From Stigmatella aurantiaca DW4/3-1 (GTDB lineage: Bacteria; Myxococcota; Myxococcia; Myxococcales; Myxococcaceae), in contig NC_014623.1 in NCBI RefSeq assembly GCF_000165485.1, positions 8,016,893-8,080,892 on the forward strand: a stretch of 64,000 nt of DNA. The letters run 5' to 3'. The translations under genes were made by a program, and so were the position numbers. Shown here one piece after another: positions 1-64,000 of this stretch. The notes beneath the pieces are model-generated. The model did no database searches. It had not been told where the DNA came from and saw only the letters and a program-made list of their open reading frames with translations. Within the stretch, counting starts at the first letter, position 1. Each line of letters begins with the position of its first letter.

Positions 1-876
1 TCCGAGCAGAGCCAGGCCCGCGCCCAGGCCGAGGCACTGGAGCGGCGCCTGAACGGGGAGGAGGACACGGGCAGCGCCACGGCCCAGCCCGCGGTGGCCC
101 GGGGCGAGGGAGAGACCCGCTCCACCGGCCTCTCCTATGGCTCCAGCCTGGGCACCGACGGCATGCGCACCCGCGTCAACCGGCGCTTCGTGGTGAAGTA
201 CTTCAACAACAACCGCGACTTCAGCCAGCGCGCCGACTACGAGGGCCGCATCGTCTCCGCGCTCGACGAGGCCTACGAGCACACCCGCGCCCTGCTCGGC
301 GAGGCGCGCGAGTCGCCCGTGGACGTCGTCCTCTACACGCGCGAGGAGTTCCGGACCCACCGCGGGGAGGCCTGGGCCAATGTGGCCGCCGGGCTCTACG
401 CGGATCAGGCCATCCGCATCAACGACGCAGCCGAATTGACCCAACAGACCAAGGCCACGCTCGTCCACGAGTACGTCCATGCCGCGCTCGATGAGATCTG
501 CGGCGGCGGGCACCTGCTGCCCACCTGGCTCAACGAAGGGCTGGCCGAGTACGTCGAGTGGCGCTACCTCGGCTCCGAGGGGCCCCCCCGGGAGACCGCC
601 GACATGCTCCAGGCGGCGGCCCGGGGTGGAAAATTGCCCAGCCTGGCGCGCCTGTCCCAGGACATGCTGGTCCGCCAGGCCAACCCCGCCCTGGCCTATG
701 CCACCTCCGCCTCCGCCGTCCGGGAGCTGATCAGCCGAGGGGGCGCTCCGAAGCTGCTCTCCCTTGTCCGCGATGTGGGCCAGGGAACCGGCTTCGACCG
801 GGCCCTCCAGACGCATTACGGAATAAACGTGGCCAAGCTGGACGAGGACGTCCAAGCTGCCGCCTCGCGCAGGTAG
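1..876 (+). CDS. Peptidase MA-like gluzincin metalloprotease (5' partial)
   Basis: The frame is open from the first base, so the gene begins upstream of the window; an internal GTG at 94 is probably not the true start. The visible part has an alanine- and glutamate-rich stretch and then a catalytic region with HEYVH (an HExxH zinc site, near base 468) followed about 25 residues later by NEGLAEY, whose Glu is the likely third zinc ligand. That spacing is typical of the peptidase MA/gluzincin clan. Many myxobacterial members carry TPR repeats upstream of this domain; that part cannot be seen here. The substrate is unknown. It is probably exported or envelope-associated, but no signal peptide is visible because the N-terminus is missing. 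Confidence 0.8.
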   Translation, partial: SEQSQARAQAEALERRLNGEEDTGSATAQPAVARGEGETRSTGLSYGSSLGTDGMRTRVNRRFVVKYFNNNRDFSQRADYEGRIVSALDEAYEHTRALLGEARESPVDVVLYTREEFRTHRGEAWANVAAGLYADQAIRINDAAELTQQTKATLVHEYVHAALDEICGGGHLLPTWLNEGLAEYVEWRYLGSEGPPRETADMLQAAARGGKLPSLARLSQDMLVRQANPALAYATSASAVRELISRGGAPKLLSLVRDVGQGTGFDRALQTHYGINVAKLDEDVQAAASRR

Positions 877-1010
877 GGGGCGGCCGAGCCATTCTGATAC
901 GTTTACCCGTTGCCAGGACTCTCCTACACTTTCGCCTTCAAATTTGCGCTTCAGGCGTTCTGGCGGGAACCTCGGCCCCGTCTACGCCCTACCCGTAGCA
1001 AGGTGGACGG

Positions 1011-4000
1011 ATGTCCGACACGCGCGCGGCGATGAGAGAGTTCCGCTTCCTCGATGAGAAGCGGAAGACGGGGAGTCTGTCTCCCCCAGAGGAGGCCCGT
1101 TGGAACGAGCTGCGAGGACACCTCGGTGTCCAAGACGCGCCGGTCCAGGAGCCGCCTGCGGCCGAGGCCTATCCGCAGCAGCCTCACGGCTACTACGGCC
1201 AGGACGGCCAGTGGTACGCCTACCCCGAGGGGTATCCCCCTCCGGCCTATCCACCGCAGTACCCGGGGTATCCGCCTCAGCCCCAGGGCTACTACGGCCA
1301 GGATGGCCAGTGGTACGCCTACCCTGCCCCGTATCCGCCCCAGCCCCAGGGCTACTACGGCCAGGATGGCCAGTGGTACGCCTACCCTGCCCCGTACCCG
1401 CAGCAGGCCTATGATCCGAACCAGGCCTACGCCCAGGGCTACGATCCGAACCAGGGCTATGCCACGTACCCTCCCCCGCAAGGCTACGATCCGAACCAGG
1501 CCTACGATCCGAACCAGGCCTACGATCCGAACCAGGCCTACGCCGCGTACCCTCCCCCGCAAGGCTACGATCCGAACCAGGGCTACGATCCGAACCAGGC
1601 CTACGCCGCGTACCCTCCCCCGCAAGGCTACGATCCGAACCAGGCCTACGCCGCGTACCCTCCCCAGCAGGGCTACGATCCGAACCAGGCCTATGCCTCG
1701 AGCGGTGACGCCCAGCCCCAGGCGTGGCCGGCCGATTCGAGCCAGACCTACGCGAACTACCCTCCGCAAGGCACGGAGACCCCCCAGGCTTACGCTCAGG
1801 AGAGCGAGGCATATGCGGCCACGCCCGAGCCTTCCTGGCAGGAGCCCGCGGCAGCCCCCGAGAGCATTCAGCTGGGTTCGGAAGATGTCGATATCCCCTC
1901 CCTGAGTGGTCCCGCCCCCTGGGCGACGGAGGCACAGCCCCCAGAGCCCCAGGCCGCGGCCGCCGAGGAGTTCGCGGACGCTGACGCCAGCGAAGTGTCC
2001 TCCGCGGATGATCTTCTCGAAGTCTCCGACTCCGACGTCACCGACATGGACAGCGCTCCGGGGGCCCCCTCCTTCGAGGAGCCGGGCACCCCCCAGGCGA
2101 TTGCCTCCTCCTACGAGGCCGAACCGTCCTCAGAGCCGATGGAGTCCTCGGACGCCATCGAGCTTCAGGGCGACGATGTCGATCTGATCGACTCGGATTC
2201 CGATGCCGTGGCCGAAGCGGCCCCGGAGCCGGGCTCCGAGACCGTCCTGGAAGCGTCTTTCGACGATGTCGCCCCCGCCGAAGCCCCCGCTCAGCCCGAG
2301 CTGGCCTCCTCCGTTCCGGAACTGGACCTGGAGAGTGCCGGCGCAATGGGGGCCGAGGCGCCCGCGGAGGCCCCGCAGGCATTCGACATGGAGCCCCTGC
2401 CCGCCTCGGCGGACACGGACGCGCCACTCGAAGAGCTGTCCCTGTCCACCGCGGACATGACGTCCGAGGAGCTTCCTGCTCCCGCCGAGGAGGCCCCGCA
2501 GGAGACCGGTGCTCTTCCGGTGATGGAACTGGACCTCCCCCCGGTAGAGGCGACCGGGGCGGACGCGGACAACATCCCCATGATGGAGATGGAGACACTC
2601 CCCTCCGAGGAGCTGTCTCCCCCGCAGGAGCCTTCCGCCAGCATCGGGGCGGAGGAAGAGGACCCCATCACGGAGGCCGAGGCCCCCACCTTCGACGTCA
2701 CCGAACTGGAGATGGAACCCGCGGGCGAGGCGGCAGCCGCGCCCCAGCCCCTGTCTGCCGAGCCGGAGCTGGAGCCCATCCCCGAGGAGCTCTCCACCAC
2801 CGAACCCACCCTCGAGGCGGCTGACCTGGGCGCTGAGATCGAGCCCGCGCCGGAGGCCTCTCCTTTCCCCGTCAGCGAAGTACCTCCTTCGCTCCAGCTC
2901 CGCCGCGTGCAGGTCGCCCCCGACCTCCAAGCGGACACCATCGAGATCGACGAAACCTTCGGCGCGGAGCCTCCTGCTGCCGCTCCGGAAGTTCCCTGGG
3001 ATCTGGCGTCCTCGGAGTCTCCAGAGGCCGAGCCGCTCCAATCCCCGCCCATGCCGGCCGAGGAGCTCTCCCTCGACGGCAACCCGGAAGAGGCCGTTCC
3101 CCTCGCGACCAACGCGGACCTCGCGCAGGAAGGCTCGATCCAGAGCTCTTGGGACTCCGAGCGGGCCATGGACCTCCCCGTCTCGTCCACCCAGGACGAT
3201 GCCCTTGAGCTGGCCGAGCCCTCCGCGGAGCTCCAGCCCATGACTCCCGAGGCAAGCGACGGCTGGAGCACCGAGCCGGCCCCAGCGGAGCAAGCCCCCG
3301 AGGCAGCTCAGCCTGAGTGGGCCACGTCCGAAGGAGAAGCTTCCGCGGAGGCCGCCTCGTCGTGGGCCGTGCCCGAGCCGTCCGCCGCGTCTGACTGGGC
3401 CACGCCCGCCGGGCAGGACACCGCCTGGAGCCCCCCTGAAGCCACCGCCACCCCTGGGGAGTGGGGAGGCGCCGCGGTGGCCCAGGAACCTGTCCCCGTC
3501 GAGATTCCCTCGGAATGGGGAGGCTCCACCGAAGTCCCCCTGGCCCCAGACCCGGCCCCGGAATGGGCCGACACTTCCGGCCTCCCCCCCGCCGAGGAGT
3601 CTGGGTCGCAGTGGGCAGTCCCTCCGACGGAAACACCCACGGAGTGGGGACCGGCCGATGCCTCCGCGGACGCCCCGCCCGTCCAGCAGTCCTCGTGGGA
3701 AAGCCCGGCGGAGAGTCCGCCCGCGGAATGGGGAGCCGCCGAAGAGGCGCAGCCCGTCCTCGAGGCCCCTCCCACGGAACAGGACTCCCCCTGGGCCCCC
3801 CCGGCCGAGGCCAGCCCTCAGGCCGAATGGACGGAGCCCGCGGAGACGCCTGCCTGGTCCTCATCCGAGAGCGCGCCGGAAGCGCCCTCGTGGGAGTCCG
3901 CCCCCGCGGAGCCACCCTCCCCCGCCCCCCAGGCGGCTGGAACGGATGACGAGTGGACAGAGCCTCCTTCGGCGGAGAACCCTCCCTCTTTGGGGTGGGC

Positions 4001-5069
4001 CACCGATGCCTCGGGAACCCAACAGCAAGCCGCGGACTGGGCCGAGCCCGAACCCGAGTGGGCCAAGAACCCTCCCGCGAGGGATCAGTTCGGCTCCACC
4101 TCAGAGATCAGCACGTGGGGCTCGGAGCAGGAATCCGACTACGGCTTCCAAGGTCAGAACGCTCCTGCCAGCCCCTTTGCCGAACCAATGGAGAACCTGG
4201 AGTCCGAAGCCCAGCGGCCGGTGTCCGCCGCTCCTGCCTTCGAGCCTCCCGCCCTGGAGTCCGCGGATCCCGAGCTGATCATCGACGATGTTCCCCCACC
4301 CGCCCCTCTCGAGACGGCCGAGCCCGAGCCGAGCATCGACGTCAGCTTCGAGGACGTCCCGCCCGCTCCGCCCGCGCCTCCCGAAGAGCTGCCCGTGGTG
4401 GAGCTGGCCGATGTGGAGTTCTCGGAAGAGCCCGTGGCGGCGCCTGCCCTGGCCCCCCCGCCCCCGGCCAAGACCGTTCCCCTGCCGCCTCCAGCCCGTC
4501 CTCCGCCCGCCATGCCGGTGAGGGCCATGCCGCCCCCTCCGCCGCCCGCAACCCCCGCGCCCATTCGCGCCATCGCGGGCAAGGCCGTCGCGGCCCCGCC
4601 TCCGCCCCCGAGCCTGCCGTCCATCGACATCGAGGAGGCTCCCCTCTTCGAGCCGATGGGCAATCCGCTGGAGCTTCAGGCCTCCGCTCCGCCCACCTGC
4701 TTCGTGGAGGGTGAGCACCGCGTCATCATCCACACCGTGGAGGGCCAGGTGAAGCGCGGCACCATCCGCGACGTGGACCTGCTCGACGAGAACATTGCCC
4801 TGGAGCAGCAGACCGGCTTCACCCCGGAGCGCATCCCCGGCAAGCGCGTGAAGGCCATCTTCTTCATGCTGCCCGCGGGGGCACGTCAGCCGCAGGTCGA
4901 AGGACAGAAGATCCGCGTCACCTTCAACGATGGCCGCCAGGTGGCGGGCTTCTCGCGCGACTTCAAGGCCGACGGCCAGGGCTTCTTCCTCATCCCCGCG
5001 GACAACCGCACCAACACCGCGCGCATCTTCGTCTACCGCTCGAGCATCCAGGCCATCGCCGAGGGGTAG
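1011..5069 (+). CDS. Giant low-complexity protein with prion-like repeats and small C-terminal domain
   Basis: The 1352-residue product has four parts. Residues 1-40 are a charged helical N-terminus (MSDTRAAMREFRFLDEKRKT). Residues 60-230 are aromatic repeats: three copies of GYYGQDGQWYAYP and nine of YDPNQ. Residues about 240-1220 are acidic, proline-rich and surely disordered; the stretch 765-1045 carries about twenty tryptophans in short EWG, EWA and SWE motifs. The last 120 residues form a compact domain that begins near CFVEGEHRVIIHTVEG and resembles the uncharacterised PilZ-like/DUF6982 type found in myxobacteria. No signal peptide or membrane segment is seen, so it is probably cytoplasmic. 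Its function is unknown; scaffolding or condensate formation is inference. It converges on yceI, with a hairpin between the two genes. Confidence 0.85.
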   Translation: MSDTRAAMREFRFLDEKRKTGSLSPPEEARWNELRGHLGVQDAPVQEPPAAEAYPQQPHGYYGQDGQWYAYPEGYPPPAYPPQYPGYPPQPQGYYGQDGQWYAYPAPYPPQPQGYYGQDGQWYAYPAPYPQQAYDPNQAYAQGYDPNQGYATYPPPQGYDPNQAYDPNQAYDPNQAYAAYPPPQGYDPNQGYDPNQAYAAYPPPQGYDPNQAYAAYPPQQGYDPNQAYASSGDAQPQAWPADSSQTYANYPPQGTETPQAYAQESEAYAATPEPSWQEPAAAPESIQLGSEDVDIPSLSGPAPWATEAQPPEPQAAAAEEFADADASEVSSADDLLEVSDSDVTDMDSAPGAPSFEEPGTPQAIASSYEAEPSSEPMESSDAIELQGDDVDLIDSDSDAVAEAAPEPGSETVLEASFDDVAPAEAPAQPELASSVPELDLESAGAMGAEAPAEAPQAFDMEPLPASADTDAPLEELSLSTADMTSEELPAPAEEAPQETGALPVMELDLPPVEATGADADNIPMMEMETLPSEELSPPQEPSASIGAEEEDPITEAEAPTFDVTELEMEPAGEAAAAPQPLSAEPELEPIPEELSTTEPTLEAADLGAEIEPAPEASPFPVSEVPPSLQLRRVQVAPDLQADTIEIDETFGAEPPAAAPEVPWDLASSESPEAEPLQSPPMPAEELSLDGNPEEAVPLATNADLAQEGSIQSSWDSERAMDLPVSSTQDDALELAEPSAELQPMTPEASDGWSTEPAPAEQAPEAAQPEWATSEGEASAEAASSWAVPEPSAASDWATPAGQDTAWSPPEATATPGEWGGAAVAQEPVPVEIPSEWGGSTEVPLAPDPAPEWADTSGLPPAEESGSQWAVPPTETPTEWGPADASADAPPVQQSSWESPAESPPAEWGAAEEAQPVLEAPPTEQDSPWAPPAEASPQAEWTEPAETPAWSSSESAPEAPSWESAPAEPPSPAPQAAGTDDEWTEPPSAENPPSLGWATDASGTQQQAADWAEPEPEWAKNPPARDQFGSTSEISTWGSEQESDYGFQGQNAPASPFAEPMENLESEAQRPVSAAPAFEPPALESADPELIIDDVPPPAPLETAEPEPSIDVSFEDVPPAPPAPPEELPVVELADVEFSEEPVAAPALAPPPPAKTVPLPPPARPPPAMPVRAMPPPPPPATPAPIRAIAGKAVAAPPPPPSLPSIDIEEAPLFEPMGNPLELQASAPPTCFVEGEHRVIIHTVEGQVKRGTIRDVDLLDENIALEQQTGFTPERIPGKRVKAIFFMLPAGARQPQVEGQKIRVTFNDGRQVAGFSRDFKADGQGFFLIPADNRTNTARIFVYRSSIQAIAEG
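1188..1700 (+). repeat. In-frame tandem repeats encoding GYYGQDGQWYAYP and YDPNQ units
   Basis: Near-identical DNA units lie inside the large CDS. Three copies encode GYYGQDGQWYAYP (protein residues 60-72, 93-105, 114-126). Nine copies encode YDPNQ (tyrosines at residues 134, 144, 159, 165, 171, 186, 192, 207, 222), mostly separated by AYAAYPPPQG. The DNA identity between units (gatccgaaccaggcctac recurs) suggests recent expansion by slippage or unequal exchange, and copy number is likely to vary between strains. Confidence 0.9.
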
Positions 5070-5084
5070 TGGCCCGCAGCGAAA

Positions 5085-5110
5085 GAGGGGCCTCGTGACC
5101 GAGGCCCCTC
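5085..5110. terminator. Perfect 11-bp hairpin between convergent genes
   Basis: GAGGGGCCTCG and its exact reverse complement are separated by the loop TGAC. It sits between the stop codons of the large repetitive gene (+) and yceI (-). It has no U-tract, so it is probably a bidirectional hairpin barrier or terminator. Confidence 0.6.
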
Positions 5111-5139
5111 CGGAACGCTCACGCGAGCGCGAACGGGGA

Positions 5140-5754
5140 TTACTTGGCGGGCGCGGGCGCGGCGTCCTTCTTGATGAGCGACAGGTCGAGCACCACGGCC
5201 ACCTCATCGCTCACCGCCACGCCACCGGCCTCCAGCGCTTGGTTCCAGGTCAGACCGTACTCCTTGCGGCTGAGCTTGGTCGTCGCGGAAACACCCCGGC
5301 GCAGGTTGCCCCAGGGATCCTTGGTCTCCTTGGCCGGCGAGAGCACGTCGAGGGTGACCGGCTTGGTCACGCCGTGGAGCGTCAGGTCGCCCACGACCTT
5401 GAACTTGTCCTTGCCGTTGGCCTTCACGCTCGTCGACTTGAAGGTCATGGCCGGGTACTTCTCGACTTCGAAGAAGTCCGGGCTCTTGAGGTGCGCATCG
5501 CGCTTGGGCTCGTTGGTGTTGACCGTCGTCGTGTCGATGCTCGCTTCGATGGTCGACTTCGAGACGTCCTTGTCATCCAGGTTGACCGTCCCGGTGACCT
5601 TGCCGAACGCCCCCTCCACGTTCGAGATCATCAGGTGCCGCACGGTGAACCGGGCCGCCGAGTGCGCGGGATCAATCTCCCAGGTGGAGGCGGCGGCAAT
5701 GGAGGGAACCGCGATGGCGGCGGCGGCGATGACGGACTTGAGCAGCATCTTCAT
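5140..5754 (-). CDS. YceI family periplasmic lipid-binding protein
   Basis: This 204-residue protein has a Sec signal peptide (MKMLLKSVIAAAAIAVPSIAAAS) followed by the YceI lipocalin-like barrel. Family marks are WEIDPAHSAARFTVRHLMISNV at the start of the mature protein, TVNTNEPKRDAHLKSPDFFEVEKYP, the phrase GDLTLHGVTKPV, and a C-terminal D-L-S-L-I-K strand. YceI proteins bind isoprenoid quinones or other amphiphiles in the periplasm. The start is supported by GGAGAACACC just upstream. It lies 21 nt downstream of the dioxygenase gene on the same strand, so the two are probably co-transcribed. Confidence 0.93.
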   Translation of the reverse strand: MKMLLKSVIAAAAIAVPSIAAASTWEIDPAHSAARFTVRHLMISNVEGAFGKVTGTVNLDDKDVSKSTIEASIDTTTVNTNEPKRDAHLKSPDFFEVEKYPAMTFKSTSVKANGKDKFKVVGDLTLHGVTKPVTLDVLSPAKETKDPWGNLRRGVSATTKLSRKEYGLTWNQALEAGGVAVSDEVAVVLDLSLIKKDAAPAPAK

Positions 5755-5775
5755 GGTGTTCTCCAGTGAGAAAGT

Positions 5776-6672
5776 TCAAGCGCCCAGCGCGAAGCTGCGC
5801 ATGGACAAAGTTCCGTGATGGAAGCCCTCGAAAATCGGGATGAGACGGTCCTCGGGGAGGGCAGCACCGAGGACGAAATAGAGCGGTAAGAAATGCTCGG
5901 GGGTTGGATGCGCCAGCCGGGCATTCGGTGCGCGGGTCCACTCCAAGAGCTGTTGGAAGTCACGGGCCTCGAGCCGGTCCGCCACCCACGCATCGAACGC
6001 CTGCGCCCAGGACTGTGGGGGCGCGGCCTTGTCCTGAAACACCACGCGGCGCAGGTTGTGGCTCACACCGCCACTGCCCAGGAGCAACACCCCTTGGGCA
6101 CGCAAGGGGCGCAGCGCCTCCCCCATGCGCATCACCTCCGCCGCCGAGGCTTCCCGAGACATGGACACCTGCACCACGGGCACGTTCGCCGCGGGCAGCG
6201 CCAGCCGCAGCGGCACCCAGGTACCATGATCCAATCCCCGCTCGGCATCCGCCACGCAGGAGAAGCCCGCGGCCGACAGGCGCTCCACGGCCTCCCGGGC
6301 CACCGAGGGCTCTCCCGGGCAGGGATATGTCAGCCGGTAGAGGGCCTCCGGAAAACCACCAAAGTCATAGATGAGGGACGGCGTGGGGCTCGCGGTGACA
6401 CGCACACCGCCGGGAGTCTCCCAGTGCGCGGAGACCACCACGATGGCCCGGACGCCGCCCACGTTCTCGCCAAAGCCCCGGAGCGCCTTCGGGTAGGCAT
6501 CCGCATCCAACGCCACCATGGGCGACCCATGGGAAATGAACGCCGCGGGGGCCATGGCGGGGGTCCGCCCAGCGCCGGGTCCCCCCGTCTCCGAGACACT
6601 CGCCACGCCGACGGCCGCCGCCATCTGGAGCACCTCGCGCCTGTCGAACCCAGAGCCCATGCTCCTGCCCAT
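5776..6672 (-). CDS. DODA-type extradiol aromatic ring-opening dioxygenase (LigB fold)
   Basis: This 298-residue protein belongs to the class III extradiol / 4,5-DOPA dioxygenase family, which opens catecholic rings using a metal held by histidines. Visible family features are FISHGSPMVALD near residue 48, VVSAHWETPGGVRV, LDHGTWVPLRLALP and GSGGVSHNLRRV, which supply the histidine ligands. The N-terminus has DRREVLQMAAAVG followed by a hydrophobic, small-residue stretch, a possible Tat signal. A second ATG 12 nt downstream (MGSGFDRRE) is an equally good start. It is the first gene of a pair with yceI and is divergent from the sigma-54 activator, which may control it. The natural substrate is unknown. 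Confidence 0.88.
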   Translation of the reverse strand: MGRSMGSGFDRREVLQMAAAVGVASVSETGGPGAGRTPAMAPAAFISHGSPMVALDADAYPKALRGFGENVGGVRAIVVVSAHWETPGGVRVTASPTPSLIYDFGGFPEALYRLTYPCPGEPSVAREAVERLSAAGFSCVADAERGLDHGTWVPLRLALPAANVPVVQVSMSREASAAEVMRMGEALRPLRAQGVLLLGSGGVSHNLRRVVFQDKAAPPQSWAQAFDAWVADRLEARDFQQLLEWTRAPNARLAHPTPEHFLPLYFVLGAALPEDRLIPIFEGFHHGTLSMRSFALGA

Positions 6673-6796
6673 AGCAAGGTGGAGACCAAGGTCAAGGATC
6701 GTTCAAATGCCCGGAATCACTTCGATAGTTGGGGTTCCATTCACATGGAAGCTCTCAAAATGATAGGTTTTGCCATCCTTTTGAGAGAGGTGTGGC

Positions 6797-8431
6797 ATGG
6801 CGAATCTTCTGGATCTGAGGGAGCTGCTGTCGTTCGAGCCGGGCGGCGGCCTCATTCACTTCGCGGGCCAGCGGGCCCTGGTGATGGACGCCGTGGCGCT
6901 GGGGCTGCTGCGCAAGGAGCTGATCTCCATGCTGGGCATGACGGCCGCGCGCGGCATCCTGACGCGGCTGGGGTATGCGCACGGCTGGCGGACGGCCGAG
7001 GCCATGAAGACGGCCATCCCCTGGCCGGACGAGAGCGTCTGGCGCCGGGCGGGGGGACGGCTGCACACCTTGCAAGGCCAGGTGCTGCTCGAGCCCGTGG
7101 AGCGGGGGCCGGAGGATGGACCCGTGCCGTTCGCGGAGGCCCTGTGGCGGGAGTCCTACGAGGCCGAGCAACACCTGCTTCACGTGGGCCAGGCGGATCA
7201 ACCCGTGTGCTGGAGCCTCACCGGGTTCGCCAGCGGGTACATGAGCTACTGCAACGGCAAGGCCATCTACTGCCTCGAGACGCGGTGCGTGGGCAAGGGG
7301 GACGCGGTCTGCCAGATCATCGGCAAGTCCGCCGAGGAGTGGGGCTCCGCGTGCGTGGAGGCGCTGAGCTTCTATGAGACGCGGTGCATGGAAGGGGTGC
7401 TGGGCCAGGTGACGGAGGCCCTCAAGGAGGCCGAGCAGAAGCTGCGGGTGAAGCGGCGGACGCTGGCGCGGGTGGGGGGCGACTCGGAGGACCCTTCCGG
7501 GCTGGTGGTCCGCACGGAGGCCATGCGGCGGGTGCTGTCCCTGGCGCGCCGGGCGGCGAAGGTGGACTCCACCGTCCTCATCACCGGCGAGAGCGGCGTG
7601 GGCAAGGAGCGCATCGCCCGGCTCATCCACGACGAGTCGGCGCGGGCCCACAAGGCGTTCGTCGCCGTCAACTGCGCGGCCGTCACCGAGAGCCTCCTGG
7701 AGAGCGAGCTGTTCGGCCACGCCAAGGGGGCCTTCACGGGCGCCACGCATGACCGCCCCGGCCTCTTCGAGGCCGCCAACGGGGGCACCCTCTTCCTGGA
7801 CGAGGTGGGGGAAGTCCCTCCCGCCATGCAGGCCCGGCTCCTGCGCGCGCTCCAGGAGAAAGAGGTGCGGCGCGTGGGCGAGAACCAGAACCGCAAGGTG
7901 GACGTGCGCGTGGTGGCGGCCACCAACCGCACCCTCCTGGAAGAGGTGAGCGCGGGCCGCTTCCGGCAAGACCTCTACTACCGGCTGCGCGTCATCGAGC
8001 TGAAGGTGCTCCCGCTCCGGGAGCGGCGGGAGGACATCCTGCCGCTGGCGAGACAGCTGCTGGCCGAGGCCTCCGAACGGCTGGGCCGCAAGGTGGCCTC
8101 CTTCTCACCGGAGGCGGCGGACCAACTGCTGCGCTACGGGTGGCCGGGCAACGTGCGCGAGCTGGCCAACGCCATCGAGCGCGCGGTGGCCCTCCACGAG
8201 GGGGCGCGCATTGAACGGGACGACCTGCCCGAGGAGGTCCGCGAGGCCCAGCCCAGCTTCCTGCCGGGAAGTTCCCCCCGAACCCTGGAGGACATGGAGC
8301 GCGAGTACATTCTCGCGGTGCTGGCGCGCAACAGCGGCAACCGCTCCCGCACCGCGGAACAACTCGACATCGGCCTGGCCACGCTCTACCGCAAGCTCAA
8401 GCAGTACGGCCACCCGGAGGCGCCGAACTGA
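6797..8431 (+). CDS. Sigma-54-dependent activator, XylR_N/V4R sensor, AAA+ and Fis-type HTH
   Basis: The 544-residue regulator has an XylR N-terminal sensory region (residues about 1-110) followed by a V4R small-molecule-binding domain with several cysteines (about 130-195). A coiled linker comes next, then a sigma-54 AAA+ domain: Walker A GESGVGK at 264-270, the sigma-54-contact loop GAFTGA at 311-316 and Walker B GGTLFLDE at 329-336. The end is a Fis-type helix-turn-helix (NRSRTAEQLDIGLATLYRKLKQ). By family analogy it binds an aromatic ligand and activates sigma-54 promoters. The ribosome site GAGAGAGG precedes the ATG. It is divergent from the ring-opening dioxygenase, which fits aromatic sensing, but no -24/-12 promoter was recognised in the 124-nt gap. 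Confidence 0.93.
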   Translation: MANLLDLRELLSFEPGGGLIHFAGQRALVMDAVALGLLRKELISMLGMTAARGILTRLGYAHGWRTAEAMKTAIPWPDESVWRRAGGRLHTLQGQVLLEPVERGPEDGPVPFAEALWRESYEAEQHLLHVGQADQPVCWSLTGFASGYMSYCNGKAIYCLETRCVGKGDAVCQIIGKSAEEWGSACVEALSFYETRCMEGVLGQVTEALKEAEQKLRVKRRTLARVGGDSEDPSGLVVRTEAMRRVLSLARRAAKVDSTVLITGESGVGKERIARLIHDESARAHKAFVAVNCAAVTESLLESELFGHAKGAFTGATHDRPGLFEAANGGTLFLDEVGEVPPAMQARLLRALQEKEVRRVGENQNRKVDVRVVAATNRTLLEEVSAGRFRQDLYYRLRVIELKVLPLRERREDILPLARQLLAEASERLGRKVASFSPEAADQLLRYGWPGNVRELANAIERAVALHEGARIERDDLPEEVREAQPSFLPGSSPRTLEDMEREYILAVLARNSGNRSRTAEQLDIGLATLYRKLKQYGHPEAPN

Positions 8432-8432
8432 G

Positions 8433-9164
8433 TCAGTTGAGGTACTGGTCGTCCGAGCGCTCCTGCGGAACGACGCGCATGTGCCGCGAGCGGCTGCGAA
8501 GCTGGCGCTGAAGCCGCCAGTGCTGGAAGTGCAGCCACAGCCGCCGGGGGCTGGCGCCTCGCACATAGACAAAGACGAGCACCAGGCCCAGCACCTCGGG
8601 AAGCTGGCGCATCAGCCCTTCAAAGAGGCTGCCGCCGCTCGTCAGGACCGACAGGAGCACGAAGCCCGCGCCGACGCCCGCCAGCGCATTGCCCGAGAGC
8701 GGAATGCCCCAGAAGTTCGTCTGCCCCCGTCCAATGGTCAGCCCGTACGCGACCCACAGGATGCTCGTCAGCACCGTGCCACCCGGGTACGCGGCGGCCA
8801 TCGGCACCACGAACGTCACCACCAGCGTGGTGAGAAAGCCGGCCAGGGCGGTGCAGCCCAAGCCCACCAGCAGCAGCTTCCGGCTGCCCCACACCGACTC
8901 CAGCCACCCACCAATGGACCAGATGATGAACGTGCCGAAGATGATGCCCAGGGGGCTCGTCTCGATGAAGGCATAGGTGAAGGGCTGCCACAGCAGGCTT
9001 CCCAGCGTCCCCGGAACCAGCAGCAACATTCCGCCCTGGGCGTTCCGCGTCAGCAGGAACATCACCGAGCCGGCCACCAGCGCCAACGCCAACTTGGCCG
9101 CCGTGGACTCCAGGCCGGTGAACCCTCCGCCAAATCCCCCGCCCGAACCGCGCATCGGTCGCAT
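8433..9164 (-). CDS. Rhomboid-like multi-pass membrane protein, probably not a protease
   Basis: This 243-residue integral membrane protein has a Gly-rich N-terminus, about six hydrophobic segments and a basic C-terminal tail (WLHFQHWRLQRQLRSRSRH). The arrangement WQPFTYAFIETSPLGIIFGTFIIWSIGGWLE resembles the rhomboid fold (TYxF, then a helix, then G-x-x-x-E). The serine motif GxSG expected in TM4 is absent; the corresponding place reads PGGTVLTSILW. It is therefore closer to derlin/TMEM115-type pseudoproteases. The stop codon lies one base from the stop of the sigma-54 activator on the other strand, so the two genes converge tail to tail. Function unknown. Confidence 0.75.
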   Translation of the reverse strand: MRPMRGSGGGFGGGFTGLESTAAKLALALVAGSVMFLLTRNAQGGMLLLVPGTLGSLLWQPFTYAFIETSPLGIIFGTFIIWSIGGWLESVWGSRKLLLVGLGCTALAGFLTTLVVTFVVPMAAAYPGGTVLTSILWVAYGLTIGRGQTNFWGIPLSGNALAGVGAGFVLLSVLTSGGSLFEGLMRQLPEVLGLVLVFVYVRGASPRRLWLHFQHWRLQRQLRSRSRHMRVVPQERSDDQYLN

Positions 9165-9261
9165 CCGTCCTCCTCCAGGCTCGAGATCCGAGCCGCCTAA
9201 AGGTGGTGGAAGCTGCGGCCGTTCGCAACCACTTCGTCGGTTACTGGTCGCTCTAAATGAC

Positions 9262-9297
9262 GAAGGGCGCCCACCCCAAACCGGGGGAGCGCCCTTC
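9262..9297 (-). terminator. GC-rich hairpin downstream of the 9330-9527 gene
   Basis: GAAGGGCGC (9262-9270) pairs exactly with GCGCCCTTC (9289-9297), and the intervening bases contain CCCC and GGGGG tracts that can extend the stem. It lies just after the stop of the small minus-strand gene and has no clear U-tract. Confidence 0.5.
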
Positions 9298-9329
9298 AGA
9301 TGGGGTCCGTGGCACCCGGACCGCCGGAC

Positions 9330-9527
9330 TCAAGCCTTCGGACGGTAGAACAACGTGATGGTCAGACAGTGGAACTCCTTGTCCGACGACTGCGTCACCA
9401 CACGGTCCACCACCTCCAGGTTCGGGTTCTCCTTGAGCCACTTGGTGATGTTCTCCCCCATGTTCTCGCGATCACGCGCGAGCGTGGTGGAGAACACCTT
9501 CACTCCCGTGAAGTTGGTAACGCCCAT
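9330..9527 (-). CDS. Small conserved-type protein of unknown function (65 aa)
   Basis: The 65-residue product, beginning MGVTNFTGVKVFSTTLARD, has a balanced composition and alternating beta and helical pattern ending in the hydrophobic strand CLTITLFYRPKA. It looks like a small globular cytoplasmic protein. No motif was recognised. The middle phrase ITKWLKENPNLEVVDRVVTQSSDKEFHCLTIT resembles small myxobacterial hypothetical proteins whose role is unknown. A GC-rich hairpin follows the stop codon. It is separated by about 115 nt from the next minus-strand gene and likely has its own promoter there. Confidence 0.7.
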   Translation of the reverse strand: MGVTNFTGVKVFSTTLARDRENMGENITKWLKENPNLEVVDRVVTQSSDKEFHCLTITLFYRPKA

Positions 9528-9641
9528 TCCGACCCTCGTTTAAACCAGAGATTCCGCACGTTTACCGCGACTACGGACGTCCATCAAGAAACGGCGCCGA
9601 TTTTCCGGCCCGCGCGCCGGATTCTTCCCTGGGCGATGTTC

Positions 9642-9851
9642 TCAGCGCGTCACCCGGCGGCCCTGGCAGCCAAGCTCGTCCTTGCAGGCGGGGCCGATTC
9701 CATCCGGGTGTGCGTGAAAGGGCGTCTTGTCGCTCTCCTCCACCCCACAGAGCACACACTTGCGCTTCCGGTTGCGGCGCTCGGCCCGCCGCTGCTCGGC
9801 GATTTCCTTGGCCCGCTCACGGGCCGTCTTCGCGTCCACCTCGTTGCTCAT
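9642..9851 (-). CDS. Small zinc-finger-like protein (69 aa)
   Basis: The start chosen is the ATG of MSNEVDAKTARERAKE. The longer open frame to 9932 runs into the end of the thiolase gene and has no coding character there. The protein has a strongly basic helical N-terminal half (ERAKEIAEQRRAERRNRKRK) and a C-terminal half with CVLCG, then a further Cys in PACKDELGC. That four-cysteine pattern (CxxC...CxxxxxC) may bind zinc. A nucleic-acid or ribosome-associated role is conceivable, but no family was recognised. It lies 32 nt downstream of the thiolase gene on the same strand. Confidence 0.65.
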   Translation of the reverse strand: MSNEVDAKTARERAKEIAEQRRAERRNRKRKCVLCGVEESDKTPFHAHPDGIGPACKDELGCQGRRVTR

Positions 9852-9883
9852 CTCATGTCCCGGTTGAGAAATCCGTCCCCAGC

Positions 9884-11080
9884 TCAGAGCGCCTCGACCA
9901 GAAGCGCAATGCCCTGGCCCCCGCCAATGCACGCCGAACCGATACCATAGCGGGCCCCCCGGCGCTTCAGCTCGTACACGAGGCTCAGGGTGATGCGCGC
10001 GCCCGAGGCGCCCAGCGGGTGCCCCACCGCGATGGCTCCGCCGTTGACGTTGGTCCGATCACGTGGCAGGCCCAACTCCTTCTCCACCGCCAGGTACTGC
10101 GGGGCAAAGGCCTCGTTCACCTCGAAGAGATCCACGTCTCCCAAGCCACACTGGGCGCGCTCCAGCAGCCGCCGGATCGCCGGCGCGGGGCCGATGCCCA
10201 TCACCTTGGGATCACACCCGGAGATGCCCCAGTTGACCAACCGCGCGATGGGCTTCAGCCCGTGCTTCTCCACGAAGCTCCGGGTGGCCATCACCATGGA
10301 GCCGGCCCCGTCACAGATGCCGCTGGCCGCGCCCGCGTGCACCACCCCGTCCTTCTTGAAGAGCTTGGGCAGCTTGCGCAGCCCCTCCACGGAGGTGTCC
10401 GGACGGTTGTGCTCGTCGCGGGCCACCACGGTGTCCCCCTTCTTGCCCTTCAGGGTCACCGGGGCAATCTCCTCCTGGAACCGGCCCGCCTCCTGCGCCG
10501 CGGCGAAGCGCTTCTGCGAGAGGACGGAATACTCGTCCACCGCGTCCTGGGAGAGCTGGTAGTCCACCGCGAGCTGCTCGGCCGTCAACGCCATGGCCAT
10601 GCCGGTGTGGCTGTCCGTGAGGGCGCTCCAGAGCATGTCCTCCAGGCCCCCCTTGCCCAGCGGCAACCCCCAGCGCGCGCCCCGGATGACGTGGGGCGCC
10701 TGGCTCATGGACTCGGTCCCTCCGGCCAGCACGCAGGAGGCCTGCTCGGTGAGCATCATCTCCGCGGCGGTGACGAAGGCCTGGAAGCCCGAGCCACACA
10801 GCCGGTTGACGCCCAGCGCCGGCACCGGCACCGGCACGCCCGTGCGCAGCCCCACGTGGCGAGGCAGGTAGATGGCGTCCGCGCTCGTCTGCACGACGTT
10901 GCCGTAGACGACGTGCTCGATCCGCTCGGGCGAGACGCCGGACTGGGCGAGGGCCGCCTTCGCGGACTCCACCCCCAGATCCGTGGCGCTCAGCTCCTTG
11001 AGGCTTCCCCCATAGGTGCCAAACGGGGTGCGCTTGCCGGACAGGAAATAGATCTCTTCGGTCTTGGAGGCGTTCTTCAT
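9884..11080 (-). CDS. Thiolase family acetyl-CoA acetyltransferase
   Basis: The 398-residue enzyme has the full thiolase active site: nucleophile Cys95 in NRLCGSGFQA, His354 in GHPLGASGAR and acid/base Cys384 in SACIGGGQG. Conserved GGTESMS and NEAFA phrases are also present. Thiolases condense two acyl-CoA molecules or cleave beta-ketoacyl-CoA; the sequence alone does not separate biosynthetic from degradative members. The N-terminus (MKNASKTEEIYFLSGKRTPFG) is typical of a cytoplasmic form. No beta-oxidation genes are adjacent, though an acyl-CoA dehydrogenase with its ETF lies in the same window at 53-56 kb. Confidence 0.95.
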   Translation of the reverse strand: MKNASKTEEIYFLSGKRTPFGTYGGSLKELSATDLGVESAKAALAQSGVSPERIEHVVYGNVVQTSADAIYLPRHVGLRTGVPVPVPALGVNRLCGSGFQAFVTAAEMMLTEQASCVLAGGTESMSQAPHVIRGARWGLPLGKGGLEDMLWSALTDSHTGMAMALTAEQLAVDYQLSQDAVDEYSVLSQKRFAAAQEAGRFQEEIAPVTLKGKKGDTVVARDEHNRPDTSVEGLRKLPKLFKKDGVVHAGAASGICDGAGSMVMATRSFVEKHGLKPIARLVNWGISGCDPKVMGIGPAPAIRRLLERAQCGLGDVDLFEVNEAFAPQYLAVEKELGLPRDRTNVNGGAIAVGHPLGASGARITLSLVYELKRRGARYGIGSACIGGGQGIALLVEAL

Positions 11081-11163
11081 GGGCAGGTGCTCCGGGGCCG
11101 CGGGCCCGCGGGTCCTTACCTACTCACAACCGGCGCGGCATGCACGCACGACGTGAACTCGTT

Positions 11164-11817
11164 TCAGCCCCCTTGGGGCTTGCCTCCCAGGAAGGCGCTG
11201 GCGAGGATGGCCACCGCCGCCACCGTCCACAGCACCCCGGCGAGGTTCTGCCGGCGAATCTCCTTCTGTCCGAGCCCTCGGTACCACGATCGCCCGGTCT
11301 CCACGCGGCCTTCCCAGGTAAACTCCCCGGCGGGGTGCAGCCCCTCCAGCCGCTTGAGGTGGGCCCGGAGAAGCCGCTCCGGGGGCGCCTCCTCCAGCCC
11401 GCCAGACCGGTAGAGACCTGGAATCTCGAGCGCCGTCCGCTTGTAACCGGCGGTGATGACGAACCCTCCCGAGGCCAGCGGCGTCAGGAAGTAGAGGCGC
11501 GGCCTCCCCTCCTGGGACAGGTGGAGCGTGGCGAAGACGCGCTCGCCCGGGTGCGCGAAATCATACGAGCGGGTGGCACGCCGCAGCCGGGGCTTCTCCT
11601 CGTGGCTGCCAAGCGCCACGAACCCCAGGGCCAGGAGCCTGTCCGCCAGCGGCTCGAGTTCCTGCGGCAATTCCATCTGGTCCCCGGGGGCTTCGGGCTC
11701 CACGCGGACACTGGCCGGAAACAGGAAAAGCCAGGCCCGCCACGCGTTGAGGATGAGCAGCGCCACGGCGAGCCCGAGACCCGCGAGCACGGTGGCCAGC
11801 TCGACGAAGACGTTCAT
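11164..11817 (-). CDS. Membrane protein with N- and C-terminal helices, unknown function
   Basis: The 217-residue product starts with a hydrophobic helix (FVELATVLAGLGLAVALLILNAW) and ends with a second (AGVLWTVAAVAILASAFLGG). Between them is a soluble domain of about 150 residues with mixed alpha/beta character. No known family was recognised. It lies 36 nt downstream of the large kinase-ATPase gene on the same strand, so it may be co-transcribed with it; whether it is a partner is not shown by the sequence. Confidence 0.7.
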   Translation of the reverse strand: MNVFVELATVLAGLGLAVALLILNAWRAWLFLFPASVRVEPEAPGDQMELPQELEPLADRLLALGFVALGSHEEKPRLRRATRSYDFAHPGERVFATLHLSQEGRPRLYFLTPLASGGFVITAGYKRTALEIPGLYRSGGLEEAPPERLLRAHLKRLEGLHPAGEFTWEGRVETGRSWYRGLGQKEIRRQNLAGVLWTVAAVAILASAFLGGKPQGG

Positions 11818-11853
11818 GAGACCCGTTCATCCCGCGGAAACATGGGCGGCACT

Positions 11854-14800
11854 CTAGCCCGCGCGCAGGTCCCCCCGCTGCACCCCTTCCTCGCGAACCC
11901 GGGCGGCCGCCGCCAGCAACCCGGGGGCCTTCGCCTCGCGGAAGGCCTTCTCCGCGGCGTCGAGCGCCTGGGACGCCTCCTGGGGCGAGCGCCCTTGCAA
12001 CAGCTCCGCCAGGGCCAGGTTCACCCGCCCCGTCTGCAGCAGGTTGCGCGACTCGTCGGCCACCGCCAGCGCCCGCTTCAGGTGCGCGAGCCCCTCCTCC
12101 ACGGGGACCAGGGGCGCCAGGGCCCTCCGGGCGAGGATCTCGTCAAAGGGGTTCTCCGTCAGGGGCGCCAACGCCCGCGCCAGGGCGGCCTCCGCGGCCT
12201 CGCGCGCGGCGCCCTCTCGGCCCTGGGCCCGTTCGAAGCGCGACTGGTAGACGCGCAGCAGCGTCTCCATCCGGCAGTGCCCCTCCCGGACGGAGACCAG
12301 GGCCTTGGCGAGGGACTCCCGGGCGGTGCGCACGTCCCCGAAGAGCACGTCCCGGCACGCCGCATACACCTGGAGGGTGCGCTGCAAGACCCGGTCATCG
12401 GGCAGCCCCCGGGCCACCATCTGTCCCCGGGCCAGCGCCGCCTCCACCATCTCGTGCTCGCCCCGCTCCAGGTAGAAGGGCGGCAGGTAGATGGCCAGGT
12501 TGCGCTCGGGCAGGCGCGGGTTGCCCAGCTTGCGAATGAGCTCCGTCTTCTCCGCATTCACCGGGGCCAGCGCCACGGCATCCCCGGTGAAGGAGGCGCG
12601 GACAAGCTGGGTGAAGAGGTGGTTCATGCGGATGTCGCTGAACCCATACGCCTCCGCCACCTCGAAGCCGTCGCGCGTGGCCTCCGCGTCCAGTGGCTCG
12701 CCGCGCAGGGCGCGAACCATGTTCAGGAAGTAGCACCCCATGCCCAGCGCCCACGCCAACCACCGGGACGGATGGCCGCCCACCGCGCCCCGGAAGGCGC
12801 GCAACCGCTCCACCTGCTCGCGCTGGGCCCGGAGCACGCCCGCGAAGTGCCCCGTCTGCAAGCTCAGCCCCGCCCGGGCGATGAGCACCCCGGCCCGGTA
12901 CGGAGAATCCACCGGCTGCTCTGCCCCCAGCCGCTCCACCAGCGCCTGGAGCTCTTCCGTGCGGCCCATGACGGCCAGGGAGATGGCCTGGAGGATCTGC
13001 AACTCCGCCTTCTTCCAGAAGACATCCACGGGCCGCAGGGGCGCCTCCAGGGAAATGCTCCGGAAGACGTGGTTCAGCCGTCCGGCCCGATCCCCCTCGG
13101 GCGCCGTGCGGGCCGCATCGAGCTGATCGAGCGCCTCGGCGCGGCCCGCGGCGAGATCCACCGTGGCCTCCCAATGGCCGAAGAGCTTCTCCGTGTACGT
13201 CAGCGTGGTGAGCGGCTCGCTCGTGTGACTGACCTCGGCCAGCGTGGCCCACGTTTGAACGAGCTGGGCGTTGCGCTCCGCAGACGGAGGCTCCTGCTCC
13301 AGGAGACACGCCGCTTCCTTCAGCAACTGCGTGGCATCTTGCAGCGCCTTGGCCTCGATGGACGCGTGGCCCGCGCGCAGCAGCGGCTCGATGGCGCGCC
13401 GGGGCTGGGTGGACCGGGAGAAGTGGTAGCCCACGGCCCGCTGCGCGGCCGGACTGTCTCCACCGAGCGACCGGAGCACCTCGGCGACACGGCCGTGGAA
13501 GGCCCGGCGCGCCTCCTCGGACGTGCTGTCATAGAGGGCCTGGTGCACCGCATCGTGGGTGAAGACGTAGCGCCCCTCGGAGAGCTGGAGGAACTGCCGC
13601 GCGATGATGTCATCGAGCGCCTGGAACAGATCCACTTCGATCATGCCCGCAAGGGCCCGCACCATGGGCAGATCCAGGCTGCGCCCCGCGGGGGTCAGCC
13701 GGCGCAGCAGCGCCACCCGGTCCGGGGGCACCGTGTCGAGCCGGGCCAGGACCGCCTCCTCGATGGTGGCTGGCAACGGACAGGTGGAGAGGTCGGCCTC
13801 GGCACGCCACCGGCCCCCCACGCGCCGCAGCGCCTCCTCTTCCACCAGCGCGCGCAAACACTCCGTGGCGAAGAACGCATTGCCGGCGGTGGTGGTGTGC
13901 AGCCGGGTCACGAAGTCGGGTGGCACCTCCAGCCCCGGGAGCGCCTGCTGCACGAGCGTCTCCATGTCCCGGGCCGTCAAGGGCGCCAGCTCCATGCACG
14001 TGGAGAGCCCCTCGTCCACCGTCTGGAAGACGAGGCTCAGCCGGTTCAACAGGTCCGGACGGAAGGAGCCGACCACCAGACCGCGCGAGCGGTGCAGCGC
14101 CCGGATGATGACATTGAGCACCTCCACCGTGGCGGCGTCCGCCCACTGGAGATCCTCGAAGCACAGAACGAAGGTGTGCCGCATCGCCAGCGTCTGAAGC
14201 CACTCGGTGAGTGCGCCAAAGACGGCGATTTTCTCGGCATCCTCGTCCTTGAAAACAGGCCGCGTGCCGCACGCCAGCGCGGGCACCAGCCGGCCCAGCA
14301 CCGGGCCCAGACGCTCGCCCAGCTCCGTGGGCGTGAGCGGGAAGAGGCAGCGCAGGGCCTGGCCCACGGGGGCCAGGGGCGCGAGCCCTTCGGCCCGGCA
14401 CTGCCCCAGCCCATAGGCCATCTCCGCCAGCTTGGCCTGCAGCTCGAACTCCTGAAGCAGCCGGGACTTGCCCACGCCCGTGGGCGCCCCGATGAGCATC
14501 GCGCGGGACTGGCCCCACTCGGCCTCCGCCAGGCTGTTCATGAGCCGCTCCATCTCCAGCTCGCGGCCGACGACCTCCGGCACGTGCAGGTAGCTGGCAC
14601 GGGCCGCCAGCGGCTCCTCGGGCAGGGGCTGTCCGCTGGCGTGACAGAGCGCGTCCAGCAGCACCACCGCGTCCTGGAAGCGATCGCGGGGGTCCTTGGA
14701 CAGCAGCATGAGGATGATCGCCTCGAGCGCGGGCTCGACTGGACAGAGCGTCGAGGGCTTCGGAGGCGGGCGCGTGAGGTGATCCGCCAGCAGCGCCGCC

Positions 14801-15570
14801 TGGTTCTTGCGCTTGAAGGGCAAGCGCCGCGTGGCCAGGAAGTAGGCCATCACCCCCAGGGAGTACAGGTCCGCGCGTCCATCGATGCTGGAGCCGCGTT
14901 GCCACTCGGGCGCCATGTACTCCAAGGTTCCCTTGAGCTTGCCGGGGCTGGGGGTGCCCAGCTGGTGCATCACCCCGAAGTCCATCAGCTTCACATCCCC
15001 GGTCTCGGTGATGCGCACATTGCTGGCCTTGATGTCGCAGTGGACGTACAGGCGCGCGTGGATGAACGCCAGCACCTGGGTCATCTGGATCAGGATCCGG
15101 TAGATGGTGCGCGTGTCCAGCGGGTGCTCGCGCGCCAGGGTGCTCAGATCCTTGCCCCCCACCACCTCCATGGTGATGAAGCGGTTGCCCGAGGCCGTCA
15201 TGCCCCAGTCGAAGACCTGGAGGGTGCCCGGGTGCTGGAGCTTCGTCATGGCATAGAACTCGTGCCGGAACATCAGCACCAGCTCCTCCACCTTGGCCGG
15301 GCTCAACCCCTCGGGAACCTGCATCTCCTTGAGCGCCACGGGACGCAACTCCTGGAGATCCTCCGCCAGCCAGATGCGCCCCATGCCCCCTTCGCCCAGC
15401 ACCCGGTCGATCCGGTAGCGGCCCTTGACCAGAGTGCCCGCCTCCAGGGAGCGGCGAACCACCGGCCGTGCCCCCGCCTGAGAGAAGGGCGTGCGGATCC
15501 GCTCCTCCAGCGTGCCCAGCGTCCGGCTACGCTCGTCGAGGACTGAAGTCTTTTCTTCGTCGCTCATCAC
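11854..15570 (-). CDS. Ser/Thr protein kinase fused to AAA ATPase and TPR-like repeats
   Basis: This 1238-residue protein has a eukaryotic-type kinase at about residues 50-310 with GEGGMG (59-64), Lys81 in VALKEM, HCDIKASN at 177-184, DFG 197-199 and APE 220-222. The catalytic-loop arginine is replaced by cysteine (HCD instead of HRD), making it a non-RD kinase. A second P-loop module, GAPTGVGKS at 361-369, begins an AAA_16/STAND-like ATPase. The remaining 600 residues are alanine- and leucine-rich helical repeats of TPR type. This architecture is common in myxobacteria and suggests a ligand- or partner-sensing switch. No membrane segment is seen. Two adjacent ATGs exist (15570, 15567). The downstream membrane-protein gene may be in its operon. 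Confidence 0.92.
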   Translation of the reverse strand: MMSDEEKTSVLDERSRTLGTLEERIRTPFSQAGARPVVRRSLEAGTLVKGRYRIDRVLGEGGMGRIWLAEDLQELRPVALKEMQVPEGLSPAKVEELVLMFRHEFYAMTKLQHPGTLQVFDWGMTASGNRFITMEVVGGKDLSTLAREHPLDTRTIYRILIQMTQVLAFIHARLYVHCDIKASNVRITETGDVKLMDFGVMHQLGTPSPGKLKGTLEYMAPEWQRGSSIDGRADLYSLGVMAYFLATRRLPFKRKNQAALLADHLTRPPPKPSTLCPVEPALEAIILMLLSKDPRDRFQDAVVLLDALCHASGQPLPEEPLAARASYLHVPEVVGRELEMERLMNSLAEAEWGQSRAMLIGAPTGVGKSRLLQEFELQAKLAEMAYGLGQCRAEGLAPLAPVGQALRCLFPLTPTELGERLGPVLGRLVPALACGTRPVFKDEDAEKIAVFGALTEWLQTLAMRHTFVLCFEDLQWADAATVEVLNVIIRALHRSRGLVVGSFRPDLLNRLSLVFQTVDEGLSTCMELAPLTARDMETLVQQALPGLEVPPDFVTRLHTTTAGNAFFATECLRALVEEEALRRVGGRWRAEADLSTCPLPATIEEAVLARLDTVPPDRVALLRRLTPAGRSLDLPMVRALAGMIEVDLFQALDDIIARQFLQLSEGRYVFTHDAVHQALYDSTSEEARRAFHGRVAEVLRSLGGDSPAAQRAVGYHFSRSTQPRRAIEPLLRAGHASIEAKALQDATQLLKEAACLLEQEPPSAERNAQLVQTWATLAEVSHTSEPLTTLTYTEKLFGHWEATVDLAAGRAEALDQLDAARTAPEGDRAGRLNHVFRSISLEAPLRPVDVFWKKAELQILQAISLAVMGRTEELQALVERLGAEQPVDSPYRAGVLIARAGLSLQTGHFAGVLRAQREQVERLRAFRGAVGGHPSRWLAWALGMGCYFLNMVRALRGEPLDAEATRDGFEVAEAYGFSDIRMNHLFTQLVRASFTGDAVALAPVNAEKTELIRKLGNPRLPERNLAIYLPPFYLERGEHEMVEAALARGQMVARGLPDDRVLQRTLQVYAACRDVLFGDVRTARESLAKALVSVREGHCRMETLLRVYQSRFERAQGREGAAREAAEAALARALAPLTENPFDEILARRALAPLVPVEEGLAHLKRALAVADESRNLLQTGRVNLALAELLQGRSPQEASQALDAAEKAFREAKAPGLLAAAARVREEGVQRGDLRAG

Positions 15571-15933
15571 GGGGAGCGTTGACGGGAAAGGGGACGTGTG
15601 CGGGAGCCAGAGCGTGAGATATCACCTTTCAGTACCGAGGTCTCATTCTGCTGATACGGGCGTTATGTCCCGGACCTTCCCCTGCCGATAGGTTCTGCCC
15701 AGAGCGCCGGGCCGGGCGCCAATGGCTGCTACAGGACGCTACCTTCCTGAGTTAACGCCCTGTTTTTTTGTCATCAACCCTCCTGAAGGGTCAGACGCAA
15801 AGCCCCCACGCGCCGCGTGGCTGGCTCGGGGGGCAAGCGTGCGCCGGGCAAAGCGCCCAGGAGTGCACATTCTGCTGACTGCGCCCCCGCATATCCGCTG
15901 TCCCGGCCCTCGCCGGGGGCGAGGAGAAGACGG
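15571..15933. other. Divergent intergenic region, 363 bp, no gene found
   Basis: This lies between the kinase-ATPase gene (-) and the trypsin-like gene (+) and must hold both promoters. The only suggestive element is on the minus strand, TTGATG (15777-15772) and TAACTC (15754-15749) separated by 17 bases with an A-tract after the first box. This is a weak sigma-70-like candidate. No small ORF with coding character and no RNA gene was seen. Confidence 0.4.
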
Positions 15934-16569
15934 ATGCGATCTCTCAAGCGCCTCGGACTTCCCGCCCTGTTGGGCTGGGCCACGGTGACGGCCTGCGGCG
16001 GCATGGACCCCGACGCCCTGGAACCCGAGGCCTTGCGAGACGCCACGGTCACGCTGCTCCCAGGCCACTGCGCCGGGGTCATCGTCGAAGATGGCCGCCA
16101 CCTGCTGACGGCCGCCCACTGCGTGGCGCCCATGGCGCAGCGCATCGAGGTCGAGCTGCGGGATGGCACGCGGATGGGCGGACACGCCCTGCGAATAGAT
16201 CCCGGACAAGACATCGCCCTCTTTCAGCTCGATTCGGCCGCGCCCGTCACGCCCTTGCCCATCGCTCTGGAGATGCCAACACCCGGCGAGCCGCTTCTCT
16301 TCGCGGGACGCAACGACCGGCCGGGGGGGCTCCAGGCGGTATGGCTCGAGAAGCTCGGCCGGTGCCCGTCCCTTCCGGAAGTGCCCCAGGCCCTCTTCAC
16401 GACGCTGCACGGCGAGAAAGGGGACTCGGGCGCGCCCGTGGTGGATGCACAGATGCGCGTGGTGGGGCTGGTCCACGGGGGCGCCGCCTGCAGCATCGCG
16501 GCCCCCACATCCGCGTTCGCCCCCCTCGTGCGGCAGTTCGCCGAAGACGACGTCCTCGCCTCCCAATAG
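15934..16569 (+). CDS. Trypsin-like serine protease, predicted lipoprotein
   Basis: The start chosen is MRSLKRLGLPALLGW, preceded by GAGGAGAAGA, rather than the upstream ATG in the same frame at 15817, whose extension is Arg/Pro-rich and implausible. The N-terminus is a signal peptide ending in TVTAC, with Cys21 as a possible lipidation site. The mature part is a short chymotrypsin-fold (S1) protease with the triad visible: His62 in LTAAHC, Asp93 in GQDIALFQL and Ser165 in GDSGAPVV. At 211 residues it is compact but complete. A role in degrading prey or environmental protein, or in envelope processing, is inference. Confidence 0.9.
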   Translation: MRSLKRLGLPALLGWATVTACGGMDPDALEPEALRDATVTLLPGHCAGVIVEDGRHLLTAAHCVAPMAQRIEVELRDGTRMGGHALRIDPGQDIALFQLDSAAPVTPLPIALEMPTPGEPLLFAGRNDRPGGLQAVWLEKLGRCPSLPEVPQALFTTLHGEKGDSGAPVVDAQMRVVGLVHGGAACSIAAPTSAFAPLVRQFAEDDVLASQ

Positions 16570-16574
16570 GAGAT

Positions 16575-16600
16575 GGGTCCGCATAGACCCCTTTCTTTCC
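16575..16600 (+). terminator. Weak hairpin with pyrimidine-rich tail
   Basis: GGGTC (16575-16579) and GACCC (16586-16590) form a 5-bp stem with a 6-nt loop, followed directly by CTTTCTTTCC. It lies just after the protease stop codon. The short stem makes it uncertain. Confidence 0.4.
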
Positions 16601-16703
16601 TCGTCCCCCCGGTGGATGCTTTCGTTCTCTAGCGCACAGCGTGCCAGGGCAGGGCCTTCGCCCTGGCTCCTGTCGAGCCCTCCTCGCTGGGAGAACGCAC
16701 ACC

Positions 16704-17108
16704 ATGAAGCCTCGGGTGCTCATCGTGGAGAACACCTGGACCATGCGGGAGACGTTGCGCCTGCTGCTGTCCGGGGAATTCGACTGCTCGGTGGCCCCGG
16801 ACGCGGAGTCCGGACTCGCGCAGATGCGAGAGAGCCCTCCGGACCTGCTCGTCTCCGATGTCGGCTTGGAGGGGATGGATGGCTACGGCCTGTGCCGCCA
16901 GGTGCGCGCCGAGACGCGGCTCCAGCACATCCGGGTCCTCTTCGTCAGTGGCCACCTGCCCCGGCTCGATGAACCGGCCAGCTGCCAGCCGGACGCGTAC
17001 CTCATCAAGCCGGTGAAACCCCCCATCCTCATCGCCCAGATGCACTCCCTGCTGCGCCCGGAACAGGAGCGCACCGAGCCCCAGTGGAAGGTGGCCCAGG
17101 AGCACTGA
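16704..17108 (+). CDS. Stand-alone response regulator receiver protein
   Basis: The start is MKPRVLIVENTW, preceded by GGGAGA. The 134-residue protein is a single receiver domain with phospho-acceptor Asp52 (LLVSDVG), the switch Ser82 and Lys102 (YLIKPVKPP). The usual acidic pair is reduced to Glu9-Asn10, which may lower magnesium binding or change phosphorylation kinetics. There is no output domain, as in CheY-like or phosphorelay intermediates. No histidine kinase is adjacent. The protease upstream and pruA downstream are on the same strand but spaced by over 100 nt. Confidence 0.9.
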   Translation: MKPRVLIVENTWTMRETLRLLLSGEFDCSVAPDAESGLAQMRESPPDLLVSDVGLEGMDGYGLCRQVRAETRLQHIRVLFVSGHLPRLDEPASCQPDAYLIKPVKPPILIAQMHSLLRPEQERTEPQWKVAQEH

Positions 17109-17220
17109 GGCCTGCCATTCTTCCAGCTGTTGACCGTGGACAGCCGGTGGGGCTTTCTCGTTCTCCCTCGGATGCGCCGGGCTATGCTGCGCCGCCCTTC
17201 CGCCCGAACCGAGGTGCCGC

Positions 17221-18858
17221 TTGATCAACGCCATTCCCCGCGTTCCACCGCCCCAGAACGAGCCCATCCTCTCCTACGCCCCTGGCTCCGCCGAGCGCGC
17301 CACGCTGCAGAGCACGCTCCAGCGGCTGGCCTCCGAGCGCCTCGACATCCCCTTGCTCATTGGTGGCAAGGCCGTGCGCACCGGCAAGACGGATGAAGTG
17401 CGGATGCCGCACAAGCACGCCCATGTGCTGGCCACCCTGCACGAGGCGGATGCCAGCCACGTGGAGCAGGCCATCCAGAACGCGCTGGCCGTGAAGGACG
17501 AGTGGAGCCGGATGCCCTTCCAGGAGCGCGCCGCCATCTTCCTGCGCGCCGCGGAGCTGCTGGCCAGCCGCTATCGCCCCATCCTCAATGCCGCCACCAT
17601 GCTGGGCCAGTCGAAGACGGCCCACCAGGCGGAGATCGACGCGGCGTGCGAGGCCATCGACTTCCTGCGCTTCAACGTCTCGTTCGCCGAGCAGCTGCTC
17701 GCCCAGCAGCCGGTGAGCGGACCGCAGACGTGGAACCTGACGGACTACCGTCCCCTGGACGGCTTCGTCTTCGCGGTGGCGCCCTTCAACTTCACCGCCA
17801 TCGCGCTCAACCTGAGCACCGCCCCCGCGCTGATGGGCAACGTGGTGCTGTTCAAGCCCTCCTCCACCTCGGCCTTCAGCTCGTGGTTCCTCATGGAGCT
17901 GCTGCGCGAGGCGGGGCTCCCGGACGGCGTCATCAACTTCCTGCCCGGGGATGGGCCCACCATCGGCAACGTGGCGCTGGCCCACCCCCAGCTGGGCGGC
18001 GTCCACTTCACCGGCTCCACCCCGACCTTCCAGAGCATGTGGCGGACGATCGGGGAGAACATCCAGCGCTACAAGCAGTACCCCCGGCTGGTGGGCGAGA
18101 CGGGCGGCAAGGACTTCGTCTTCGCGCATGCCTCGGCGGTGGACGACCTGGACGCGCTGGCCACCGCCATCGTGCGCGGCGGCTACGAGTACCAGGGGCA
18201 GAAGTGCTCGGCGGCCTCGCGCGTCTACATCCCCGAGTCGATCTGGCCCAAGCTCAAGCCGCGCCTGCAGGAGTTCATCGCGGAGCTGCGCGTGGGCGAT
18301 GTCTCGGACTTCCGCAACTTCATGGGTGCCGTCATCGACGAGAAGTCCTTCAAGAAGGTCTCCTCGTACATCGAGCTGGCGAAGCAGGGCGGCGCGGAGG
18401 CGACCATCGTGGCGGGCGGGGAGACGGACCGCAGCGAGGGGTGGTTCGTCAAGCCCACGCTGGTGCAGCTCACCAACCCGCGCCACCGCATCATGCAGGA
18501 GGAGATCTTCGCCCCGCTGGTCGGCGTTCACGTGTACCCGGACGCGCGGTTCGAGGAGACGCTGCGCGAGTGCGATCAGGCGGCCACCTACGCGCTCACG
18601 GGCGCCGTGTTCGCCCGGGATCGCAAGGCCCTCTCCACGGCGTCGCGCGAGCTGCGCCACGCGGCGGGCAACTTCTACATCAACGACAAGCCCACGGGGG
18701 CCGTCGTGGGCCAGCAGCCGTTTGGCGGCTCGCGCGCCTCGGGCACCAATGACAAGGCGGGCTCCATGCTCAACCTCGTCCGGTGGACCTCTCCGCGCAC
18801 CATCAAGGAGACCTTCGTCCCGCCCACCCGCGTGCCCTACCCCTTCATGCAGGGCTGA
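17221..18858 (+). CDS. pruA: L-glutamate gamma-semialdehyde (1-pyrroline-5-carboxylate) dehydrogenase
   Basis: This 545-residue aldehyde dehydrogenase is of the mitochondrial-like P5CDH type. It oxidises glutamate semialdehyde to glutamate with NAD, the second step of proline catabolism. Visible features are the catalytic Cys329 in YQGQKCSA, the general base Glu293 in VGETGGKDF, the NAD-binding GSTPTF and the C-terminal QQPFGGSRASGTNDKAG. The start is a TTG preceded by GAGG; no ATG in frame fits better. The length matches the stand-alone family, not the PutA fusion. No proline dehydrogenase gene lies nearby. The epimerase gene follows after 6 nt. Confidence 0.93.
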   Translation: MINAIPRVPPPQNEPILSYAPGSAERATLQSTLQRLASERLDIPLLIGGKAVRTGKTDEVRMPHKHAHVLATLHEADASHVEQAIQNALAVKDEWSRMPFQERAAIFLRAAELLASRYRPILNAATMLGQSKTAHQAEIDAACEAIDFLRFNVSFAEQLLAQQPVSGPQTWNLTDYRPLDGFVFAVAPFNFTAIALNLSTAPALMGNVVLFKPSSTSAFSSWFLMELLREAGLPDGVINFLPGDGPTIGNVALAHPQLGGVHFTGSTPTFQSMWRTIGENIQRYKQYPRLVGETGGKDFVFAHASAVDDLDALATAIVRGGYEYQGQKCSAASRVYIPESIWPKLKPRLQEFIAELRVGDVSDFRNFMGAVIDEKSFKKVSSYIELAKQGGAEATIVAGGETDRSEGWFVKPTLVQLTNPRHRIMQEEIFAPLVGVHVYPDARFEETLRECDQAATYALTGAVFARDRKALSTASRELRHAAGNFYINDKPTGAVVGQQPFGGSRASGTNDKAGSMLNLVRWTSPRTIKETFVPPTRVPYPFMQG

Positions 18859-18864
18859 GCGCGC

Positions 18865-19707
18865 ATGCCATTTCAGGGACTCGGTGGATTGGAGACATAC
18901 GCGCTCGTGGATGGCGAGTGCCGGGTGGAGGTCATCCCTTCCCGCGGTGCCCTCATCAGCCGGATGAGCGTGGCGGGGGACGAGGTGCTCTACCTGGACG
19001 AGAGCACCGTGGTGGATCCCTCGAAGAATGTGCGCGGCGGCATTCCCGTGCTCTTTCCCACCGCGGGCCGGCTCCCGGGAGACACCTACCCGGTGGAGCG
19101 GCAGGCCTACACGATGGCGCAGCATGGCTTCGCCCGGAAGCTGCCCTGGGAGGTGCGGCAGGTGGAGAAGTCCCTGCTGGTCATGGGGCTGTCCTCCTCG
19201 GAAGAGACGCTGCGCCAGTTTCCCTGGCGCTTCGACGCCCAGCTCGCGCTGTCCCTGGAGGACTCGCGGCTGACGATCGACTTCGACCTGGAGAACCGGG
19301 ACACACGTCCCCTGCCGCTGCACCTGGGGTTCCACCCCTACTTCCACGTCACCCAGTCCGCCAAGGCCGTGGCCCGGGTGGAGAGCGATGCCACCCATGC
19401 CTGGGACAACCAGCGGGGGCTGGAAATCCCCATCAACGGCCTGGACCTGACGGCCCCCGAGGTGGACCTGCACCTGAGGGACCACTCACGCCCGGGCACC
19501 ACGCTTCACCGGGGCCCCGGACGCCGCCCCGTCCACCTGACCTGGAGCCCCGAGTTCCAGATGCTCGTCATCTGGACGCTCCAGGGCCGCGACTTCGTCT
19601 GCGTGGAGCCCTGGACGGCCGCGGCCGGAGCGCTGGCCACGGGGGAAGGGCTGCTCACCGTGGCCCCGGAAGAGCGCCTGTCGCTCGCCTTCGACATCGA
19701 GGGCTGA
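18865..19707 (+). CDS. Aldose 1-epimerase family protein (mutarotase)
   Basis: The 280-residue protein has the galactose mutarotase-like fold: IPSRGALISRM near the start, GGIPVLFPTAGRLPGD, the catalytic-type histidines in HGFARKLPWEV and LHLGFHPYFHV, and an acidic residue near the C-terminus (FVCVEPWTAA). Members interconvert alpha and beta anomers of hexoses or hexose 6-phosphates; the RGGIPVLFP phrase is shared with the YeaD branch. It starts 6 nt after pruA and so is translated from the same mRNA, although no metabolic link between the two is obvious. Confidence 0.88.
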   Translation: MPFQGLGGLETYALVDGECRVEVIPSRGALISRMSVAGDEVLYLDESTVVDPSKNVRGGIPVLFPTAGRLPGDTYPVERQAYTMAQHGFARKLPWEVRQVEKSLLVMGLSSSEETLRQFPWRFDAQLALSLEDSRLTIDFDLENRDTRPLPLHLGFHPYFHVTQSAKAVARVESDATHAWDNQRGLEIPINGLDLTAPEVDLHLRDHSRPGTTLHRGPGRRPVHLTWSPEFQMLVIWTLQGRDFVCVEPWTAAAGALATGEGLLTVAPEERLSLAFDIEG

Positions 19708-19716
19708 GCGGGGAGC

Positions 19717-19746
19717 GCGCGGGCGTCAAACCCTGAGCGCCCGCGC
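19717..19746. terminator. 9-bp GC hairpin between convergent genes
   Basis: GCGCGGGCG (19717-19725) pairs with CGCCCGCGC (19738-19746) across a 12-nt loop. It separates the epimerase gene (+) from the immunity-like gene (-) and marks the edge of the lower-G+C island. It has no U-tract. Confidence 0.5.
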
Positions 19747-19768
19747 AATGCCCTTGTGCGAACGTCTC

Positions 19769-20416
19769 TCATGGTTGTGGCCGCCACCACAACCCCCTCA
19801 ACCCCGCTTGGTCACAAGCCTGCTTCGCCTCTTCGGTGAAACAATAGAATGTCAGTTGAGGGACACAGAATACGGGCGGAAAACCTGCCTCCGGCCTGCG
19901 CAGCTCAAGGTGCTGAGCCTCTTCTTTGCCCAAGTAGTGCTCGCCACTTTGGCTGAAGGGCACGCCATTGACGAGCGTGCGTTCGCCGTCGAGGCAGTCG
20001 AGCTCATCCAGCAATTGCAGGATGACAAACTCATCATTCCGCAATGAAAGATCGTCCACCCTGTACCAAGTTCTCTGCCTCGTGAACCGATCGAGCACGA
20101 GATGCTTGAGCTTGTTTGAATAAATCGTCGCAGGGATAAGCCGGTACCGGAACGACCCCACGGATTCGAGCACGCGCACCATTTTCCGGGAGACCAACAA
20201 GAGACTTCTGGGGGCTGTAAAGATGTGATCGAGCTTTGAGACATGCTCCAAATTGCCGACGAACTCGATGATCTTGGGAGCGCCATGCTGCTGTTGATAG
20301 TCGACCCCAGGCTGAAAGAACGTCACACCATCAGATCCATCGAATTCGATGAGAACCGCATCGAAGACATCTTCTTCTTCGATGTGAGCGGCGTCCGCCG
20401 TCAACGCATACATCAT
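19769..20416 (-). CDS. Immunity-like protein (Imm11/DUF1629 type) paired with AHH toxin
   Basis: The 215-residue protein, beginning MMYALTADAAHIEEEDVFDA, has a late phrase LTFYCFTEEAKQACDQAGLRGLWWRP. This resembles the closing helix-strand unit of Imm11/DUF1629 immunity proteins (sensed as family resemblance, not computed). Its ATG overlaps the stop of the AHH nuclease frame by ATGA, the usual coupling of toxin then immunity. The gene is clearly poorer in G+C than its neighbours (29/60 in 20221-20280), as expected for horizontally moved toxin cassettes. If the toxin is dead, this gene may persist as an orphan immunity gene against kin toxins. Confidence 0.68.
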   Translation of the reverse strand: MMYALTADAAHIEEEDVFDAVLIEFDGSDGVTFFQPGVDYQQQHGAPKIIEFVGNLEHVSKLDHIFTAPRSLLLVSRKMVRVLESVGSFRYRLIPATIYSNKLKHLVLDRFTRQRTWYRVDDLSLRNDEFVILQLLDELDCLDGERTLVNGVPFSQSGEHYLGKEEAQHLELRRPEAGFPPVFCVPQLTFYCFTEEAKQACDQAGLRGLWWRPQP

Positions 20417-20964
20417 GCCGTGAAAATCTCCTCGCGGCGGGGGACCTCCAACATCGCGAGTTTCTTCCCCACGACAATGCCATCCTCAATGAGTTCCTTG
20501 AGCACCTTGGGAGGCAGGTTTCCGGATTCGATCGCCTTGCGCAGCGCGTCCTCGACCTTCAAAAGCACTCCTTCTATCGTGCTGGGCGCGAGCTTGGACA
20601 GAGGGCCCAGCCTGCCCACGGCGTCATCGAGCTTGGAGATAACGTATTTGTTGTATTCAGGATGGCTGCCCAAATGCAGGATTTTACCCTCCACGTTTGG
20701 GACCACGGGCATGTCGAGGATGTTTGTCCCACGATCAATCGTGTACCCCTCAAGACGGTCAAGCGCCTGCCGTATTAGCGGGTGGCGTTGCGCAACCACG
20801 TCTGGAATCAAGTGGTGCAATTGGTCGCCAGCGCCTATTCGCGCAGCGGCCGCTTCCCGGGCGGATTTGCCCGATGTTTTTTCGACCCAATCCAAGTAGT
20901 TCTTCCGGTAGCGGCTATAGAGACTGATACGGTGGGTGCCATCCACCTTGAGGACGACCAGTCC
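20413..20964 (-). CDS. AHH-type HNH/EndoVII nuclease toxin domain, fragment
   Basis: Coding similarity begins at GLVVLKVDGTHRIS, immediately after and one base out of frame with the stop of the next fragment upstream. The open frame extends back to 21102, but those bases code for the upstream fragment in another frame. The domain has DQLHHLIP (the AHH-family histidine pair, with Leu for Ala), a middle GYTIDRGTNILDMP and a late HLGSHPEYNKYV histidine. This is the pattern of metal-dependent AHH nuclease toxins. No good start codon is present (a GTG at 20946 is possible), so this is probably the 3' end of a larger broken gene. Confidence 0.72.
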   Translation of the reverse strand, partial: GLVVLKVDGTHRISLYSRYRKNYLDWVEKTSGKSAREAAAARIGAGDQLHHLIPDVVAQRHPLIRQALDRLEGYTIDRGTNILDMPVVPNVEGKILHLGSHPEYNKYVISKLDDAVGRLGPLSKLAPSTIEGVLLKVEDALRKAIESGNLPPKVLKELIEDGIVVGKKLAMLEVPRREEIFTA

Positions 20965-20965
20965 A

Positions 20966-21394
20966 TTAGCCTGCCTCCTCCAATTCTTTCTTGAGCGCGG
21001 CGAACTCGGGGGTTCCTGGCTTGGGAATGCGGCGCCCAACGAGCTTCTGGAGCTTCTCCCAGTTGGGGAGCTTCTCCAAAAGCTTCTCCAGTTCGGCGTC
21101 ACCCAGCGTACGATTGGTCAGCGAGGGTCTGGAAGAAGAGCTCTTGGCCACTTTCGGCGCCCAGGCAGCCATGCCCGACATGGGATTCATCGACGAGGCG
21201 ACGCCTCCCGTGGTGATGATGCTCCCAGCTTGAAATACAGGGACGGCAACCACCTGACCGCCGTGCCCAACCCCCGCCATCATCACCACGCGCGGCGGCG
21301 TGATCCTCACGCCTTCCGCCAGTTTCAAGCCCCGCTGGAGATTTGACTTCATTCCAGCCTTTGCCAGGGCAGCCATGGCAATACTCACCAGCAT
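20966..21394 (-). CDS. Middle fragment of the polymorphic toxin gene
   Basis: This 142-residue frame starts MLVSIAMAALAKAG, a short hydrophobic segment, continues through a Gly/Val/Ser-rich region and ends in a charged helix (AELEKLLEKLPNWEKLQKLVG, then PGTPEFAALKKELEEAG). The PGTPEF...LKKELE segment is the usual linker just before AHH-type toxin domains in myxobacterial toxins as I recall them. Its first codons overlap the end of the LysM fragment by 10 nt, and its stop abuts the AHH fragment. The region upstream of its ATG stays open in frame for several codons (FREDS), which supports an interrupted longer gene rather than an independent one. Confidence 0.6.
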   Translation of the reverse strand: MLVSIAMAALAKAGMKSNLQRGLKLAEGVRITPPRVVMMAGVGHGGQVVAVPVFQAGSIITTGGVASSMNPMSGMAAWAPKVAKSSSSRPSLTNRTLGDAELEKLLEKLPNWEKLQKLVGRRIPKPGTPEFAALKKELEEAG

Positions 21395-21963
21395 GCTGTC
21401 CTCACGGAAGTGAGAATATCATCCAGGTGCTGGATGACTTTCTTTGCCAAAGCGATCGCCCCTCCGGTGATGGAGCCACTCGGCACAATTTTTTGTAACT
21501 GATTGGCGAACGCAACGCTCACCAGCCAGATATTCTCTCCCGTGACGAGATGTATATCACCCTCGACCCGCCGGACCCCCGTCCGGTTGCGCTGTTGGTT
21601 CACATAGAGAATGACATTCTCGTAGAAGCGCAGATCACGTCCCGGTTCAATAGCCTTCCGGTAGATGCGCGCCGCGATTGGCTCAAGTGTGTCACCCGGT
21701 CTGATGTGATAGAGCGTCGCTGAAGGTTCGGGAAGCTGAGTTGTGATACGCAATCCCTGCACATATCCACGCAGCAACTGCTGTCCGGCCACGGTGGCGA
21801 CGTAGGACCATTCAGGCTTCTGGGGGTGAAGGCGGATGACGGTCACCCGGGTGCCCGGAGGCAGGGGCGTCTGCGTTAGGCATGTCGAGCCGGTCAGTTC
21901 CGCCGGGAGCGTCCGGATATTGGCACCCTCTCGGTGATCAATAAAACCAAGCTGTACGGACAT
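21385..21963 (-). CDS. LysM/SH3-like N-terminal part of a polymorphic toxin
   Basis: The start MSVQLGFIDHREGANIRTLP is preceded by GGAGGG; an in-frame ATG at 22062 would add a less plausible stretch. Residues 1-75 look like an SH3-like beta domain, and 84-150 form a LysM-type module (LYHIRPGDTLEPIAARIY, then VILYVNQQRNR). LysM modules bind peptidoglycan glycan and serve as delivery parts of secreted effectors. The frame ends abruptly at DDILTSVRTACW, where full-length relatives, as I recall them, continue with a long helical/membrane region. It is the first of three pieces that together resemble one toxin gene. Confidence 0.7.
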   Translation of the reverse strand: MSVQLGFIDHREGANIRTLPAELTGSTCLTQTPLPPGTRVTVIRLHPQKPEWSYVATVAGQQLLRGYVQGLRITTQLPEPSATLYHIRPGDTLEPIAARIYRKAIEPGRDLRFYENVILYVNQQRNRTGVRRVEGDIHLVTGENIWLVSVAFANQLQKIVPSGSITGGAIALAKKVIQHLDDILTSVRTACW

Positions 21964-22236
21964 TGACCCTCCATCGGAGACGAACCCTCCACCAGGGACG
22001 TTGACCAACAAAGCAAACCCCAGTGCCTGGAAACAAGCCGTCCCCCCTTCCATGGTCTCCATCTTGAAGGAGGATGTGCCCTGTCACTCGGAAAGACTCA
22101 ATTCTTCCAAGCAGTTACGAACGACAGCAGGTGTCTTGAGGAGGCCCTAACCTTTTCGGAGAGAAAAGAGTAAGCCAACTACTCCTGGAACGGGTGCCCG
22201 CCAGGGAGGTCACCTGGCACTGCGGAGAACCTCGGG

Positions 22237-23352
22237 CTACCTCGTCCCCCCGGTGGGCCGTTGGCCCGGGGACGGGAAGAACGCCGAGTCGTGGTCTCCC
22301 CAGAGCGGGGGCTGGACCTCGCCCGTGAAGGCCCGGAGCTGGCGATAGTCCCGGTACTCCGCTTGAAGCGTCAGCAAGTCCCCCGCCTGAATCCGGTAGT
22401 CCCCGCTGGGGTGGAGCGTCTCCTTGTCCCCTCGCCGCAGGGACAACGCCAGCGTCCCGAACCGGTCTCTCAGCTCGGAGATGCTGATGCCCGGCAACCC
22501 CATGCGCGCCTCGAAGATGGACACCACCATCAAATGCCCACCCACCCGGAACGAGTGGACGATGCGCGGATCCAACGCCGCCAGCGCCATGGCCGGCGCC
22601 GCCAGCGACGAGCTGGAGAGCGCCTCCGCCTTGAACGTGTCCCGCACCTTCGCCACCAGGTCGTCATCGAACAGGCGGATGACCACCCGGATGTCCGGAT
22701 TGAGCCGCCGCGCATCCAGGGCGATGTTCAGGTTGGCCAGATCATCGTCCGTCGAGCACACAATGGCCGAGGCCGCCTTCACGTTCATGCGTGGCAAGCA
22801 TTGGGGGCTGCGGATGTCGTCGATGAGCAAGGGCACCTGTTCGTCCCGAAGCACGCTGACGAAGGCCGCATCCTCCCGCTTCTCCACCACCACCACGTCC
22901 TTCCCCATGGAACGCAGCTGATCCACCACCCGGAATCCCACCCGCCCCGCCCCGCACACGATGATGTGTCCCTTCAGCGTCTCGGCGATCACTTCGATCC
23001 ACTCCTTGTCGCTCTTGTGCTTGGCGAAAAACAGATAGGCGAAGCGCACCACCCCATCCACCACCAGCGCGATTCCCACCGGCGGCACCAGCATGTTGAA
23101 CAGGATGCCCATCCAGTCATTCGAGCAATCCAGCGATGGCTGCCCGAACAGCAGGAAGTACACATGGTGCAACGCCTTGCCCGCCCCCACCGGCCCGCCC
23201 CCCGGATCCTCGCACCGCCACTGAAACAGCGGTGGCGCCCCCAGGAAAAGGGCCGCCGTCAGCACCAGGGTGATGCGGAAGCGCTTCATGAGCGCAAACA
23301 GGTACCGGACGTTGGCCACCACGCGCCGGCGTGGAGGGGGCGCGTCTCTCAT
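22237..23352 (-). CDS. TrkA-N/RCK domain membrane protein (potassium channel-like)
   Basis: The 371-residue protein has two hydrophobic helices (about residues 25-45 and 82-108) flanking a loop, then a Rossmann RCK/TrkA-N domain with GAGRVG at 134-139 and an acidic strand end at VVVVEKRED. A TrkA-C-like domain ends the protein. The layout matches 2-TM RCK potassium channels, but the loop reads LHHVYFLLFGQPSLDCSND and shows no TVGYG-type selectivity filter, so ion conduction is doubtful. Its ATG overlaps the tatC stop (ATGA), so it is translationally coupled to tatC. Confidence 0.82.
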   Translation of the reverse strand: MRDAPPPRRRVVANVRYLFALMKRFRITLVLTAALFLGAPPLFQWRCEDPGGGPVGAGKALHHVYFLLFGQPSLDCSNDWMGILFNMLVPPVGIALVVDGVVRFAYLFFAKHKSDKEWIEVIAETLKGHIIVCGAGRVGFRVVDQLRSMGKDVVVVEKREDAAFVSVLRDEQVPLLIDDIRSPQCLPRMNVKAASAIVCSTDDDLANLNIALDARRLNPDIRVVIRLFDDDLVAKVRDTFKAEALSSSSLAAPAMALAALDPRIVHSFRVGGHLMVVSIFEARMGLPGISISELRDRFGTLALSLRRGDKETLHPSGDYRIQAGDLLTLQAEYRDYRQLRAFTGEVQPPLWGDHDSAFFPSPGQRPTGGTR

Positions 23353-24587
23353 GGCGTGGGGTTGATGCTCGCGGCGGCCTCAGCCTTCGCCCGGCGCCGC
23401 TCCAGCAGCCATACCGCCAGCACGCCCAGCTCGTAGCAGAGCAACATCGGCCCCGCCATCAACGACAGGTTCACCACATCGCCCGTGGGCGTGAGGATCG
23501 CCGCCGCGATGAGGCACACCACGAAAGCGTGACGCTGGTACTTGAACAACCACCGGCTCTTCACCACCCCCACCACCCCCAGCAGCGCCATCACCAGCGG
23601 CAGCTCGAAGATGACGCCAAAGGCCAGGATGAGCACCAGCACCAGCGAGAGCTGCTCATTCATGGTGAGCATGGGGCGCGTCCACCTCAGCGCCGCGTGC
23701 TCCGCCTGCGCCGCCGCCAGCTCCTTCTGGAGCCGCCACAGCCCCGCCAGCTCCTCGGCGCGGGTGGGCGCCCCGCCCGCCAGCAGGCTCGCCGCTTGAT
23801 CCATCGCCTCCGCGGAGGCCTTGAAATCCTTCCGGCCAAACGCCTCCACCGCCGCCACCCGCTGCTCCACGGCCTGGCCCAGCACCGCCCGCGCCGGCGC
23901 ACCAAAGCCATCCGCCGCGGCGTCCAGCAGCCGCCCGAGCCCCTCCAGGCGGGCCGCCAGCTCCACGCTCTCCGCGGGCACCGGCCGGGGAGCCCCGGGC
24001 TGGCCTTCTCCAGAGGCTTCCAGGGCCTCGCTGGCCGACTTGGCCAACTGGCCGGCCCGCTCCACCTCTCCCACCCGGAGGAACCGCAAGGTGTCCTCCG
24101 TCCTCAGCCGCCCCGTCTCCAGACGGGACTCCAACGCGGCGGTCTCCTCCTCGTTCAGGAGAAACTGGAACATGGAGGGCAGCACCGCGAAGTAACAGAA
24201 CAGCGCCCCGATGAAGAACGCCATCGAGCCGAGCACCACGAAGGGCGAGGCGAAGCGGCGCTCCTCCGGGTACAGCCCGGGCGCGACGAAGCCCCAGATC
24301 TGCCAGAGGATGACGGGCGTGGTGAGGCAGATGCCGCAGTACACGCCCACCTTCATCAGGACGTTCAGCTCCTCGATGCCCGAGGTGTAGATGAGCGCCC
24401 GCCCCTCGGGGGGCAGCGCCGCCAGCACCGGCCGCATCAACAGCCCGAAGATGGGCTTGGCGAACAGCAAGGAGATGGTGCCCAGCACGAGCACCGCCAG
24501 GGTGCACTTGAGGAGGCGTTGGCGAAGCTCCGTGAGGTGCTCCGCCAGGGACATGCGCAGGTCGGAATCGAAGGTCGGAAGTGCCAA
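23349..24587 (-). CDS. tatC: Sec-independent protein translocase TatC with large periplasmic insertion
   Basis: The 412-residue TatC is recognised from LAEHLTELRQRLL at the N-terminus, then VLMKVGVYCGICLTTPVILWQIW in TM2, FVAPGLYPEERR in the first cytoplasmic loop, and FELPLVMALLGVVG in TM4. It binds twin-arginine signal peptides and forms the Tat receptor with TatB. Usual TatC is about 250 residues. Here the second periplasmic loop, between TM3 (ends near 144) and TM4 (starts near 314), holds about 165 residues instead of about 20, predicted helical and rich in Ala and Glu. The gene lies 2 nt after tatB and overlaps the RCK gene. Confidence 0.95.
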   Translation of the reverse strand: MALPTFDSDLRMSLAEHLTELRQRLLKCTLAVLVLGTISLLFAKPIFGLLMRPVLAALPPEGRALIYTSGIEELNVLMKVGVYCGICLTTPVILWQIWGFVAPGLYPEERRFASPFVVLGSMAFFIGALFCYFAVLPSMFQFLLNEEETAALESRLETGRLRTEDTLRFLRVGEVERAGQLAKSASEALEASGEGQPGAPRPVPAESVELAARLEGLGRLLDAAADGFGAPARAVLGQAVEQRVAAVEAFGRKDFKASAEAMDQAASLLAGGAPTRAEELAGLWRLQKELAAAQAEHAALRWTRPMLTMNEQLSLVLVLILAFGVIFELPLVMALLGVVGVVKSRWLFKYQRHAFVVCLIAAAILTPTGDVVNLSLMAGPMLLCYELGVLAVWLLERRRAKAEAAASINPTP

Positions 24588-24589
24588 GG

Positions 24590-25072
24590 CTAGCCCTGCT
24601 TCGGCGTGTTACGGGCCACCGTACCCGGGACGGGGGCAAAACTCGGCAGCGGCTCCTCGTGCTCCGCGCCCTCCCCCTCCACCTTTGCTGGAACCGCGCC
24701 CGGAGCGGCCTCGGGGGCAACCGCCGCCACCGCCAGGGGCTCCGGGGGGTGCCCCGCCGCCCCTTCGGCCCCCAGGACCTCCGAGGGCGATGGGAGGGCC
24801 GACAGCGAGGGCAGCACCGCGGGAAGGGCCGTCACCGGATCCTGCAACGGCGCCGCGGGAGGCGGCGTCGGCCGGGGAGGCTCCCGCTGGAAATCCTGGT
24901 CCATCTGGTAGAACTCGCGCATCACCACGGTGCGCACATCATCCGTCTGGCGCCGGAACTCGCGCAGGAACTTGCCGATGCCCCGTGCCAGCTCCGGCAG
25001 CCGCTGCGGCCCAAGAATGAGCAGCGCGGCCACCAGGATGAAGATCATCTCGCCTGCGCCGATGTTGAACAT
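24590..25072 (-). CDS. tatB: Sec-independent protein translocase TatB (TatA/B family)
   Basis: The true start is MFNIGAGEMIFILVAALLILGPQRLPELARGIG; the longer open frame upstream is non-coding. The 160-residue protein has the N-terminal membrane helix, the LGP hinge, an amphipathic helix (LARGIGKFLREFRRQTDDV) and a Pro/Ala-rich acidic tail. Glu8 in the membrane helix is the TatB-type polar residue. TatB with TatC forms the receptor that recognises twin-arginine precursors. It is the first gene of the tatB-tatC-RCK run. No separate tatA is in the window. About 200 nt without a recognised gene separate it from the chemoreceptor gene upstream. Confidence 0.9.
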   Translation of the reverse strand: MFNIGAGEMIFILVAALLILGPQRLPELARGIGKFLREFRRQTDDVRTVVMREFYQMDQDFQREPPRPTPPPAAPLQDPVTALPAVLPSLSALPSPSEVLGAEGAAGHPPEPLAVAAVAPEAAPGAVPAKVEGEGAEHEEPLPSFAPVPGTVARNTPKQG

Positions 25073-25272
25073 GAACGGACGGCTCCACGGAAGGCAGGCC
25101 CCGGTTATCGCGCCATGGCGCGGCGGGCGCAACCGGCAGATGCCAAAGAGCGGCCTCCTGGCACCGTGTCTGTCCGGCAGGCGGCCAGCCCTCCCCACCG
25201 CCCGAGCCGAAGACCTGCCCGTCCCTGCCTGGGCCTGGGCGGCCGCCCCAAGGGCTTCTACCCGGCGAGGGC

Positions 25273-27324
25273 TCAAACCCGGAAGCGCCGGACCTCTCCG
25301 CGAAGCACCTCGGCCTGCTTCTGAAGGTGGTCGATGGCCTCTTCCAACTGCCGCACCGAGCGCGTCTGGTGCTCGGAGACGGTCTTGATGGTGTCCACCG
25401 CCTTGAGCACCTGCTCGCTGCCCTTCGTCTGCTCCTTCTGGGCCCGGTTCAGGTGGGTGACCATCTCGTTGATGCTCTCGATGGAGCGGGTGATCTGCTT
25501 GCTGCCCTGCGTCTGCTCCTGGCTGCTGCGCTGCACGTGCGCGGTGATGACCTTCATCCGCTCGGCGCTCTTGATGATCTGTTCGCTGCCCTTGGCCTGT
25601 TCGTTGGAGGCCTTGGAGATCATCTGCACCGTCTCCGAGATGCGCTGGATGGCCGTCGTCACCTGACGGCTGCCCCGCGCCTGCTCCACCGTGGCGCGGG
25701 CAATCGCCTTCACCATCTGCGTGGCCTTCTGGGCGCTGTCGTTGATCTTCCACAGGGCCCCTTCCGCGTCCCGGCCCAGCAGCACGCCCTCCTCCACGTT
25801 CTTCACGCCCTGGTTCATCACCGAGACGGCGTTGCGGCTCTCCTCCTGGATGCTGCGGATGAGCTCGGCGATCTCCTTGGTGGATGCGCCGGTGCGCTCG
25901 GCCAGGTCCTTGATCTCCTCGGCCACCACGGCGAAGCCCTTGCCGTGCTCGCCCGCCTGCGCGGCGATGATGGCGGCGTTGAGCGCCAGCAGGTTGGTCT
26001 GCTCGGCCACGTCATCGATGACGTTCAGGATGTTGCCGATCTCCGAGATGCGCCGGCCCAAGCTCTCGATGACGCCCGCGGCGGTGCGGCTCGTCTCCTT
26101 GATGCGGTCGATGCCGCTGAGCGTCTTCTGCAACGACTCCACGCCCGATTGCGCATCCTCGGACACCTGCTCGGACAGCCGCGCCGTCTCGTTGGCGTTC
26201 GTCTCCACCTGGCCGATGGAGGAGTCCATCCGCTTGATGGAGACGGAGGTCTCCTCCGTGGAGGCCGACAGGCCGGAGATGTTGGTGGCCACCTCGCGGA
26301 TGGAGAACGACATCTCCTCGATGGCGCTGGTCGTCTCCTCCACGCTGGCCGTCATGGATTGCACGTTCTCGGCCACCTCGTCGTTGGTGGCGGCCATCTC
26401 CATGATGGAGGAGCTGCTCTGCTCGGCGCTCTGGTAGAGCACCTCCACGTTCTCCGCGATGCCCCGGAGGCTCGCCAGCATCTCCACCATGGACGTCGAG
26501 GTCTCCTCCACGCGGGACTGAACCGTGGAAGCCCCCGAGGACACCGTGGTCCCCGTCCGGGAGATCTGTTCGATCACCCCCGCCAAGCTCTCCGACACGC
26601 CCCGGACCCGGCCCAGCGTCTCCCGCCAGCTCAGGGCGATGCGGTTGAGGGCCTCGGCCAGCTTGCCCAGCTCGTCCACCGCCCCCACCTCCACGCGCCC
26701 CGTCAGGTCCGACTCGGCCAGCCGGCGCGCCATGGACATCATCGCCTCCAGGGGATGGAGGATGAGCACCCGGGAGATGGGGAAGAAGAAGAGCATGACG
26801 AGAAACAGGCCGGAGCCGAAGATGGCCAGCACCGTCCACCGCAGGGAGATGACCTCCGATGTCAGCGCGTCGGGGTTCATCGCCAGCACCACCCAGCCCG
26901 CCCCGTTGTCGAGGGGCTCGGTGATGAGCCGGGTGTCCCCGGTCAGCTCGGGATCCGTGCTCAGGCGGTTGCGGAGCAAGCGCTCAACCGCGGCCTCGAC
27001 CCCCGGGGGGCGTGTGCCACTGGAGGCCACGGACACCCCATTGCGGTCCAGCAGGGCCGCGAACCGGACGTCGTCATCCCCCCGCAGGGACTCGAAGAAC
27101 CCCTGGAGGTGGTCGCCCTGACGGACCTCCATCTTCTGGCTGAAGACCGAGCGGGCAAGCTGCTGGGCCTTGAGGTGCCCATGCTTGGAGAGATCCCGGT
27201 CGAGGAAGTCCTCCACCCGCTCCTGAACGACGAAGGCCAGCACCAGGAACAGGACGGCCTGCGCCACGGTGAAGTACCCGAAGAGAACCCCTCGAAGACC
27301 CAATCTCTGGAAGCGACGTGCCAA
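25273..27324 (-). CDS. Methyl-accepting chemotaxis protein
   Basis: The protein has a first membrane helix (VLFGYFTVAQAVLFLVLAFVV), a periplasmic domain of about 130 residues, a second helix (WTVLAIFGSGLFLVMLFFF), a HAMP domain (LEAMMSMARRLAESDLTGRV), a long coiled coil and the conserved signalling hairpin tip (NAAIIAAQAGEHGKGFAVVAEEI). It senses a ligand and controls a CheA kinase. The 5' end is unresolved. The frame is open to an ATG at 27471, but that would leave only 18 nt to the divergent deacetylase start, so a TTG at 27324 just before the first helix is preferred. No che genes adjoin. Confidence 0.92.
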   Translation of the reverse strand: MARRFQRLGLRGVLFGYFTVAQAVLFLVLAFVVQERVEDFLDRDLSKHGHLKAQQLARSVFSQKMEVRQGDHLQGFFESLRGDDDVRFAALLDRNGVSVASSGTRPPGVEAAVERLLRNRLSTDPELTGDTRLITEPLDNGAGWVVLAMNPDALTSEVISLRWTVLAIFGSGLFLVMLFFFPISRVLILHPLEAMMSMARRLAESDLTGRVEVGAVDELGKLAEALNRIALSWRETLGRVRGVSESLAGVIEQISRTGTTVSSGASTVQSRVEETSTSMVEMLASLRGIAENVEVLYQSAEQSSSSIMEMAATNDEVAENVQSMTASVEETTSAIEEMSFSIREVATNISGLSASTEETSVSIKRMDSSIGQVETNANETARLSEQVSEDAQSGVESLQKTLSGIDRIKETSRTAAGVIESLGRRISEIGNILNVIDDVAEQTNLLALNAAIIAAQAGEHGKGFAVVAEEIKDLAERTGASTKEIAELIRSIQEESRNAVSVMNQGVKNVEEGVLLGRDAEGALWKINDSAQKATQMVKAIARATVEQARGSRQVTTAIQRISETVQMISKASNEQAKGSEQIIKSAERMKVITAHVQRSSQEQTQGSKQITRSIESINEMVTHLNRAQKEQTKGSEQVLKAVDTIKTVSEHQTRSVRQLEEAIDHLQKQAEVLRGEVRRFRV

Positions 27325-27489
27325 GGGGCCGCAATCTACGGAGGGAATCCGACAAAGGGCAAGGAACGGAGAGGGCGTGTTCCGCCCGGGAAGGTAAGAT
27401 GGGGGGTTACCCAGGGAGCCCATCCCCCGCGGCGAGTAGGTCCCGGTCTGCCGACGCTCCGAGTCGCCCAATCTCCGAGTCGCCCATTC

Positions 27490-28518
27490 ATGACGCTACC
27501 GACCCTCCTGCTGACTGATCCCCTCTTCCTGCAACATGACCCGGGCCAAGGGCACCCCGAGAGCCCGGCCCGGCTCCAGAGCATCCTCTCGGTGCTCGCG
27601 CGCACACCGGTGGCGGGCACCCAGGTGCGCTCGCCCCGCTCGGCCACCGCCGCGGAGCTGTCCGCCGTGCACACGCCGGAGCTCCGTCAGGCGCTGCTGG
27701 GGATGGCCGGGCACCGGGCCGTGATCGACGAGGACACCCGGCTCTCCCCGGACAGCTACGACGCGGCCCTCCTGGCCGCGGGGGCGGCGGTGGGCGCCGT
27801 GGAGGAGGTCATGGCGGGCCGGGCCCGCAACGCCTTCGCGCTGGTCCGCCCTCCGGGACACCATGCCGAGCCCGGGCGAGCCATGGGGTTCTGCCTCTTC
27901 AACAACGTGGCGATCGCCGCCGAGGCAGGGCGGCGGCTGGGCGCCGAGCGCGTGCTGGTGCTCGATTGGGACGTGCACCACGGCAACGGCACCCAGGCCG
28001 CCTTCGAGGGAAGGCGGGACGTGCTCTACCAATCCGTGCACCAGTACCCTTATTACCCGGGCACGGGGGCCCCGCGTGAGGTGGGCCAGGGCGCGGGCGA
28101 GGGGTTCAGCGTCAACTGCGCACTGCCCGGGGGCGCAACGGACTCGGACTACCGGTCCATTTTCGAGGATCTGCTCCTGCCCATCGCGGACTCATTCCAA
28201 CCCCAGCTCATGCTGGTGTCCGCGGGGTTCGATCCCCACCGGAATGATCCCCTCGGAGGCATGCTGGTCACCGAGCGGGGCTTTGCCGCGATGTGCGCCG
28301 GCCTCCGGTCGCTGGCCGAGCGTTTGTGTGGGGGCAAGCTGGTCCTGGTCCTGGAGGGGGGCTACTCCCTGGAGGGGCTCTCCCAGTCCGTCCATGCTTG
28401 CATCGAGGTGCTCGCCGGCCGGAGCGACTCCTTCCCCGGTGGGGAGACATCCTCGGACACCGCCCACGCCATTGCCCAGAGCCGGGAGGCGCTCCGGCCT
28501 TACTGGTCCTGCCTCTGA
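27490..28518 (+). CDS. Histone deacetylase superfamily (class II-like) deacetylase
   Basis: The 342-residue enzyme has the zinc-dependent deacetylase motifs in order: GHPESPARL near the start, VRPPGHHAEPGRAMGFCLFNN (the tandem histidines), LDWDVHHGNGTQ (metal Asp and His), SAGFDPHRNDPLGG (metal Asp) and LEGGYSL (with the transition-state Tyr). Bacterial relatives remove acetyl or other acyl groups from proteins, polyamines or acetoin-pathway substrates; the target here is unknown. The ATG chosen begins MTLPTLLLTDPLFLQHDP; an upstream open frame is antisense to the chemoreceptor. It is divergent from that gene and converges on a receiver gene. Confidence 0.94.
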   Translation: MTLPTLLLTDPLFLQHDPGQGHPESPARLQSILSVLARTPVAGTQVRSPRSATAAELSAVHTPELRQALLGMAGHRAVIDEDTRLSPDSYDAALLAAGAAVGAVEEVMAGRARNAFALVRPPGHHAEPGRAMGFCLFNNVAIAAEAGRRLGAERVLVLDWDVHHGNGTQAAFEGRRDVLYQSVHQYPYYPGTGAPREVGQGAGEGFSVNCALPGGATDSDYRSIFEDLLLPIADSFQPQLMLVSAGFDPHRNDPLGGMLVTERGFAAMCAGLRSLAERLCGGKLVLVLEGGYSLEGLSQSVHACIEVLAGRSDSFPGGETSSDTAHAIAQSREALRPYWSCL

Positions 28519-28558
28519 GGGCTGCAGGCCCCTGTCCAGCCCTCTCCTTGGGGAAGGC

Positions 28559-28966
28559 TCACCAGGAGGCGACACTGGCCGAATCCGATGGCCCGTCCGG
28601 CGAGGCGAACCGCTCGACCGTGTTCAATAAGTCATCGAGATCCACGGGTTTGCGCAGGTAGCCCGCAACGCCCAGCCGGGCCACCTCCCGGGAGCTGACC
28701 CCCTGGCCCGAAACGACCACCACCGGAATGGAGGCGAGCTCCGCGTCGGAGCGCTGCTCGGCCCGGAAGGCCCATCCACTGACCTCCGGCATCATGAGAT
28801 CCAGGAGGATGAGCTCGGGGCGAAGCCCTCCCTTGAGTTGCTCCAGCGCCTCGCGTCCATCGTGAGCGACGGACACCTGATACCCCTCCGTCTCCAGCAC
28901 ATCTTGGAGCGCGAGCAAGATGTCATGATCGTCGTCGACGACAAGCAAGCTGCTCGAGTGCTCCAT
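28559..28966 (-). CDS. Stand-alone response regulator receiver protein
   Basis: The start MEHSSSLLVVDDDHD is preceded by AGGAGGAGAG, a strong ribosome site, so the open frame reaching 29134 is not used. The 135-residue protein is a single receiver domain: acidic pair Asp11-Asp12, phospho-acceptor Asp56 (LILLDLMMP), Ser86 at the switch and Lys106 (YLRKPVDL). It has no output domain. It is divergent from a soluble histidine kinase gene 230 nt away, which makes that kinase the likely partner. Confidence 0.93.
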   Translation of the reverse strand: MEHSSSLLVVDDDHDILLALQDVLETEGYQVSVAHDGREALEQLKGGLRPELILLDLMMPEVSGWAFRAEQRSDAELASIPVVVVSGQGVSSREVARLGVAGYLRKPVDLDDLLNTVERFASPDGPSDSASVASW

Positions 28967-29196
28967 TGGTCTCTCCTCCTTCCCACTGACGGTGAGGACG
29001 GTTTCAAGAACGTGCCACCCCGAAACGCGCGCTGGACGCTCAGCAAGCAAGCCCGGAGCCCTTCCATCGGAGGTGCGAAAGAAGGCAGTGCACTCCGTGC
29101 TGCCATCCATGCAGCCAAGCGCGTTGCAGCACACCTGGCGAGGCGTACTTACCTAGAAAAGGGATGCCTCTTTCCCCCTTGGACAGATGACACCCT

Positions 29197-31080
29197 ATGT
29201 CTCCCCCTCCCAACATGCCTCTCTCTGAAGAGGCGCCCCAGCGGTGGACGGCCGTGGACACCGGGGCTCCAACCTCCCCCCCGAGCGAGCATGCCGGACC
29301 TGCCCTGCGGCTCTTGTCCAGGGCAGGCCGCCTGCTCTCCGTCCAACGAGGCAGCCTGAAGCCCATCCTGCGCCGGGTGGCCCGCTTGACGACCTCGGAG
29401 CTGGCCAGCTTCTGTCTGGTGGAGTTGGTCCTCGCCAACGGTCAGTCCGAGCGGGTGGCCTTGGCACACCATGACCCCCTGGCCGAATCCCAGCTTCGGG
29501 CCCTTCTCCCCCACTCCCCCCAAGACAGCTCCTGCAGCCCCATGGTGGATGCCCTTCACACTGGGATCTCCCAACTCCTGGTGGACTACCCAGTGGAGAT
29601 CCGGCGGCGGTTGCCCACGCTGCCCGAGCACCTCGCGCAGCTCGATCCGCTGGATCCCCGGTCCCTGATGGTGGTGCCCCTCGTGGGGCACCGGCGGGTG
29701 CTGGGCTTGATGCTGCTGGCCCGCAACAGCTCCCTGCCTCCCTTCGATGCCACGGACCTCATCGTCGCCGAAGAACTGGCGCGCAGCATGGCCGTCGCCC
29801 TCGACGACTCCCGCCTGCTTCGGGAAGCCCGGCGTGCCGAGCGGCGTGCCCGGTTCCTGGCCCGCTCCAGCCGTGTGCTCGCCGGTTCACTCGATTACCG
29901 CGCCACGCTGGATCAAGTCGCCCGGCTCGCGGTGCCCGCCGTGGCGGACCTGTGCGCGGTGGACATGCTCGAAGAAGACGGGAGCATCAGCCGCCTGGCC
30001 GTGGCGCACCGGGTTCCTGAAAAGGCCGCGCTGGTCTGGGAGCTGGCGCATCGCTGGCCCTCGCACCTCACGGATCTCTACGGCGCGGGACGGGTCATCC
30101 AGATCGGCGAGCCCGAGCTGCGCGGAGAGGTGCAGGACACAGGCCTGCCGCGCGCGGCGCGGACCCCCGAGCACCTGCACGCCTTGCGCTCCCTGGGGCT
30201 GGAGTCCTACCTCGTGGCCCCCCTGCGGGCCCGTGGCCGGACGCTGGGGGCCATCACCTTCGCCTATACGGGGTCTCACCGGTCCTACCGCCGGCAGGAT
30301 CTGCGGCTGGCCATGGAGTTGGCGGCCCGGGCGGCCCTGGCCGTGGACAACGCGCTGCTCTACAGCGCCTCGCAAGAGGCCGTGAAGCTCCGGGACGAGT
30401 TCCTCGCCGTCGCCTCCCACGAGTTGAAGACCCCGCTCACGCCCCTCAACCTGCGGCTACAGAGCCTGCGGCGCGAGCTGGACCGGCGGGGCGCTCCCGT
30501 GGATTCCGCCCGGGTGCAGGAACACGTCGCCGCGCTCCAGCGCCAATGCAAGCGGTTGGGCACGCTGGTGGACAGCCTTCTGGATGTCTCGCGCCTGGAA
30601 GCGGGCGTGTTGGTGCTCGACCTGGAGTTTCTGGATCTGGTGGCCCTGGCCCGCGATGTCATCAGCCGCTTCGCTCCCCAGGCGGCGCGGACGGGGACCC
30701 CGCTGACCATCGAGGCTGGAGAGCCCATCGTGGGGCACTGGGACCGGGTACGGCTGGAGCAGGTGGTGAGCAGCCTGCTCAGCAATGCCCTCAAGTACAG
30801 CGTGGGCCACCCCATTCACATCCGGGTCGAGCGAAGCCCCATGGGCGCCCGCCTCACGGTGCGGGATGAAGGCATCGGCATCTCCCCGGAGCACCTGCCC
30901 CGCATCTTCGAGCGCTTCGAGCGGGCGGTCTCCTCGGAGCATTTCGGGGGCCTGGGCCTGGGGCTCTACCTCACACGCCACCTGGTCGAGGCGTTTGGAG
31001 GAACCATCCACGCCACCAGCGAGCCAGGCCTGGGCTCCACCTTCCAGGTGGACCTGCCCCTGGCCTCCCCCGCTTCTTGA
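29197..31080 (+). CDS. Soluble sensor histidine kinase with GAF domains
   Basis: The 627-residue kinase has no membrane helix. Two GAF-like sensory regions occupy about residues 40-205 and 225-390. A HisKA dimerisation helix with His408 (FLAVASHELKTPL) follows, and then a HATPase_c domain with the N box (SSLLSNALKYSVG), G1 (RDEGIGIS), F box (IFERFER) and G2 (GGLGLGLYLTRHL). It autophosphorylates and presumably passes phosphate to a receiver; the divergent receiver at 28559-28966 is the obvious candidate. A second in-frame ATG at 29215 could also start it. Confidence 0.94.
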   Translation: MSPPPNMPLSEEAPQRWTAVDTGAPTSPPSEHAGPALRLLSRAGRLLSVQRGSLKPILRRVARLTTSELASFCLVELVLANGQSERVALAHHDPLAESQLRALLPHSPQDSSCSPMVDALHTGISQLLVDYPVEIRRRLPTLPEHLAQLDPLDPRSLMVVPLVGHRRVLGLMLLARNSSLPPFDATDLIVAEELARSMAVALDDSRLLREARRAERRARFLARSSRVLAGSLDYRATLDQVARLAVPAVADLCAVDMLEEDGSISRLAVAHRVPEKAALVWELAHRWPSHLTDLYGAGRVIQIGEPELRGEVQDTGLPRAARTPEHLHALRSLGLESYLVAPLRARGRTLGAITFAYTGSHRSYRRQDLRLAMELAARAALAVDNALLYSASQEAVKLRDEFLAVASHELKTPLTPLNLRLQSLRRELDRRGAPVDSARVQEHVAALQRQCKRLGTLVDSLLDVSRLEAGVLVLDLEFLDLVALARDVISRFAPQAARTGTPLTIEAGEPIVGHWDRVRLEQVVSSLLSNALKYSVGHPIHIRVERSPMGARLTVRDEGIGISPEHLPRIFERFERAVSSEHFGGLGLGLYLTRHLVEAFGGTIHATSEPGLGSTFQVDLPLASPAS

Positions 31081-31138
31081 CGTGCGGAGTCCGCTCGCCC
31101 AGGGTGCAGGGCAGGCTCAGCGGCCAGGGAGAAAACGG

Positions 31139-31901
31139 ATGGCGGAGATGCACTACGGAACGGCCTTGGTGACGGGGGCCTCCAGTGGCCTGGGACGAGG
31201 CCTGGCCCTGTGGCTCGCCCGTCGCGGCACGCGCGTGTTCGCCGCGGCCCGGCGTCAGGAGCCCCTCCAGGCCCTGGCCCACGAGGCCCGGGCGGCCGGC
31301 GCCACGCTGGAGCCCCTGGAGATGGATGTGGCGCGGGCAGACGAGACGGTCGCGCGCATCCGCCAGCTCGACGCGGACTGCGGAGGGCTGGACTTGGTGA
31401 TCGCCAACGCCGGGGTGGGCGGAGAAACCCCCGGCAAGCGCTTCCCATGGGAGCGCTCGAAGAAGATGATCGACATCAACGTCACTGGCGCGGTGGCCAC
31501 CTTGGGCGCGGTCCTGCCCCAGATGGTGGAGCGCGGACGCGGGCACGTGGTAGGGGTGTCCAGCCTGGCGGCGTTCCGGGGCATGCCCACCCACGCCGCC
31601 TACTCCGCCTCGAAAGATCTTCCTCTCCACCTTCCTGGAGAGCCTGCGTGTGGACCTGCGCGGCACGGGCGTGCGCGTCACCTGCATCTACCCCGGCTTC
31701 GTGAAGAGCGAGATGACGGCGAAGAACCGCTTCCCCATGCCCTTCCTGCTGGAAACAGAGGATGCGGTGGAGCGCATGGGCCGCGCCATCGTGCGCGGAG
31801 CGCCCGTATTCGCCTTCCCCTGGCCAACCGCGCGGTTCGTCCAGTTCATCCACGCCCTGCCCAATGCCCTCTTCGATTCCCTGGCGGGCCGGTTCTACTG
31901 A
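31139..31901 (+). pseudogene. Short-chain dehydrogenase/reductase with a one-base frameshift
   Basis: The first frame gives a normal SDR: TGASSGLG at residues 12-19, the NAG motif in VIANAGVGG, catalytic serine in VVGVSSLAAF and YSASK at 155-159. Right after that Lys the frame goes wrong (DLPLHLPGEP). The next frame, from 31614, gives IFLSTFLESLRVDLRG and then VTCIYPGFVKSEM and a normal SDR end with stop at 31901. Removing one A from AAA at 31613-31615 restores a 253-residue protein. This is either a genuine single-base insertion or a sequencing error. It starts 58 nt after the histidine kinase. Confidence 0.9.
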
Positions 31902-31995
31902 GAGCGGCTGTCCGCCTAAGCTCACGGACATAGATGCTGAGCACCTGCTGGTGAGTGGCGTTCAAGCGACCCTGTCAGCAGGGAGAAGAGCCGCC

Positions 31996-33177
31996 TCACA
32001 CGCCAGCAGCACCCGTCCCACCCTGCCCCTCTTCAGGCACTCCATGGCCGGTCACGGGCCCCGCTTCCCCAGCCGTGCACGCTCCAGCTTGTTCACCCTC
32101 CGCCGTTCCATCCAGCAGGAGGTGTCCGCCCGCTCTGTTCAGGCGTTCAACCCCAGAGCCACCGCCAACCGGAGCCTGTGACGGTCGCTCCTGGTGGCCA
32201 GGCGGAACCCTTCGCGACGCTTCCTGGCCCTGAGACACTTCCGCGCCGGGAGCCCCCTCTACCAGAGGGGTGCGTGCGTCAGAGGAGGGGGCCTCGGGTG
32301 AGGGGCCCCCCGTGGGCGTTCGTTGGCTCAAACCTGTAGGACAAGCAGACTGGTTGGGACCGTTCGCCTCCGACAGCCTCTGCGTGGCGTCCTCATGCTC
32401 CGGGGTGGGGTGAGAGGGGACTGTGTCTGCGCAGAGTGGGGGCTGTGACGACCCCTTTGGCTCCTGCGGGGGTGGGAGGCCTGCGAGCAGGTGCCCATCG
32501 CTCGCCTGGAGCAAGGCGGGCAGTTCCTGGCGCAGGGGCTGCGCGTCCTTGGCTGCCAGGGCGTGCAGCGCACAGAGTGCCCACTGCCGAGTGGCCTGCG
32601 CATTCAGGTGGGGCACCAGCCGCCGGGCCATTCCTCGGTACGAGCGCTCCAGCGACTGCAGCAGCAGCGCCTGTCCGGGACGCTCCACCGCGCGGGCCGC
32701 CTGCCTCAGCAACGCAAACTCCAACTCCGCCCACCTGCCGGGGTTGTCGCCCCAGCGGGCCTCCTCCGCCAACTCGAAGCACAGGCCTCCTAGCGTGTCC
32801 AAGTCCCTGGCAGAGGCCTGCTGGCAACACGCCGCCAGCAGTTCCACTGTCGTCTCTCGCTTGAGGGCCAGAAAGCCTTCCAGCAGCTTGCGTCTCTCCG
32901 GTTGAGCGGCGCCCAGGCCCTCCAGCACCACCCCCAGGTTCTCCAGGGTCACCGCCCCCTCCAAGGGGAGGGCTCGGCTGCGGCGGCCTGGGTGCTGCTC
33001 AATCAACGCTCTGGCGGCCAGGCGCTTCAGCGCTTCACGGACGGTGCTGCGTGAAAGTCCGTAGTGCTTGGCCAGCGAGTTTTCCGAGGGAAGAAAGCCG
33101 TCCTGGGGCAGCAGGCCTTGCGAAATCATCCGCTCCAGGTCTTGCTCCACTCGTCCGACCAGCCCCACCCATTCCAT
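31996..33177 (-). CDS. GntR family (FadR-like) transcriptional regulator with long disordered tail
   Basis: The 393-residue protein has a winged helix at residues 8-70 with the GntR pattern LPSENSLAKHYGLSRSTVREALKRLAARALIEQHPGR. A FadR/FCD-like all-helical region (about 80-245) follows. The last 150 residues are Pro, Gly, Ser and Glu-rich, with no predicted structure and several short inverted DNA repeats beneath them (32262-32330). The effector and targets are unknown; acidic metabolites are common for this family. It converges on the broken SDR gene and lies downstream of the flavin reductase gene on the same strand. Confidence 0.85.
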   Translation of the reverse strand: MEWVGLVGRVEQDLERMISQGLLPQDGFLPSENSLAKHYGLSRSTVREALKRLAARALIEQHPGRRSRALPLEGAVTLENLGVVLEGLGAAQPERRKLLEGFLALKRETTVELLAACCQQASARDLDTLGGLCFELAEEARWGDNPGRWAELEFALLRQAARAVERPGQALLLQSLERSYRGMARRLVPHLNAQATRQWALCALHALAAKDAQPLRQELPALLQASDGHLLAGLPPPQEPKGSSQPPLCADTVPSHPTPEHEDATQRLSEANGPNQSACPTGLSQRTPTGGPSPEAPSSDARTPLVEGAPGAEVSQGQEASRRVPPGHQERPSQAPVGGGSGVERLNRAGGHLLLDGTAEGEQAGACTAGEAGPVTGHGVPEEGQGGTGAAGV

Positions 33178-33265
33178 CTCCGCCCCTCCTTAGTTTCAGG
33201 TAGTGCCATCTCAACATCTGGGGCTGACAGAGTGGAAAGGGGGTTCATTCTCTATGTCCGAGCGC

Positions 33266-33823
33266 TTAGAGATTCTGAGGTTTGAACATCCGGCGGAGGT
33301 TGAGGGATTCGCCCGACACCATGAAGACCCCCTGGCCTCGGTAGTGAAGGGTCTGGGGGTACTTCGGTGAAGCCGGTGCGTGCGCCTTCACCACTTCCAA
33401 GATGAAGAAATTGTACTTCCGCAGAAGCCTCGAATCCGCGAGCTTGCATTCATAGTTGGCGAAACATTCTTGGATGAGCGGGGCCTTGACCTTCTGTGCC
33501 TTCACCGCCGTCAAACCGAAGTGCTCGAATTTGTCGATCTCTCTTCCCGAGGTGTTGCCAATTCCCACCGCCACTTCCGCCAACTCAACCGTCGGGATGT
33601 TGATGACACACTCCTTGCTTCTCCGGATCATCTCGAAGCTGTGATTCTCCGAGGTGATCATGCAGCCGACGAGCGATGGCGAGAACTCCATCACGGTATG
33701 CCAGCCCATGGTCATGATGTTGGTTTTGCCCTTCCAGAACGAACTCACCAGCACAATCGGCCCAGGCTCCAGGAACCGGCGAATCTGATCGACCGGAAAA
33801 TCCTTCTTCTTGAATGTCTTCAT
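33266..33823 (-). CDS. Flavin reductase-like FMN-binding protein
   Basis: The 185-residue protein fits the flavin reductase-like/FMN-binding split-barrel family: VLVSSFWKGKTNIMTMGWHTVMEFSPSLVG, then SFEMIRRSKECVINIP and an interrupted FEHFGLTAVKAQKVKAP segment. Members bind FMN and reduce flavin for a partner monooxygenase or act as domains of larger proteins. No monooxygenase is adjacent. Base composition is lower in G+C than the surroundings (31/60 in 33421-33480). The ATG has AAGGGG upstream. Its first 239 bases overlap the tail of a lipoprotein frame, which suggests that this gene landed at the end of that gene. Confidence 0.88.
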   Translation of the reverse strand: MKTFKKKDFPVDQIRRFLEPGPIVLVSSFWKGKTNIMTMGWHTVMEFSPSLVGCMITSENHSFEMIRRSKECVINIPTVELAEVAVGIGNTSGREIDKFEHFGLTAVKAQKVKAPLIQECFANYECKLADSRLLRKYNFFILEVVKAHAPASPKYPQTLHYRGQGVFMVSGESLNLRRMFKPQNL

Positions 33824-34379
33824 CGTTCCACCCCTTGAACCACTGGACGAACACGGGCGCGAACAGGCTCACCGTATATGGCACCGCTGCCGCGCCCCTG
33901 GTATGAACCCGGACAAAGAACCCGTTTTGAAACTCGGCCCGAAGCAGGCGTATCTCTCCCGGTTGGCGCTGGATGGTGTCTCCAGGTTCGCTCAACGGAA
34001 TCGGATGGCCATTGGAATCCAGGAGATCCACCTCCAGTGGACCCCGTGAAGCCTCCCAGCGCACGGTCGCACCTGCTGGGTGACAGCAGTCCACCCAAGC
34101 ATGAATCCAGTCCTCATCACCTGGGCAAGCCACCCTTCCCTCCTGCACCAAGGGCCCATGGTTGTAGATATGGGAGAGAGGAGGGGTGGCTTGCCCCTGC
34201 TCCAGCGTGTCGTCGTCCTCCCACGCATCATCCACACAAGCCATGCCCGCCGGAGTCCCGTTCTCATTCTGGGATTGGCTTCCATTTCGGGGAATGCCTT
34301 CTCCTTGATGAGCACGGCACGCCCCTCCCCCACTCAATGTCACCAGCATCAGCGCGAGGCATGGAAGTTTCATGGTCAT
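33585..34379 (-). CDS. Lipoprotein that has lost its stop codon and overlaps the flavin reductase gene
   Basis: The N-terminus (MTMKLPCLALMLVTLSGGGAC) is a signal peptide with a possible lipidation Cys21. A secreted domain follows with an EDDD acidic stretch, VACPGDEDWIHAWVDCC (pre-peptidase-like beta domain pattern) and ends naturally near VPYTVSLFAPVFV at residue about 180. The frame then runs on for over 80 residues into the flavin reductase gene in another frame. The start lies 6 nt after the kinase stop, so the two are one operon, and such kinase-lipoprotein pairs recur in myxobacteria as I recall them. The extended tail is probably an accident, so the protein may be altered or unstable. 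Confidence 0.7.
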   Translation of the reverse strand: MTMKLPCLALMLVTLSGGGACRAHQGEGIPRNGSQSQNENGTPAGMACVDDAWEDDDTLEQGQATPPLSHIYNHGPLVQEGRVACPGDEDWIHAWVDCCHPAGATVRWEASRGPLEVDLLDSNGHPIPLSEPGDTIQRQPGEIRLLRAEFQNGFFVRVHTRGAAAVPYTVSLFAPVFVQWFKGWNDEDIQEEGFSGRSDSPVPGAWADCAGEFVLEGQNQHHDHGLAYRDGVLAIARRLHDHLGESQLRDDPEKQGVCHQHPDG

Positions 34380-34385
34380 GAAGAC

Positions 34386-35780
34386 TCAGGGGTGCTCGGA
34401 AGTTCCGGAAGGGACCGGCGCGAGGACTGGGTAATAGCAAGCGCCCCGCCACTCGTAGTTTCCTTCCTCACAGGGAGGTGTGGCATCCCGGGGAACCCCC
34501 CAGCATCCCCCATTGAGTTCTTTTTCACGTTTCCTACAGGGTGGTCTCAACTGTCCCGGGAGAGGCTTCTTCGGAATGTCGAGACCGATGCGCACCGGAC
34601 GCGGCTCCGGGTTTCGGACGGAGTCCTCTGAAGGGAGCGCGTCCTTCGCGAGCCCGGAGGTCCCCGCATCCGCCTCGGCGGTGTCCCGCCCCAAGGAACG
34701 CGGGCCTTCCGCGCGCCAGGGCCTCGGCTGCTGCCATAGGTTCCAGGCCCCCTGAAGCAACAGAGAGGTGGCGAGCCCGGCCGCAGCCCCCAGCCACACT
34801 GCCCTGCGATGGGAGGATGGAGAAAGGTTGGGCTGGTGAATCCGCTGAGCAACCGCTGGCCTCGGGCGGTGGGTGATGGGTTGATCCGCGGACTCCGCCG
34901 CCTGTTCGAGCGCACGGGCCATCTGCGCCGCACTGCCTCGGGCCGAGGGCTTCTTCGCGAGCATCTGGCGGATGAGCCTTGCCAGTTCCGGACAGAGTGT
35001 CACCAGGTCCTCGGCCGGAACCTGGACGGGAACGGGGGCAGAAGCCTCTCCTGAAGAAGCCTTCCATGTCACCTGCGCAGGGGGATAAACGCCCGTGACG
35101 AGGCGATAGGCCGTCACGCCCAGCGCGTAGATGTCGTCCGCGGGGCCAGGCGCATAGTGCGCGCCACGCTCACGCCAGAAGCGCCATTGGAATTGCACGG
35201 CCTCGGGACTGCGGTACGGCGAAGTGCCTGGAGGCAGCACCTCGTCCGTGAGCGGCGGCGCGCCGCGAAAGCTGCCCGCACCGAAGTCGATCAGCACCGC
35301 GTGGGCATCCTCGGAACGGACGAGGACATTGTCCCCTTTCACGTCCCGGTGCACCCCCTCCACCTGGTGGGTCGCGGCCAGCGCGCGCGCCACCTGGGCC
35401 AGCACGCGCAGCACCTGCCGGGACGTGAGCGCACGTCCACGGCCCCAGGTGTACAACGGGAGGCCTTCCACCCAGTCCATGACCAGAAAGGGAATGGGTC
35501 CAGCCCGATGGGCCCACTGCCCTCGGTCTCGCAAGCACGGCACGTTCGGCTGCGACAGTCGGGAGAGCAGCTCCGCCTCCCGCTCGAAGCGCTTATCCCG
35601 GGGATGAAGGGCCAGCTTCAACGCGAAGGAGCCGCTGCCCTCTTCTCCTCGCCGCTCGGCGCGGTAGACCGCCCCGTAGGCGCCGTACCCTCTCAATTCT
35701 CCAATCCGCCAGGCGCCGATCTCCGTGCCCGGCCGAAGGCCGGACAGTTCCAGTACCTGAGCGCTCCCATGCGTCGCCAC
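34386..35780 (-). CDS. Membrane-anchored Ser/Thr protein kinase
   Basis: The 464-residue kinase has all catalytic marks: Lys55 (FALKLA), HRDVKGDN at 144-151, DFG 165-167 and SPEA at 191-194. The glycine loop is GYGAYGAVY. After the kinase domain (to about 292) comes a Pro-rich linker, a single membrane helix at about 327-349, and a C-terminal region of about 110 residues outside the membrane. That region ends in a cysteine-rich unit: C(13) NGGCWGVPRD, PPCEEGNYEWRGACYYP. This tail occurs in a known set of myxobacterial kinases. It is followed 6 nt later by the lipoprotein gene. Confidence 0.93.
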   Translation of the reverse strand: MATHGSAQVLELSGLRPGTEIGAWRIGELRGYGAYGAVYRAERRGEEGSGSFALKLALHPRDKRFEREAELLSRLSQPNVPCLRDRGQWAHRAGPIPFLVMDWVEGLPLYTWGRGRALTSRQVLRVLAQVARALAATHQVEGVHRDVKGDNVLVRSEDAHAVLIDFGAGSFRGAPPLTDEVLPPGTSPYRSPEAVQFQWRFWRERGAHYAPGPADDIYALGVTAYRLVTGVYPPAQVTWKASSGEASAPVPVQVPAEDLVTLCPELARLIRQMLAKKPSARGSAAQMARALEQAAESADQPITHRPRPAVAQRIHQPNLSPSSHRRAVWLGAAAGLATSLLLQGAWNLWQQPRPWRAEGPRSLGRDTAEADAGTSGLAKDALPSEDSVRNPEPRPVRIGLDIPKKPLPGQLRPPCRKREKELNGGCWGVPRDATPPCEEGNYEWRGACYYPVLAPVPSGTSEHP

Positions 35781-35881
35781 GTGAGGACTCTACCTCCGTC
35801 TGGCCGATTGCCCGGCAAGGAGCCTTTCGAAAAAAGGGAAGGCCTGCTTGTGGAGGGGGCACCAACGGTTATCTCGAATAC

Positions 35882-36082
35882 ATGACTGGATTCCAAACCC
35901 CATCCGAGGTCAGCGAGTACACGATTCCAGAGGGATGCCCGGGGTGCGGGGCCGACCTGCCGGTGCGTGTGTCCGTGAAGGGCGCGATGAGCGTCTGCAC
36001 CCACTGCCACTGGATGGGACGGCCCTTGCTGACCGTCACCCACCGAGGCCTGCGCGTCGGCGTGAAAGCCTCTCAGGCCTGA
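35882..36082 (+). CDS. Small zinc-ribbon-like protein (66 aa)
   Basis: The 66-residue product has two CxxC knuckles (GCPGCGADL and CTHCHWMG) about 20 residues apart, the pattern of a zinc ribbon. There is no signal peptide. The start MTGFQTPSEVSEYTIPEG lacks a clear ribosome site in the sequence just upstream. Zinc ribbons of this size occur in transcription or protein-binding adaptors; nothing here tells which. It is divergent from the membrane kinase and followed by the oxidoreductase gene about 100 nt on. Confidence 0.65.
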   Translation: MTGFQTPSEVSEYTIPEGCPGCGADLPVRVSVKGAMSVCTHCHWMGRPLLTVTHRGLRVGVKASQA

Positions 36083-36183
36083 CAGGCGCCCTTCCACGAA
36101 GCGTGCACACGTGCGGCCTCTCTCCATTGTCGTGAAGCCTGGCACTCCCCAATCTTGGCGAAGACACACGAGGGAGATGCCCC

Positions 36184-37098
36184 ATGCAGGTGATCGAGGT
36201 GACGCGCTTTGGAGGTCCCGACGTCTTGCACCTGGCAGAGCGTCCGGAGCCACAACCCACCCCTGACGAAGTGGTGGTACGGGTGGCCGCCGCGAACGTA
36301 AACCCGACCGATCTCGGGGCACGGATGGGACAGATCCCAGGGGCCGGGCCCCAGCCCCCCTTCGTGCTCGGCTGGGATCTCGCGGGGACCGTGACCGCCG
36401 TGGGAAAGAACGTGCGCGACCTGAAGACCGGCCAGCGCGTGGTGGGGATGATCCCCTGGTACACCACCCAGGGGACCGTGGGCGCTTATGCCACGTCGGT
36501 GGCCATCCGTGCCGAGTGGCTCGTGCCCCTCCCAGAGGGGTTCGACGAGGCGCTCGCCGCCACCGTGCCCCTGAACGCGCTGACCGCGCAGCAAGCCCTC
36601 GGACTGCTTCAACTTCCCGCTCGTGCCTCCCTGCTCATCACCGGAGCGAGCGGCGCGGTGGGCAGCTTCGCCGTTCAGTTGGCGGTTCGCGCGGGGCATC
36701 GGGTCGCGGCGCTCGCGGGGAGGGATGACGAAGAGTGGGTGCGAAGTCTCGGCGCGGAGGAGGTCCTGTCCCGCTCCACGGACCTCTCTCGCATCGAGCC
36801 ACGCCCCTTCGTGCTCGATGCCGTTCCACTCGGCGAGGCCGCCCTTCAGGCGGTGCGGGATGGGGGCGCCGTGGTCACCACCCGTCCAGTCCCTGTAGCG
36901 CCTGCCGAGCGCCACATCCGGCAAGAGGCAGTCTTGATCCGCGCGGATCGCGCCGCGCTCGAGTCCCTGGTGCGAGACGTTGCCAGAGGCGTGCTGAAAA
37001 CCCGGGTGGCGCGGGTCCTTCCACTCGCCCAAGCCGCCGAGGCGCACCGCCGCGCCGAGGCAGGAGGACTCCACGGGAAGATCGTCCTTGCCCCGTGA
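36184..37098 (+). CDS. Zinc-independent NADP-dependent oxidoreductase (quinone reductase type MDR)
   Basis: The 304-residue protein is a medium-chain dehydrogenase/reductase: MQVIEVTRFGGPDVLHLAERPEPQP at the N-terminus, NVNPTDLGARMG, the GWDLAGTVTAVG phrase and a Rossmann motif ITGASGAVGSFAVQLA. The cysteine ligands of structural zinc are absent, as in quinone oxidoreductases (QOR). Members reduce quinones or enones with NADPH. It is preceded by a 100-nt gap and converges on the PBP1a gene with a short hairpin between. Confidence 0.9.
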   Translation: MQVIEVTRFGGPDVLHLAERPEPQPTPDEVVVRVAAANVNPTDLGARMGQIPGAGPQPPFVLGWDLAGTVTAVGKNVRDLKTGQRVVGMIPWYTTQGTVGAYATSVAIRAEWLVPLPEGFDEALAATVPLNALTAQQALGLLQLPARASLLITGASGAVGSFAVQLAVRAGHRVAALAGRDDEEWVRSLGAEEVLSRSTDLSRIEPRPFVLDAVPLGEAALQAVRDGGAVVTTRPVPVAPAERHIRQEAVLIRADRAALESLVRDVARGVLKTRVARVLPLAQAAEAHRRAEAGGLHGKIVLAP

Positions 37099-37137
37099 AG
37101 CCCCGCCCAGTGCAGGCTGCGCTTCCGCGCGGTCTGC

Positions 37138-37155
37138 CCGCTCTCCTCAGAGCGG
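37138..37155. terminator. Short hairpin between convergent oxidoreductase and PBP1a genes
   Basis: CCGCTCT (37138-37144) and AGAGCGG (37149-37155) form a 7-bp stem with loop CCTC, followed by ATCCTTTCT. Strength is uncertain. Confidence 0.4.
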
Positions 37156-37162
37156 ATCCTTT

Positions 37163-39799
37163 CTACTGCTGGCCCATCAGGAAGTCGTTGACGTTGACCT
37201 GGCCCTTATCAGGCGTGGCCTCCTTCGGCTGGGTGCCCTTCTTGAAGAACATGATCTCCATGTTCTTGGAGCTGCTGGAGGCGATCTTGCCCGTCTTCTC
37301 ATCGATGGGCAGGCGCACCAGTTCCATGGAGGGCCACGGGTAGAACTCCGGCTGCGGCCGGCCCGAGAGCGCCTTCTTCATGTAGTCCAGCCAGATGGGC
37401 AGTGCCGCGCGGCCACCTGTCTCGTACCGGTTGAGCGGATGCGGGTTCAGGTCGTACCCCACCCATGCCACCGTCACCAGGTCCCGGGTGAAGGCGGAGA
37501 ACCACGCATCGAACGAGTCGTTGGTGGTGCCCGTCTTGCCCGCGGCCGGCTTGCCCAGGCGCGAGGCAGGCCCACCCGTGCCCTCCTGCACCACGCCGCG
37601 CATCAGGTGCGTGATGATGAAGCCCGTCTCGGGCGACATCACCTGCTCGCCAGGCTCGAAGAGGCGCGCGTAGCCCGCCGCCACCCGGTCCTGCAACGGC
37701 GCCCACGGGTCATCGAACGCGGTGTGGTCCTCCAGCGTGCGCCCGAACCGGTCTTCGATCTTCCGGATGAAGTACGTGGGCTTCTTGCGGCCATAGCGGT
37801 TGAAGGTCGCGTACACCTGCGCCAGGTCATACGGGTAGACGCACGAGGAGCCGAGCGCCGCCGAGAAGTCCATGTTCATCGGCGTCGACAGCCCGAGCAG
37901 CCGGGACCACTCGGACATCGCCTTGGTCCCCACCGCCCCGAACGTCTTCACCGCCGGGATGTTCATGGAGTTGACGAGCGCGGTGCGCAGCACCACGTCG
38001 CCCTGGAACTCCTCGGAGAAGTTCTCCGGCTTCCAGGAGACCTTGTTGTCCGGATCATGCTCGACGATGGGCGAGTCCACGATGATGGTGGCCTCCGTCC
38101 AGTTGAGCTTCTCGATGGCCGCCGCGTACACCAGCGGCTTGAAGGCGCTGCCCGGCTGGCGGCACGCCTGGAAGGCGCGGTTGAACTCGTTGTCGTCGAA
38201 GTCGTAGCCGCCCACCATGGCCGTGAGGTACTGCCGGTGGGGATCGATGGAGACGAGCGCGCTCTGGGGCTCGGGCTGCTGCTCCAGCCGGAAGAGCTTC
38301 GGTCCGTTCGGAACGCGCACCGGCTCCGAGGGGACGGCCGCGCCCTCCACGGGCTTCACCGTGTCGTCGGGAATCGTCTCGGCCAGCTTCTTGTCCCACT
38401 GCTCCTTGTCGTCCGTCAGGTCCCGCTTCGTCACGTGGCGGACGACCACCAGGTCCCCCTCGGCGATGGCCCGCTTCACCGAGGAGATCATCCCGCCCGG
38501 CGCGTAATAGGACTCCGGGTTCACCTTGCGCGCCCAGCGCATGCCCAGCAGCGGCAGCCGCGCCTTGTGCGGCCCGACCTGGATGTCGGCCCCCTTGCCG
38601 TCGTCGTCCAGATGCGTCACCAGCGCCACGTAGAGCCGGTTCAGCACGAGTTCTTCGTTCCCCATGGCCTTCTTCGCGCGCGCGACAAAGTCGTCCCGCT
38701 CCTTGCCAGGAGGCAGGTTCCCCAGCGGGCCTCGCCAGCCCTGGCGCTTGTCCAGCGACAGCAGGCCCTCCAACACCGCCTCCTGGGCCGCGCGCTGACG
38801 CTCGCTGTCCATGGTGGTGAAGACCTTCAGCCCCTGCTCCAGGAGCACCGGGTTGCCATAGCGGTCGACGATGTCGCGGCGCGCCTGCTCCACGAAGTAC
38901 GGGGCGAACTCGTGGAACACGTCCTCCACGGGGTACACCCGGACCGGCTCCGCCTTGGCCTCGTCGTGCTCGGCCTGGGTGATCATCCCCTCGTCGAGCA
39001 TGCGGCGCAGCACGTAGGAGCGGCGGTTCTTGGCCGCCTCGGGCTTGAGGAAGGGCGAGTAGCGGCTGGGTGCCTGAGGCAGCCCGGCGATGAGGGTCAT
39101 CTCCCCCAGGGTCAAATCCCGGACGTCCTTGCGGTAGTAGTTCTCCGCGGCGCTCTGCACCCCGTAGCTGTGGTGCCCCAGGAAGACGTTGTTGAGGTAA
39201 AGGTAGAGGATCTCCTCCTTCGTCAGCGCCGCCTCCAGGCGCCGGGCCAGGAGGGCCTCGCGAATCTTGCGCTTGAGCGTCTTGGCGGTGGCGTCCTTGT
39301 AGCCCTCGGCGCCGATCAGCACCGCCTTCGCGGTCTGCTGCGTCAGCGTGGAGCCGCCCTGCACGCCGCCGCTGCGCAGGCCCAGCTTGGCGGTAACGGT
39401 CTTGAAGCCCGCGCGGGCCGTTCCCAGGATGTCCACGCCCAGGTGGTCGAAGAAGCTGGAGTCCTCGCTGGCGATGAACGCCTGCACCAGCCGCTTGGGG
39501 ATGCGCTCGTAGGGCACCACCTTGCGCCGCTGGTTGTAGAACTCGCCGGCCAGCACCGCGTCGTCGGTGTAGACCTCGGTGACGATGGGGGGCCAGTACT
39601 GGTCCACCTTCGGGATGGCGGGCAACCCCGGGGAGTAGATGTAGTACAGCGCCACCAGGCCGACCGCGCCCGCGGTGGCGCCCGTGACGGCCAGCCACCC
39701 GGCGAGCTTGAGGGGAAAGAGCCACCAGCGGCCCTTCTTCACCCCGTCGAGGACGAGTTTGGAGCGGCTGCGATCGATGTTCGAGTTGGGAGTGCTCAT
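37163..39799 (-). CDS. Penicillin-binding protein 1A-type bifunctional transglycosylase/transpeptidase
   Basis: The chosen start MSTPNSNIDRSRSK overlaps the stop of the upstream pseudouridine synthase by ATGA; the longer open frame would lie inside that gene. The 878-residue protein has one N-terminal membrane helix (about 34-55), a glycosyltransferase domain with catalytic Glu112 (FIASEDSSFFDHLGVD) and GGSTLTQQ, and a transpeptidase domain with Ser551-x-x-Lys554 (GSAFKPL), SMN and KTGTTND. It polymerises and cross-links peptidoglycan. An OB-like insertion lies between the two domains, as in PBP1a. Expression is linked to the RluC-like gene. Confidence 0.95.
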   Translation of the reverse strand: MSTPNSNIDRSRSKLVLDGVKKGRWWLFPLKLAGWLAVTGATAGAVGLVALYYIYSPGLPAIPKVDQYWPPIVTEVYTDDAVLAGEFYNQRRKVVPYERIPKRLVQAFIASEDSSFFDHLGVDILGTARAGFKTVTAKLGLRSGGVQGGSTLTQQTAKAVLIGAEGYKDATAKTLKRKIREALLARRLEAALTKEEILYLYLNNVFLGHHSYGVQSAAENYYRKDVRDLTLGEMTLIAGLPQAPSRYSPFLKPEAAKNRRSYVLRRMLDEGMITQAEHDEAKAEPVRVYPVEDVFHEFAPYFVEQARRDIVDRYGNPVLLEQGLKVFTTMDSERQRAAQEAVLEGLLSLDKRQGWRGPLGNLPPGKERDDFVARAKKAMGNEELVLNRLYVALVTHLDDDGKGADIQVGPHKARLPLLGMRWARKVNPESYYAPGGMISSVKRAIAEGDLVVVRHVTKRDLTDDKEQWDKKLAETIPDDTVKPVEGAAVPSEPVRVPNGPKLFRLEQQPEPQSALVSIDPHRQYLTAMVGGYDFDDNEFNRAFQACRQPGSAFKPLVYAAAIEKLNWTEATIIVDSPIVEHDPDNKVSWKPENFSEEFQGDVVLRTALVNSMNIPAVKTFGAVGTKAMSEWSRLLGLSTPMNMDFSAALGSSCVYPYDLAQVYATFNRYGRKKPTYFIRKIEDRFGRTLEDHTAFDDPWAPLQDRVAAGYARLFEPGEQVMSPETGFIITHLMRGVVQEGTGGPASRLGKPAAGKTGTTNDSFDAWFSAFTRDLVTVAWVGYDLNPHPLNRYETGGRAALPIWLDYMKKALSGRPQPEFYPWPSMELVRLPIDEKTGKIASSSSKNMEIMFFKKGTQPKEATPDKGQVNVNDFLMGQQ

Positions 39800-40761
39800 G
39801 AAGGTTCTAGCGCAGCGCGTTTGAGGGTGTCCTTCAGCTCTGGAGGCAACCTCGCCTCCACCGTCACCTTCCCGCCGTGCTGGGGGTGCGGAAATTCGAT
39901 GCGCTCCGCGTGCAGGAACAAACGCTTCAAGCCCCACCGGGCCCGCACATCCCGGTTGAAGGCAAAGTCACCATACTTCCTGTCTCCGGCCACGGGGTGG
40001 CCCACCGCGGCCAAATGCCTTCTTATCTGATGGGTGCGCCCGGTTTCGATGGCGCAGGAGAGGAGCGCCGCCTCGCTCGACTGGCGGATGACCTTCCACC
40101 GGGTGAGCGCCTCCTGCATGTTCACCCCCCGGCGGGCCTTGGACTCGGCCGTCTGCTGGTGCTCCGAGAGGGGCAGGTCGATGACCCCCGAATCCTGGGG
40201 CATCTTGCCCTTGACCAGGGTGACGTAGCGCTTGCGGGCCCGGCTTTCAGTGAACACTTCGGTGAAGTGCACCATCGCCGGGCGGCGCTTGGCCACGAGG
40301 ATGACGCCCGAGGTCTCCCGGTCGAGCCGGTGGGCAGGTGAGGCGGTGAAGTCGTTCCTCACCGCCTTGGGGCCCAGGTAGGCACGCACATAGTCCACCA
40401 GGGTGCCCCCGGTAATCCCGCTGCCGGTGTGCACGGCCATGCCGCTGGGCTTGTCCACGGCCATCATCCAGTCGTCTTCCAAGAGGATGACCAGCTCGGA
40501 CGGGTCCACGGGGGGTGGGGGGGGAGGCAAGCGCTCGCCGCCCGGGGCCGGGCCGAGCAGCTGCTGCTCATCCCCCCGGATGGCGATGACGTCCCCGGCG
40601 GCCAGGAGTTGCTCGGGCTGGGCCCGCTTCCCGTTCACCCGGACCTTCTTGACCCGGATCATCTTGAACAGATGACTGGTGGGCATGTTGGCCAGGCGCT
40701 TGCGGAGGTACTTGTCCAGCCGCATCCCCACACTGTCCTCTTCGATTCGGAACTCGATCAT
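39796..40761 (-). CDS. RluA family 23S rRNA pseudouridine synthase (RluC/RluD type)
   Basis: The start chosen is MIEFRIEEDSVGMRLDK; the ATG at 40788 lies too close to the divergent promoter. The 321-residue protein has an S4 RNA-binding domain (about 5-65), a Pro-rich linker, and the catalytic domain with Asp147 in HRLDRETSG, the nucleophile for uridine isomerisation. The later GRTHQIRRHLAAVGHPVAGDRKYG is the family end-motif. The enzyme modifies specific uridines in 23S rRNA; which ones cannot be read here. It is divergent from the pentapeptide gene and coupled to PBP1a. Confidence 0.93.
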   Translation of the reverse strand: MIEFRIEEDSVGMRLDKYLRKRLANMPTSHLFKMIRVKKVRVNGKRAQPEQLLAAGDVIAIRGDEQQLLGPAPGGERLPPPPPPVDPSELVILLEDDWMMAVDKPSGMAVHTGSGITGGTLVDYVRAYLGPKAVRNDFTASPAHRLDRETSGVILVAKRRPAMVHFTEVFTESRARKRYVTLVKGKMPQDSGVIDLPLSEHQQTAESKARRGVNMQEALTRWKVIRQSSEAALLSCAIETGRTHQIRRHLAAVGHPVAGDRKYGDFAFNRDVRARWGLKRLFLHAERIEFPHPQHGGKVTVEARLPPELKDTLKRAALEPS

Positions 40762-40806
40762 TTGTTCTTGGCGGCCGGACCAGAGCACACGAATAATGAC
40801 CGGTCC

Positions 40807-42267
40807 ATGCCGAAGGCTCCCAGTATCGAGAAGCTCCTCCAGAGCGGTTCAGCGGAGTGGAACAAGCTCCGCAAGTCCGGACAGGTCTCCACCGACCACA
40901 CGGGCGCTACCTTCACACAGCTGTTCTCCGCCAATGCGGACCTCTCGGGCCTAGAGCTCGTGGGCTCCGAGTGGGAGCGCTGCGACCTGTCCAAGATGAA
41001 CTTCCGCGACGCGGACCTGTCCAACGCCTACTTCCACGGCGGCCGGCTCCAGGACTGTGACTTCCGCGGCGCCAACCTCGAGGGCGCTACCTTCGAGAAG
41101 CTGAAATTGCTGCGCTGTGACTTCACGGGCGCCAAGGGGTTGGACGACCTGGAAATGGAGGATGTGGACATGGACCGGGTGCAGGGCCTGGACGGCGAGG
41201 AAGCCCCGCCCCCGCCCCCGCCCCCCGCCCAGGGCATCACCGCCTTCACGCGCGAGCAGCGGGAGAAGGCGCTGGGCGCCGCCGCGGCCGCGGTGGCCGG
41301 CCCCGCCGCGGAGGAGCTGCCCCCCTTCAAGCCCCAGGATCCTCCTGGCTCACTGCTCTTCCGGGCCTTGAAGCGGCTCCCGGCGCCGCCCCCCTGGGTG
41401 CTGGACGTGCCAGGCCTGCGCCCGCTGCTCCCCCAGCGCCTGCCCCCGGGCTCCTCGCTGGAGGCCATGTACCGCGAGGCGGTGAAGACGCGGCTGGAGA
41501 ACAAGAAGCCCGGGGCCGATCCGGGCGCGGTGGAGCGGGCGCAGAAGGCGCTGCGGCTGGGCGGGAAGGACTCGGCCGTGGCGGCCATGTACCTGCGCGA
41601 GGTGGGCGTGCTCCCGCTGTCGCGCTTCTCCGCGGCCAAGGTGCTCAAGGATGCGCTGCGCGCCGAGGTGGAGGTGGATGACCTGACGGGCTCCATCGAC
41701 CCGCGGGTGGCCGGGGCGCTGCTGGAGCTGCGGCTGACGCACGAGGTGGTGGAGCACCTCCAGGAAGCCCGGCGGCGCCTGGCGGCCACGCAGCTCTACA
41801 CGGCGCTGCTGGAGGCGGGGTTCACCCCGGAGAACAACTGGGACGAGGCCCTGGAGTCGGCCGAGGCCGCCCTGGAGCTGGCGCATCTGGCCACGGGAGA
41901 GGACCGCAACGCCCTCTTCGAGGCCTTCCAGGTGTTCGCGGCCCTGCCGGACGAGGCCCGGTTGCGGCGGCTGGCGTACCTGGCCGAGTCGGTGGCGAAC
42001 CTGGAGCTGGTGAGCCGGCTGCCCGAGGGCATGGAGCCGCAGTGGCTCACCGGGCCCGAGACGCGCGAGTGCCACGACCGGGAGATGACGTACGTCCAGG
42101 CGCTCCGGGCGCAGGACATCCCCACCAAGGTGCCCGCGCTGGCCCAGGCCGAGCTCGGCGTCCCCGAGGGCCAGGTGCCCGAGGACAGCGACGACGACCT
42201 GTTCGTCCACCTGCGCTGTGACGTGTGCGGCAAGGAGAAGCTCATCGTCCAATCCCGGATCGACTGA
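40807..42267 (+). CDS. Pentapeptide-repeat protein with long helical C-terminus
   Basis: The chosen start is MPKAPSIEKLLQSG; the frame upstream is antisense to the pseudouridine synthase. Of 486 residues, about 42-115 form pentapeptide repeats (ANADLSGLELVGSEWERCDL, then FRDADLSNAYF, FRGANLEGATF), a right-handed beta helix. After a poly-proline run comes a 330-residue helical region without recognised domain, ending in a CDVCGKEK knuckle that may bind zinc. The role is unknown; pentapeptide proteins can mimic DNA or act as scaffolds. It converges on the MBL-fold gene. Confidence 0.82.
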   Translation: MPKAPSIEKLLQSGSAEWNKLRKSGQVSTDHTGATFTQLFSANADLSGLELVGSEWERCDLSKMNFRDADLSNAYFHGGRLQDCDFRGANLEGATFEKLKLLRCDFTGAKGLDDLEMEDVDMDRVQGLDGEEAPPPPPPPAQGITAFTREQREKALGAAAAAVAGPAAEELPPFKPQDPPGSLLFRALKRLPAPPPWVLDVPGLRPLLPQRLPPGSSLEAMYREAVKTRLENKKPGADPGAVERAQKALRLGGKDSAVAAMYLREVGVLPLSRFSAAKVLKDALRAEVEVDDLTGSIDPRVAGALLELRLTHEVVEHLQEARRRLAATQLYTALLEAGFTPENNWDEALESAEAALELAHLATGEDRNALFEAFQVFAALPDEARLRRLAYLAESVANLELVSRLPEGMEPQWLTGPETRECHDREMTYVQALRAQDIPTKVPALAQAELGVPEGQVPEDSDDDLFVHLRCDVCGKEKLIVQSRID

Positions 42268-42278
42268 GTCCGGGCGGT

Positions 42279-42310
42279 CCCCTCTCCCCGGAAGCACCGC
42301 GGGAGGGGGG
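42279..42310. terminator. Imperfect C/G-tract hairpin between convergent genes
   Basis: CCCCTCTCCCCGG (42279-42291) can pair imperfectly with CCGCGGGAGGGGGG (42297-42310) across a 5-nt loop. It lies between the pentapeptide and MBL-fold stop codons. Confidence 0.4.
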
Positions 42311-42333
42311 CAGCGGCCCCGCGCCGCGAGGCC

Positions 42334-43308
42334 TCAGAAGAGCGAGAGCTGCTGGGGCTTGCCCAGCGTGCGCGCGTCAATGCCCTCCTCGCGCAGCAAC
42401 CGCGCCAGCTCCTCCGCGAAGCCGTGGTGCGTGATGACTTCGCGCGCCCCCGTGGCCTTCACGTAGCCCACCAGCGAGGGGCAGTCCGCATGGTCCGAGA
42501 GGGGAAAGGCCACCTGCGCGCCATAGCGGTGCGCGGCGCCTGGATCCAACGCCCACCCGGTGAGCACCGCGGTGGCGCGGGGCCACACCGGCGCCAGGGC
42601 CCCGGTGCGCGCCTGGTGGGGCGGGAAGAAGAGCACTTCCCCCGGCTGCACCGTCCCCTCGAAGCGCCGCACCGGCTCGATGCGCACGCCCAGCTCCGCG
42701 TAGAGCTGCGTCACCTCGAAGATGGAGGGGTGCGCCACCAGCGGGAAGCCCCGGCCGGAGAGGTACTTCATCGCCTCCTGGCTCTTGCCCAGCGGATAGC
42801 CCAGCAGCACGGGCACCGCCCCACGCTCGAGCTGCTGGCGCACCCACGTCTCCACCGCCCCCAGCACCTCGTCCTTCGGCGGGAAGCGGTACCGCGGGTG
42901 GCCGAACGTGGCCTCGATGACGAGCGTGTCGCACTCGGCCACTTGCACCGGCTCCGCCGTGAGCGAGGGGGTGACGTTCAGATCCCCCGTATAAACGATG
43001 CGCCGCCCGTCTCCCCGGACCACCCGAAGCTGGGCACTGCCCAGGATATGGCCCGCCGAGAGCACCTCCAGCGTGAGGGGGCCCAGCTCGAACGGCTGGT
43101 TGTAGGCAACCGCCATCGGGTCCTTCACCGGGCCCAGCCGGTGCGCCATGAAGCGCAGGGTGGCGGCCGTGGCGATGGTCCGCTCATGGCGCGCGATGTG
43201 GTCCGAGTGCCCATGGCTGACGAAGGACAGCGGCGTCTTGCGCATCGCATCCAGCGCCAGCGGGGTGCCCGTCAGGTGCAGTCCGGTTCGCCTCAGCTCG
43301 ACGCTCAT
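42334..43308 (-). CDS. MBL-fold metallo-hydrolase, exonuclease/CPSF-like
   Basis: The chosen start MSVELRRTGLHLTGTPL gives 324 residues; the longer frame upstream is antisense. The metal-binding motif HGHSDH lies at residues 32-37, with GHILGSAQLRVV, YTGDLNVTP, LVIEATFGHPRY and a late PLSDHADCPSLVGYV. This order, including GHxLGSA and the DHAD end, is that of the RNA/DNA-processing MBL branch (LigC-associated exonuclease, or CPSF73-like). No DNA ligase gene is adjacent. Nuclease activity is therefore a family inference. Confidence 0.85.
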   Translation of the reverse strand: MSVELRRTGLHLTGTPLALDAMRKTPLSFVSHGHSDHIARHERTIATAATLRFMAHRLGPVKDPMAVAYNQPFELGPLTLEVLSAGHILGSAQLRVVRGDGRRIVYTGDLNVTPSLTAEPVQVAECDTLVIEATFGHPRYRFPPKDEVLGAVETWVRQQLERGAVPVLLGYPLGKSQEAMKYLSGRGFPLVAHPSIFEVTQLYAELGVRIEPVRRFEGTVQPGEVLFFPPHQARTGALAPVWPRATAVLTGWALDPGAAHRYGAQVAFPLSDHADCPSLVGYVKATGAREVITHHGFAEELARLLREEGIDARTLGKPQQLSLF

Positions 43309-43393
43309 GGGGAGGCCTGGATATAGCGCGCCCTGGGCCTGCATGGGGGCGTGCTCCACGGCCCGCCCGCCCGTCCGCCTTCCCTGCGAAACG

Positions 43394-44314
43394 TCATGCC
43401 CCCGCCAAGGGCCGCTCGCGCCAGCGGTCCCACAAGGCCGAGCCCACCTCCGACACCACCACGCCCAGCACGATGAGGCTGCCCCCGCTCCACTCCCGGG
43501 GCCCCAGCGTCTCGTACCCCAGCGACACCGAGAAGAGCGCGGTGAACACCGGCTCCATCGCATAGATGAGGGCCGCGCGCACCGCGCCGGTGCGGGCCTG
43601 GGCCCACGTCTGCACGCTGATGGCGATGGCGCTGCCGAAGACGCCGCAGTAGACCACGGCCCCGACAAAGGCCCCCGTCCATGCCACCCGCGTCTCCACG
43701 AAGGGCAGACACGCCGCCGAGAGCAGCGCCACGCCCCAGAGTTGCACGGCGACGAGCGCGCGGGCCCCTTCCGCCGGCGCGAACCGCCCCGTCAAGACGA
43801 TGTGCAGGGCGTAGGACAACGAGCCCACCAGCGTGAGCAGGTCCCCCCAGGAGAACGCCCCCCTGGCGTCCGCGCCCCCCTGGGTGAGGAAATAGAGCCC
43901 CACGGCCGAGAGCACCACCCCCACCAGCGAGGGGATGCGAGGCACCTGGCGAAAGAGCACCAGCGACAGCAGCGGGACAAAGAGGACACACAGGCCCGTG
44001 ATGAAGGCCGAGCGCGCGGGCGAGGTGCGCGTCAGCCCCACCGTCTGGAACAGGTACCCGCTGAAGAGGACGAGGGACAACAGGGCCCCGCGCCGCAGGG
44101 TCTCCCGGGAGAACAACCGCCGCCCGGCCACAGCGCTCAGCACCACGGCCCCCAGGCCGAACCGCAGGACGAGAAACGAGAAGGGATCCGCATGGCCCAG
44201 CGCGTCCTTCACCACCAAGAAGGTGGTGCCCCAGAACACGGTGAGCAGGGCCAAGGCGCCGTCCGCCCGGAGATGGGCCCGGCGCTCCCGCGAAGCAGTC
44301 ACTTCATCGCCCAT
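43394..44314 (-). CDS. EamA-type DMT family transporter
   Basis: The 306-residue protein has ten predicted membrane helices in two EamA halves. The first begins ADGALALLTVFWGTTFLVVKDAL and the second repeats at FVGAVVYCGVFGSAIAISVQTWAQ, with the family-like AALIYAMEPVFTALFSVSLGYETLGPREWSGG. Such proteins export small metabolites or amino acids. It begins 10 nt after the S24/GNAT gene, so it is likely the last gene of the 44.3-52.4 kb run. Whether it exports the peptide-derived product is open; DMT carriers usually move small solutes, not peptides. Confidence 0.9.
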   Translation of the reverse strand: MGDEVTASRERRAHLRADGALALLTVFWGTTFLVVKDALGHADPFSFLVLRFGLGAVVLSAVAGRRLFSRETLRRGALLSLVLFSGYLFQTVGLTRTSPARSAFITGLCVLFVPLLSLVLFRQVPRIPSLVGVVLSAVGLYFLTQGGADARGAFSWGDLLTLVGSLSYALHIVLTGRFAPAEGARALVAVQLWGVALLSAACLPFVETRVAWTGAFVGAVVYCGVFGSAIAISVQTWAQARTGAVRAALIYAMEPVFTALFSVSLGYETLGPREWSGGSLIVLGVVVSEVGSALWDRWRERPLAGA

Positions 44315-44324
44315 TCCCCGCCCA

Positions 44325-45290
44325 TTACCTCAACGTGCGCTCCAGCACCACCAAGGGCTTGCTCCCCCCCGAGGCATCCCATTCGGCATTGACCCGCCGG
44401 ATGAGCTCGGGCGAGGAGAAGCGAAAGCCCATCCGCCGGAAGGTCCGCAGGGAGGCGGCGTTGTCCTCGTCCACGTCCGCGAAGATGCACGCCTCGTCCT
44501 GCTTGCGCGCCGCCTCCACCAGACAGGAGAGGAGCCGGTGGGCCACGCCCATTCTGCGTGCTCGCGGCGCCACCACCAGCGAGCGGACCCAGAGTCCCTC
44601 CAGGGCCAGCCCTTCCTCCCGGTAGCTGTCCAGGTAGGCGAAGCCACACAGGCGGCCCGCCGCGTCGAAGGCTCCCGCCGCTGCCCCCACCGCGCCCCCC
44701 TCTCGCGCCCACCGGCCCAGCAGTTGGCGGCGCAGGAACGTCGAGGACACCAGGAGCCGCTCCCCGGCGAACACCAGGAGCGCATCCAGGTCCTCGGCCC
44801 GAAGCAGGCGCACCTCGAGCCGCCCCAACCACCGCGCCCGCACGGGGCGCGACCACCCCGAGAAGGTGAAGTCCCTCAACCGCCGGACCGCCCCCCTCGC
44901 CAGGGGCCGGGCCCACAACGCGGAGGCCAACCACTGCCCCAGAAAGAGCGAGGGCCGTGTCACCCGGGGCAAGGGCAGAATCCACCACCCCCGGCGCAGG
45001 GCCGTCACCCGCCCAAGCGGAACCCCCGCGGGATCGCCGTGGCCCAGCAACGAGGCCGTCTCCAGGGGGCCCGTGGACACCACCACGTGCGCGATGAGTC
45101 TGCGCCCGACCCTCACCAGCGCCACATCGCCCCGGGACAGCTCCTCCGGCCCGCAGCGCAACACCTGGACCGAGTCCCCACTGCGCAGCAAGGGATACAG
45201 GCTCCTGCCCGCCCCCCGCAGCCAGAGCCGGCGGCCCAGGGCCGTGGACTCGACGAAGTCCGCGAGATCAACCGGGTGTGTGCCAACCAT
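44325..45290 (-). CDS. Fusion of S24/S26 peptidase-like domain and GNAT acetyltransferase
   Basis: Residues 1-100 resemble an S24/S26 peptidase fold: LRGAGRSLYPLLRSGDSVQV holds a nucleophile-like Ser30, followed by SRGDVALVRVGRRLIAHVVV with His68 and then HGDPAGVPLGRVTAL. The Ser/His arrangement is SipW-like rather than the Ser/Lys of LexA. A linker with a basic stretch follows, and residues about 157-321 are a GNAT domain with the acyl-CoA loop VVAPRARRMGVAHRL. Such fusions are not usual. The start overlaps the HPr-kinase-like gene by 23 nt. A role in cleaving and acylating the nearby small peptide is inference. Confidence 0.82.
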   Translation of the reverse strand: MVGTHPVDLADFVESTALGRRLWLRGAGRSLYPLLRSGDSVQVLRCGPEELSRGDVALVRVGRRLIAHVVVSTGPLETASLLGHGDPAGVPLGRVTALRRGWWILPLPRVTRPSLFLGQWLASALWARPLARGAVRRLRDFTFSGWSRPVRARWLGRLEVRLLRAEDLDALLVFAGERLLVSSTFLRRQLLGRWAREGGAVGAAAGAFDAAGRLCGFAYLDSYREEGLALEGLWVRSLVVAPRARRMGVAHRLLSCLVEAARKQDEACIFADVDEDNAASLRTFRRMGFRFSSPELIRRVNAEWDASGGSKPLVVLERTLR

Positions 45291-46035
45291 GAAGCCAGTC
45301 CCTCACGAAGCCCGCCGCGGCGGCGTCCTTCCGGAAGACGAACCGGCGGAGCTCGACACTTTGGGTGATGCGAACCAACCGCTGGAGAACCTCCCCCTGC
45401 GAAGCCTCGCCCGGCAACGGCCGGAAGACCTGCGCCATCATCGCCGGGATGGCCTCGTGGGCGGCCACCGTCTCCAACCGCTCCTCGCCGCCCTTCGCCA
45501 GCAACAACACCGCAACCAGCCTCGCCCGGGCGAGCGAGGAGGGCAGGTCCAGATCCGAGCAGAACGGGCTGCCCTCGACGTGCGCCCCGGGGTAGAGCCC
45601 CAGCACCTCGTCCGAGAGCACCTCGGCCCCCGCCTCGCGGGCGCACAACCGGGTGAAGGTGGACTTGCCCGCCCCACTGGGCCCGATGGCCACCACCGCC
45701 CGGCCCTCGAAGGCCACGCCCGCGGCATGCAGCAGCAGCCCCCCCTGGCGCAGCGTGGCCAGTTGCAGCCCCACCCGCAGCGCCAGCTCGGTATCCAGAA
45801 ATGCCTGGGGAGGCTCCACCCGCACCACGTCGCCCTCCACCCGGAACCGGGGACCGGAGGGCCGTCGAGGGTCGAGGGGCGTGCTCGGCCCCTCGGGCAG
45901 GGCTCCCGCCCGGAGGCTCAAACGGGGAACGCCCGCTTCGGCCAGGAAGGGGGCCAGCGCGCACCGGGCCCCCACCTGGGTCAGCAGCCCCTCGTCCACA
46001 CCCACGCTCCACTCCCCGAACCGCAGTAGCCGCAT
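45268..46035 (-). CDS. HPr kinase-like (HprK-type) P-loop protein
   Basis: The 255-residue protein has a P-loop GPSGAGKS at 118-125 just after GGLLLHAAGVAFEGRAVVAI, and the HPr-kinase-like acidic motif in AEVLSDEVLGL, with a typical C-terminal helix pair. True HPr kinases phosphorylate the HPr protein of the PTS; no PTS gene is near. Relatives in lasso-peptide and other RiPP clusters, together with PqqD-like proteins, phosphorylate a peptide serine. Its place 20 nt after the small peptide gene fits that. It overlaps the S24/GNAT gene by 23 nt. Confidence 0.85.
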   Translation of the reverse strand: MRLLRFGEWSVGVDEGLLTQVGARCALAPFLAEAGVPRLSLRAGALPEGPSTPLDPRRPSGPRFRVEGDVVRVEPPQAFLDTELALRVGLQLATLRQGGLLLHAAGVAFEGRAVVAIGPSGAGKSTFTRLCAREAGAEVLSDEVLGLYPGAHVEGSPFCSDLDLPSSLARARLVAVLLLAKGGEERLETVAAHEAIPAMMAQVFRPLPGEASQGEVLQRLVRITQSVELRRFVFRKDAAAAGFVRDWLHGWHTPG

Positions 46036-46055
46036 CCGGGCCCTCGCCGCTTCCC

Positions 46056-46193
46056 TCAGCAGGCCCCCGTTTCCGGGTCGATGATGCAGCTGGGCGTGAA
46101 GAGGTCCGGAACGAGAATCCGCTCCGAGCGCACCTGGGGCGGCGCGTACACCTTCTTCTTCTCCGCCTTCACCGGTTGCACCGTGGTTGCCAT
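46056..46193 (-). CDS. Small peptide (45 aa), candidate RiPP-like precursor
   Basis: The product is MATTVQPVKAEKKKVYAPPQ followed by VRSERILVPDLFTPSCIIDP and ETGAC. The N-terminal part has KKVYAPPQV, which resembles the YxxP leader motif bound by PqqD-type recognition proteins in lasso and related RiPP clusters. The C-terminal part carries Cys36 and Cys45 with Thr33, Ser35 and Thr42 as possible modification sites. The ribosome site GGAGACC directly follows the stop of the FG-GAP gene, 7 nt before the ATG, so translation is coupled. The HPr-kinase-like gene follows after 20 nt. Precursor function is inference; no core cyclase was found. Confidence 0.65.
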   Translation of the reverse strand: MATTVQPVKAEKKKVYAPPQVRSERILVPDLFTPSCIIDPETGAC

Positions 46194-46200
46194 GGTCTCC

Positions 46201-49200
46201 TCAGTAATACACCACGACCCGGGCTGGATTCGACTGACTATCGCCCACGGCGAGGTCCATTTTTCCATCCCCGTTGAAGTCCAGGACGGTCAGGCTGATT
46301 CCAAACGAGGTCGTGGATGCCAGCTTGGACTGCCAGAAGCCATTCTCCTGGCCCAGGTCGAACTCGGCGCCCGGAATGCCCTGGTTGTAGAAGACGGCCG
46401 CGGCGTTCTGCCCGACCACGTTCTGGCCCACGGCGATGTCGGCGCGTCCATCGCCGTTCAAGTCCCCCAGGGCCAAGGCGTTGCCGAACCGGCCGCCGCC
46501 GACGATCTCCAGCGGGGCCGTGGGGAAGCCGGAAGCGCCCCCATCCCGGTACACGAAGACCTTGTTCTGGGTCGCCGAGGAGGCCACCAGATCCAGCCCC
46601 GGGCCGCCTGCCAGGTTCACCCCGCCGAAGGCCTCGTTGCCAAAGCCGTTCTGCGAGTTGCCCGTCGTATCGGGCCCCTGGTGAAGCACCTGGAGCGCGT
46701 CGGTGGTGGACACGTTCCGGCCCAGGGCGTGCACCGCGGCGCCTGAATAGACATAGAGGTTGTTGACCCGCTCGTGGGAAGCCGGGAGGGTGAAGTCCGC
46801 GACGCCATCGCCCGTGATGTCGCCCAGGCGGGCGTAACCGCGGGAGCGTCCGAAGAAGACCATCTCCGTGGGGGCCGTGAAGACCTTGTCGGACTTGCTC
46901 GTGAGCACGACACAGGCCGAGGTGGCATTGCAGCCCGTCCCCAGGGCCCGCCAGGCCTCCTGCGTGCGGCTGTAGAAAAGGTAGACCTTTCCGGGCGTCT
47001 CGCCGTGCGAGCTGAGCAGCAGTTCGTGCAGCCCGTCCCCATTGATGTCCTGGATCATCTTCACCGAGCCGCCCAGCGTGGCCCCGGTGATGTTCGTGTC
47101 ATTGCGGAACTCGATGGGGCCCGCCGTGTCCAGCGTCTGATTCTTCCGGCCAAAGTAGAGAAACGCTCGCCCAGCGTTGGACGTCCACCCTCGCGCGCCC
47201 ACCAGCAGGTCCGCCACGGGCTCCGAGGTGGCATTGCCGGCATCCCCCACGTCGAAGTCGCTTCCGAAGGCTTGAGTGGCCGTCTCCGGGACCGTCAGCT
47301 CCTGGCGGACCGGCGGGGAGGCCACCGGATCGCTGGTGCCGTAATACACGTACGCCGAACCCGGAACGCCCAGGACCCCCGTCACCACCAGGTCTTCCTT
47401 GCCATCCGCGTTCAGATCTCCCCTCGCGGAAATATAGGTGGCGTAGCTGTTGCTCGCGGCGCCTGGGTTCGTCACCGTCACCTGCCGCCAGAAGTTGTCG
47501 ATCGGCGGCTGCACGGCGAAGGCCGCGTAGTTGCCGATCTCGTCCCTGGGGCGGAGCTGAATGGAGTACCGGGCCAGGGGCGGCAACGTCAGCGTGTAAG
47601 CCGTGGCCGTGGCCGGCAGCAGGTTTCCCGTCTCCTGCTTCACCTTCCCGCCGAAGAAGACCGACTCGTTCTCGATGCCGTTCGGAAGCTGGGCGTTGAC
47701 CGTCCACCGCAGGTCATACCCCACGGGCATGCCGGACAGCCCATCGTCCCCACTGGCCGTCCAGGACACCTGCACCTTGGCCGCCCGCTCCTGGCCCGTC
47801 ACCAAGGCCATCGTCACGGTGGGCACCGCCGGGGGCACCACGTCCACGGTGGCCGCGACGGTGTGGCGCGCCGTGTTCCCGGACGCATCCACCACGCGTA
47901 CCTCGAGCGTGCCCTGCGTGTTGTGCGGCAACGTCACGGGCACATCCAGGGTCTCCGGAGACGCGGAGATCGCGAACTCCGACGAGACGGGCTCTCCCTT
48001 GTAAAACGCCCGCACCTTGCTCCCCACGCCCTGCGTCACGGTGAGCGTGAACACCGCATTGGCATCCCCGCCCGGGGACATGTCCACCACGCGGTCCGGC
48101 GCGGGGGACGGGAAGAGGTAGGCGTTGGTGCTGGCGACGAAGAAGAGCGCCGTGGGGGATGGCGAGATGGAGGTGATGACGGGCGGCGTGATGTCCACCG
48201 TCACATCGACGAAGTCGACGGTCCGCAGCCCCGAGATGTTGAAGACCTCCACGGCCAGGCGTGTCTGCTCGCCGTCCGCGAGCGTGAGGTCGAAGAAGAA
48301 CTGCCCGGTCACCGGGTCCGCGGTGGTGCTCGTCACCGGAGGGATCGCCCCTCCCCGATAGAGGAACACCTCGCGGCCACTGCACGCCGGCGTGGTGCCG
48401 ACCAGACGGTACTGCAACCCCTCCACCGCAGGATCCAGGTCGTCCTGGGCGAGCAGCGTGGCCACCGGCTCACTGGGCGTGGTGAGCGTGATGGCACAGC
48501 CGGGGATCCGCACATCGACGTTGGCCTTGGCATCGATGCCCGCGTTCCCAGCGGTATCCCGGGCCACGGCCGAGACCGTCTGCACGCCCACGGGGAAGTT
48601 GAGCGTGCCCTGGGCGACGCCCGAGACGACCGGCAAAGTCCCCACGACCGTCCCGGGAGCACTCCCCACCTGCGAGAGGATGCTCACCGTGCTCACGTCG
48701 TCTCCTCCCACGTTGACCTGAACGGGGATGTCCGTGTTGTTGTAGACAGCGCCCGCCGCGGGGGCCACCAGCGCCACGGTGGGCGCATCCAGGTCCACCG
48801 TCAGGGTCCGGACCACCGAGGTCTCGTTGCCCGAGGTGTCCACGGCCACCAACGAGAGCGTGTACTCCGTCTTCCCGGTGCCCGGCACGGTGAACTCATG
48901 CGTGGCCACCAGCTCGGCGGGCGTCAGCGACACCGGACTTCCACCGGGGGAGAGCCACATCCGCACGCCGCCCGTTCCCACATCCGCGCTGGTGTTGACG
49001 ACCGCCCGGAGCTGGAAACCGTTGGCCGGCGAGCTGTCATCCGCGAGGCCAAACTCGGCGCGCGTGGGCGCGCTCACCACCAGCGAGGGCGCAACGCGGT
49101 CCAGGCGGAACGAGAGGAAGGCCGCCGTGTTGAGGGGATAGAAGGGGGTCGGATTGAGCACCCGGTTCTGATTGCCCGCGGCATCCGTCACCATGACGAC

Positions 49201-52005
49201 GAGCGCGTAGTCCGCCTCGATGCCCGTGGGCATCGACTCGAGGGAGACGGTGGCCACGCCCCCGCTGGCAGTGCCCTGGCCATAGAGGATGCCGGGATTG
49301 CTGGCGCTGCGGACCTGAACCGGCCGCCCATCCTCCAGCCCGTCAATGGTCACCCGGAGCTGCACCGAGCCCGAGGGAAGCTCGGCGGCATTGAGCCGCC
49401 GGTCCCCATTGGCGTCTCCCACCAGCTCCACCGCGCGCACCACCGGCTCGGTGCTGTCCACGGTGATGTTCACCGACTGGGAGACGGAGATGGCCCCATC
49501 GTCGAGCACGGCCCGCAGGGCATAGCGCCCATCGGGGAAGGCGAAGTCCGGGGTGAAGGCCGGCACATTGGCGGCCAGGGTGTACCAGCCCGAGCCGTCC
49601 CGGCAGGGCGCGGCATCCTGGCTCGGGGCCACGCTCGCGCAGATGTCCACGACGGCGTTCGCCGAACGTCCATTCGCGGCGTATTTCAGGGGCGCCTGGA
49701 TGCCCGACTCCTCGGGCGTGACGTCGGAGTTGACGATGTAGACCGGGGCGGGTGACGCCGCGGGAATCTCCAGGGCGATGTTGCCCGGCTGGGTGTCCAC
49801 CAGGAGCAGCACCGTGGCGCAGGCCACCGTGCCTCCAGGGCCCAGGAGCTCGGCGCGCAACACGTTGGAGCCCTCTTCCAGCTCCACGGTGTTGAACCGC
49901 TTCGTCAGCTCATTCGCGGCGACCGGCACCGAGGCGATCTGCGTGGCCCCGCGCAGCAACCGCAGCGTGCCAGCCGCCTGGGTGTTCATCCGCAGGGTGA
50001 CCGCGACGCTCAGCCCGCCGCTGGGCAGCACGATGCCATCGGTGGCGCCCAGGTAACGGCCGGTCGCGGGGGTCTCGAAGGCCAGCGTGCTCGGGGCGAA
50101 GGCCAAGGTCAGCTCCCGGAATTGCTCGCGGGTGTTGCCCGCCAGATCGGTGGCGGCGACCGTCAGCGAGCAGGTGCCGCTGAGCGGCACGGACACGTCC
50201 CTCAAGACGAGCGTGCCCGCGGCATCGGCCTGTCCCGCCACCCCCGCGGGCATGGCGCACCCCGTGACGAGCACCGAGGCATACGGATCCGTGTTCACCG
50301 CGAGGGCCACCTGCATGCCCGGAGCCAGGGACGTGTCGTTGAGCCCAAAACCCAGGAGGGTCTCTCCGGCGGGCACGCCGCGCACATTGAACGTTAGCGC
50401 GGGCGGCGTGGAGTCCAGCTCCAGGGAGAGCAGCTGGCTCGTGGCGCCGCCGGGACAGAATGCCAGGAGCTGGTACGCCCCATCGCTCTCCAGGAGGAGC
50501 GGAACCACCGCCGACCCCGAGGCCGCGACGGCGGTGCCCCGTCCCCGCTCGTTGCCATTCCCGTCCAGGGCCACCACGGTGACCGGCCCAGCCCCCGACT
50601 CCACGCGGACCGAGGTGTTCATCCCCGTGGTGGGAAGCAGGATGCCATTGTCCGGAGAGATGATGCGGCAAACCGGCTGGCCCGTGATGACCGTGACGGT
50701 CTCCGCCAGGCACTGCTCCAGGCCCGCTGCGTTGCGGACACAGGCCTGAACGGTATTGGCCCCTCCCGCAAGCTGCGCGAGGAAGGACGTCTTGCGCTCA
50801 CCATCCGTCACCGCCCGTTGAGGACTGGCGAACTTGCCGGTGACGCTGGTGAAGAACGTCACCTCGGTGCCCGGGGGCAACGAGTCCGCCTGGACGCCCA
50901 CGCGGACCTGCACCCCGTTGTCGAACCGGTTGTCCACCGGATCCTCCGAGAGGGTCTTCGGCACCGTCAACTTGAGGGTTGGCGCCGTGCTGGCCACCGT
51001 GACGGGCACCTCCCGGGTGGAGACGTTGCCCCCCGCATCCGAGACGCGCAGCGTGAAGCGGTAGTCGCCATCGACCGGGACCGTGACCGCGGGGAACGTC
51101 ACGCCCCCGGAGATGACGGGCGCGGACAGATCCGGCTCCCCCATGCGGGACAGGGTGGCCATCACCCCGGGCTCGGTACAGCCCACCGTGGCCTCCACCC
51201 GGAACGTCGTGGACGCCACCGCCGCCACCGGCCAGGCCAGCTCCACGCGCGGAGACACCGTGTCCAGCGTGATGTGGCGCCTGCCGGACGTCACCTCATC
51301 GTCGCCGTTGCGAACCACCGCGTAGCACTGGGCTTCCTGGGACTCGCACGCGAACTGGGACAGCGTCACCTCGACCTGCGTGGACCCATTGCCCGCCACG
51401 GTGAAATCCGTGGGAGGCACCCCACACGCCTGCTCGCAGTAGAGCGTGCCCTGCCTTCCCGACAGGCCCACGGCATTCACGCTGAAGCGCAGCTGGTAGC
51501 CGGGCGCATCCGGGTCCGCGTCATCCGTTTCGAGCAGCACCTGGCCCTCGGCGGGCTGCGTCAGATCCACCGACGGCGGCTCCGAGGTCACCGTGACGCT
51601 GATGCGCTGGGTGGCCGTGCGCCGCGAGCCGGCCTCTTCCACCGTCACCTGCAACACGTTGGTGCGCGGCGGCAACAGCGCCGCCGGGAAACGGGCCGTG
51701 TCCCCCTCGATGATGGCACTGGGCCCCGGCGTCCACCCCTGCTCGGACGGGGTGCGCATCTCCAGCTTGGCGCTGGACAGCTTCACCGGCCGGTTCGAGG
51801 TGTCCCGGGCCCGCACCACCACCTCGTGCTGGAAGCCGTCGGTGGCCGCGTCCTCATCGTCGGAGAGCACCAGCCGCTGCCCGTCCGTGGGCTTCTCGAA
51901 CCCCACCTCCAGCTGAGACTCCACCGGTGGCTCGCCACAGCTGCACCCGGACGCACACCACAGCGCCAGCCCCATCCACAGCCATTGCCACATCGATCGG
52001 CGCAT
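46201..52005 (-). CDS. Giant lipoprotein with Ig-like repeats and C-terminal FG-GAP/VCBS repeats
   Basis: The start MRRSMWQWLWMGLALWCASG with ribosome site GAGGGTGGGAG is preferred over the ATG at 52074. Cys21 after ASG is the lipidation site. Most of the 1934 residues are repeated Ig/cadherin-like beta domains with recurring SVTVTSEPPSVDLTQPA, TVSPRVELAWP and DSTPPALTFNV openings. The last 400 residues are FG-GAP/VCBS repeats with calcium loops such as DLNADGKED, DINGDGLHE, DITGDGVAD, DLNGDGRAD and DFNGDGKMD. It is a surface or periplasmic adhesin-like protein. The gene sits between pqqD-like and the small peptide gene. Confidence 0.92.
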   Translation of the reverse strand: MRRSMWQWLWMGLALWCASGCSCGEPPVESQLEVGFEKPTDGQRLVLSDDEDAATDGFQHEVVVRARDTSNRPVKLSSAKLEMRTPSEQGWTPGPSAIIEGDTARFPAALLPPRTNVLQVTVEEAGSRRTATQRISVTVTSEPPSVDLTQPAEGQVLLETDDADPDAPGYQLRFSVNAVGLSGRQGTLYCEQACGVPPTDFTVAGNGSTQVEVTLSQFACESQEAQCYAVVRNGDDEVTSGRRHITLDTVSPRVELAWPVAAVASTTFRVEATVGCTEPGVMATLSRMGEPDLSAPVISGGVTFPAVTVPVDGDYRFTLRVSDAGGNVSTREVPVTVASTAPTLKLTVPKTLSEDPVDNRFDNGVQVRVGVQADSLPPGTEVTFFTSVTGKFASPQRAVTDGERKTSFLAQLAGGANTVQACVRNAAGLEQCLAETVTVITGQPVCRIISPDNGILLPTTGMNTSVRVESGAGPVTVVALDGNGNERGRGTAVAASGSAVVPLLLESDGAYQLLAFCPGGATSQLLSLELDSTPPALTFNVRGVPAGETLLGFGLNDTSLAPGMQVALAVNTDPYASVLVTGCAMPAGVAGQADAAGTLVLRDVSVPLSGTCSLTVAATDLAGNTREQFRELTLAFAPSTLAFETPATGRYLGATDGIVLPSGGLSVAVTLRMNTQAAGTLRLLRGATQIASVPVAANELTKRFNTVELEEGSNVLRAELLGPGGTVACATVLLLVDTQPGNIALEIPAASPAPVYIVNSDVTPEESGIQAPLKYAANGRSANAVVDICASVAPSQDAAPCRDGSGWYTLAANVPAFTPDFAFPDGRYALRAVLDDGAISVSQSVNITVDSTEPVVRAVELVGDANGDRRLNAAELPSGSVQLRVTIDGLEDGRPVQVRSASNPGILYGQGTASGGVATVSLESMPTGIEADYALVVMVTDAAGNQNRVLNPTPFYPLNTAAFLSFRLDRVAPSLVVSAPTRAEFGLADDSSPANGFQLRAVVNTSADVGTGGVRMWLSPGGSPVSLTPAELVATHEFTVPGTGKTEYTLSLVAVDTSGNETSVVRTLTVDLDAPTVALVAPAAGAVYNNTDIPVQVNVGGDDVSTVSILSQVGSAPGTVVGTLPVVSGVAQGTLNFPVGVQTVSAVARDTAGNAGIDAKANVDVRIPGCAITLTTPSEPVATLLAQDDLDPAVEGLQYRLVGTTPACSGREVFLYRGGAIPPVTSTTADPVTGQFFFDLTLADGEQTRLAVEVFNISGLRTVDFVDVTVDITPPVITSISPSPTALFFVASTNAYLFPSPAPDRVVDMSPGGDANAVFTLTVTQGVGSKVRAFYKGEPVSSEFAISASPETLDVPVTLPHNTQGTLEVRVVDASGNTARHTVAATVDVVPPAVPTVTMALVTGQERAAKVQVSWTASGDDGLSGMPVGYDLRWTVNAQLPNGIENESVFFGGKVKQETGNLLPATATAYTLTLPPLARYSIQLRPRDEIGNYAAFAVQPPIDNFWRQVTVTNPGAASNSYATYISARGDLNADGKEDLVVTGVLGVPGSAYVYYGTSDPVASPPVRQELTVPETATQAFGSDFDVGDAGNATSEPVADLLVGARGWTSNAGRAFLYFGRKNQTLDTAGPIEFRNDTNITGATLGGSVKMIQDINGDGLHELLLSSHGETPGKVYLFYSRTQEAWRALGTGCNATSACVVLTSKSDKVFTAPTEMVFFGRSRGYARLGDITGDGVADFTLPASHERVNNLYVYSGAAVHALGRNVSTTDALQVLHQGPDTTGNSQNGFGNEAFGGVNLAGGPGLDLVASSATQNKVFVYRDGGASGFPTAPLEIVGGGRFGNALALGDLNGDGRADIAVGQNVVGQNAAAVFYNQGIPGAEFDLGQENGFWQSKLASTTSFGISLTVLDFNGDGKMDLAVGDSQSNPARVVVYY

Positions 52006-52070
52006 TCGACTCCCACCCTCTCCAGCGGCAGGCCCTGGGCCCGCGGCTCGCGACATCAGCGCAAGGAACC

Positions 52071-52421
52071 TCACGGCCCGAGCACCAGCACCTTCTTCGC
52101 CACGAGGAGCCGGAGAAAGGCGACCGTGTCCACTTCACACGCCTCCGGCTCCACCTCGAACTCGTCACACAGCACCGCCACGATGGCCGCCACCGTCCGG
52201 CGCCCATCCACCAGCTCCACGATGCGCTCGGCCACCTCGGACACCTGGCCCTGCGCATCCTCAAAGGTGTGCAGGTGCTCATCGGGCCCAGCGGCCAGCA
52301 GCCGCCCCCCCACGCGCTGCACCCCGGTCTCCGGGTGCAGCCGGGGCACGGCGCGCAGGACCTCCGGGCCCGCACCCGCGGGAGCCTTCGTTCCATCTTT
52401 GTTGGAAACGAATCGAGCCAC
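52071..52421 (-). CDS. PqqD-like RiPP recognition protein
   Basis: The 116-residue protein matches the PqqD family in PGVQ-like VPRLHPETGVQRVGGRLLAAGPD, then VAERIVELVDGRRTVAAIVAVLCDEF and FLRLLVAKKVLVL. PqqD-type domains bind the leader of a ribosomal peptide and present it to modifying enzymes. It is the first gene of the minus-strand run and lies 65 nt upstream of the giant lipoprotein. There is no pqq gene set nearby, so it is not part of cofactor biosynthesis. It is divergent from the Coa1-like gene, with a shared 250-nt promoter region in which nothing else was recognised. Confidence 0.85.
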   Translation of the reverse strand: MARFVSNKDGTKAPAGAGPEVLRAVPRLHPETGVQRVGGRLLAAGPDEHLHTFEDAQGQVSEVAERIVELVDGRRTVAAIVAVLCDEFEVEPEACEVDTVAFLRLLVAKKVLVLGP

Positions 52422-52671
52422 ATGAATCTCCCGGAGGCCCGCCCCCCGGCCTGGAGCTTCTCGGCCTCACGGAATATGGCGCCATGCTATCCGCGAAGAT
52501 CCAGCCCGGCCAAATCCCTGATCACCTCCGTCCTTCCATGGATCAAGGATTTGGAAGAAATCCCTGGAACTCGGCGGACCCGGCACAAGGATTTGGGTGA
52601 AAACCGCGAAACCGCTATGACGGGGCAGCGCCAGGCTCCCTGCAGGGAGGGCGACACGACTGGGAGGGCGG

Positions 52672-53244
52672 ATGAGCACGATGCCGGAAGGCAACATGGC
52701 GCCACGGCAGGGCTGGTGGAGCCGCAATTGGAAGTGGGTCGTTCCTGTTGGCTGCTTAACACCCGTGCTCATGTGCGGATGTCTCGGGGCATTCGTGGCC
52801 TACTTCGTCACGAGCACCATCAAGTCCACGGATGCCTACCAACAGGCGGTCGCCCTCGTCACGGCGAACCCCGAAGTCCAGGAAGCACTGGGCACCCCCA
52901 TCGACTTCGGGTGGCCACGAGGTTCCGTGAACACGACCAACGGGGAAGGCCGCGCCAGCATCAGCGTGCCCCTGGAAGGCCCCAAGGCCAGCGGGACGAT
53001 GCGCGTCGAAGCCCTCGCGGAGGGGGAAACCTGGACCCTTGATCTGCTCCAGGTGGAGGTCCCCGGCCGGCCGGCCATCGATCTGCTGGACCAGGTGGGC
53101 GGACGCCAGGATCCGGAGCTGGAACCCCTCCCGGACGAAGAACCGCCGCCCCTGGAGGAGGACATGATTCCCCCCGAAGAGGAGGTCCTCCCGCCCACGG
53201 AAGAAGAAGCCCCGGCCAAGAAGGGCTCCGAGATCGACCTGTAG
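52672..53244 (+). CDS. Coa1-like membrane protein with acidic proline-rich tail
   Basis: The 190-residue protein has one membrane helix ([25 protein letters not shown]) and a domain, about 48-132, resembling Coa1/Tim21: [29 protein letters not shown], then [22 protein letters not shown] and [10 protein letters not shown]. Coa1 helps cytochrome oxidase assembly in mitochondria; the bacterial role is unknown. The last 45 residues are Glu/Pro-rich and likely disordered. It is divergent from the PqqD-like gene and converges on etfA. Confidence 0.78.
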
Positions 53245-53256
53245 CCCGCAACGCAA

Positions 53257-53292
53257 GAGGGGCGGCGCGGGCCTGAGCCTCGCACCCCCCCT
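53257..53292. terminator. Imperfect hairpin between convergent genes
   Basis: GAGGGGCGGCGCGGG can pair imperfectly with CCTCGCACCCCCCCTC across a short loop. It lies between the Coa1-like (+) and etfA (-) stop codons. Confidence 0.35.
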
Positions 53293-53319
53293 CCGCGTAC
53301 CACACCGGACGAGGCCGGA

Positions 53320-54285
53320 TTACTTCAGCGCGTGAAGCGCCTGGCGCAGCTCGGGCAGCACCTTGAAGAGGTCCGCCACGAGGCCGTAATCGGCCACCTG
53401 GAAGATGGGGGCCTCGGGGTCCTTGTTGATGGCCACGATGGTCTTCGAGCTCTTCATGCCCGCCAGGTGCTGGATGGCACCGCTGATGCCCGCGGCGATG
53501 TAGAGCTGCGGGGCCACGACCTTGCCCGTCTGGCCGATCTGCAAGTCGTTGGGCACCCAGCCCGCGTCACACACCGCGCGCGAGGCGCCCACCGCGGCGC
53601 CCAGCTCGTCGGCCAGGGCTTCAATCTCCTTGAAGTCCCCCTTGGTGCCACGGCCACCGGACACCACCACCCGGGCCTCGGTCAGCTCCGGACGGGCGCT
53701 CTTCACTTCCTTGAAGTCGACGAACTTCGTCTTGGACGGCTCGATCTTCGCGGTGAAGGTCTTCACCTCGGCGGCTGCCTGGCCCGCCGCGGCCGCGGGG
53801 AACTCGGTGGCGCGCAGGCTGAGCACCTTCACGGGCGTGGTGAGCTTCACCTCGGCGATGACGTTGCCGGCCCACATGGGGCGGGTGAAGGTGACGTCCG
53901 CGCCACTGCCGTTGATGGCGGTGACGTCGGTGGCCATGGCGGCCTTGAGGCGGGCGGCCACGCGGGGCAGCAGGTCCTTGCCCATGGCGGTGGAGGCCGC
54001 GCCCACGTAGTCGGCCTTCAGCTCCTGGGCCAAGGTGGCGATGACGGGGGCGTAGACCTCGGCCAGGTAGTGTTCGAACTCGGGGGCCGCGGCGGTGTGC
54101 ACCGCCTTGGCGCCCAGGCCCTTGAGCTCCTCGGCCAGCTTGGAAGGATCCTTGGACAGCAGCACCAGGTGCAGCTCGGCACCTGCCTTCTGCGCCAGCT
54201 GACTGCCGGCGGAGACGGCGTTGAGGGTGGCCTTGCGCAGGTTCCCGTCAGGCTGCTGCTCGGCGACGATGAGAACGATCGGCAT
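53320..54285 (-). CDS. etfA: Electron transfer flavoprotein alpha subunit
   Basis: This 321-residue protein has the alpha-ETF signature at its C-terminus: [34 protein letters not shown] followed by [17 protein letters not shown], which binds FAD. The N-terminal half shows the ETF nucleotide-like fold with [21 protein letters not shown]. With EtfB it accepts electrons from acyl-CoA dehydrogenases and hands them to ETF-quinone oxidoreductase. It follows etfB by about 40 nt. Confidence 0.96.
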
Positions 54286-54324
54286 TTGGGACTCCAGTCT
54301 CTCGAAGCGGTTGAAGGGACAGGC

Positions 54325-55122
54325 CTAGACGGCCTTGGCCTCGTTGCGCAGCTTGTCCACCAGCGACGCCACGTCCGGCACCTTGATGCCCGCCTTGCGC
54401 GGCGGCGGCGAGGACAGCTTCAGCACCTGGATCTTCAGGGCGACATCCACCCCGAGCTTCTGGGGCGTCAGCTCCTCGATGGGCTTGCTCTTGGCCTTCA
54501 TGATGCCCGGAAGGCTCGCGTAGCGCGGCAGGTTCAGGCGCAAGTCCGTGGTGACGACGGCCGGCAGCGTGCACTCCAGCGTGGCCAGCCCGTTGTCGAC
54601 CTCGCGCACCACGCGCACCGTCTTGCCATCGGCGCCCAGCTGGATGGCCGGCGCCTTGTTCTTCTCCTGCTCGCTCTCCAGGGACTCGACCTTGGAGGCG
54701 AACGTCGCCTGGCCCCAGCCCAGGAACTCGGCCAGGTACTGGCCCACCTGGTTCTGGTCATCGTCGATGGACTGCTTGCCCAACAGGACGAGGTCCGGCT
54801 TCTCCTTCTCCACCACCTTCTGGAGCAGCGCGGCGATGCCCAGCTGGTCCAGCGGCCCCACGTGGTTCACCCACACCGCGCGGTGGGCGCCCATCGCCAG
54901 CGCGTGCCGGAGCGACTCCTGCACTTCCTTCGCGCCGATCGAGACGACCACCACCTCACCGCCGTGCTTGGCGGCCAGCCGCAGCCCCTCTTCTACGCCG
55001 ATCTCATCGAAGGGGTTGATCTTGTACTTCAGGCCCTCTTGCACGATGCCCGAACCGTCGGGCTTGACCTTGATCTTGGACTCGGGATCTTCCACGCGCT
55101 TGGCGGTGACGAGGATCTTCAC
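54325..55122 (-). CDS. etfB: Electron transfer flavoprotein beta subunit
   Basis: This 265-residue protein has the beta-ETF pattern: MKILVTAKRVEDPESKIKV, then INPFDEIGVEEGLRLA, the AMP-binding LVLLGKQSIDDDQNQVGQYLAEFLGW and VTTDLRLNLPRYASLPGIMKAKSKPIEE signature. It binds AMP and partners EtfA. It lies 120 nt downstream of the acyl-CoA dehydrogenase gene, so the three form one functional unit. Confidence 0.96.
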   Translation of the reverse strand: MKILVTAKRVEDPESKIKVKPDGSGIVQEGLKYKINPFDEIGVEEGLRLAAKHGGEVVVVSIGAKEVQESLRHALAMGAHRAVWVNHVGPLDQLGIAALLQKVVEKEKPDLVLLGKQSIDDDQNQVGQYLAEFLGWGQATFASKVESLESEQEKNKAPAIQLGADGKTVRVVREVDNGLATLECTLPAVVTTDLRLNLPRYASLPGIMKAKSKPIEELTPQKLGVDVALKIQVLKLSSPPPRKAGIKVPDVASLVDKLRNEAKAV

Positions 55123-55241
55123 GGGGTCCCTCTCCTGTGGGGTGGCCTCTTGATTGGTGAATCAATAAGAGCGGGCAGGAGTAATAGGCCCCGCGTCCCG
55201 CGCCGGCAATGGGAAACGACGCGGAACGGGGATTAACTTTT

Positions 55242-56378
55242 CTACTTGAACAATTCCCGGGCGATGACGAGCCGCTGCACCTGGCTGGTGCCCTCGTAAA
55301 TCTGGATGAGCTTGGCGTCTCTCATCAGCTTCTCGACGGGGTACTCCTTGATGTACCCGTAACCACCGTAAACCTGGACGGCGTCGGTGGTCACCTTCAT
55401 GGCCATGTCGGCCGCGAAGCACTTGGCATAGCTGGAAATGAGGGTGTTCTTCTGGCCTTCGTCCAGCAGGAGTGCGCTCTGGTAGGTGAGCAGGCGGGCG
55501 GCCTGGATGTTCATGCCCATGTCGGCGAGCATGAACTGGACGCCCTGGTGCTCGCGGATGGCCTTGCCAAAGGTGCGGCGCTGGGAGCTGTACTCGAGGC
55601 TGTGCTCGAGGGCGGCGCGGGCAATGCCCACGGAGAACATGGCCGTGAGCGGCCGGCTGTTGTCCAGCGTCTCCATGGCGATGAGGAAGCCCTGGCCCTC
55701 TTCACCGATGCGGTTGGCCACCGGAACACGCACATCCTCGAACGTGAGGGTGACGGTGTTGCTGGCGCGCTGGCCCATCTTGTTCTCGTGCTTGCCAATG
55801 GTGAGCCCCGGCGGCTGGCCCTCCACCACGAAGCAGCTGATGCCCTTGTGCTTCCGGTCCTTGTCCACCGTGGCGAAGACCGTGTACTGCTCCGCGTAGG
55901 TGCCGTTGGTGATGAAGCACTTGGAGCCATTGAGGACGTAGTGGTCGCCGTCGAGCCGGGCCGTGGTGGACAGGCCCGCCACGTCCGAGCCGGCCCCGGG
56001 CTCGGTGAGACAAAATGAGGCGAACTTCAGCTTCTCGGTGAAGGGCGACAGAAGCCGCCGCTTCTGATCCGAGGTGCCCGCCAGGATGATGGGCAGGTTC
56101 GCCAGATCATTGGCCACGATGGTGGTGGCCACCGAGGCATCCCCCCAGCTCAGCTCCTCGCACACGATGACCTGCTCCAGGTGAGACAACCCCAGCCCGT
56201 TGTACTCCTGGGGAATGGCCATGTTGATGAGCCCCAGCTCGTGCGCCGTGGCGATCTGCGCCTTGGGAAACTCCGCCGTCTCGTCATGGTGGGCGGCCTT
56301 GGGACGCACCACCTCGCGAGCGTATTTGCGAGCGGTCTCCTGAAGTGCGCGTTGAGAGTCGGAGAGCTGGAAGTCCAT
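55242..56378 (-). CDS. Acyl-CoA dehydrogenase
   Basis: The 378-residue enzyme has the acyl-CoA dehydrogenase FAD fold: FCLTEPGAGSDVAGLSTTA, YVLNGSKCFITNG, and the end helix VYGGYGYIKEYPVEKLMRDAKLIQIYEGTSQ, in which the Glu of YEGTSQ is the catalytic base. It dehydrogenates acyl-CoA in fatty-acid or amino-acid breakdown and passes electrons to ETF, encoded by the next two genes. Chain-length specificity cannot be read. It is divergent from the Big_1 lipoprotein. Confidence 0.96.
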   Translation of the reverse strand: MDFQLSDSQRALQETARKYAREVVRPKAAHHDETAEFPKAQIATAHELGLINMAIPQEYNGLGLSHLEQVIVCEELSWGDASVATTIVANDLANLPIILAGTSDQKRRLLSPFTEKLKFASFCLTEPGAGSDVAGLSTTARLDGDHYVLNGSKCFITNGTYAEQYTVFATVDKDRKHKGISCFVVEGQPPGLTIGKHENKMGQRASNTVTLTFEDVRVPVANRIGEEGQGFLIAMETLDNSRPLTAMFSVGIARAALEHSLEYSSQRRTFGKAIREHQGVQFMLADMGMNIQAARLLTYQSALLLDEGQKNTLISSYAKCFAADMAMKVTTDAVQVYGGYGYIKEYPVEKLMRDAKLIQIYEGTSQVQRLVIARELFK

Positions 56379-56418
56379 GCGTTCCTCGTGATTCGAGATC
56401 GGAAGGAAGGATGCTGTT

Positions 56419-56448
56419 TTGACGAAGGGTGAAGAGTCGCAATACTGT
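56419..56448 (+). promoter_or_regulatory. Candidate sigma-70-type promoter for the Big_1 lipoprotein gene
   Basis: TTGACG (56419-56424) and TACTGT (56443-56448) are separated by 18 bases, ending about 37 nt before the ATG. The -10 box is a weak match apart from the conserved first TA and final T. Confidence 0.4.
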
Positions 56449-56485
56449 TCGGCCCTCCACGTTTTTCATCAGGAGTTCACCCTTA

Positions 56486-58801
56486 ATGCAACGTTCTATT
56501 TTTACCGCGAGCGCCTGCCTGGTGCTCGCGCTGGCGATAGGTGTCGCCTGTGGTGGCGATGAGGGAGGAGGCAAGACGCCCAAGGACGACTTGAGCCTCA
56601 AGGCCAGCCCCACGCGCATCTCGGATCAAGGGGAGAGTTCCACGCTCACCGTGACGGCGGAGTCCGCCGATGGCGCCCCTGGCACGGGCGAGGTCGTCAT
56701 CACGACGCCCGCCGGCCTGCTGGCCAACGGATTCAAGGAAGAGACGCTGTCGCTGGAGAACGGCCAGGCGACCACGACGTTCACCTGCGCCAAGGCCTCG
56801 GACGCGAAGTGCACGGGCGCCGTGCGCATCGCGGCGGAGTGGAAGGACGCCACCGCCAGCGTCACGGTGACGGTCGGCAGCACGGATGGCGGTACGGATG
56901 GCGGCTCCGACGGCGGCACGGATGGCGGCTCCGACGGCGGCACGGATGGTGGCTCCGACGGCGGCACCGGCACCACGCTGGGCGATTACGTCGTGACCCT
57001 GTCGACGGGCAAGGCCCTGCTGATCGCCAAGACGGGCGACCAGACTCCCGTCACCCTCTCCGTGGCCCGCAAGAACGGCGGCGATCCTGTTCCCGGACAG
57101 GAAGTCACCTTCACGACCAACCGGGGCTCGTTCGCGCCCGCGGCGGGAACCTCCAGCATCAAGGTGACCACCAACACCTCGGGAATCGCTTCGACCCCCC
57201 TCTATGCCGCCAACATGGATCCCGGCCTCGCGGAGATCACCGCGGCCCTGACGGGCACCCCCGGGAGCGTCAAGACGACCCTCTCCTTCACGGCGATCTC
57301 CACCCTGGTGTACGACACCACCAACAAGGCCACCAAGGCCCTGATCGGCATCGAGTCCTCTGGCCGGGATACGACGACCCCCCTCTTCTTCAAGGTCACT
57401 GACTCCGCCCAGAAGCCCGTGCCGGGCGTCGAGCTGACCTTCACCGTTTCGGGAGCGGCGCAAGCCAACGTCACCGACAAGGCCGTGACCAACGCGGAGG
57501 GCATCGCCTCCACCACGCTGCGCGCGGGCAACACGGTGGGTGTCGCCATCGTCAAGGCGACCGTCACCGCCACGATCGGCTCGACGCCCGAGCTGAGCGT
57601 CTCCCACCCGGGAACGCCCATCGTGGGCGGCAAGCCCTCTGACCGCGGCCTGATCGTGGACTGCGTGAGGAAGAACCTGGGCGCGCTGCACGCGACCCCC
57701 CCGCCCCGCACCCTCAGCACCAACTGCACGGCCGCGTTGTCGGACCGCTTCGGCAACCCGATCGGTCTGCCCACCACCGTTCAGTGGTACCCGGAGGCAG
57801 GCAAGATCACCAGCCCGGTCGACTCCAAGCCCCAGACGGGCACCACCCCCTCGGCGGATACGGGCGTGGCCACCACCGTCTTCAGCACCAATGGCAGCTT
57901 CCCTCCCTTCGCCGTCCCGCCCATGCCGGGTGAACTCCACGTGGCAGCGGAGGATGGCCCGACCGGCTCTCAGGGCCGCAATGCGCGGGACATGGCGGTC
58001 ACCGTGATCGCGGTGGTCGGTGGCGAAGAGGACTTCTATGACGGCTCCGGCACCAACGGGATCGTCAACGGCAGGTGGGATCCCGGCGAGTGGTTCGTCG
58101 ACCTGGGCGAGCCTTTGGTGGACCGCAACGACAACGGCAAGTGGGACCCGGGCGAGTTCTTCATCGACACCGAGCGCATCGACTGTGCCAACCCCAACGC
58201 TCCGGCGACCAAGAACGACAAATGGGATGGCCCCAACGGCTGCTGGGACAGCAACACCCAGATCTGGCGCCCCATCCACATCGTCTACACGGGCCCCCTG
58301 TCCACCGACCTCAGCAGGCAGCTGTGGCTGCCGCCCGGCCAGCCGTACAACGTGCCCGTGGGCCAGACCGTTCAGGTGCCGTTCAGCTGGTCCGACGCCT
58401 ACTTCAACCGGCTGTCCTCGGACGGCGCGGGCTTCGTGGTCCGGCGCTCAGGCAACCGGGGCTCCGTCAACGTCGTGTCGGATCCGGGGGCCTTCGCCTA
58501 CGGCGGCTTCGAGATTGCCTACGAGAGCCGGGAGGCCACCACCCAGCCGGACGGCAGCTTCGTCCTGGGCGAGATCTGCAACACCGGCAAACCCACCCCG
58601 CCGGACTCGTCGACCTCCCCGGTGAAAACGCGCTGCGTGCGCAACTCCCGGTTCACCTTCCCGAGCGTTGTCGGCAACTCGGGGACGATCAACCTGGTGG
58701 GCGCGAACACCGCGGGCGCATCTCCGTCCACCATCGACCTGCAGGCGAACCACGCCTTCTCCTCGTCGATCATCATCCAGTTCCCGGCCGTGTTTGAGTA
58801 A
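56486..58801 (+). CDS. Big_1 (invasin-like Ig) domain lipoprotein
   Basis: The start MQRSIFTASACLVLALAIGV is preceded by AGGAG; Cys22 after GVA is the lipidation site. The 771-residue protein has two or three Ig-like Big_1 domains, visible in VTVSVARKNGGDPVPGQEVTFTTNRGSF and TPLFFKVTDSAQKPVPGVELTFTVSG, joined by a GSDGGTDGG linker near residues 132-160. The C-terminal part has Asn/Asp-rich DRNDNGKWDPGEF repeats that may bind calcium. It is predicted to lie in the outer membrane or on the surface; the role is unknown. A strong hairpin with T-tract ends it. Confidence 0.9.
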   Translation: MQRSIFTASACLVLALAIGVACGGDEGGGKTPKDDLSLKASPTRISDQGESSTLTVTAESADGAPGTGEVVITTPAGLLANGFKEETLSLENGQATTTFTCAKASDAKCTGAVRIAAEWKDATASVTVTVGSTDGGTDGGSDGGTDGGSDGGTDGGSDGGTGTTLGDYVVTLSTGKALLIAKTGDQTPVTLSVARKNGGDPVPGQEVTFTTNRGSFAPAAGTSSIKVTTNTSGIASTPLYAANMDPGLAEITAALTGTPGSVKTTLSFTAISTLVYDTTNKATKALIGIESSGRDTTTPLFFKVTDSAQKPVPGVELTFTVSGAAQANVTDKAVTNAEGIASTTLRAGNTVGVAIVKATVTATIGSTPELSVSHPGTPIVGGKPSDRGLIVDCVRKNLGALHATPPPRTLSTNCTAALSDRFGNPIGLPTTVQWYPEAGKITSPVDSKPQTGTTPSADTGVATTVFSTNGSFPPFAVPPMPGELHVAAEDGPTGSQGRNARDMAVTVIAVVGGEEDFYDGSGTNGIVNGRWDPGEWFVDLGEPLVDRNDNGKWDPGEFFIDTERIDCANPNAPATKNDKWDGPNGCWDSNTQIWRPIHIVYTGPLSTDLSRQLWLPPGQPYNVPVGQTVQVPFSWSDAYFNRLSSDGAGFVVRRSGNRGSVNVVSDPGAFAYGGFEIAYESREATTQPDGSFVLGEICNTGKPTPPDSSTSPVKTRCVRNSRFTFPSVVGNSGTINLVGANTAGASPSTIDLQANHAFSSSIIIQFPAVFE
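56887..56970 (+). repeat. In-frame GGTDGGSDGG linker repeat
   Basis: A 24-nt unit (ggcggctccgacggcggcac plus ggat) is repeated about three times in this 84-base stretch, giving an alternating GGS-DGG-TDGG linker between the first two lipoprotein domains. Confidence 0.85.
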
Positions 58802-58824
58802 CGGGCTTTCTCACGGGAGCTGAG

Positions 58825-58857
58825 AGCCACCGCCCTCTTCCGGGCGGTGGCTTTTTT
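58825..58857 (+). terminator. Strong intrinsic terminator
   Basis: AGCCACCGCCC (58825-58835) pairs exactly with GGGCGGTGGCT (58842-58852), with a 6-nt loop, followed by a run of T. It ends the Big_1 lipoprotein transcript and may also act in the convergent direction toward the transaldolase gene. Confidence 0.9.
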
Positions 58858-58874
58858 CTTGGTGCGGCGCCCCG

Positions 58875-59537
58875 CTACTGCGCGGGGGTCGTCTTCTTGG
58901 GAACCTTCTCCCAGTCGGCCAGGAACTTCTTGATGCCGGCATCGGTGAGCGGGTGCTGGGCCAGCTGGTTGATGACGCTGAAGGGCAACGTCGCCACGTC
59001 GGCGCCCAGGCGCGCCGCCTGGAGCACGTGGATGGGGTGGCGCACGCTGGCCACCAGCACCTGCGTGGTGAAGTCGTAGTTCCGGTAGATCTCGATGACG
59101 TTGGAGATGAGCTCCATGCCATCCTCGGAGATGTCATCCAGGCGCCCCACGAACGGGGAGACGTAGGTGGCGCCCGCCTTGGCGCACAGCAAGGCCTGGT
59201 TGGCGGAGAAGATCAGCGTCACGTTGGTCCGGATCCCCTCGGCGGTGAGGGCCTTGACGGCCTTCATTCCCTCGGTGCCCATGGGGATCTTCACCACCAC
59301 GTTGTCGTGGATCTTCGCCAACGTGCGCCCCTCCTTGATGAGCTCCGGGGCCTCCAGGGACACGCACTCGGCGCTGATGGGGCCATCCACGATGGTGCAG
59401 ATCTCCCGAATGGTCTCCTCCAACCCCCGGCCCACCTTGGCCAGCAGCGACGGGTTCGTCGTCACCCCGTCCACGCACCCCATGTCGTACGCCTTGCGAA
59501 TCTCGCTGACATCCGCGGTATCGATGAAGAACTTCAT
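58875..59537 (-). CDS. Transaldolase (fructose-6-phosphate aldolase/TalC type)
   Basis: The 220-residue short-form enzyme has [33 protein letters not shown], the Schiff-base Lys83 in [11 protein letters not shown] and [24 protein letters not shown]. This is the class I aldolase pattern of small transaldolases. It transfers dihydroxyacetone between sugar phosphates in the non-oxidative pentose phosphate pathway, or cleaves fructose 6-phosphate in related enzymes; the sequence alone does not decide. No other pentose-phosphate gene is near. Confidence 0.93.
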
Positions 59538-59678
59538 CTCTTCCTCCCCATGGGAAACCTGTGTGTGCAGGGTAAACGTTTCAGCCCGAGGACCGGGCGT
59601 GCGAGCGCGTAACCGAAGGTTCGCACTGCGTCAAGGGTAGCGGCCCCGGGCAGGCCAAGGGTAGAAGGGCGGAGATCC

Positions 59679-60740
59679 ATGGCCCGCGCCCCCCGCTCCA
59701 CCGCCAAGAAGCCCCGTCTCCGCGCCCTGCCCTCCCCCCGGAGCCTCTCCCCAGAGCCTCCCTTGGAGAACGCCGGGGTCCTTCTGCGCTATGCCCGGGA
59801 GGTGCTGGAAGCCGAGGCCCGCGCCATCCAAGGGCTGACCGGACGGCTGGGGGACCCCTTCCTACGGGCGGTGGCCCTGCTGCGCCAGTGCCCCGGCCAG
59901 GCCGTCGTGACGGGCATGGGCAAGGCGGGCCTCATCGGCCAGAAGCTCTCGGCCACGCTGGCCTCCACCGGCATCCGCTCCTTCTACCTTCACCCCGCCG
60001 AGGCGGTTCACGGCGACCTGGGCCGTGTGGGCCGGGGCGATGTCATCCTCGCCCTGTCCAACAGCGGCGCCACCGAGGAACTGCTGCGGCTGCTGCCCTC
60101 GTTCCGGCGGCTGGAAACCCCCGTCATTGCCCTGACCGGAGAGGCGGACAGCCCCCTGGCGCGTGGCTCGGATGTCGTGCTGGACCTGGGACGGCTGGAG
60201 GAAGCCTGTCCCATGGGGCTGGTGCCCACCACCTCCACGGCCGCCCTGCACGCCATGGGGGATGCCCTGGTGATGACGCTCATGCGCTCGCGCAGCTTCA
60301 CCACGGAGCAGTACGCGCAGCTTCACCCCGGGGGAAAGATTGGCCGCTCCGTGCAGCGCGTCGCCGACGTCATGCGCACAGGCCCCGCCAACCCCGTGGT
60401 GAAGGAGACGGCGAAGCTGTCCGACGCCGTGGGGGTGATGACCCAGACCCCGGGCCGCCCGGGCGCCACCAGCGTGGTGGATCGCCAGGGCAAGCTGGTG
60501 GGCATCTTCACGGATGGGGACCTGCGCCGGATGGTGGAGCAGGGCCGCACGGACTTCACCGTGCCCATGCGCGACGTCATGGGCCGGCGTCCCCGGTGTG
60601 TCAGCCCCGAGACGCTGGTGCTCACCGCCGCCGCGCAGATGCGCGAATCCCGGGTGGACCAACTGCCCGTGGTGGACGCGGAAGGGCGGGCCGTGGGTCT
60701 TCTCGACGTGCAAGACCTGCTGGCGGCCCGCTTCCTGTAA
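59679..60740 (+). CDS. Arabinose-5-phosphate isomerase (KpsF/GutQ family)
   Basis: The 353-residue protein has an SIS sugar isomerase domain with MGKAGLIGQKLSATLASTG, YLHPAEAVHGDLGRV, LALSNSGATEELL and the later PTTSTAALHAMGDAL, then two CBS domains (about 235-353). Members interconvert ribulose and arabinose 5-phosphate for the Kdo of lipopolysaccharide. It has a basic Pro-rich N-terminal extension of about 35 residues. A second ATG would not fit the fold, so the long start is kept. The lipoprotein gene begins 14 nt after its stop on the other strand. Confidence 0.92.
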   Translation: MARAPRSTAKKPRLRALPSPRSLSPEPPLENAGVLLRYAREVLEAEARAIQGLTGRLGDPFLRAVALLRQCPGQAVVTGMGKAGLIGQKLSATLASTGIRSFYLHPAEAVHGDLGRVGRGDVILALSNSGATEELLRLLPSFRRLETPVIALTGEADSPLARGSDVVLDLGRLEEACPMGLVPTTSTAALHAMGDALVMTLMRSRSFTTEQYAQLHPGGKIGRSVQRVADVMRTGPANPVVKETAKLSDAVGVMTQTPGRPGATSVVDRQGKLVGIFTDGDLRRMVEQGRTDFTVPMRDVMGRRPRCVSPETLVLTAAAQMRESRVDQLPVVDAEGRAVGLLDVQDLLAARFL

Positions 60741-60754
60741 CGCGCCCAGGCGCC

Positions 60755-61450
60755 TTACTCCCGGCCGCTGCCGCCGTAGCCCTGGGCCTGGTTGCGCAGG
60801 TTCTCCCACTGGGCGCGCGCCTGGCGCTCCTGTTTCCGATCGTTCTCCACCTGCTTCTGCGCGGAGGCCAGCCGGCCCCGGGCCTTCGCGACGGACGAGT
60901 TGAAGTCGGCCTCGGAGAGCCCATCGGCCCGGACATCGCCGCTCCGTTTCAGGGCCTGGTACTCGGCCAGGGCCAGCTCCGCGTTGGCCACTTCCGCCTC
61001 GCGTTCCCGGAGCTTCTTCAGCGCCTTCTTCGTCTCCACCACGTGCTCGCGCCAGGCCACCTGCGCCTTCGCGGCCCCTTGCATGCCCTGCGCGGCCTTC
61101 AAGGACGCTTGCGCTTCCCGGATGTGGTCCCGTTGCCCCTGGGCTTCGGCCGCCTTCACCGAGGCCTCCTCTGCCTCCTTGCGCAGGCGGGCCGCGGCCT
61201 CCTCACGGCGGACGACCTCCAGCGCGCGCTCCGCGTCACGAATCTCCACGTCCGCCCGGACGATCGCGTCGTTCGCCTGAAGCCGCTGGGTCTGAGCCTC
61301 CCGGACGCTGCCCAACTGCTCCTCGGGAACACGCGCCAGCCACTCTTCCTTGACTCGGGTGTTCGAGTGCCCCGCGCTGCATCCACTCAGCACCATCCAG
61401 GCGCCACCCGCGGCCACCAGCAGCGCCTTCCTCCAGTTCGTCCGGATCAT
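60755..61450 (-). CDS. Coiled-coil lipoprotein (DUF4398-like)
   Basis: The 231-residue protein has a signal peptide with Cys24 (VLSGCSAG) as lipidation site. The rest is one long Ala-, Glu- and Arg-rich coiled coil (EIRDAERALEVVRREEAAAR, then REREAEVANAELALAEYQAL). It resembles the DUF4398 envelope lipoproteins. A structural or spacer role in the periplasm is likely. It converges with the KpsF-like gene and is downstream of the TPR gene on the same strand. Confidence 0.85.
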   Translation of the reverse strand: MIRTNWRKALLVAAGGAWMVLSGCSAGHSNTRVKEEWLARVPEEQLGSVREAQTQRLQANDAIVRADVEIRDAERALEVVRREEAAARLRKEAEEASVKAAEAQGQRDHIREAQASLKAAQGMQGAAKAQVAWREHVVETKKALKKLREREAEVANAELALAEYQALKRSGDVRADGLSEADFNSSVAKARGRLASAQKQVENDRKQERQARAQWENLRNQAQGYGGSGRE

Positions 61451-61583
61451 GTTCCCCTCGTTCGCAGTTGCCCGAAATCAGGGTAGGCACGCAGAGGAGG
61501 ACAAGCTGGCGCTGGAATGTTGCCGTGTAGGGCGAGGTCAGGCCCGCCCGCCCAGCAGGCGGACAGCCGACCGGGGGGGAGGC

Positions 61584-62954
61584 TTAGGGATTGGCCTTCG
61601 CCTGCAAGGTCGCCTTGTTCGGGTAGTCGGGCGCGGAGCTCAGCAGCTTCGTCCACAGCGCCTTGGCGCCGCGCTCGTCGCCCCGGGCCCGCAGCGAGTC
61701 GCCCAGCTTCTCCACCGCCGCCGCGTCCGTGCCCACCGCGACGCCCCAGATGCGATCGGCCATGGGACGGCCCAGGCCGACCAGCGCCCACGCCATGCCC
61801 GCCTTGGCCCGCCCGTTGTCCGGCTGGAAGGGCACCACGCGGCGGTAGGCGGCCAGCGCGTCGTCATAGCGGCCGCGCGCCAGGTGCTCCTCGCCCTCCT
61901 CCACCAGCTTCGCCAGGCCCGCCTCCAGCTCCGGCGTGCGCTCGGTGTTCTGGACCGCGTCCACCATCTCCTGCGTCAGCGCGGGCGGCGCATCGGGGCC
62001 CGCGGCCGCCCGGGGCGGCATGGCCTCCATGGGCCGCTGCGCCACCGGCTGGGACAGGCGGATGCGGCGGTCCTCCGCCCGGGCCTGCTTCCATTTCTGC
62101 CGGCCGCCCGCCTTCGCCGTGTCCTGAGCGAACTGGCCCAACTGCTTGGCCAGATCGGCCCGGGGCGAGTCCGGGTGCATCGCCAAAAAGGCCTCGAACC
62201 CCTCGTGCGCGGCCTGGAGCGCCTTCACGTCCTCGCCCTTCGTCTCGTACAGCAGCGCCGAGCGCGAGAAGAGCGCCTCCTCGTGGGAAGGAGACACCTC
62301 CAGCACCCGCCCGTACACCGTCAGCGCGCCCTGCGAATCCCCCGTCAGGTAGAGCGCATTGGCGCGCAGCACCTCCACCTCGAGCACCGGCGCCAGCGCC
62401 GCCCTCGCGCAGGCCGCGGCCCCCGCGGCGTCGCCCTGCTTGGCGCGCGCCTCGGCCACCTTGCCCATCTCCTCCACGGAGGAGGTCTCCGAGAAGCCAC
62501 ACTGGGCCTCCTGCGCGCTGGGCACGGGCTTCTTTGCGAGCTTCTTGCGCTGCTCCAGGAAGAGCGCCCGCGTCTTCACCGCTTTTTCCTCGGCCTGGAG
62601 GAAGTACATCACCGAGTCCGCGTGCCGCCCGTTCGAGTAGTAGAGCTTGCCCAGCGACGAGGCGATCTCGAACGTCTTCTCCCGCGCGCGCAGCCCCTCG
62701 GTCGAGTCGAGCTGCTTCAACAGCTCCTCGGCGGAAGGCGGGGCCCGCCCCGTCTCCGACATGGGCGGGTGCCCCGCGGGCAACTCGCCCGGGGCCGATG
62801 GCGCCGCGAAGGGGGGATGGCCCTCGGGCATTGCCCCCATGGGCGCCGCGGGCGAGGCCCCCGTGCCCGGAGGCACCGGCGGGTGGTTGGGCGGCAGGCT
62901 GGTGGGCTCCGCGGCGAGCAGGGCCGCGGTGGCGAAGGCGAGGGCAAGCGTCAT
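61584..62954 (-). CDS. Secreted TPR-repeat protein
   Basis: The start is MTLALAFATAALLAAEP, whose ATG overlaps the folK stop as ATGA; the longer frame to 62987 lies inside folK. The 456-residue protein has a signal peptide, a Pro/Gly-rich stretch (about 18-75) and then TPR units such as SLGKLYYSNGRHADSVMYFLQAEEKA, VLRANALYLTGDSQGALTVYGRVLEVSP and GRYDDALAAYRRVVPFQPDNGRAK. It is probably a periplasmic or outer-membrane-associated scaffold. Coupling to folK seems coincidental in function. Confidence 0.85.
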   Translation of the reverse strand: MTLALAFATAALLAAEPTSLPPNHPPVPPGTGASPAAPMGAMPEGHPPFAAPSAPGELPAGHPPMSETGRAPPSAEELLKQLDSTEGLRAREKTFEIASSLGKLYYSNGRHADSVMYFLQAEEKAVKTRALFLEQRKKLAKKPVPSAQEAQCGFSETSSVEEMGKVAEARAKQGDAAGAAACARAALAPVLEVEVLRANALYLTGDSQGALTVYGRVLEVSPSHEEALFSRSALLYETKGEDVKALQAAHEGFEAFLAMHPDSPRADLAKQLGQFAQDTAKAGGRQKWKQARAEDRRIRLSQPVAQRPMEAMPPRAAAGPDAPPALTQEMVDAVQNTERTPELEAGLAKLVEEGEEHLARGRYDDALAAYRRVVPFQPDNGRAKAGMAWALVGLGRPMADRIWGVAVGTDAAAVEKLGDSLRARGDERGAKALWTKLLSSAPDYPNKATLQAKANP

Positions 62955-63478
62955 GAGTCGTGTTCCAAGAAGCGGGCCTCGGGCCACTGGGTGGCCGAGA
63001 GCCGGCGGACATCCTGCGGGGCGAGGCGGATGAGCAGGTCTCTCACCGTCACACCCAGCACGGGGTGCTTCAAGTCGGGGGCAAGCTCGACCAGGGGCTC
63101 GAGGGCGAAGCGGCGCTTGTGCAGCTCCAAGTGGGGCACCTGGAGGTTCGCGTCCGCCACCACCTCGCCCCCCCAGAGGAGGATGTCGAGATCAATGGGG
63201 CGAGGCCCCCAACGCACCCCATCCCGGCGGCGTCCGAGATCATGCTCGATGCGCTGGAGGATGGTGAGCAGCCGCTGGGGGGACAGGCCACAGTCCAGCG
63301 CCACCACCGCGTTGAGGAAAGGGGGCTGGGAAGGCCCTACCGGAGCACTCTCGAACAGCGAGGAGTGGCGCAGGACGGCGACCGCGTCGATGCGCGAGAG
63401 CGCCTCCAGGGCCGCCACGAGGCGGCCTTCGCGGTCTCCTTCGTTGGATCCCAGTCCCACATAAACGTTGGTGCTCAC
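62951..63478 (-). CDS. folK: 2-amino-4-hydroxy-6-hydroxymethyldihydropteridine diphosphokinase
   Basis: This 175-residue enzyme has the HPPK pattern: VYVGLGSNEGDREGRL at the start, PPFLNAVVALDC, LGRRRDGVRWGPRPIDLDILLWG (the signature with Asp pair that binds magnesium) and HLELHKRRFALEPLVELAP. It transfers pyrophosphate from ATP to the pterin in folate synthesis. It starts with GTG (MSTNVYVGLGSNEG), overlapping the stop of the hydrolase gene by 4 nt, and its own stop overlaps the start of the TPR gene. Confidence 0.95.
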   Translation of the reverse strand: MSTNVYVGLGSNEGDREGRLVAALEALSRIDAVAVLRHSSLFESAPVGPSQPPFLNAVVALDCGLSPQRLLTILQRIEHDLGRRRDGVRWGPRPIDLDILLWGGEVVADANLQVPHLELHKRRFALEPLVELAPDLKHPVLGVTVRDLLIRLAPQDVRRLSATQWPEARFLEHDS

Positions 63479-64000
63479 GGCTCCATCTCAACCGGGTTGG
63501 CCAGGGTCCCGATTCCCTCCAGTTCCACCTCCACCATATCTCCAGCCGCCAGCGCGCCCACACCGGAGGGGGTGCCCGTGCTCACCAGGTCACCAGGCAG
63601 GAGCGTCATGATGTGGGAGATGAAGGAGACGAGCTGGGCGGGGTTGAACACCATGTCGGAGGTGCGGCTGTCCTGACGCACCTGGCCATTCACCCGGCAG
63701 AGGATGCGCAGGTCCGCCGGGGAGAGCCCCGTCACGGCCCACGGCCCCACGCAGGCGAAGGTGTCATAGCTCTTGGCGCGGGTGTGCTGAACCTCCCGGC
63801 GCTGGATGTCCCGCGCCGTGACGTCGTTGATGCAGGTGAGCCCCCAGATGGCGCGGGCCGCGGTGGCCTCGTCCGCGTTCTTCAACCGCTCCCCGATGAC
63901 GAGCCCCAGCTCCGCCTCGTAGTGCACCTCCTGGCTGGCCTTGGGCAGGCGGATGGGCGAGCGCGGCCCATTGAGGGCGGTGGAGGGCTTGATGAACAGG
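63475..64000 (-). CDS. Fumarylacetoacetate hydrolase family protein (5' partial)
   Basis: The frame runs beyond the right end of the window, so the N-terminus is missing; the ATG at 63927 is internal. The visible 175 residues have the FAH catalytic core: a metal-binding EVHYEAELGLVIGERLKN, then WGLTCINDVTARDIQRREVQ and the closing SFISHIMTLLPGDLVSTGTPSGVG and GDMVEVELEGIGTLANPV. Members hydrolyse or decarboxylate 2-keto-diacid type substrates in aromatic or amino-acid degradation. Its stop overlaps the folK start. Confidence 0.92.
   Translation of the reverse strand, partial: LFIKPSTALNGPRSPIRLPKASQEVHYEAELGLVIGERLKNADEATAARAIWGLTCINDVTARDIQRREVQHTRAKSYDTFACVGPWAVTGLSPADLRILCRVNGQVRQDSRTSDMVFNPAQLVSFISHIMTLLPGDLVSTGTPSGVGALAAGDMVEVELEGIGTLANPVEMEP

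Follow-up and report, generated by a model that had tools for sequence, protein, structure and literature searches.

Organization of the operon

The locus studied here raises the question of whether a 45-aa ORF, located between the gene of a giant lipoprotein and the gene of an HprK-like protein, encodes a RiPP precursor and, if so, what its neighbors would do to the product. It lies in the window, i.e. the whole 64,000-nucleotide stretch of Stigmatella aurantiaca DW4/3-1 DNA that was analyzed, and the host genome is one contig of 10,260,756 bases. The six genes form a single minus-strand run, and our check of the ORFs and gaps reproduced the genes, coordinates and spacings given in the original prediction. 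The features discussed below are as follows:

52071-52421, minus strand: PqqD-family discrete RRE, 116 aa (PF05402, E = 8e-12; aligned to PDB 9x90 and 5v1u)
46201-52074, minus strand: giant FG-GAP lipoprotein (PF01839, 4.9e-20; PF13517; PF19077)
46056-46193, minus strand: 45-aa precursor-like peptide MATTVQPVKAEKKKVYAPPQVRSERILVPDLFTPSCIIDPETGAC (ORF, conservation, synteny, dN/dS)
46131-46148, minus strand: predicted RRE-binding motif YAPPQV, residues 16-21 (Y16, P19 and V21 invariant among aligned homologues)
46059-46097, minus strand: predicted core TPSCIIDPETGAC, residues 33-45 (placed according to the LPP layout)
46089-46091, minus strand: codon of the predicted phosphosite Ser35 (LPP layout; 29 of 32 tabulated loci have a Ser/Thr at Y+17 to Y+20)
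45268-46035, minus strand: HprK-like P-loop kinase, 255 aa (TIGR04352, 1e-6, under the cut-off)
45661-45684, minus strand: P-loop GPSGAGKS of the HprK-like protein
44325-45290, minus strand: S26/SipW-type Ser-His-Asp peptidase-GNAT fusion (Ser30/His68/Asp86 invariant; PF00583, 2.8e-12)
43394-44314, minus strand: EamA/DMT transporter, candidate exporter (PF00892, 1.1e-33)

The PqqD and FG-GAP genes overlap by 4 nt when the FG-GAP protein is counted from its GTG codon; gaps of 7 and 20 nt separate the peptide gene from the FG-GAP and HprK-like genes, respectively, the HprK-like and S26-GNAT genes overlap by 23 nt, and the EamA gene follows after 10 nt. From the GTG codon the FG-GAP protein comprises 1957 aa; the length of 1934 aa reported earlier holds from the internal Met24.

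The small ORF is a conserved gene

An AGGAG Shine-Dalgarno sequence is located directly 5' of the peptide ORF. In comparison with the three closest homologues, all from the same genus and with unsaturated dS, the dN/dS values were 0.04-0.20, and for more distant homologues dS was mostly near or beyond saturation. A search with the 45-aa sequence found the peptide in 10 out of 59 related genomes (the window's own counted), and in all 10 it adjoins the FG-GAP, HprK and S26 genes. The gene order PqqD-lipoprotein-peptide-HprK-S26-GNAT-EamA is kept in related genomes between the same two flanking genes, which we take to be an ETF gene on one side and an MBL-fold gene on the other, indicating that the locus has been inherited in place within the window's family. 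Alignment of the homologues showed invariant residues that include Y16, P18, P19, V21, S23, E24, D30, L31 and F32, as well as P34, C36, D39, P40 and C45. When the peptide profile was compared with 195 genomes of the phylum, matches at E ≤ 0.1 were obtained in 28, though the weakest probably arose by chance. No family model covers the precursor (Pfam searched with the window peptide, NCBIfam with ten peptides).

For a broader comparison, DNA was fetched around HprK-like matches, genes in these loci were called with a simple procedure of our own, and the sequence 3' of each FG-GAP gene was inspected directly. A small ORF was present downstream of the FG-GAP gene in 33 of 33 homologous loci, which represent five families and approximately 20 genera (32 loci come from the peptide table; L076, where the motif starts too near the Met for the filter, was read separately). 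These ORFs encode 40-71 aa, with basic residues followed by [YW]xxPx[VILT] and a variable tail. A strict automatic test detected such an ORF 3' of 29 of the 33 FG-GAP genes and of 8 of 485 other genes, and seven of those 8 are propeller- or HprK-linked peptides, i.e. belong to related cassettes. The corresponding Fisher value of 6e-36 ignores the kinship of the loci and overstates their independence, because they share descent. Four loci escaped the automatic finder: L085, L091 and L096 have variant motifs (WxxP or PxT), and in L098 a second FG-GAP gene intervenes.

The 45-aa ORF is therefore a real gene that is conserved, evolves under purifying selection and has constant neighbors. DNA of high GC content yields many false ORFs, so that a spurious small ORF within a chance run of genes had to be considered; the dN/dS values and the downstream-ORF test rule this out, and together with synteny and the Shine-Dalgarno sequence they leave it a practically negligible probability. 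The neighborhood search suggested in the original prediction thus found the ORF conserved next to HprK and PqqD genes in other genomes, and the reading of the peptide as a RiPP-type precursor, encoded together with PqqD, a kinase of the HprK type and a Ser/His peptidase, is supported.

The PqqD protein and the leader motif

The PqqD proteins align with the lasso RREs of solved structure, TbiB1 (5v1u) and PbaB1 (9x90). According to the residue numbering in PMC13381572, Asp98 and Phe102 of the window PqqD correspond to D70 and F74 of LppB, of which D70 hydrogen-bonds the leader Tyr and F74 packs on the leader Pro (PMC13381572). Phe102 is invariant, and position 98 is Asp except in two cassettes with Glu. 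Ser61 lies at the position of LppB N33 and PbaB1 G42; all cassettes but one have Ser or Asn there. The class of leader motifs recognized by RREs is [Y/W]xxPx[L/V/I/A/F/Y] (PMC13381572), and the YAPPQV motif would be the element through which the discrete RRE binds the 45-aa precursor. Changes at PqqD positions 61 or 98 occur in three cassettes (Glu98 in L085 and L084, Ala61 in L096), which include both loci with a WxxP leader (L085 and L096); L084 keeps YxxP. Cognate recognition would predict such covariation between WxxP and the PqqD pocket, a small and post-hoc observation. Against the PqqD equivalog model TIGR03859, the protein scored 33.7 bits, below the cut-off of 46. A further PqqD-like stretch is present in the host genome at C1:5213021-5213224, inside a 666-aa open frame.

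The HprK-like, S26-GNAT and EamA proteins

The best NCBIfam match of the HprK-like protein, TIGR04352 (HprK-related kinase A), reached 28.1 bits against a cut-off of 200 bits, so far under the threshold of the named family that kinase activity is not certain, and no Pfam family scored above its cut-off. Over 20 diverse homologues, the P-loop GPSGAGKST, His103, Lys124 and Asp142-Glu143 are invariant. Searches of the PDB with the HprK and S26-GNAT profiles returned merely generic P-loop and GNAT chains, and single-sequence structure predictions (mean pLDDT of 34.8 and 40.3 for HprK and S26-GNAT, respectively) were unusable, leaving the HprK and S26 folds unconfirmed.

In the fusion protein, the S26 domain spans approximately residues 1-105 and the GNAT domain approximately residues 155-315. 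The S26 half has no Pfam match of its own; its identification rests on the invariant Ser30, His68 and Asp86, which stand in motifs of the S26 type, and on the PF00717 match of a homologue. The conserved elements are GxS(M/L)xPxLxxGD, H68 and D86, and the catalytic residues of LppS are S29, H68 and D93 (PMC13381572). An S26-type Ser/His domain was found near HprK in 26 of the 33 loci (L099 and L111 recognized by eye), and no recognizable S26 neighbor was present in the fetched DNA of L086, L089, L091, L092, L098, L101 and L103. In the genus of the window and among its close relatives, the GNAT half gives a strong match, and in many other lineages a weak one or none: it was unrecognized in L076, L079, L084, L085 and L093, though these keep the Ser/His domain, and it has diverged in L017/L018. 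This distribution suggests that the GNAT domain is accessory, and the acylation of the peptide contemplated in the original prediction is weakened by it.

The enzymes might instead serve another substrate, with HprK, PqqD and GNAT acting on the lipoprotein or on a polysaccharide and the small ORF having a regulatory or structural role. Fusion of the GNAT domain to the peptidase can be read this way, as can the frequent location of LPP and paeninodin clusters in polysaccharide loci (PMC13381572). We nevertheless regard this explanation as unlikely, since the peptide carries a [YW]xxP leader of the type bound by PqqD-type RREs, the PqqD pocket positions tend to shift with the choice of Tyr or Trp, and the active-site residues of S26 are retained in spite of variation in the GNAT half.

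The EamA gene is linked less tightly, at spacings from an overlap to approximately 1270 nt downstream; nevertheless, 24 of 33 loci have it nearby in the same orientation, among them L099 and L111, which represent two families with the surrounding synteny lost. Its product is a candidate exporter. In L014, L019 and L075, approximately 1.2-1.3 kb separates the S26-GNAT gene from the EamA gene; in L019 this spacer is a sodium/calcium exchanger gene (PF01699), and L014 and L075 carry genes of the same cluster.

Comparison with LPPs and other known systems

Linear Polyphosphorylated Peptides (LPPs; LppA/K/B/S/N/D) are RiPPs of Paenibacillus alginolyticus described in 2026 (PMC13381572). In the LPP pathway reported by Popov et al., three proteins (RRE, HprK-like kinase, SipW-type peptidase) bind the YxxPxV leader and process the peptide; the addition of phosphates to core Ser3, located at Y+18, and cleavage after Thr-1 were shown experimentally (PMC13381572). 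The window operon shares with LPPs a discrete RRE, an HprK-like kinase and a SipW-type Ser/His/Asp peptidase, has no cyclase, and encodes a peptide with a YxxPxV leader, a variable tail and a Ser close to the leader/core junction. The residues that hold the leader Tyr and Pro are present in its RRE (D98 and F102; S61 differs from N33), the kinase keeps the P-loop, His103 and Asp142-Glu143, with the named-family score under the cut-off, and S30, H68 and D86 point to a leader peptidase of the SipW type. By analogy, the cassette would work like an LPP system, yet it misses two LPP features, namely the full leader consensus and the combination of an NTP transferase with an ABC exporter. In contrast to the LPP leader YxxPxVLxHQxIxFETxxS, the myxobacterial peptides have YxxPxV and a nearby Ser, and lack HQ and FET; LPP clusters carry an NTP transferase and an MsbA-like ABC exporter, both absent from the window operon. 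The studied LPP has a longer core than the window peptide, and the window system differs further in its FG-GAP lipoprotein, GNAT fusion, Cys-bearing cores and EamA neighbor. LPPs were reported as restricted to Bacillota, patchy and mobile in distribution and of unknown function (PMC13381572), whereas the window system is found in Myxococcota and is vertically inherited. Two NTP_transf_5 genes, 5 kb apart, are present in the host genome at C1:1956044-1962001, far from the operon.

The operon is probably an LPP-like RiPP cassette of Myxococcota. Aligned with the LPP layout, the window peptide would have its leader/core junction near Phe32 and Ser35 as its phosphosite. In the proposed pathway, the HprK-like kinase would phosphorylate a Ser or Thr near the junction (Y+17 to Y+20 are the four residues past the Phe32 equivalent), and the S26/SipW-type domain would cut the leader near Phe32, releasing approximately TPSCIIDPETGAC, whose two Cys residues may pair as a disulfide. 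PqqD binding, phosphorylation and cleavage by the Ser/His domain had been proposed for this locus, and the proposal fits the chemistry shown in Paenibacillus (PMC13381572). On the other hand, LPPs have the same core of enzymes (PMC13381572), and the system is therefore not without precedent; no account of such a system in Myxococcota was found in the literature searched. It is correct that the operon encodes no cyclase, but it does not follow that the chemistry must be new or that enzymes lie elsewhere, because the LPP core needs none. A related cassette across myxobacteria suggests that LPP-type chemistry is older and wider than Bacillota, and the pathway predicts phospho-Ser35, cleavage after Phe32 and a contact between PqqD Asp98 and Tyr16 of the peptide.

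Paeninodin-like and other phosphorylated lasso peptides share a PqqD/B1 protein, an HprK-like kinase and a [YW]xxPx leader with the window system, but they depend on a macrolactam synthetase and a B2 peptidase, both missing from the window operon, which has an S26-type peptidase instead. A lasso assignment was rejected, as the operon has no asparagine-synthetase-like cyclase and PF13471 (B2) was not above the cut-off anywhere in the genome. More generally, the product could be a cyclized RiPP, lasso or other, with its cyclase encoded elsewhere; the YxxP leader and RRE type are those of lasso precursors, and a radical SAM gene adjoins HprK in relatives L111 and L102. Besides the two missing lasso enzymes, wide variation of the cores in length and composition, without a conserved lasso ring acceptor, makes such a product improbable. 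The HprK_rel_A (TIGR04352) and SynChlorMet (ScmC/ScmD, TIGR04249/TIGR04248) systems share the pairing of HprK-like and PqqD-like proteins, but the window scores were far under the cut-offs and the operon has no radical SAM gene. PQQ biosynthesis shares the PqqD fold family; the PqqA-E set is absent from the operon.

Linkage of the peptide gene to propeller genes

The FG-GAP lipoprotein has a lipobox (ASGC), retained in most homologues, followed by Ig-like repeats and C-terminal FG-GAP beta-propeller repeats. PqqD is located upstream in 32 of the 33 FG-GAP loci, the exception being a locus where the fetched DNA begins at the FG-GAP gene. The HprK-like gene lies closely downstream in most loci and 2-4 kb from the peptide gene in L086, L089, L091 and L092. 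Even in loci where the HprK gene is 2-4 kb distant or no S26 domain was found, the lipoprotein and peptide genes remain together; their products therefore appear to be partners at the cell surface, and we think that the peptide acts there together with the giant lipoprotein. The mature product would be exported, perhaps via EamA, and then act with or on the propeller. The tails contain 0-8 Cys over the 33 FG-GAP loci, mostly 2, 4 or 6, and Cys accounts for 15% of tail residues versus 0.4% of leader residues (19 peptides).

A second cassette, with the gene order S24/S26 peptidase (PF00717, 1e-7), PqqD, small lipoprotein, PQQ-type propeller, peptide, HprK and miaA (a tRNA modification gene of the IPPT family), was found in L100, L104-L109 and L112. 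These loci belong to groups g43 and g23, presumably Myxococcus- and Corallococcus-like genera. The propeller protein is secreted and comprises approximately 1030 aa, and the peptide reads YxxPAILWEQPFVALAQ..C.IPGESEC. Two propeller types, each encoded 5' of a YxxP peptide gene and an HprK gene, support a general link between propeller and peptide.

Quinohaemoprotein amine dehydrogenase offers a parallel: its propeller subunits bind small, cross-linked subunits. The peptide could likewise serve the FG-GAP propeller mainly as a subunit or ligand that carries Cys, matured by the enzymes for assembly and not as a free product. This possibility, to which we assign somewhat less than even weight, accords with the position of the peptide gene 3' of the lipoprotein gene in 33 of 33 loci, with the secreted PQQ-type propeller that precedes the second-cassette peptide, and with the mostly even Cys numbers. 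However, the lipoprotein is evenly conserved over its length, showing neither a hot spot nor an evident docking site. More tentatively, the LPP-like cassette may define a RiPP class of its own that is widespread in Myxococcota, the one phylum searched systematically, and in which a phosphorylated, leader-cleaved Cys peptide is the dedicated partner of a giant surface propeller of the FG-GAP or PQQ type, as its ligand, subunit or covalent attachment. The fixed linkage to the lipoprotein gene hints at a role of the peptide in working with a cell-surface beta-propeller, and the twenty-plus precursors with differing cores constitute a natural library.

Other loci

In distant Myxococcota, radical SAM genes are located directly beside genes of HprK and a YxxP peptide at L111:9325-10494 (with a SPASM domain) and L102:7971-9065. 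In L110, the genes at 3793-7326 and 9414-12005, for a peptidase of family C25 and a TonB-dependent receptor, lie on either side of HprK and of a YxxP peptide whose tail is rich in Cys and Gly. A gene of an aspartate-decarboxylase-like cluster (PF02261, 4e-17 in L095) is adjacent to or near the HprK homologue in L088-L092, L094 and L095, where HprK lies away from the FG-GAP gene or no FG-GAP gene was seen in the fetched DNA. A search of the contigs of named genomes with the HprK-alignment profile was dominated by P-loop matches and gave eight distant loci, none of them from named myxobacteria. One of the eight, L116 from an Anaerolineales MAG, contains a small ORF upstream of the HprK-like gene (L116:9385-9564) with a KKQAYQKPEL motif and a Cys-containing tail, and a PqqD-like ORF nearby.
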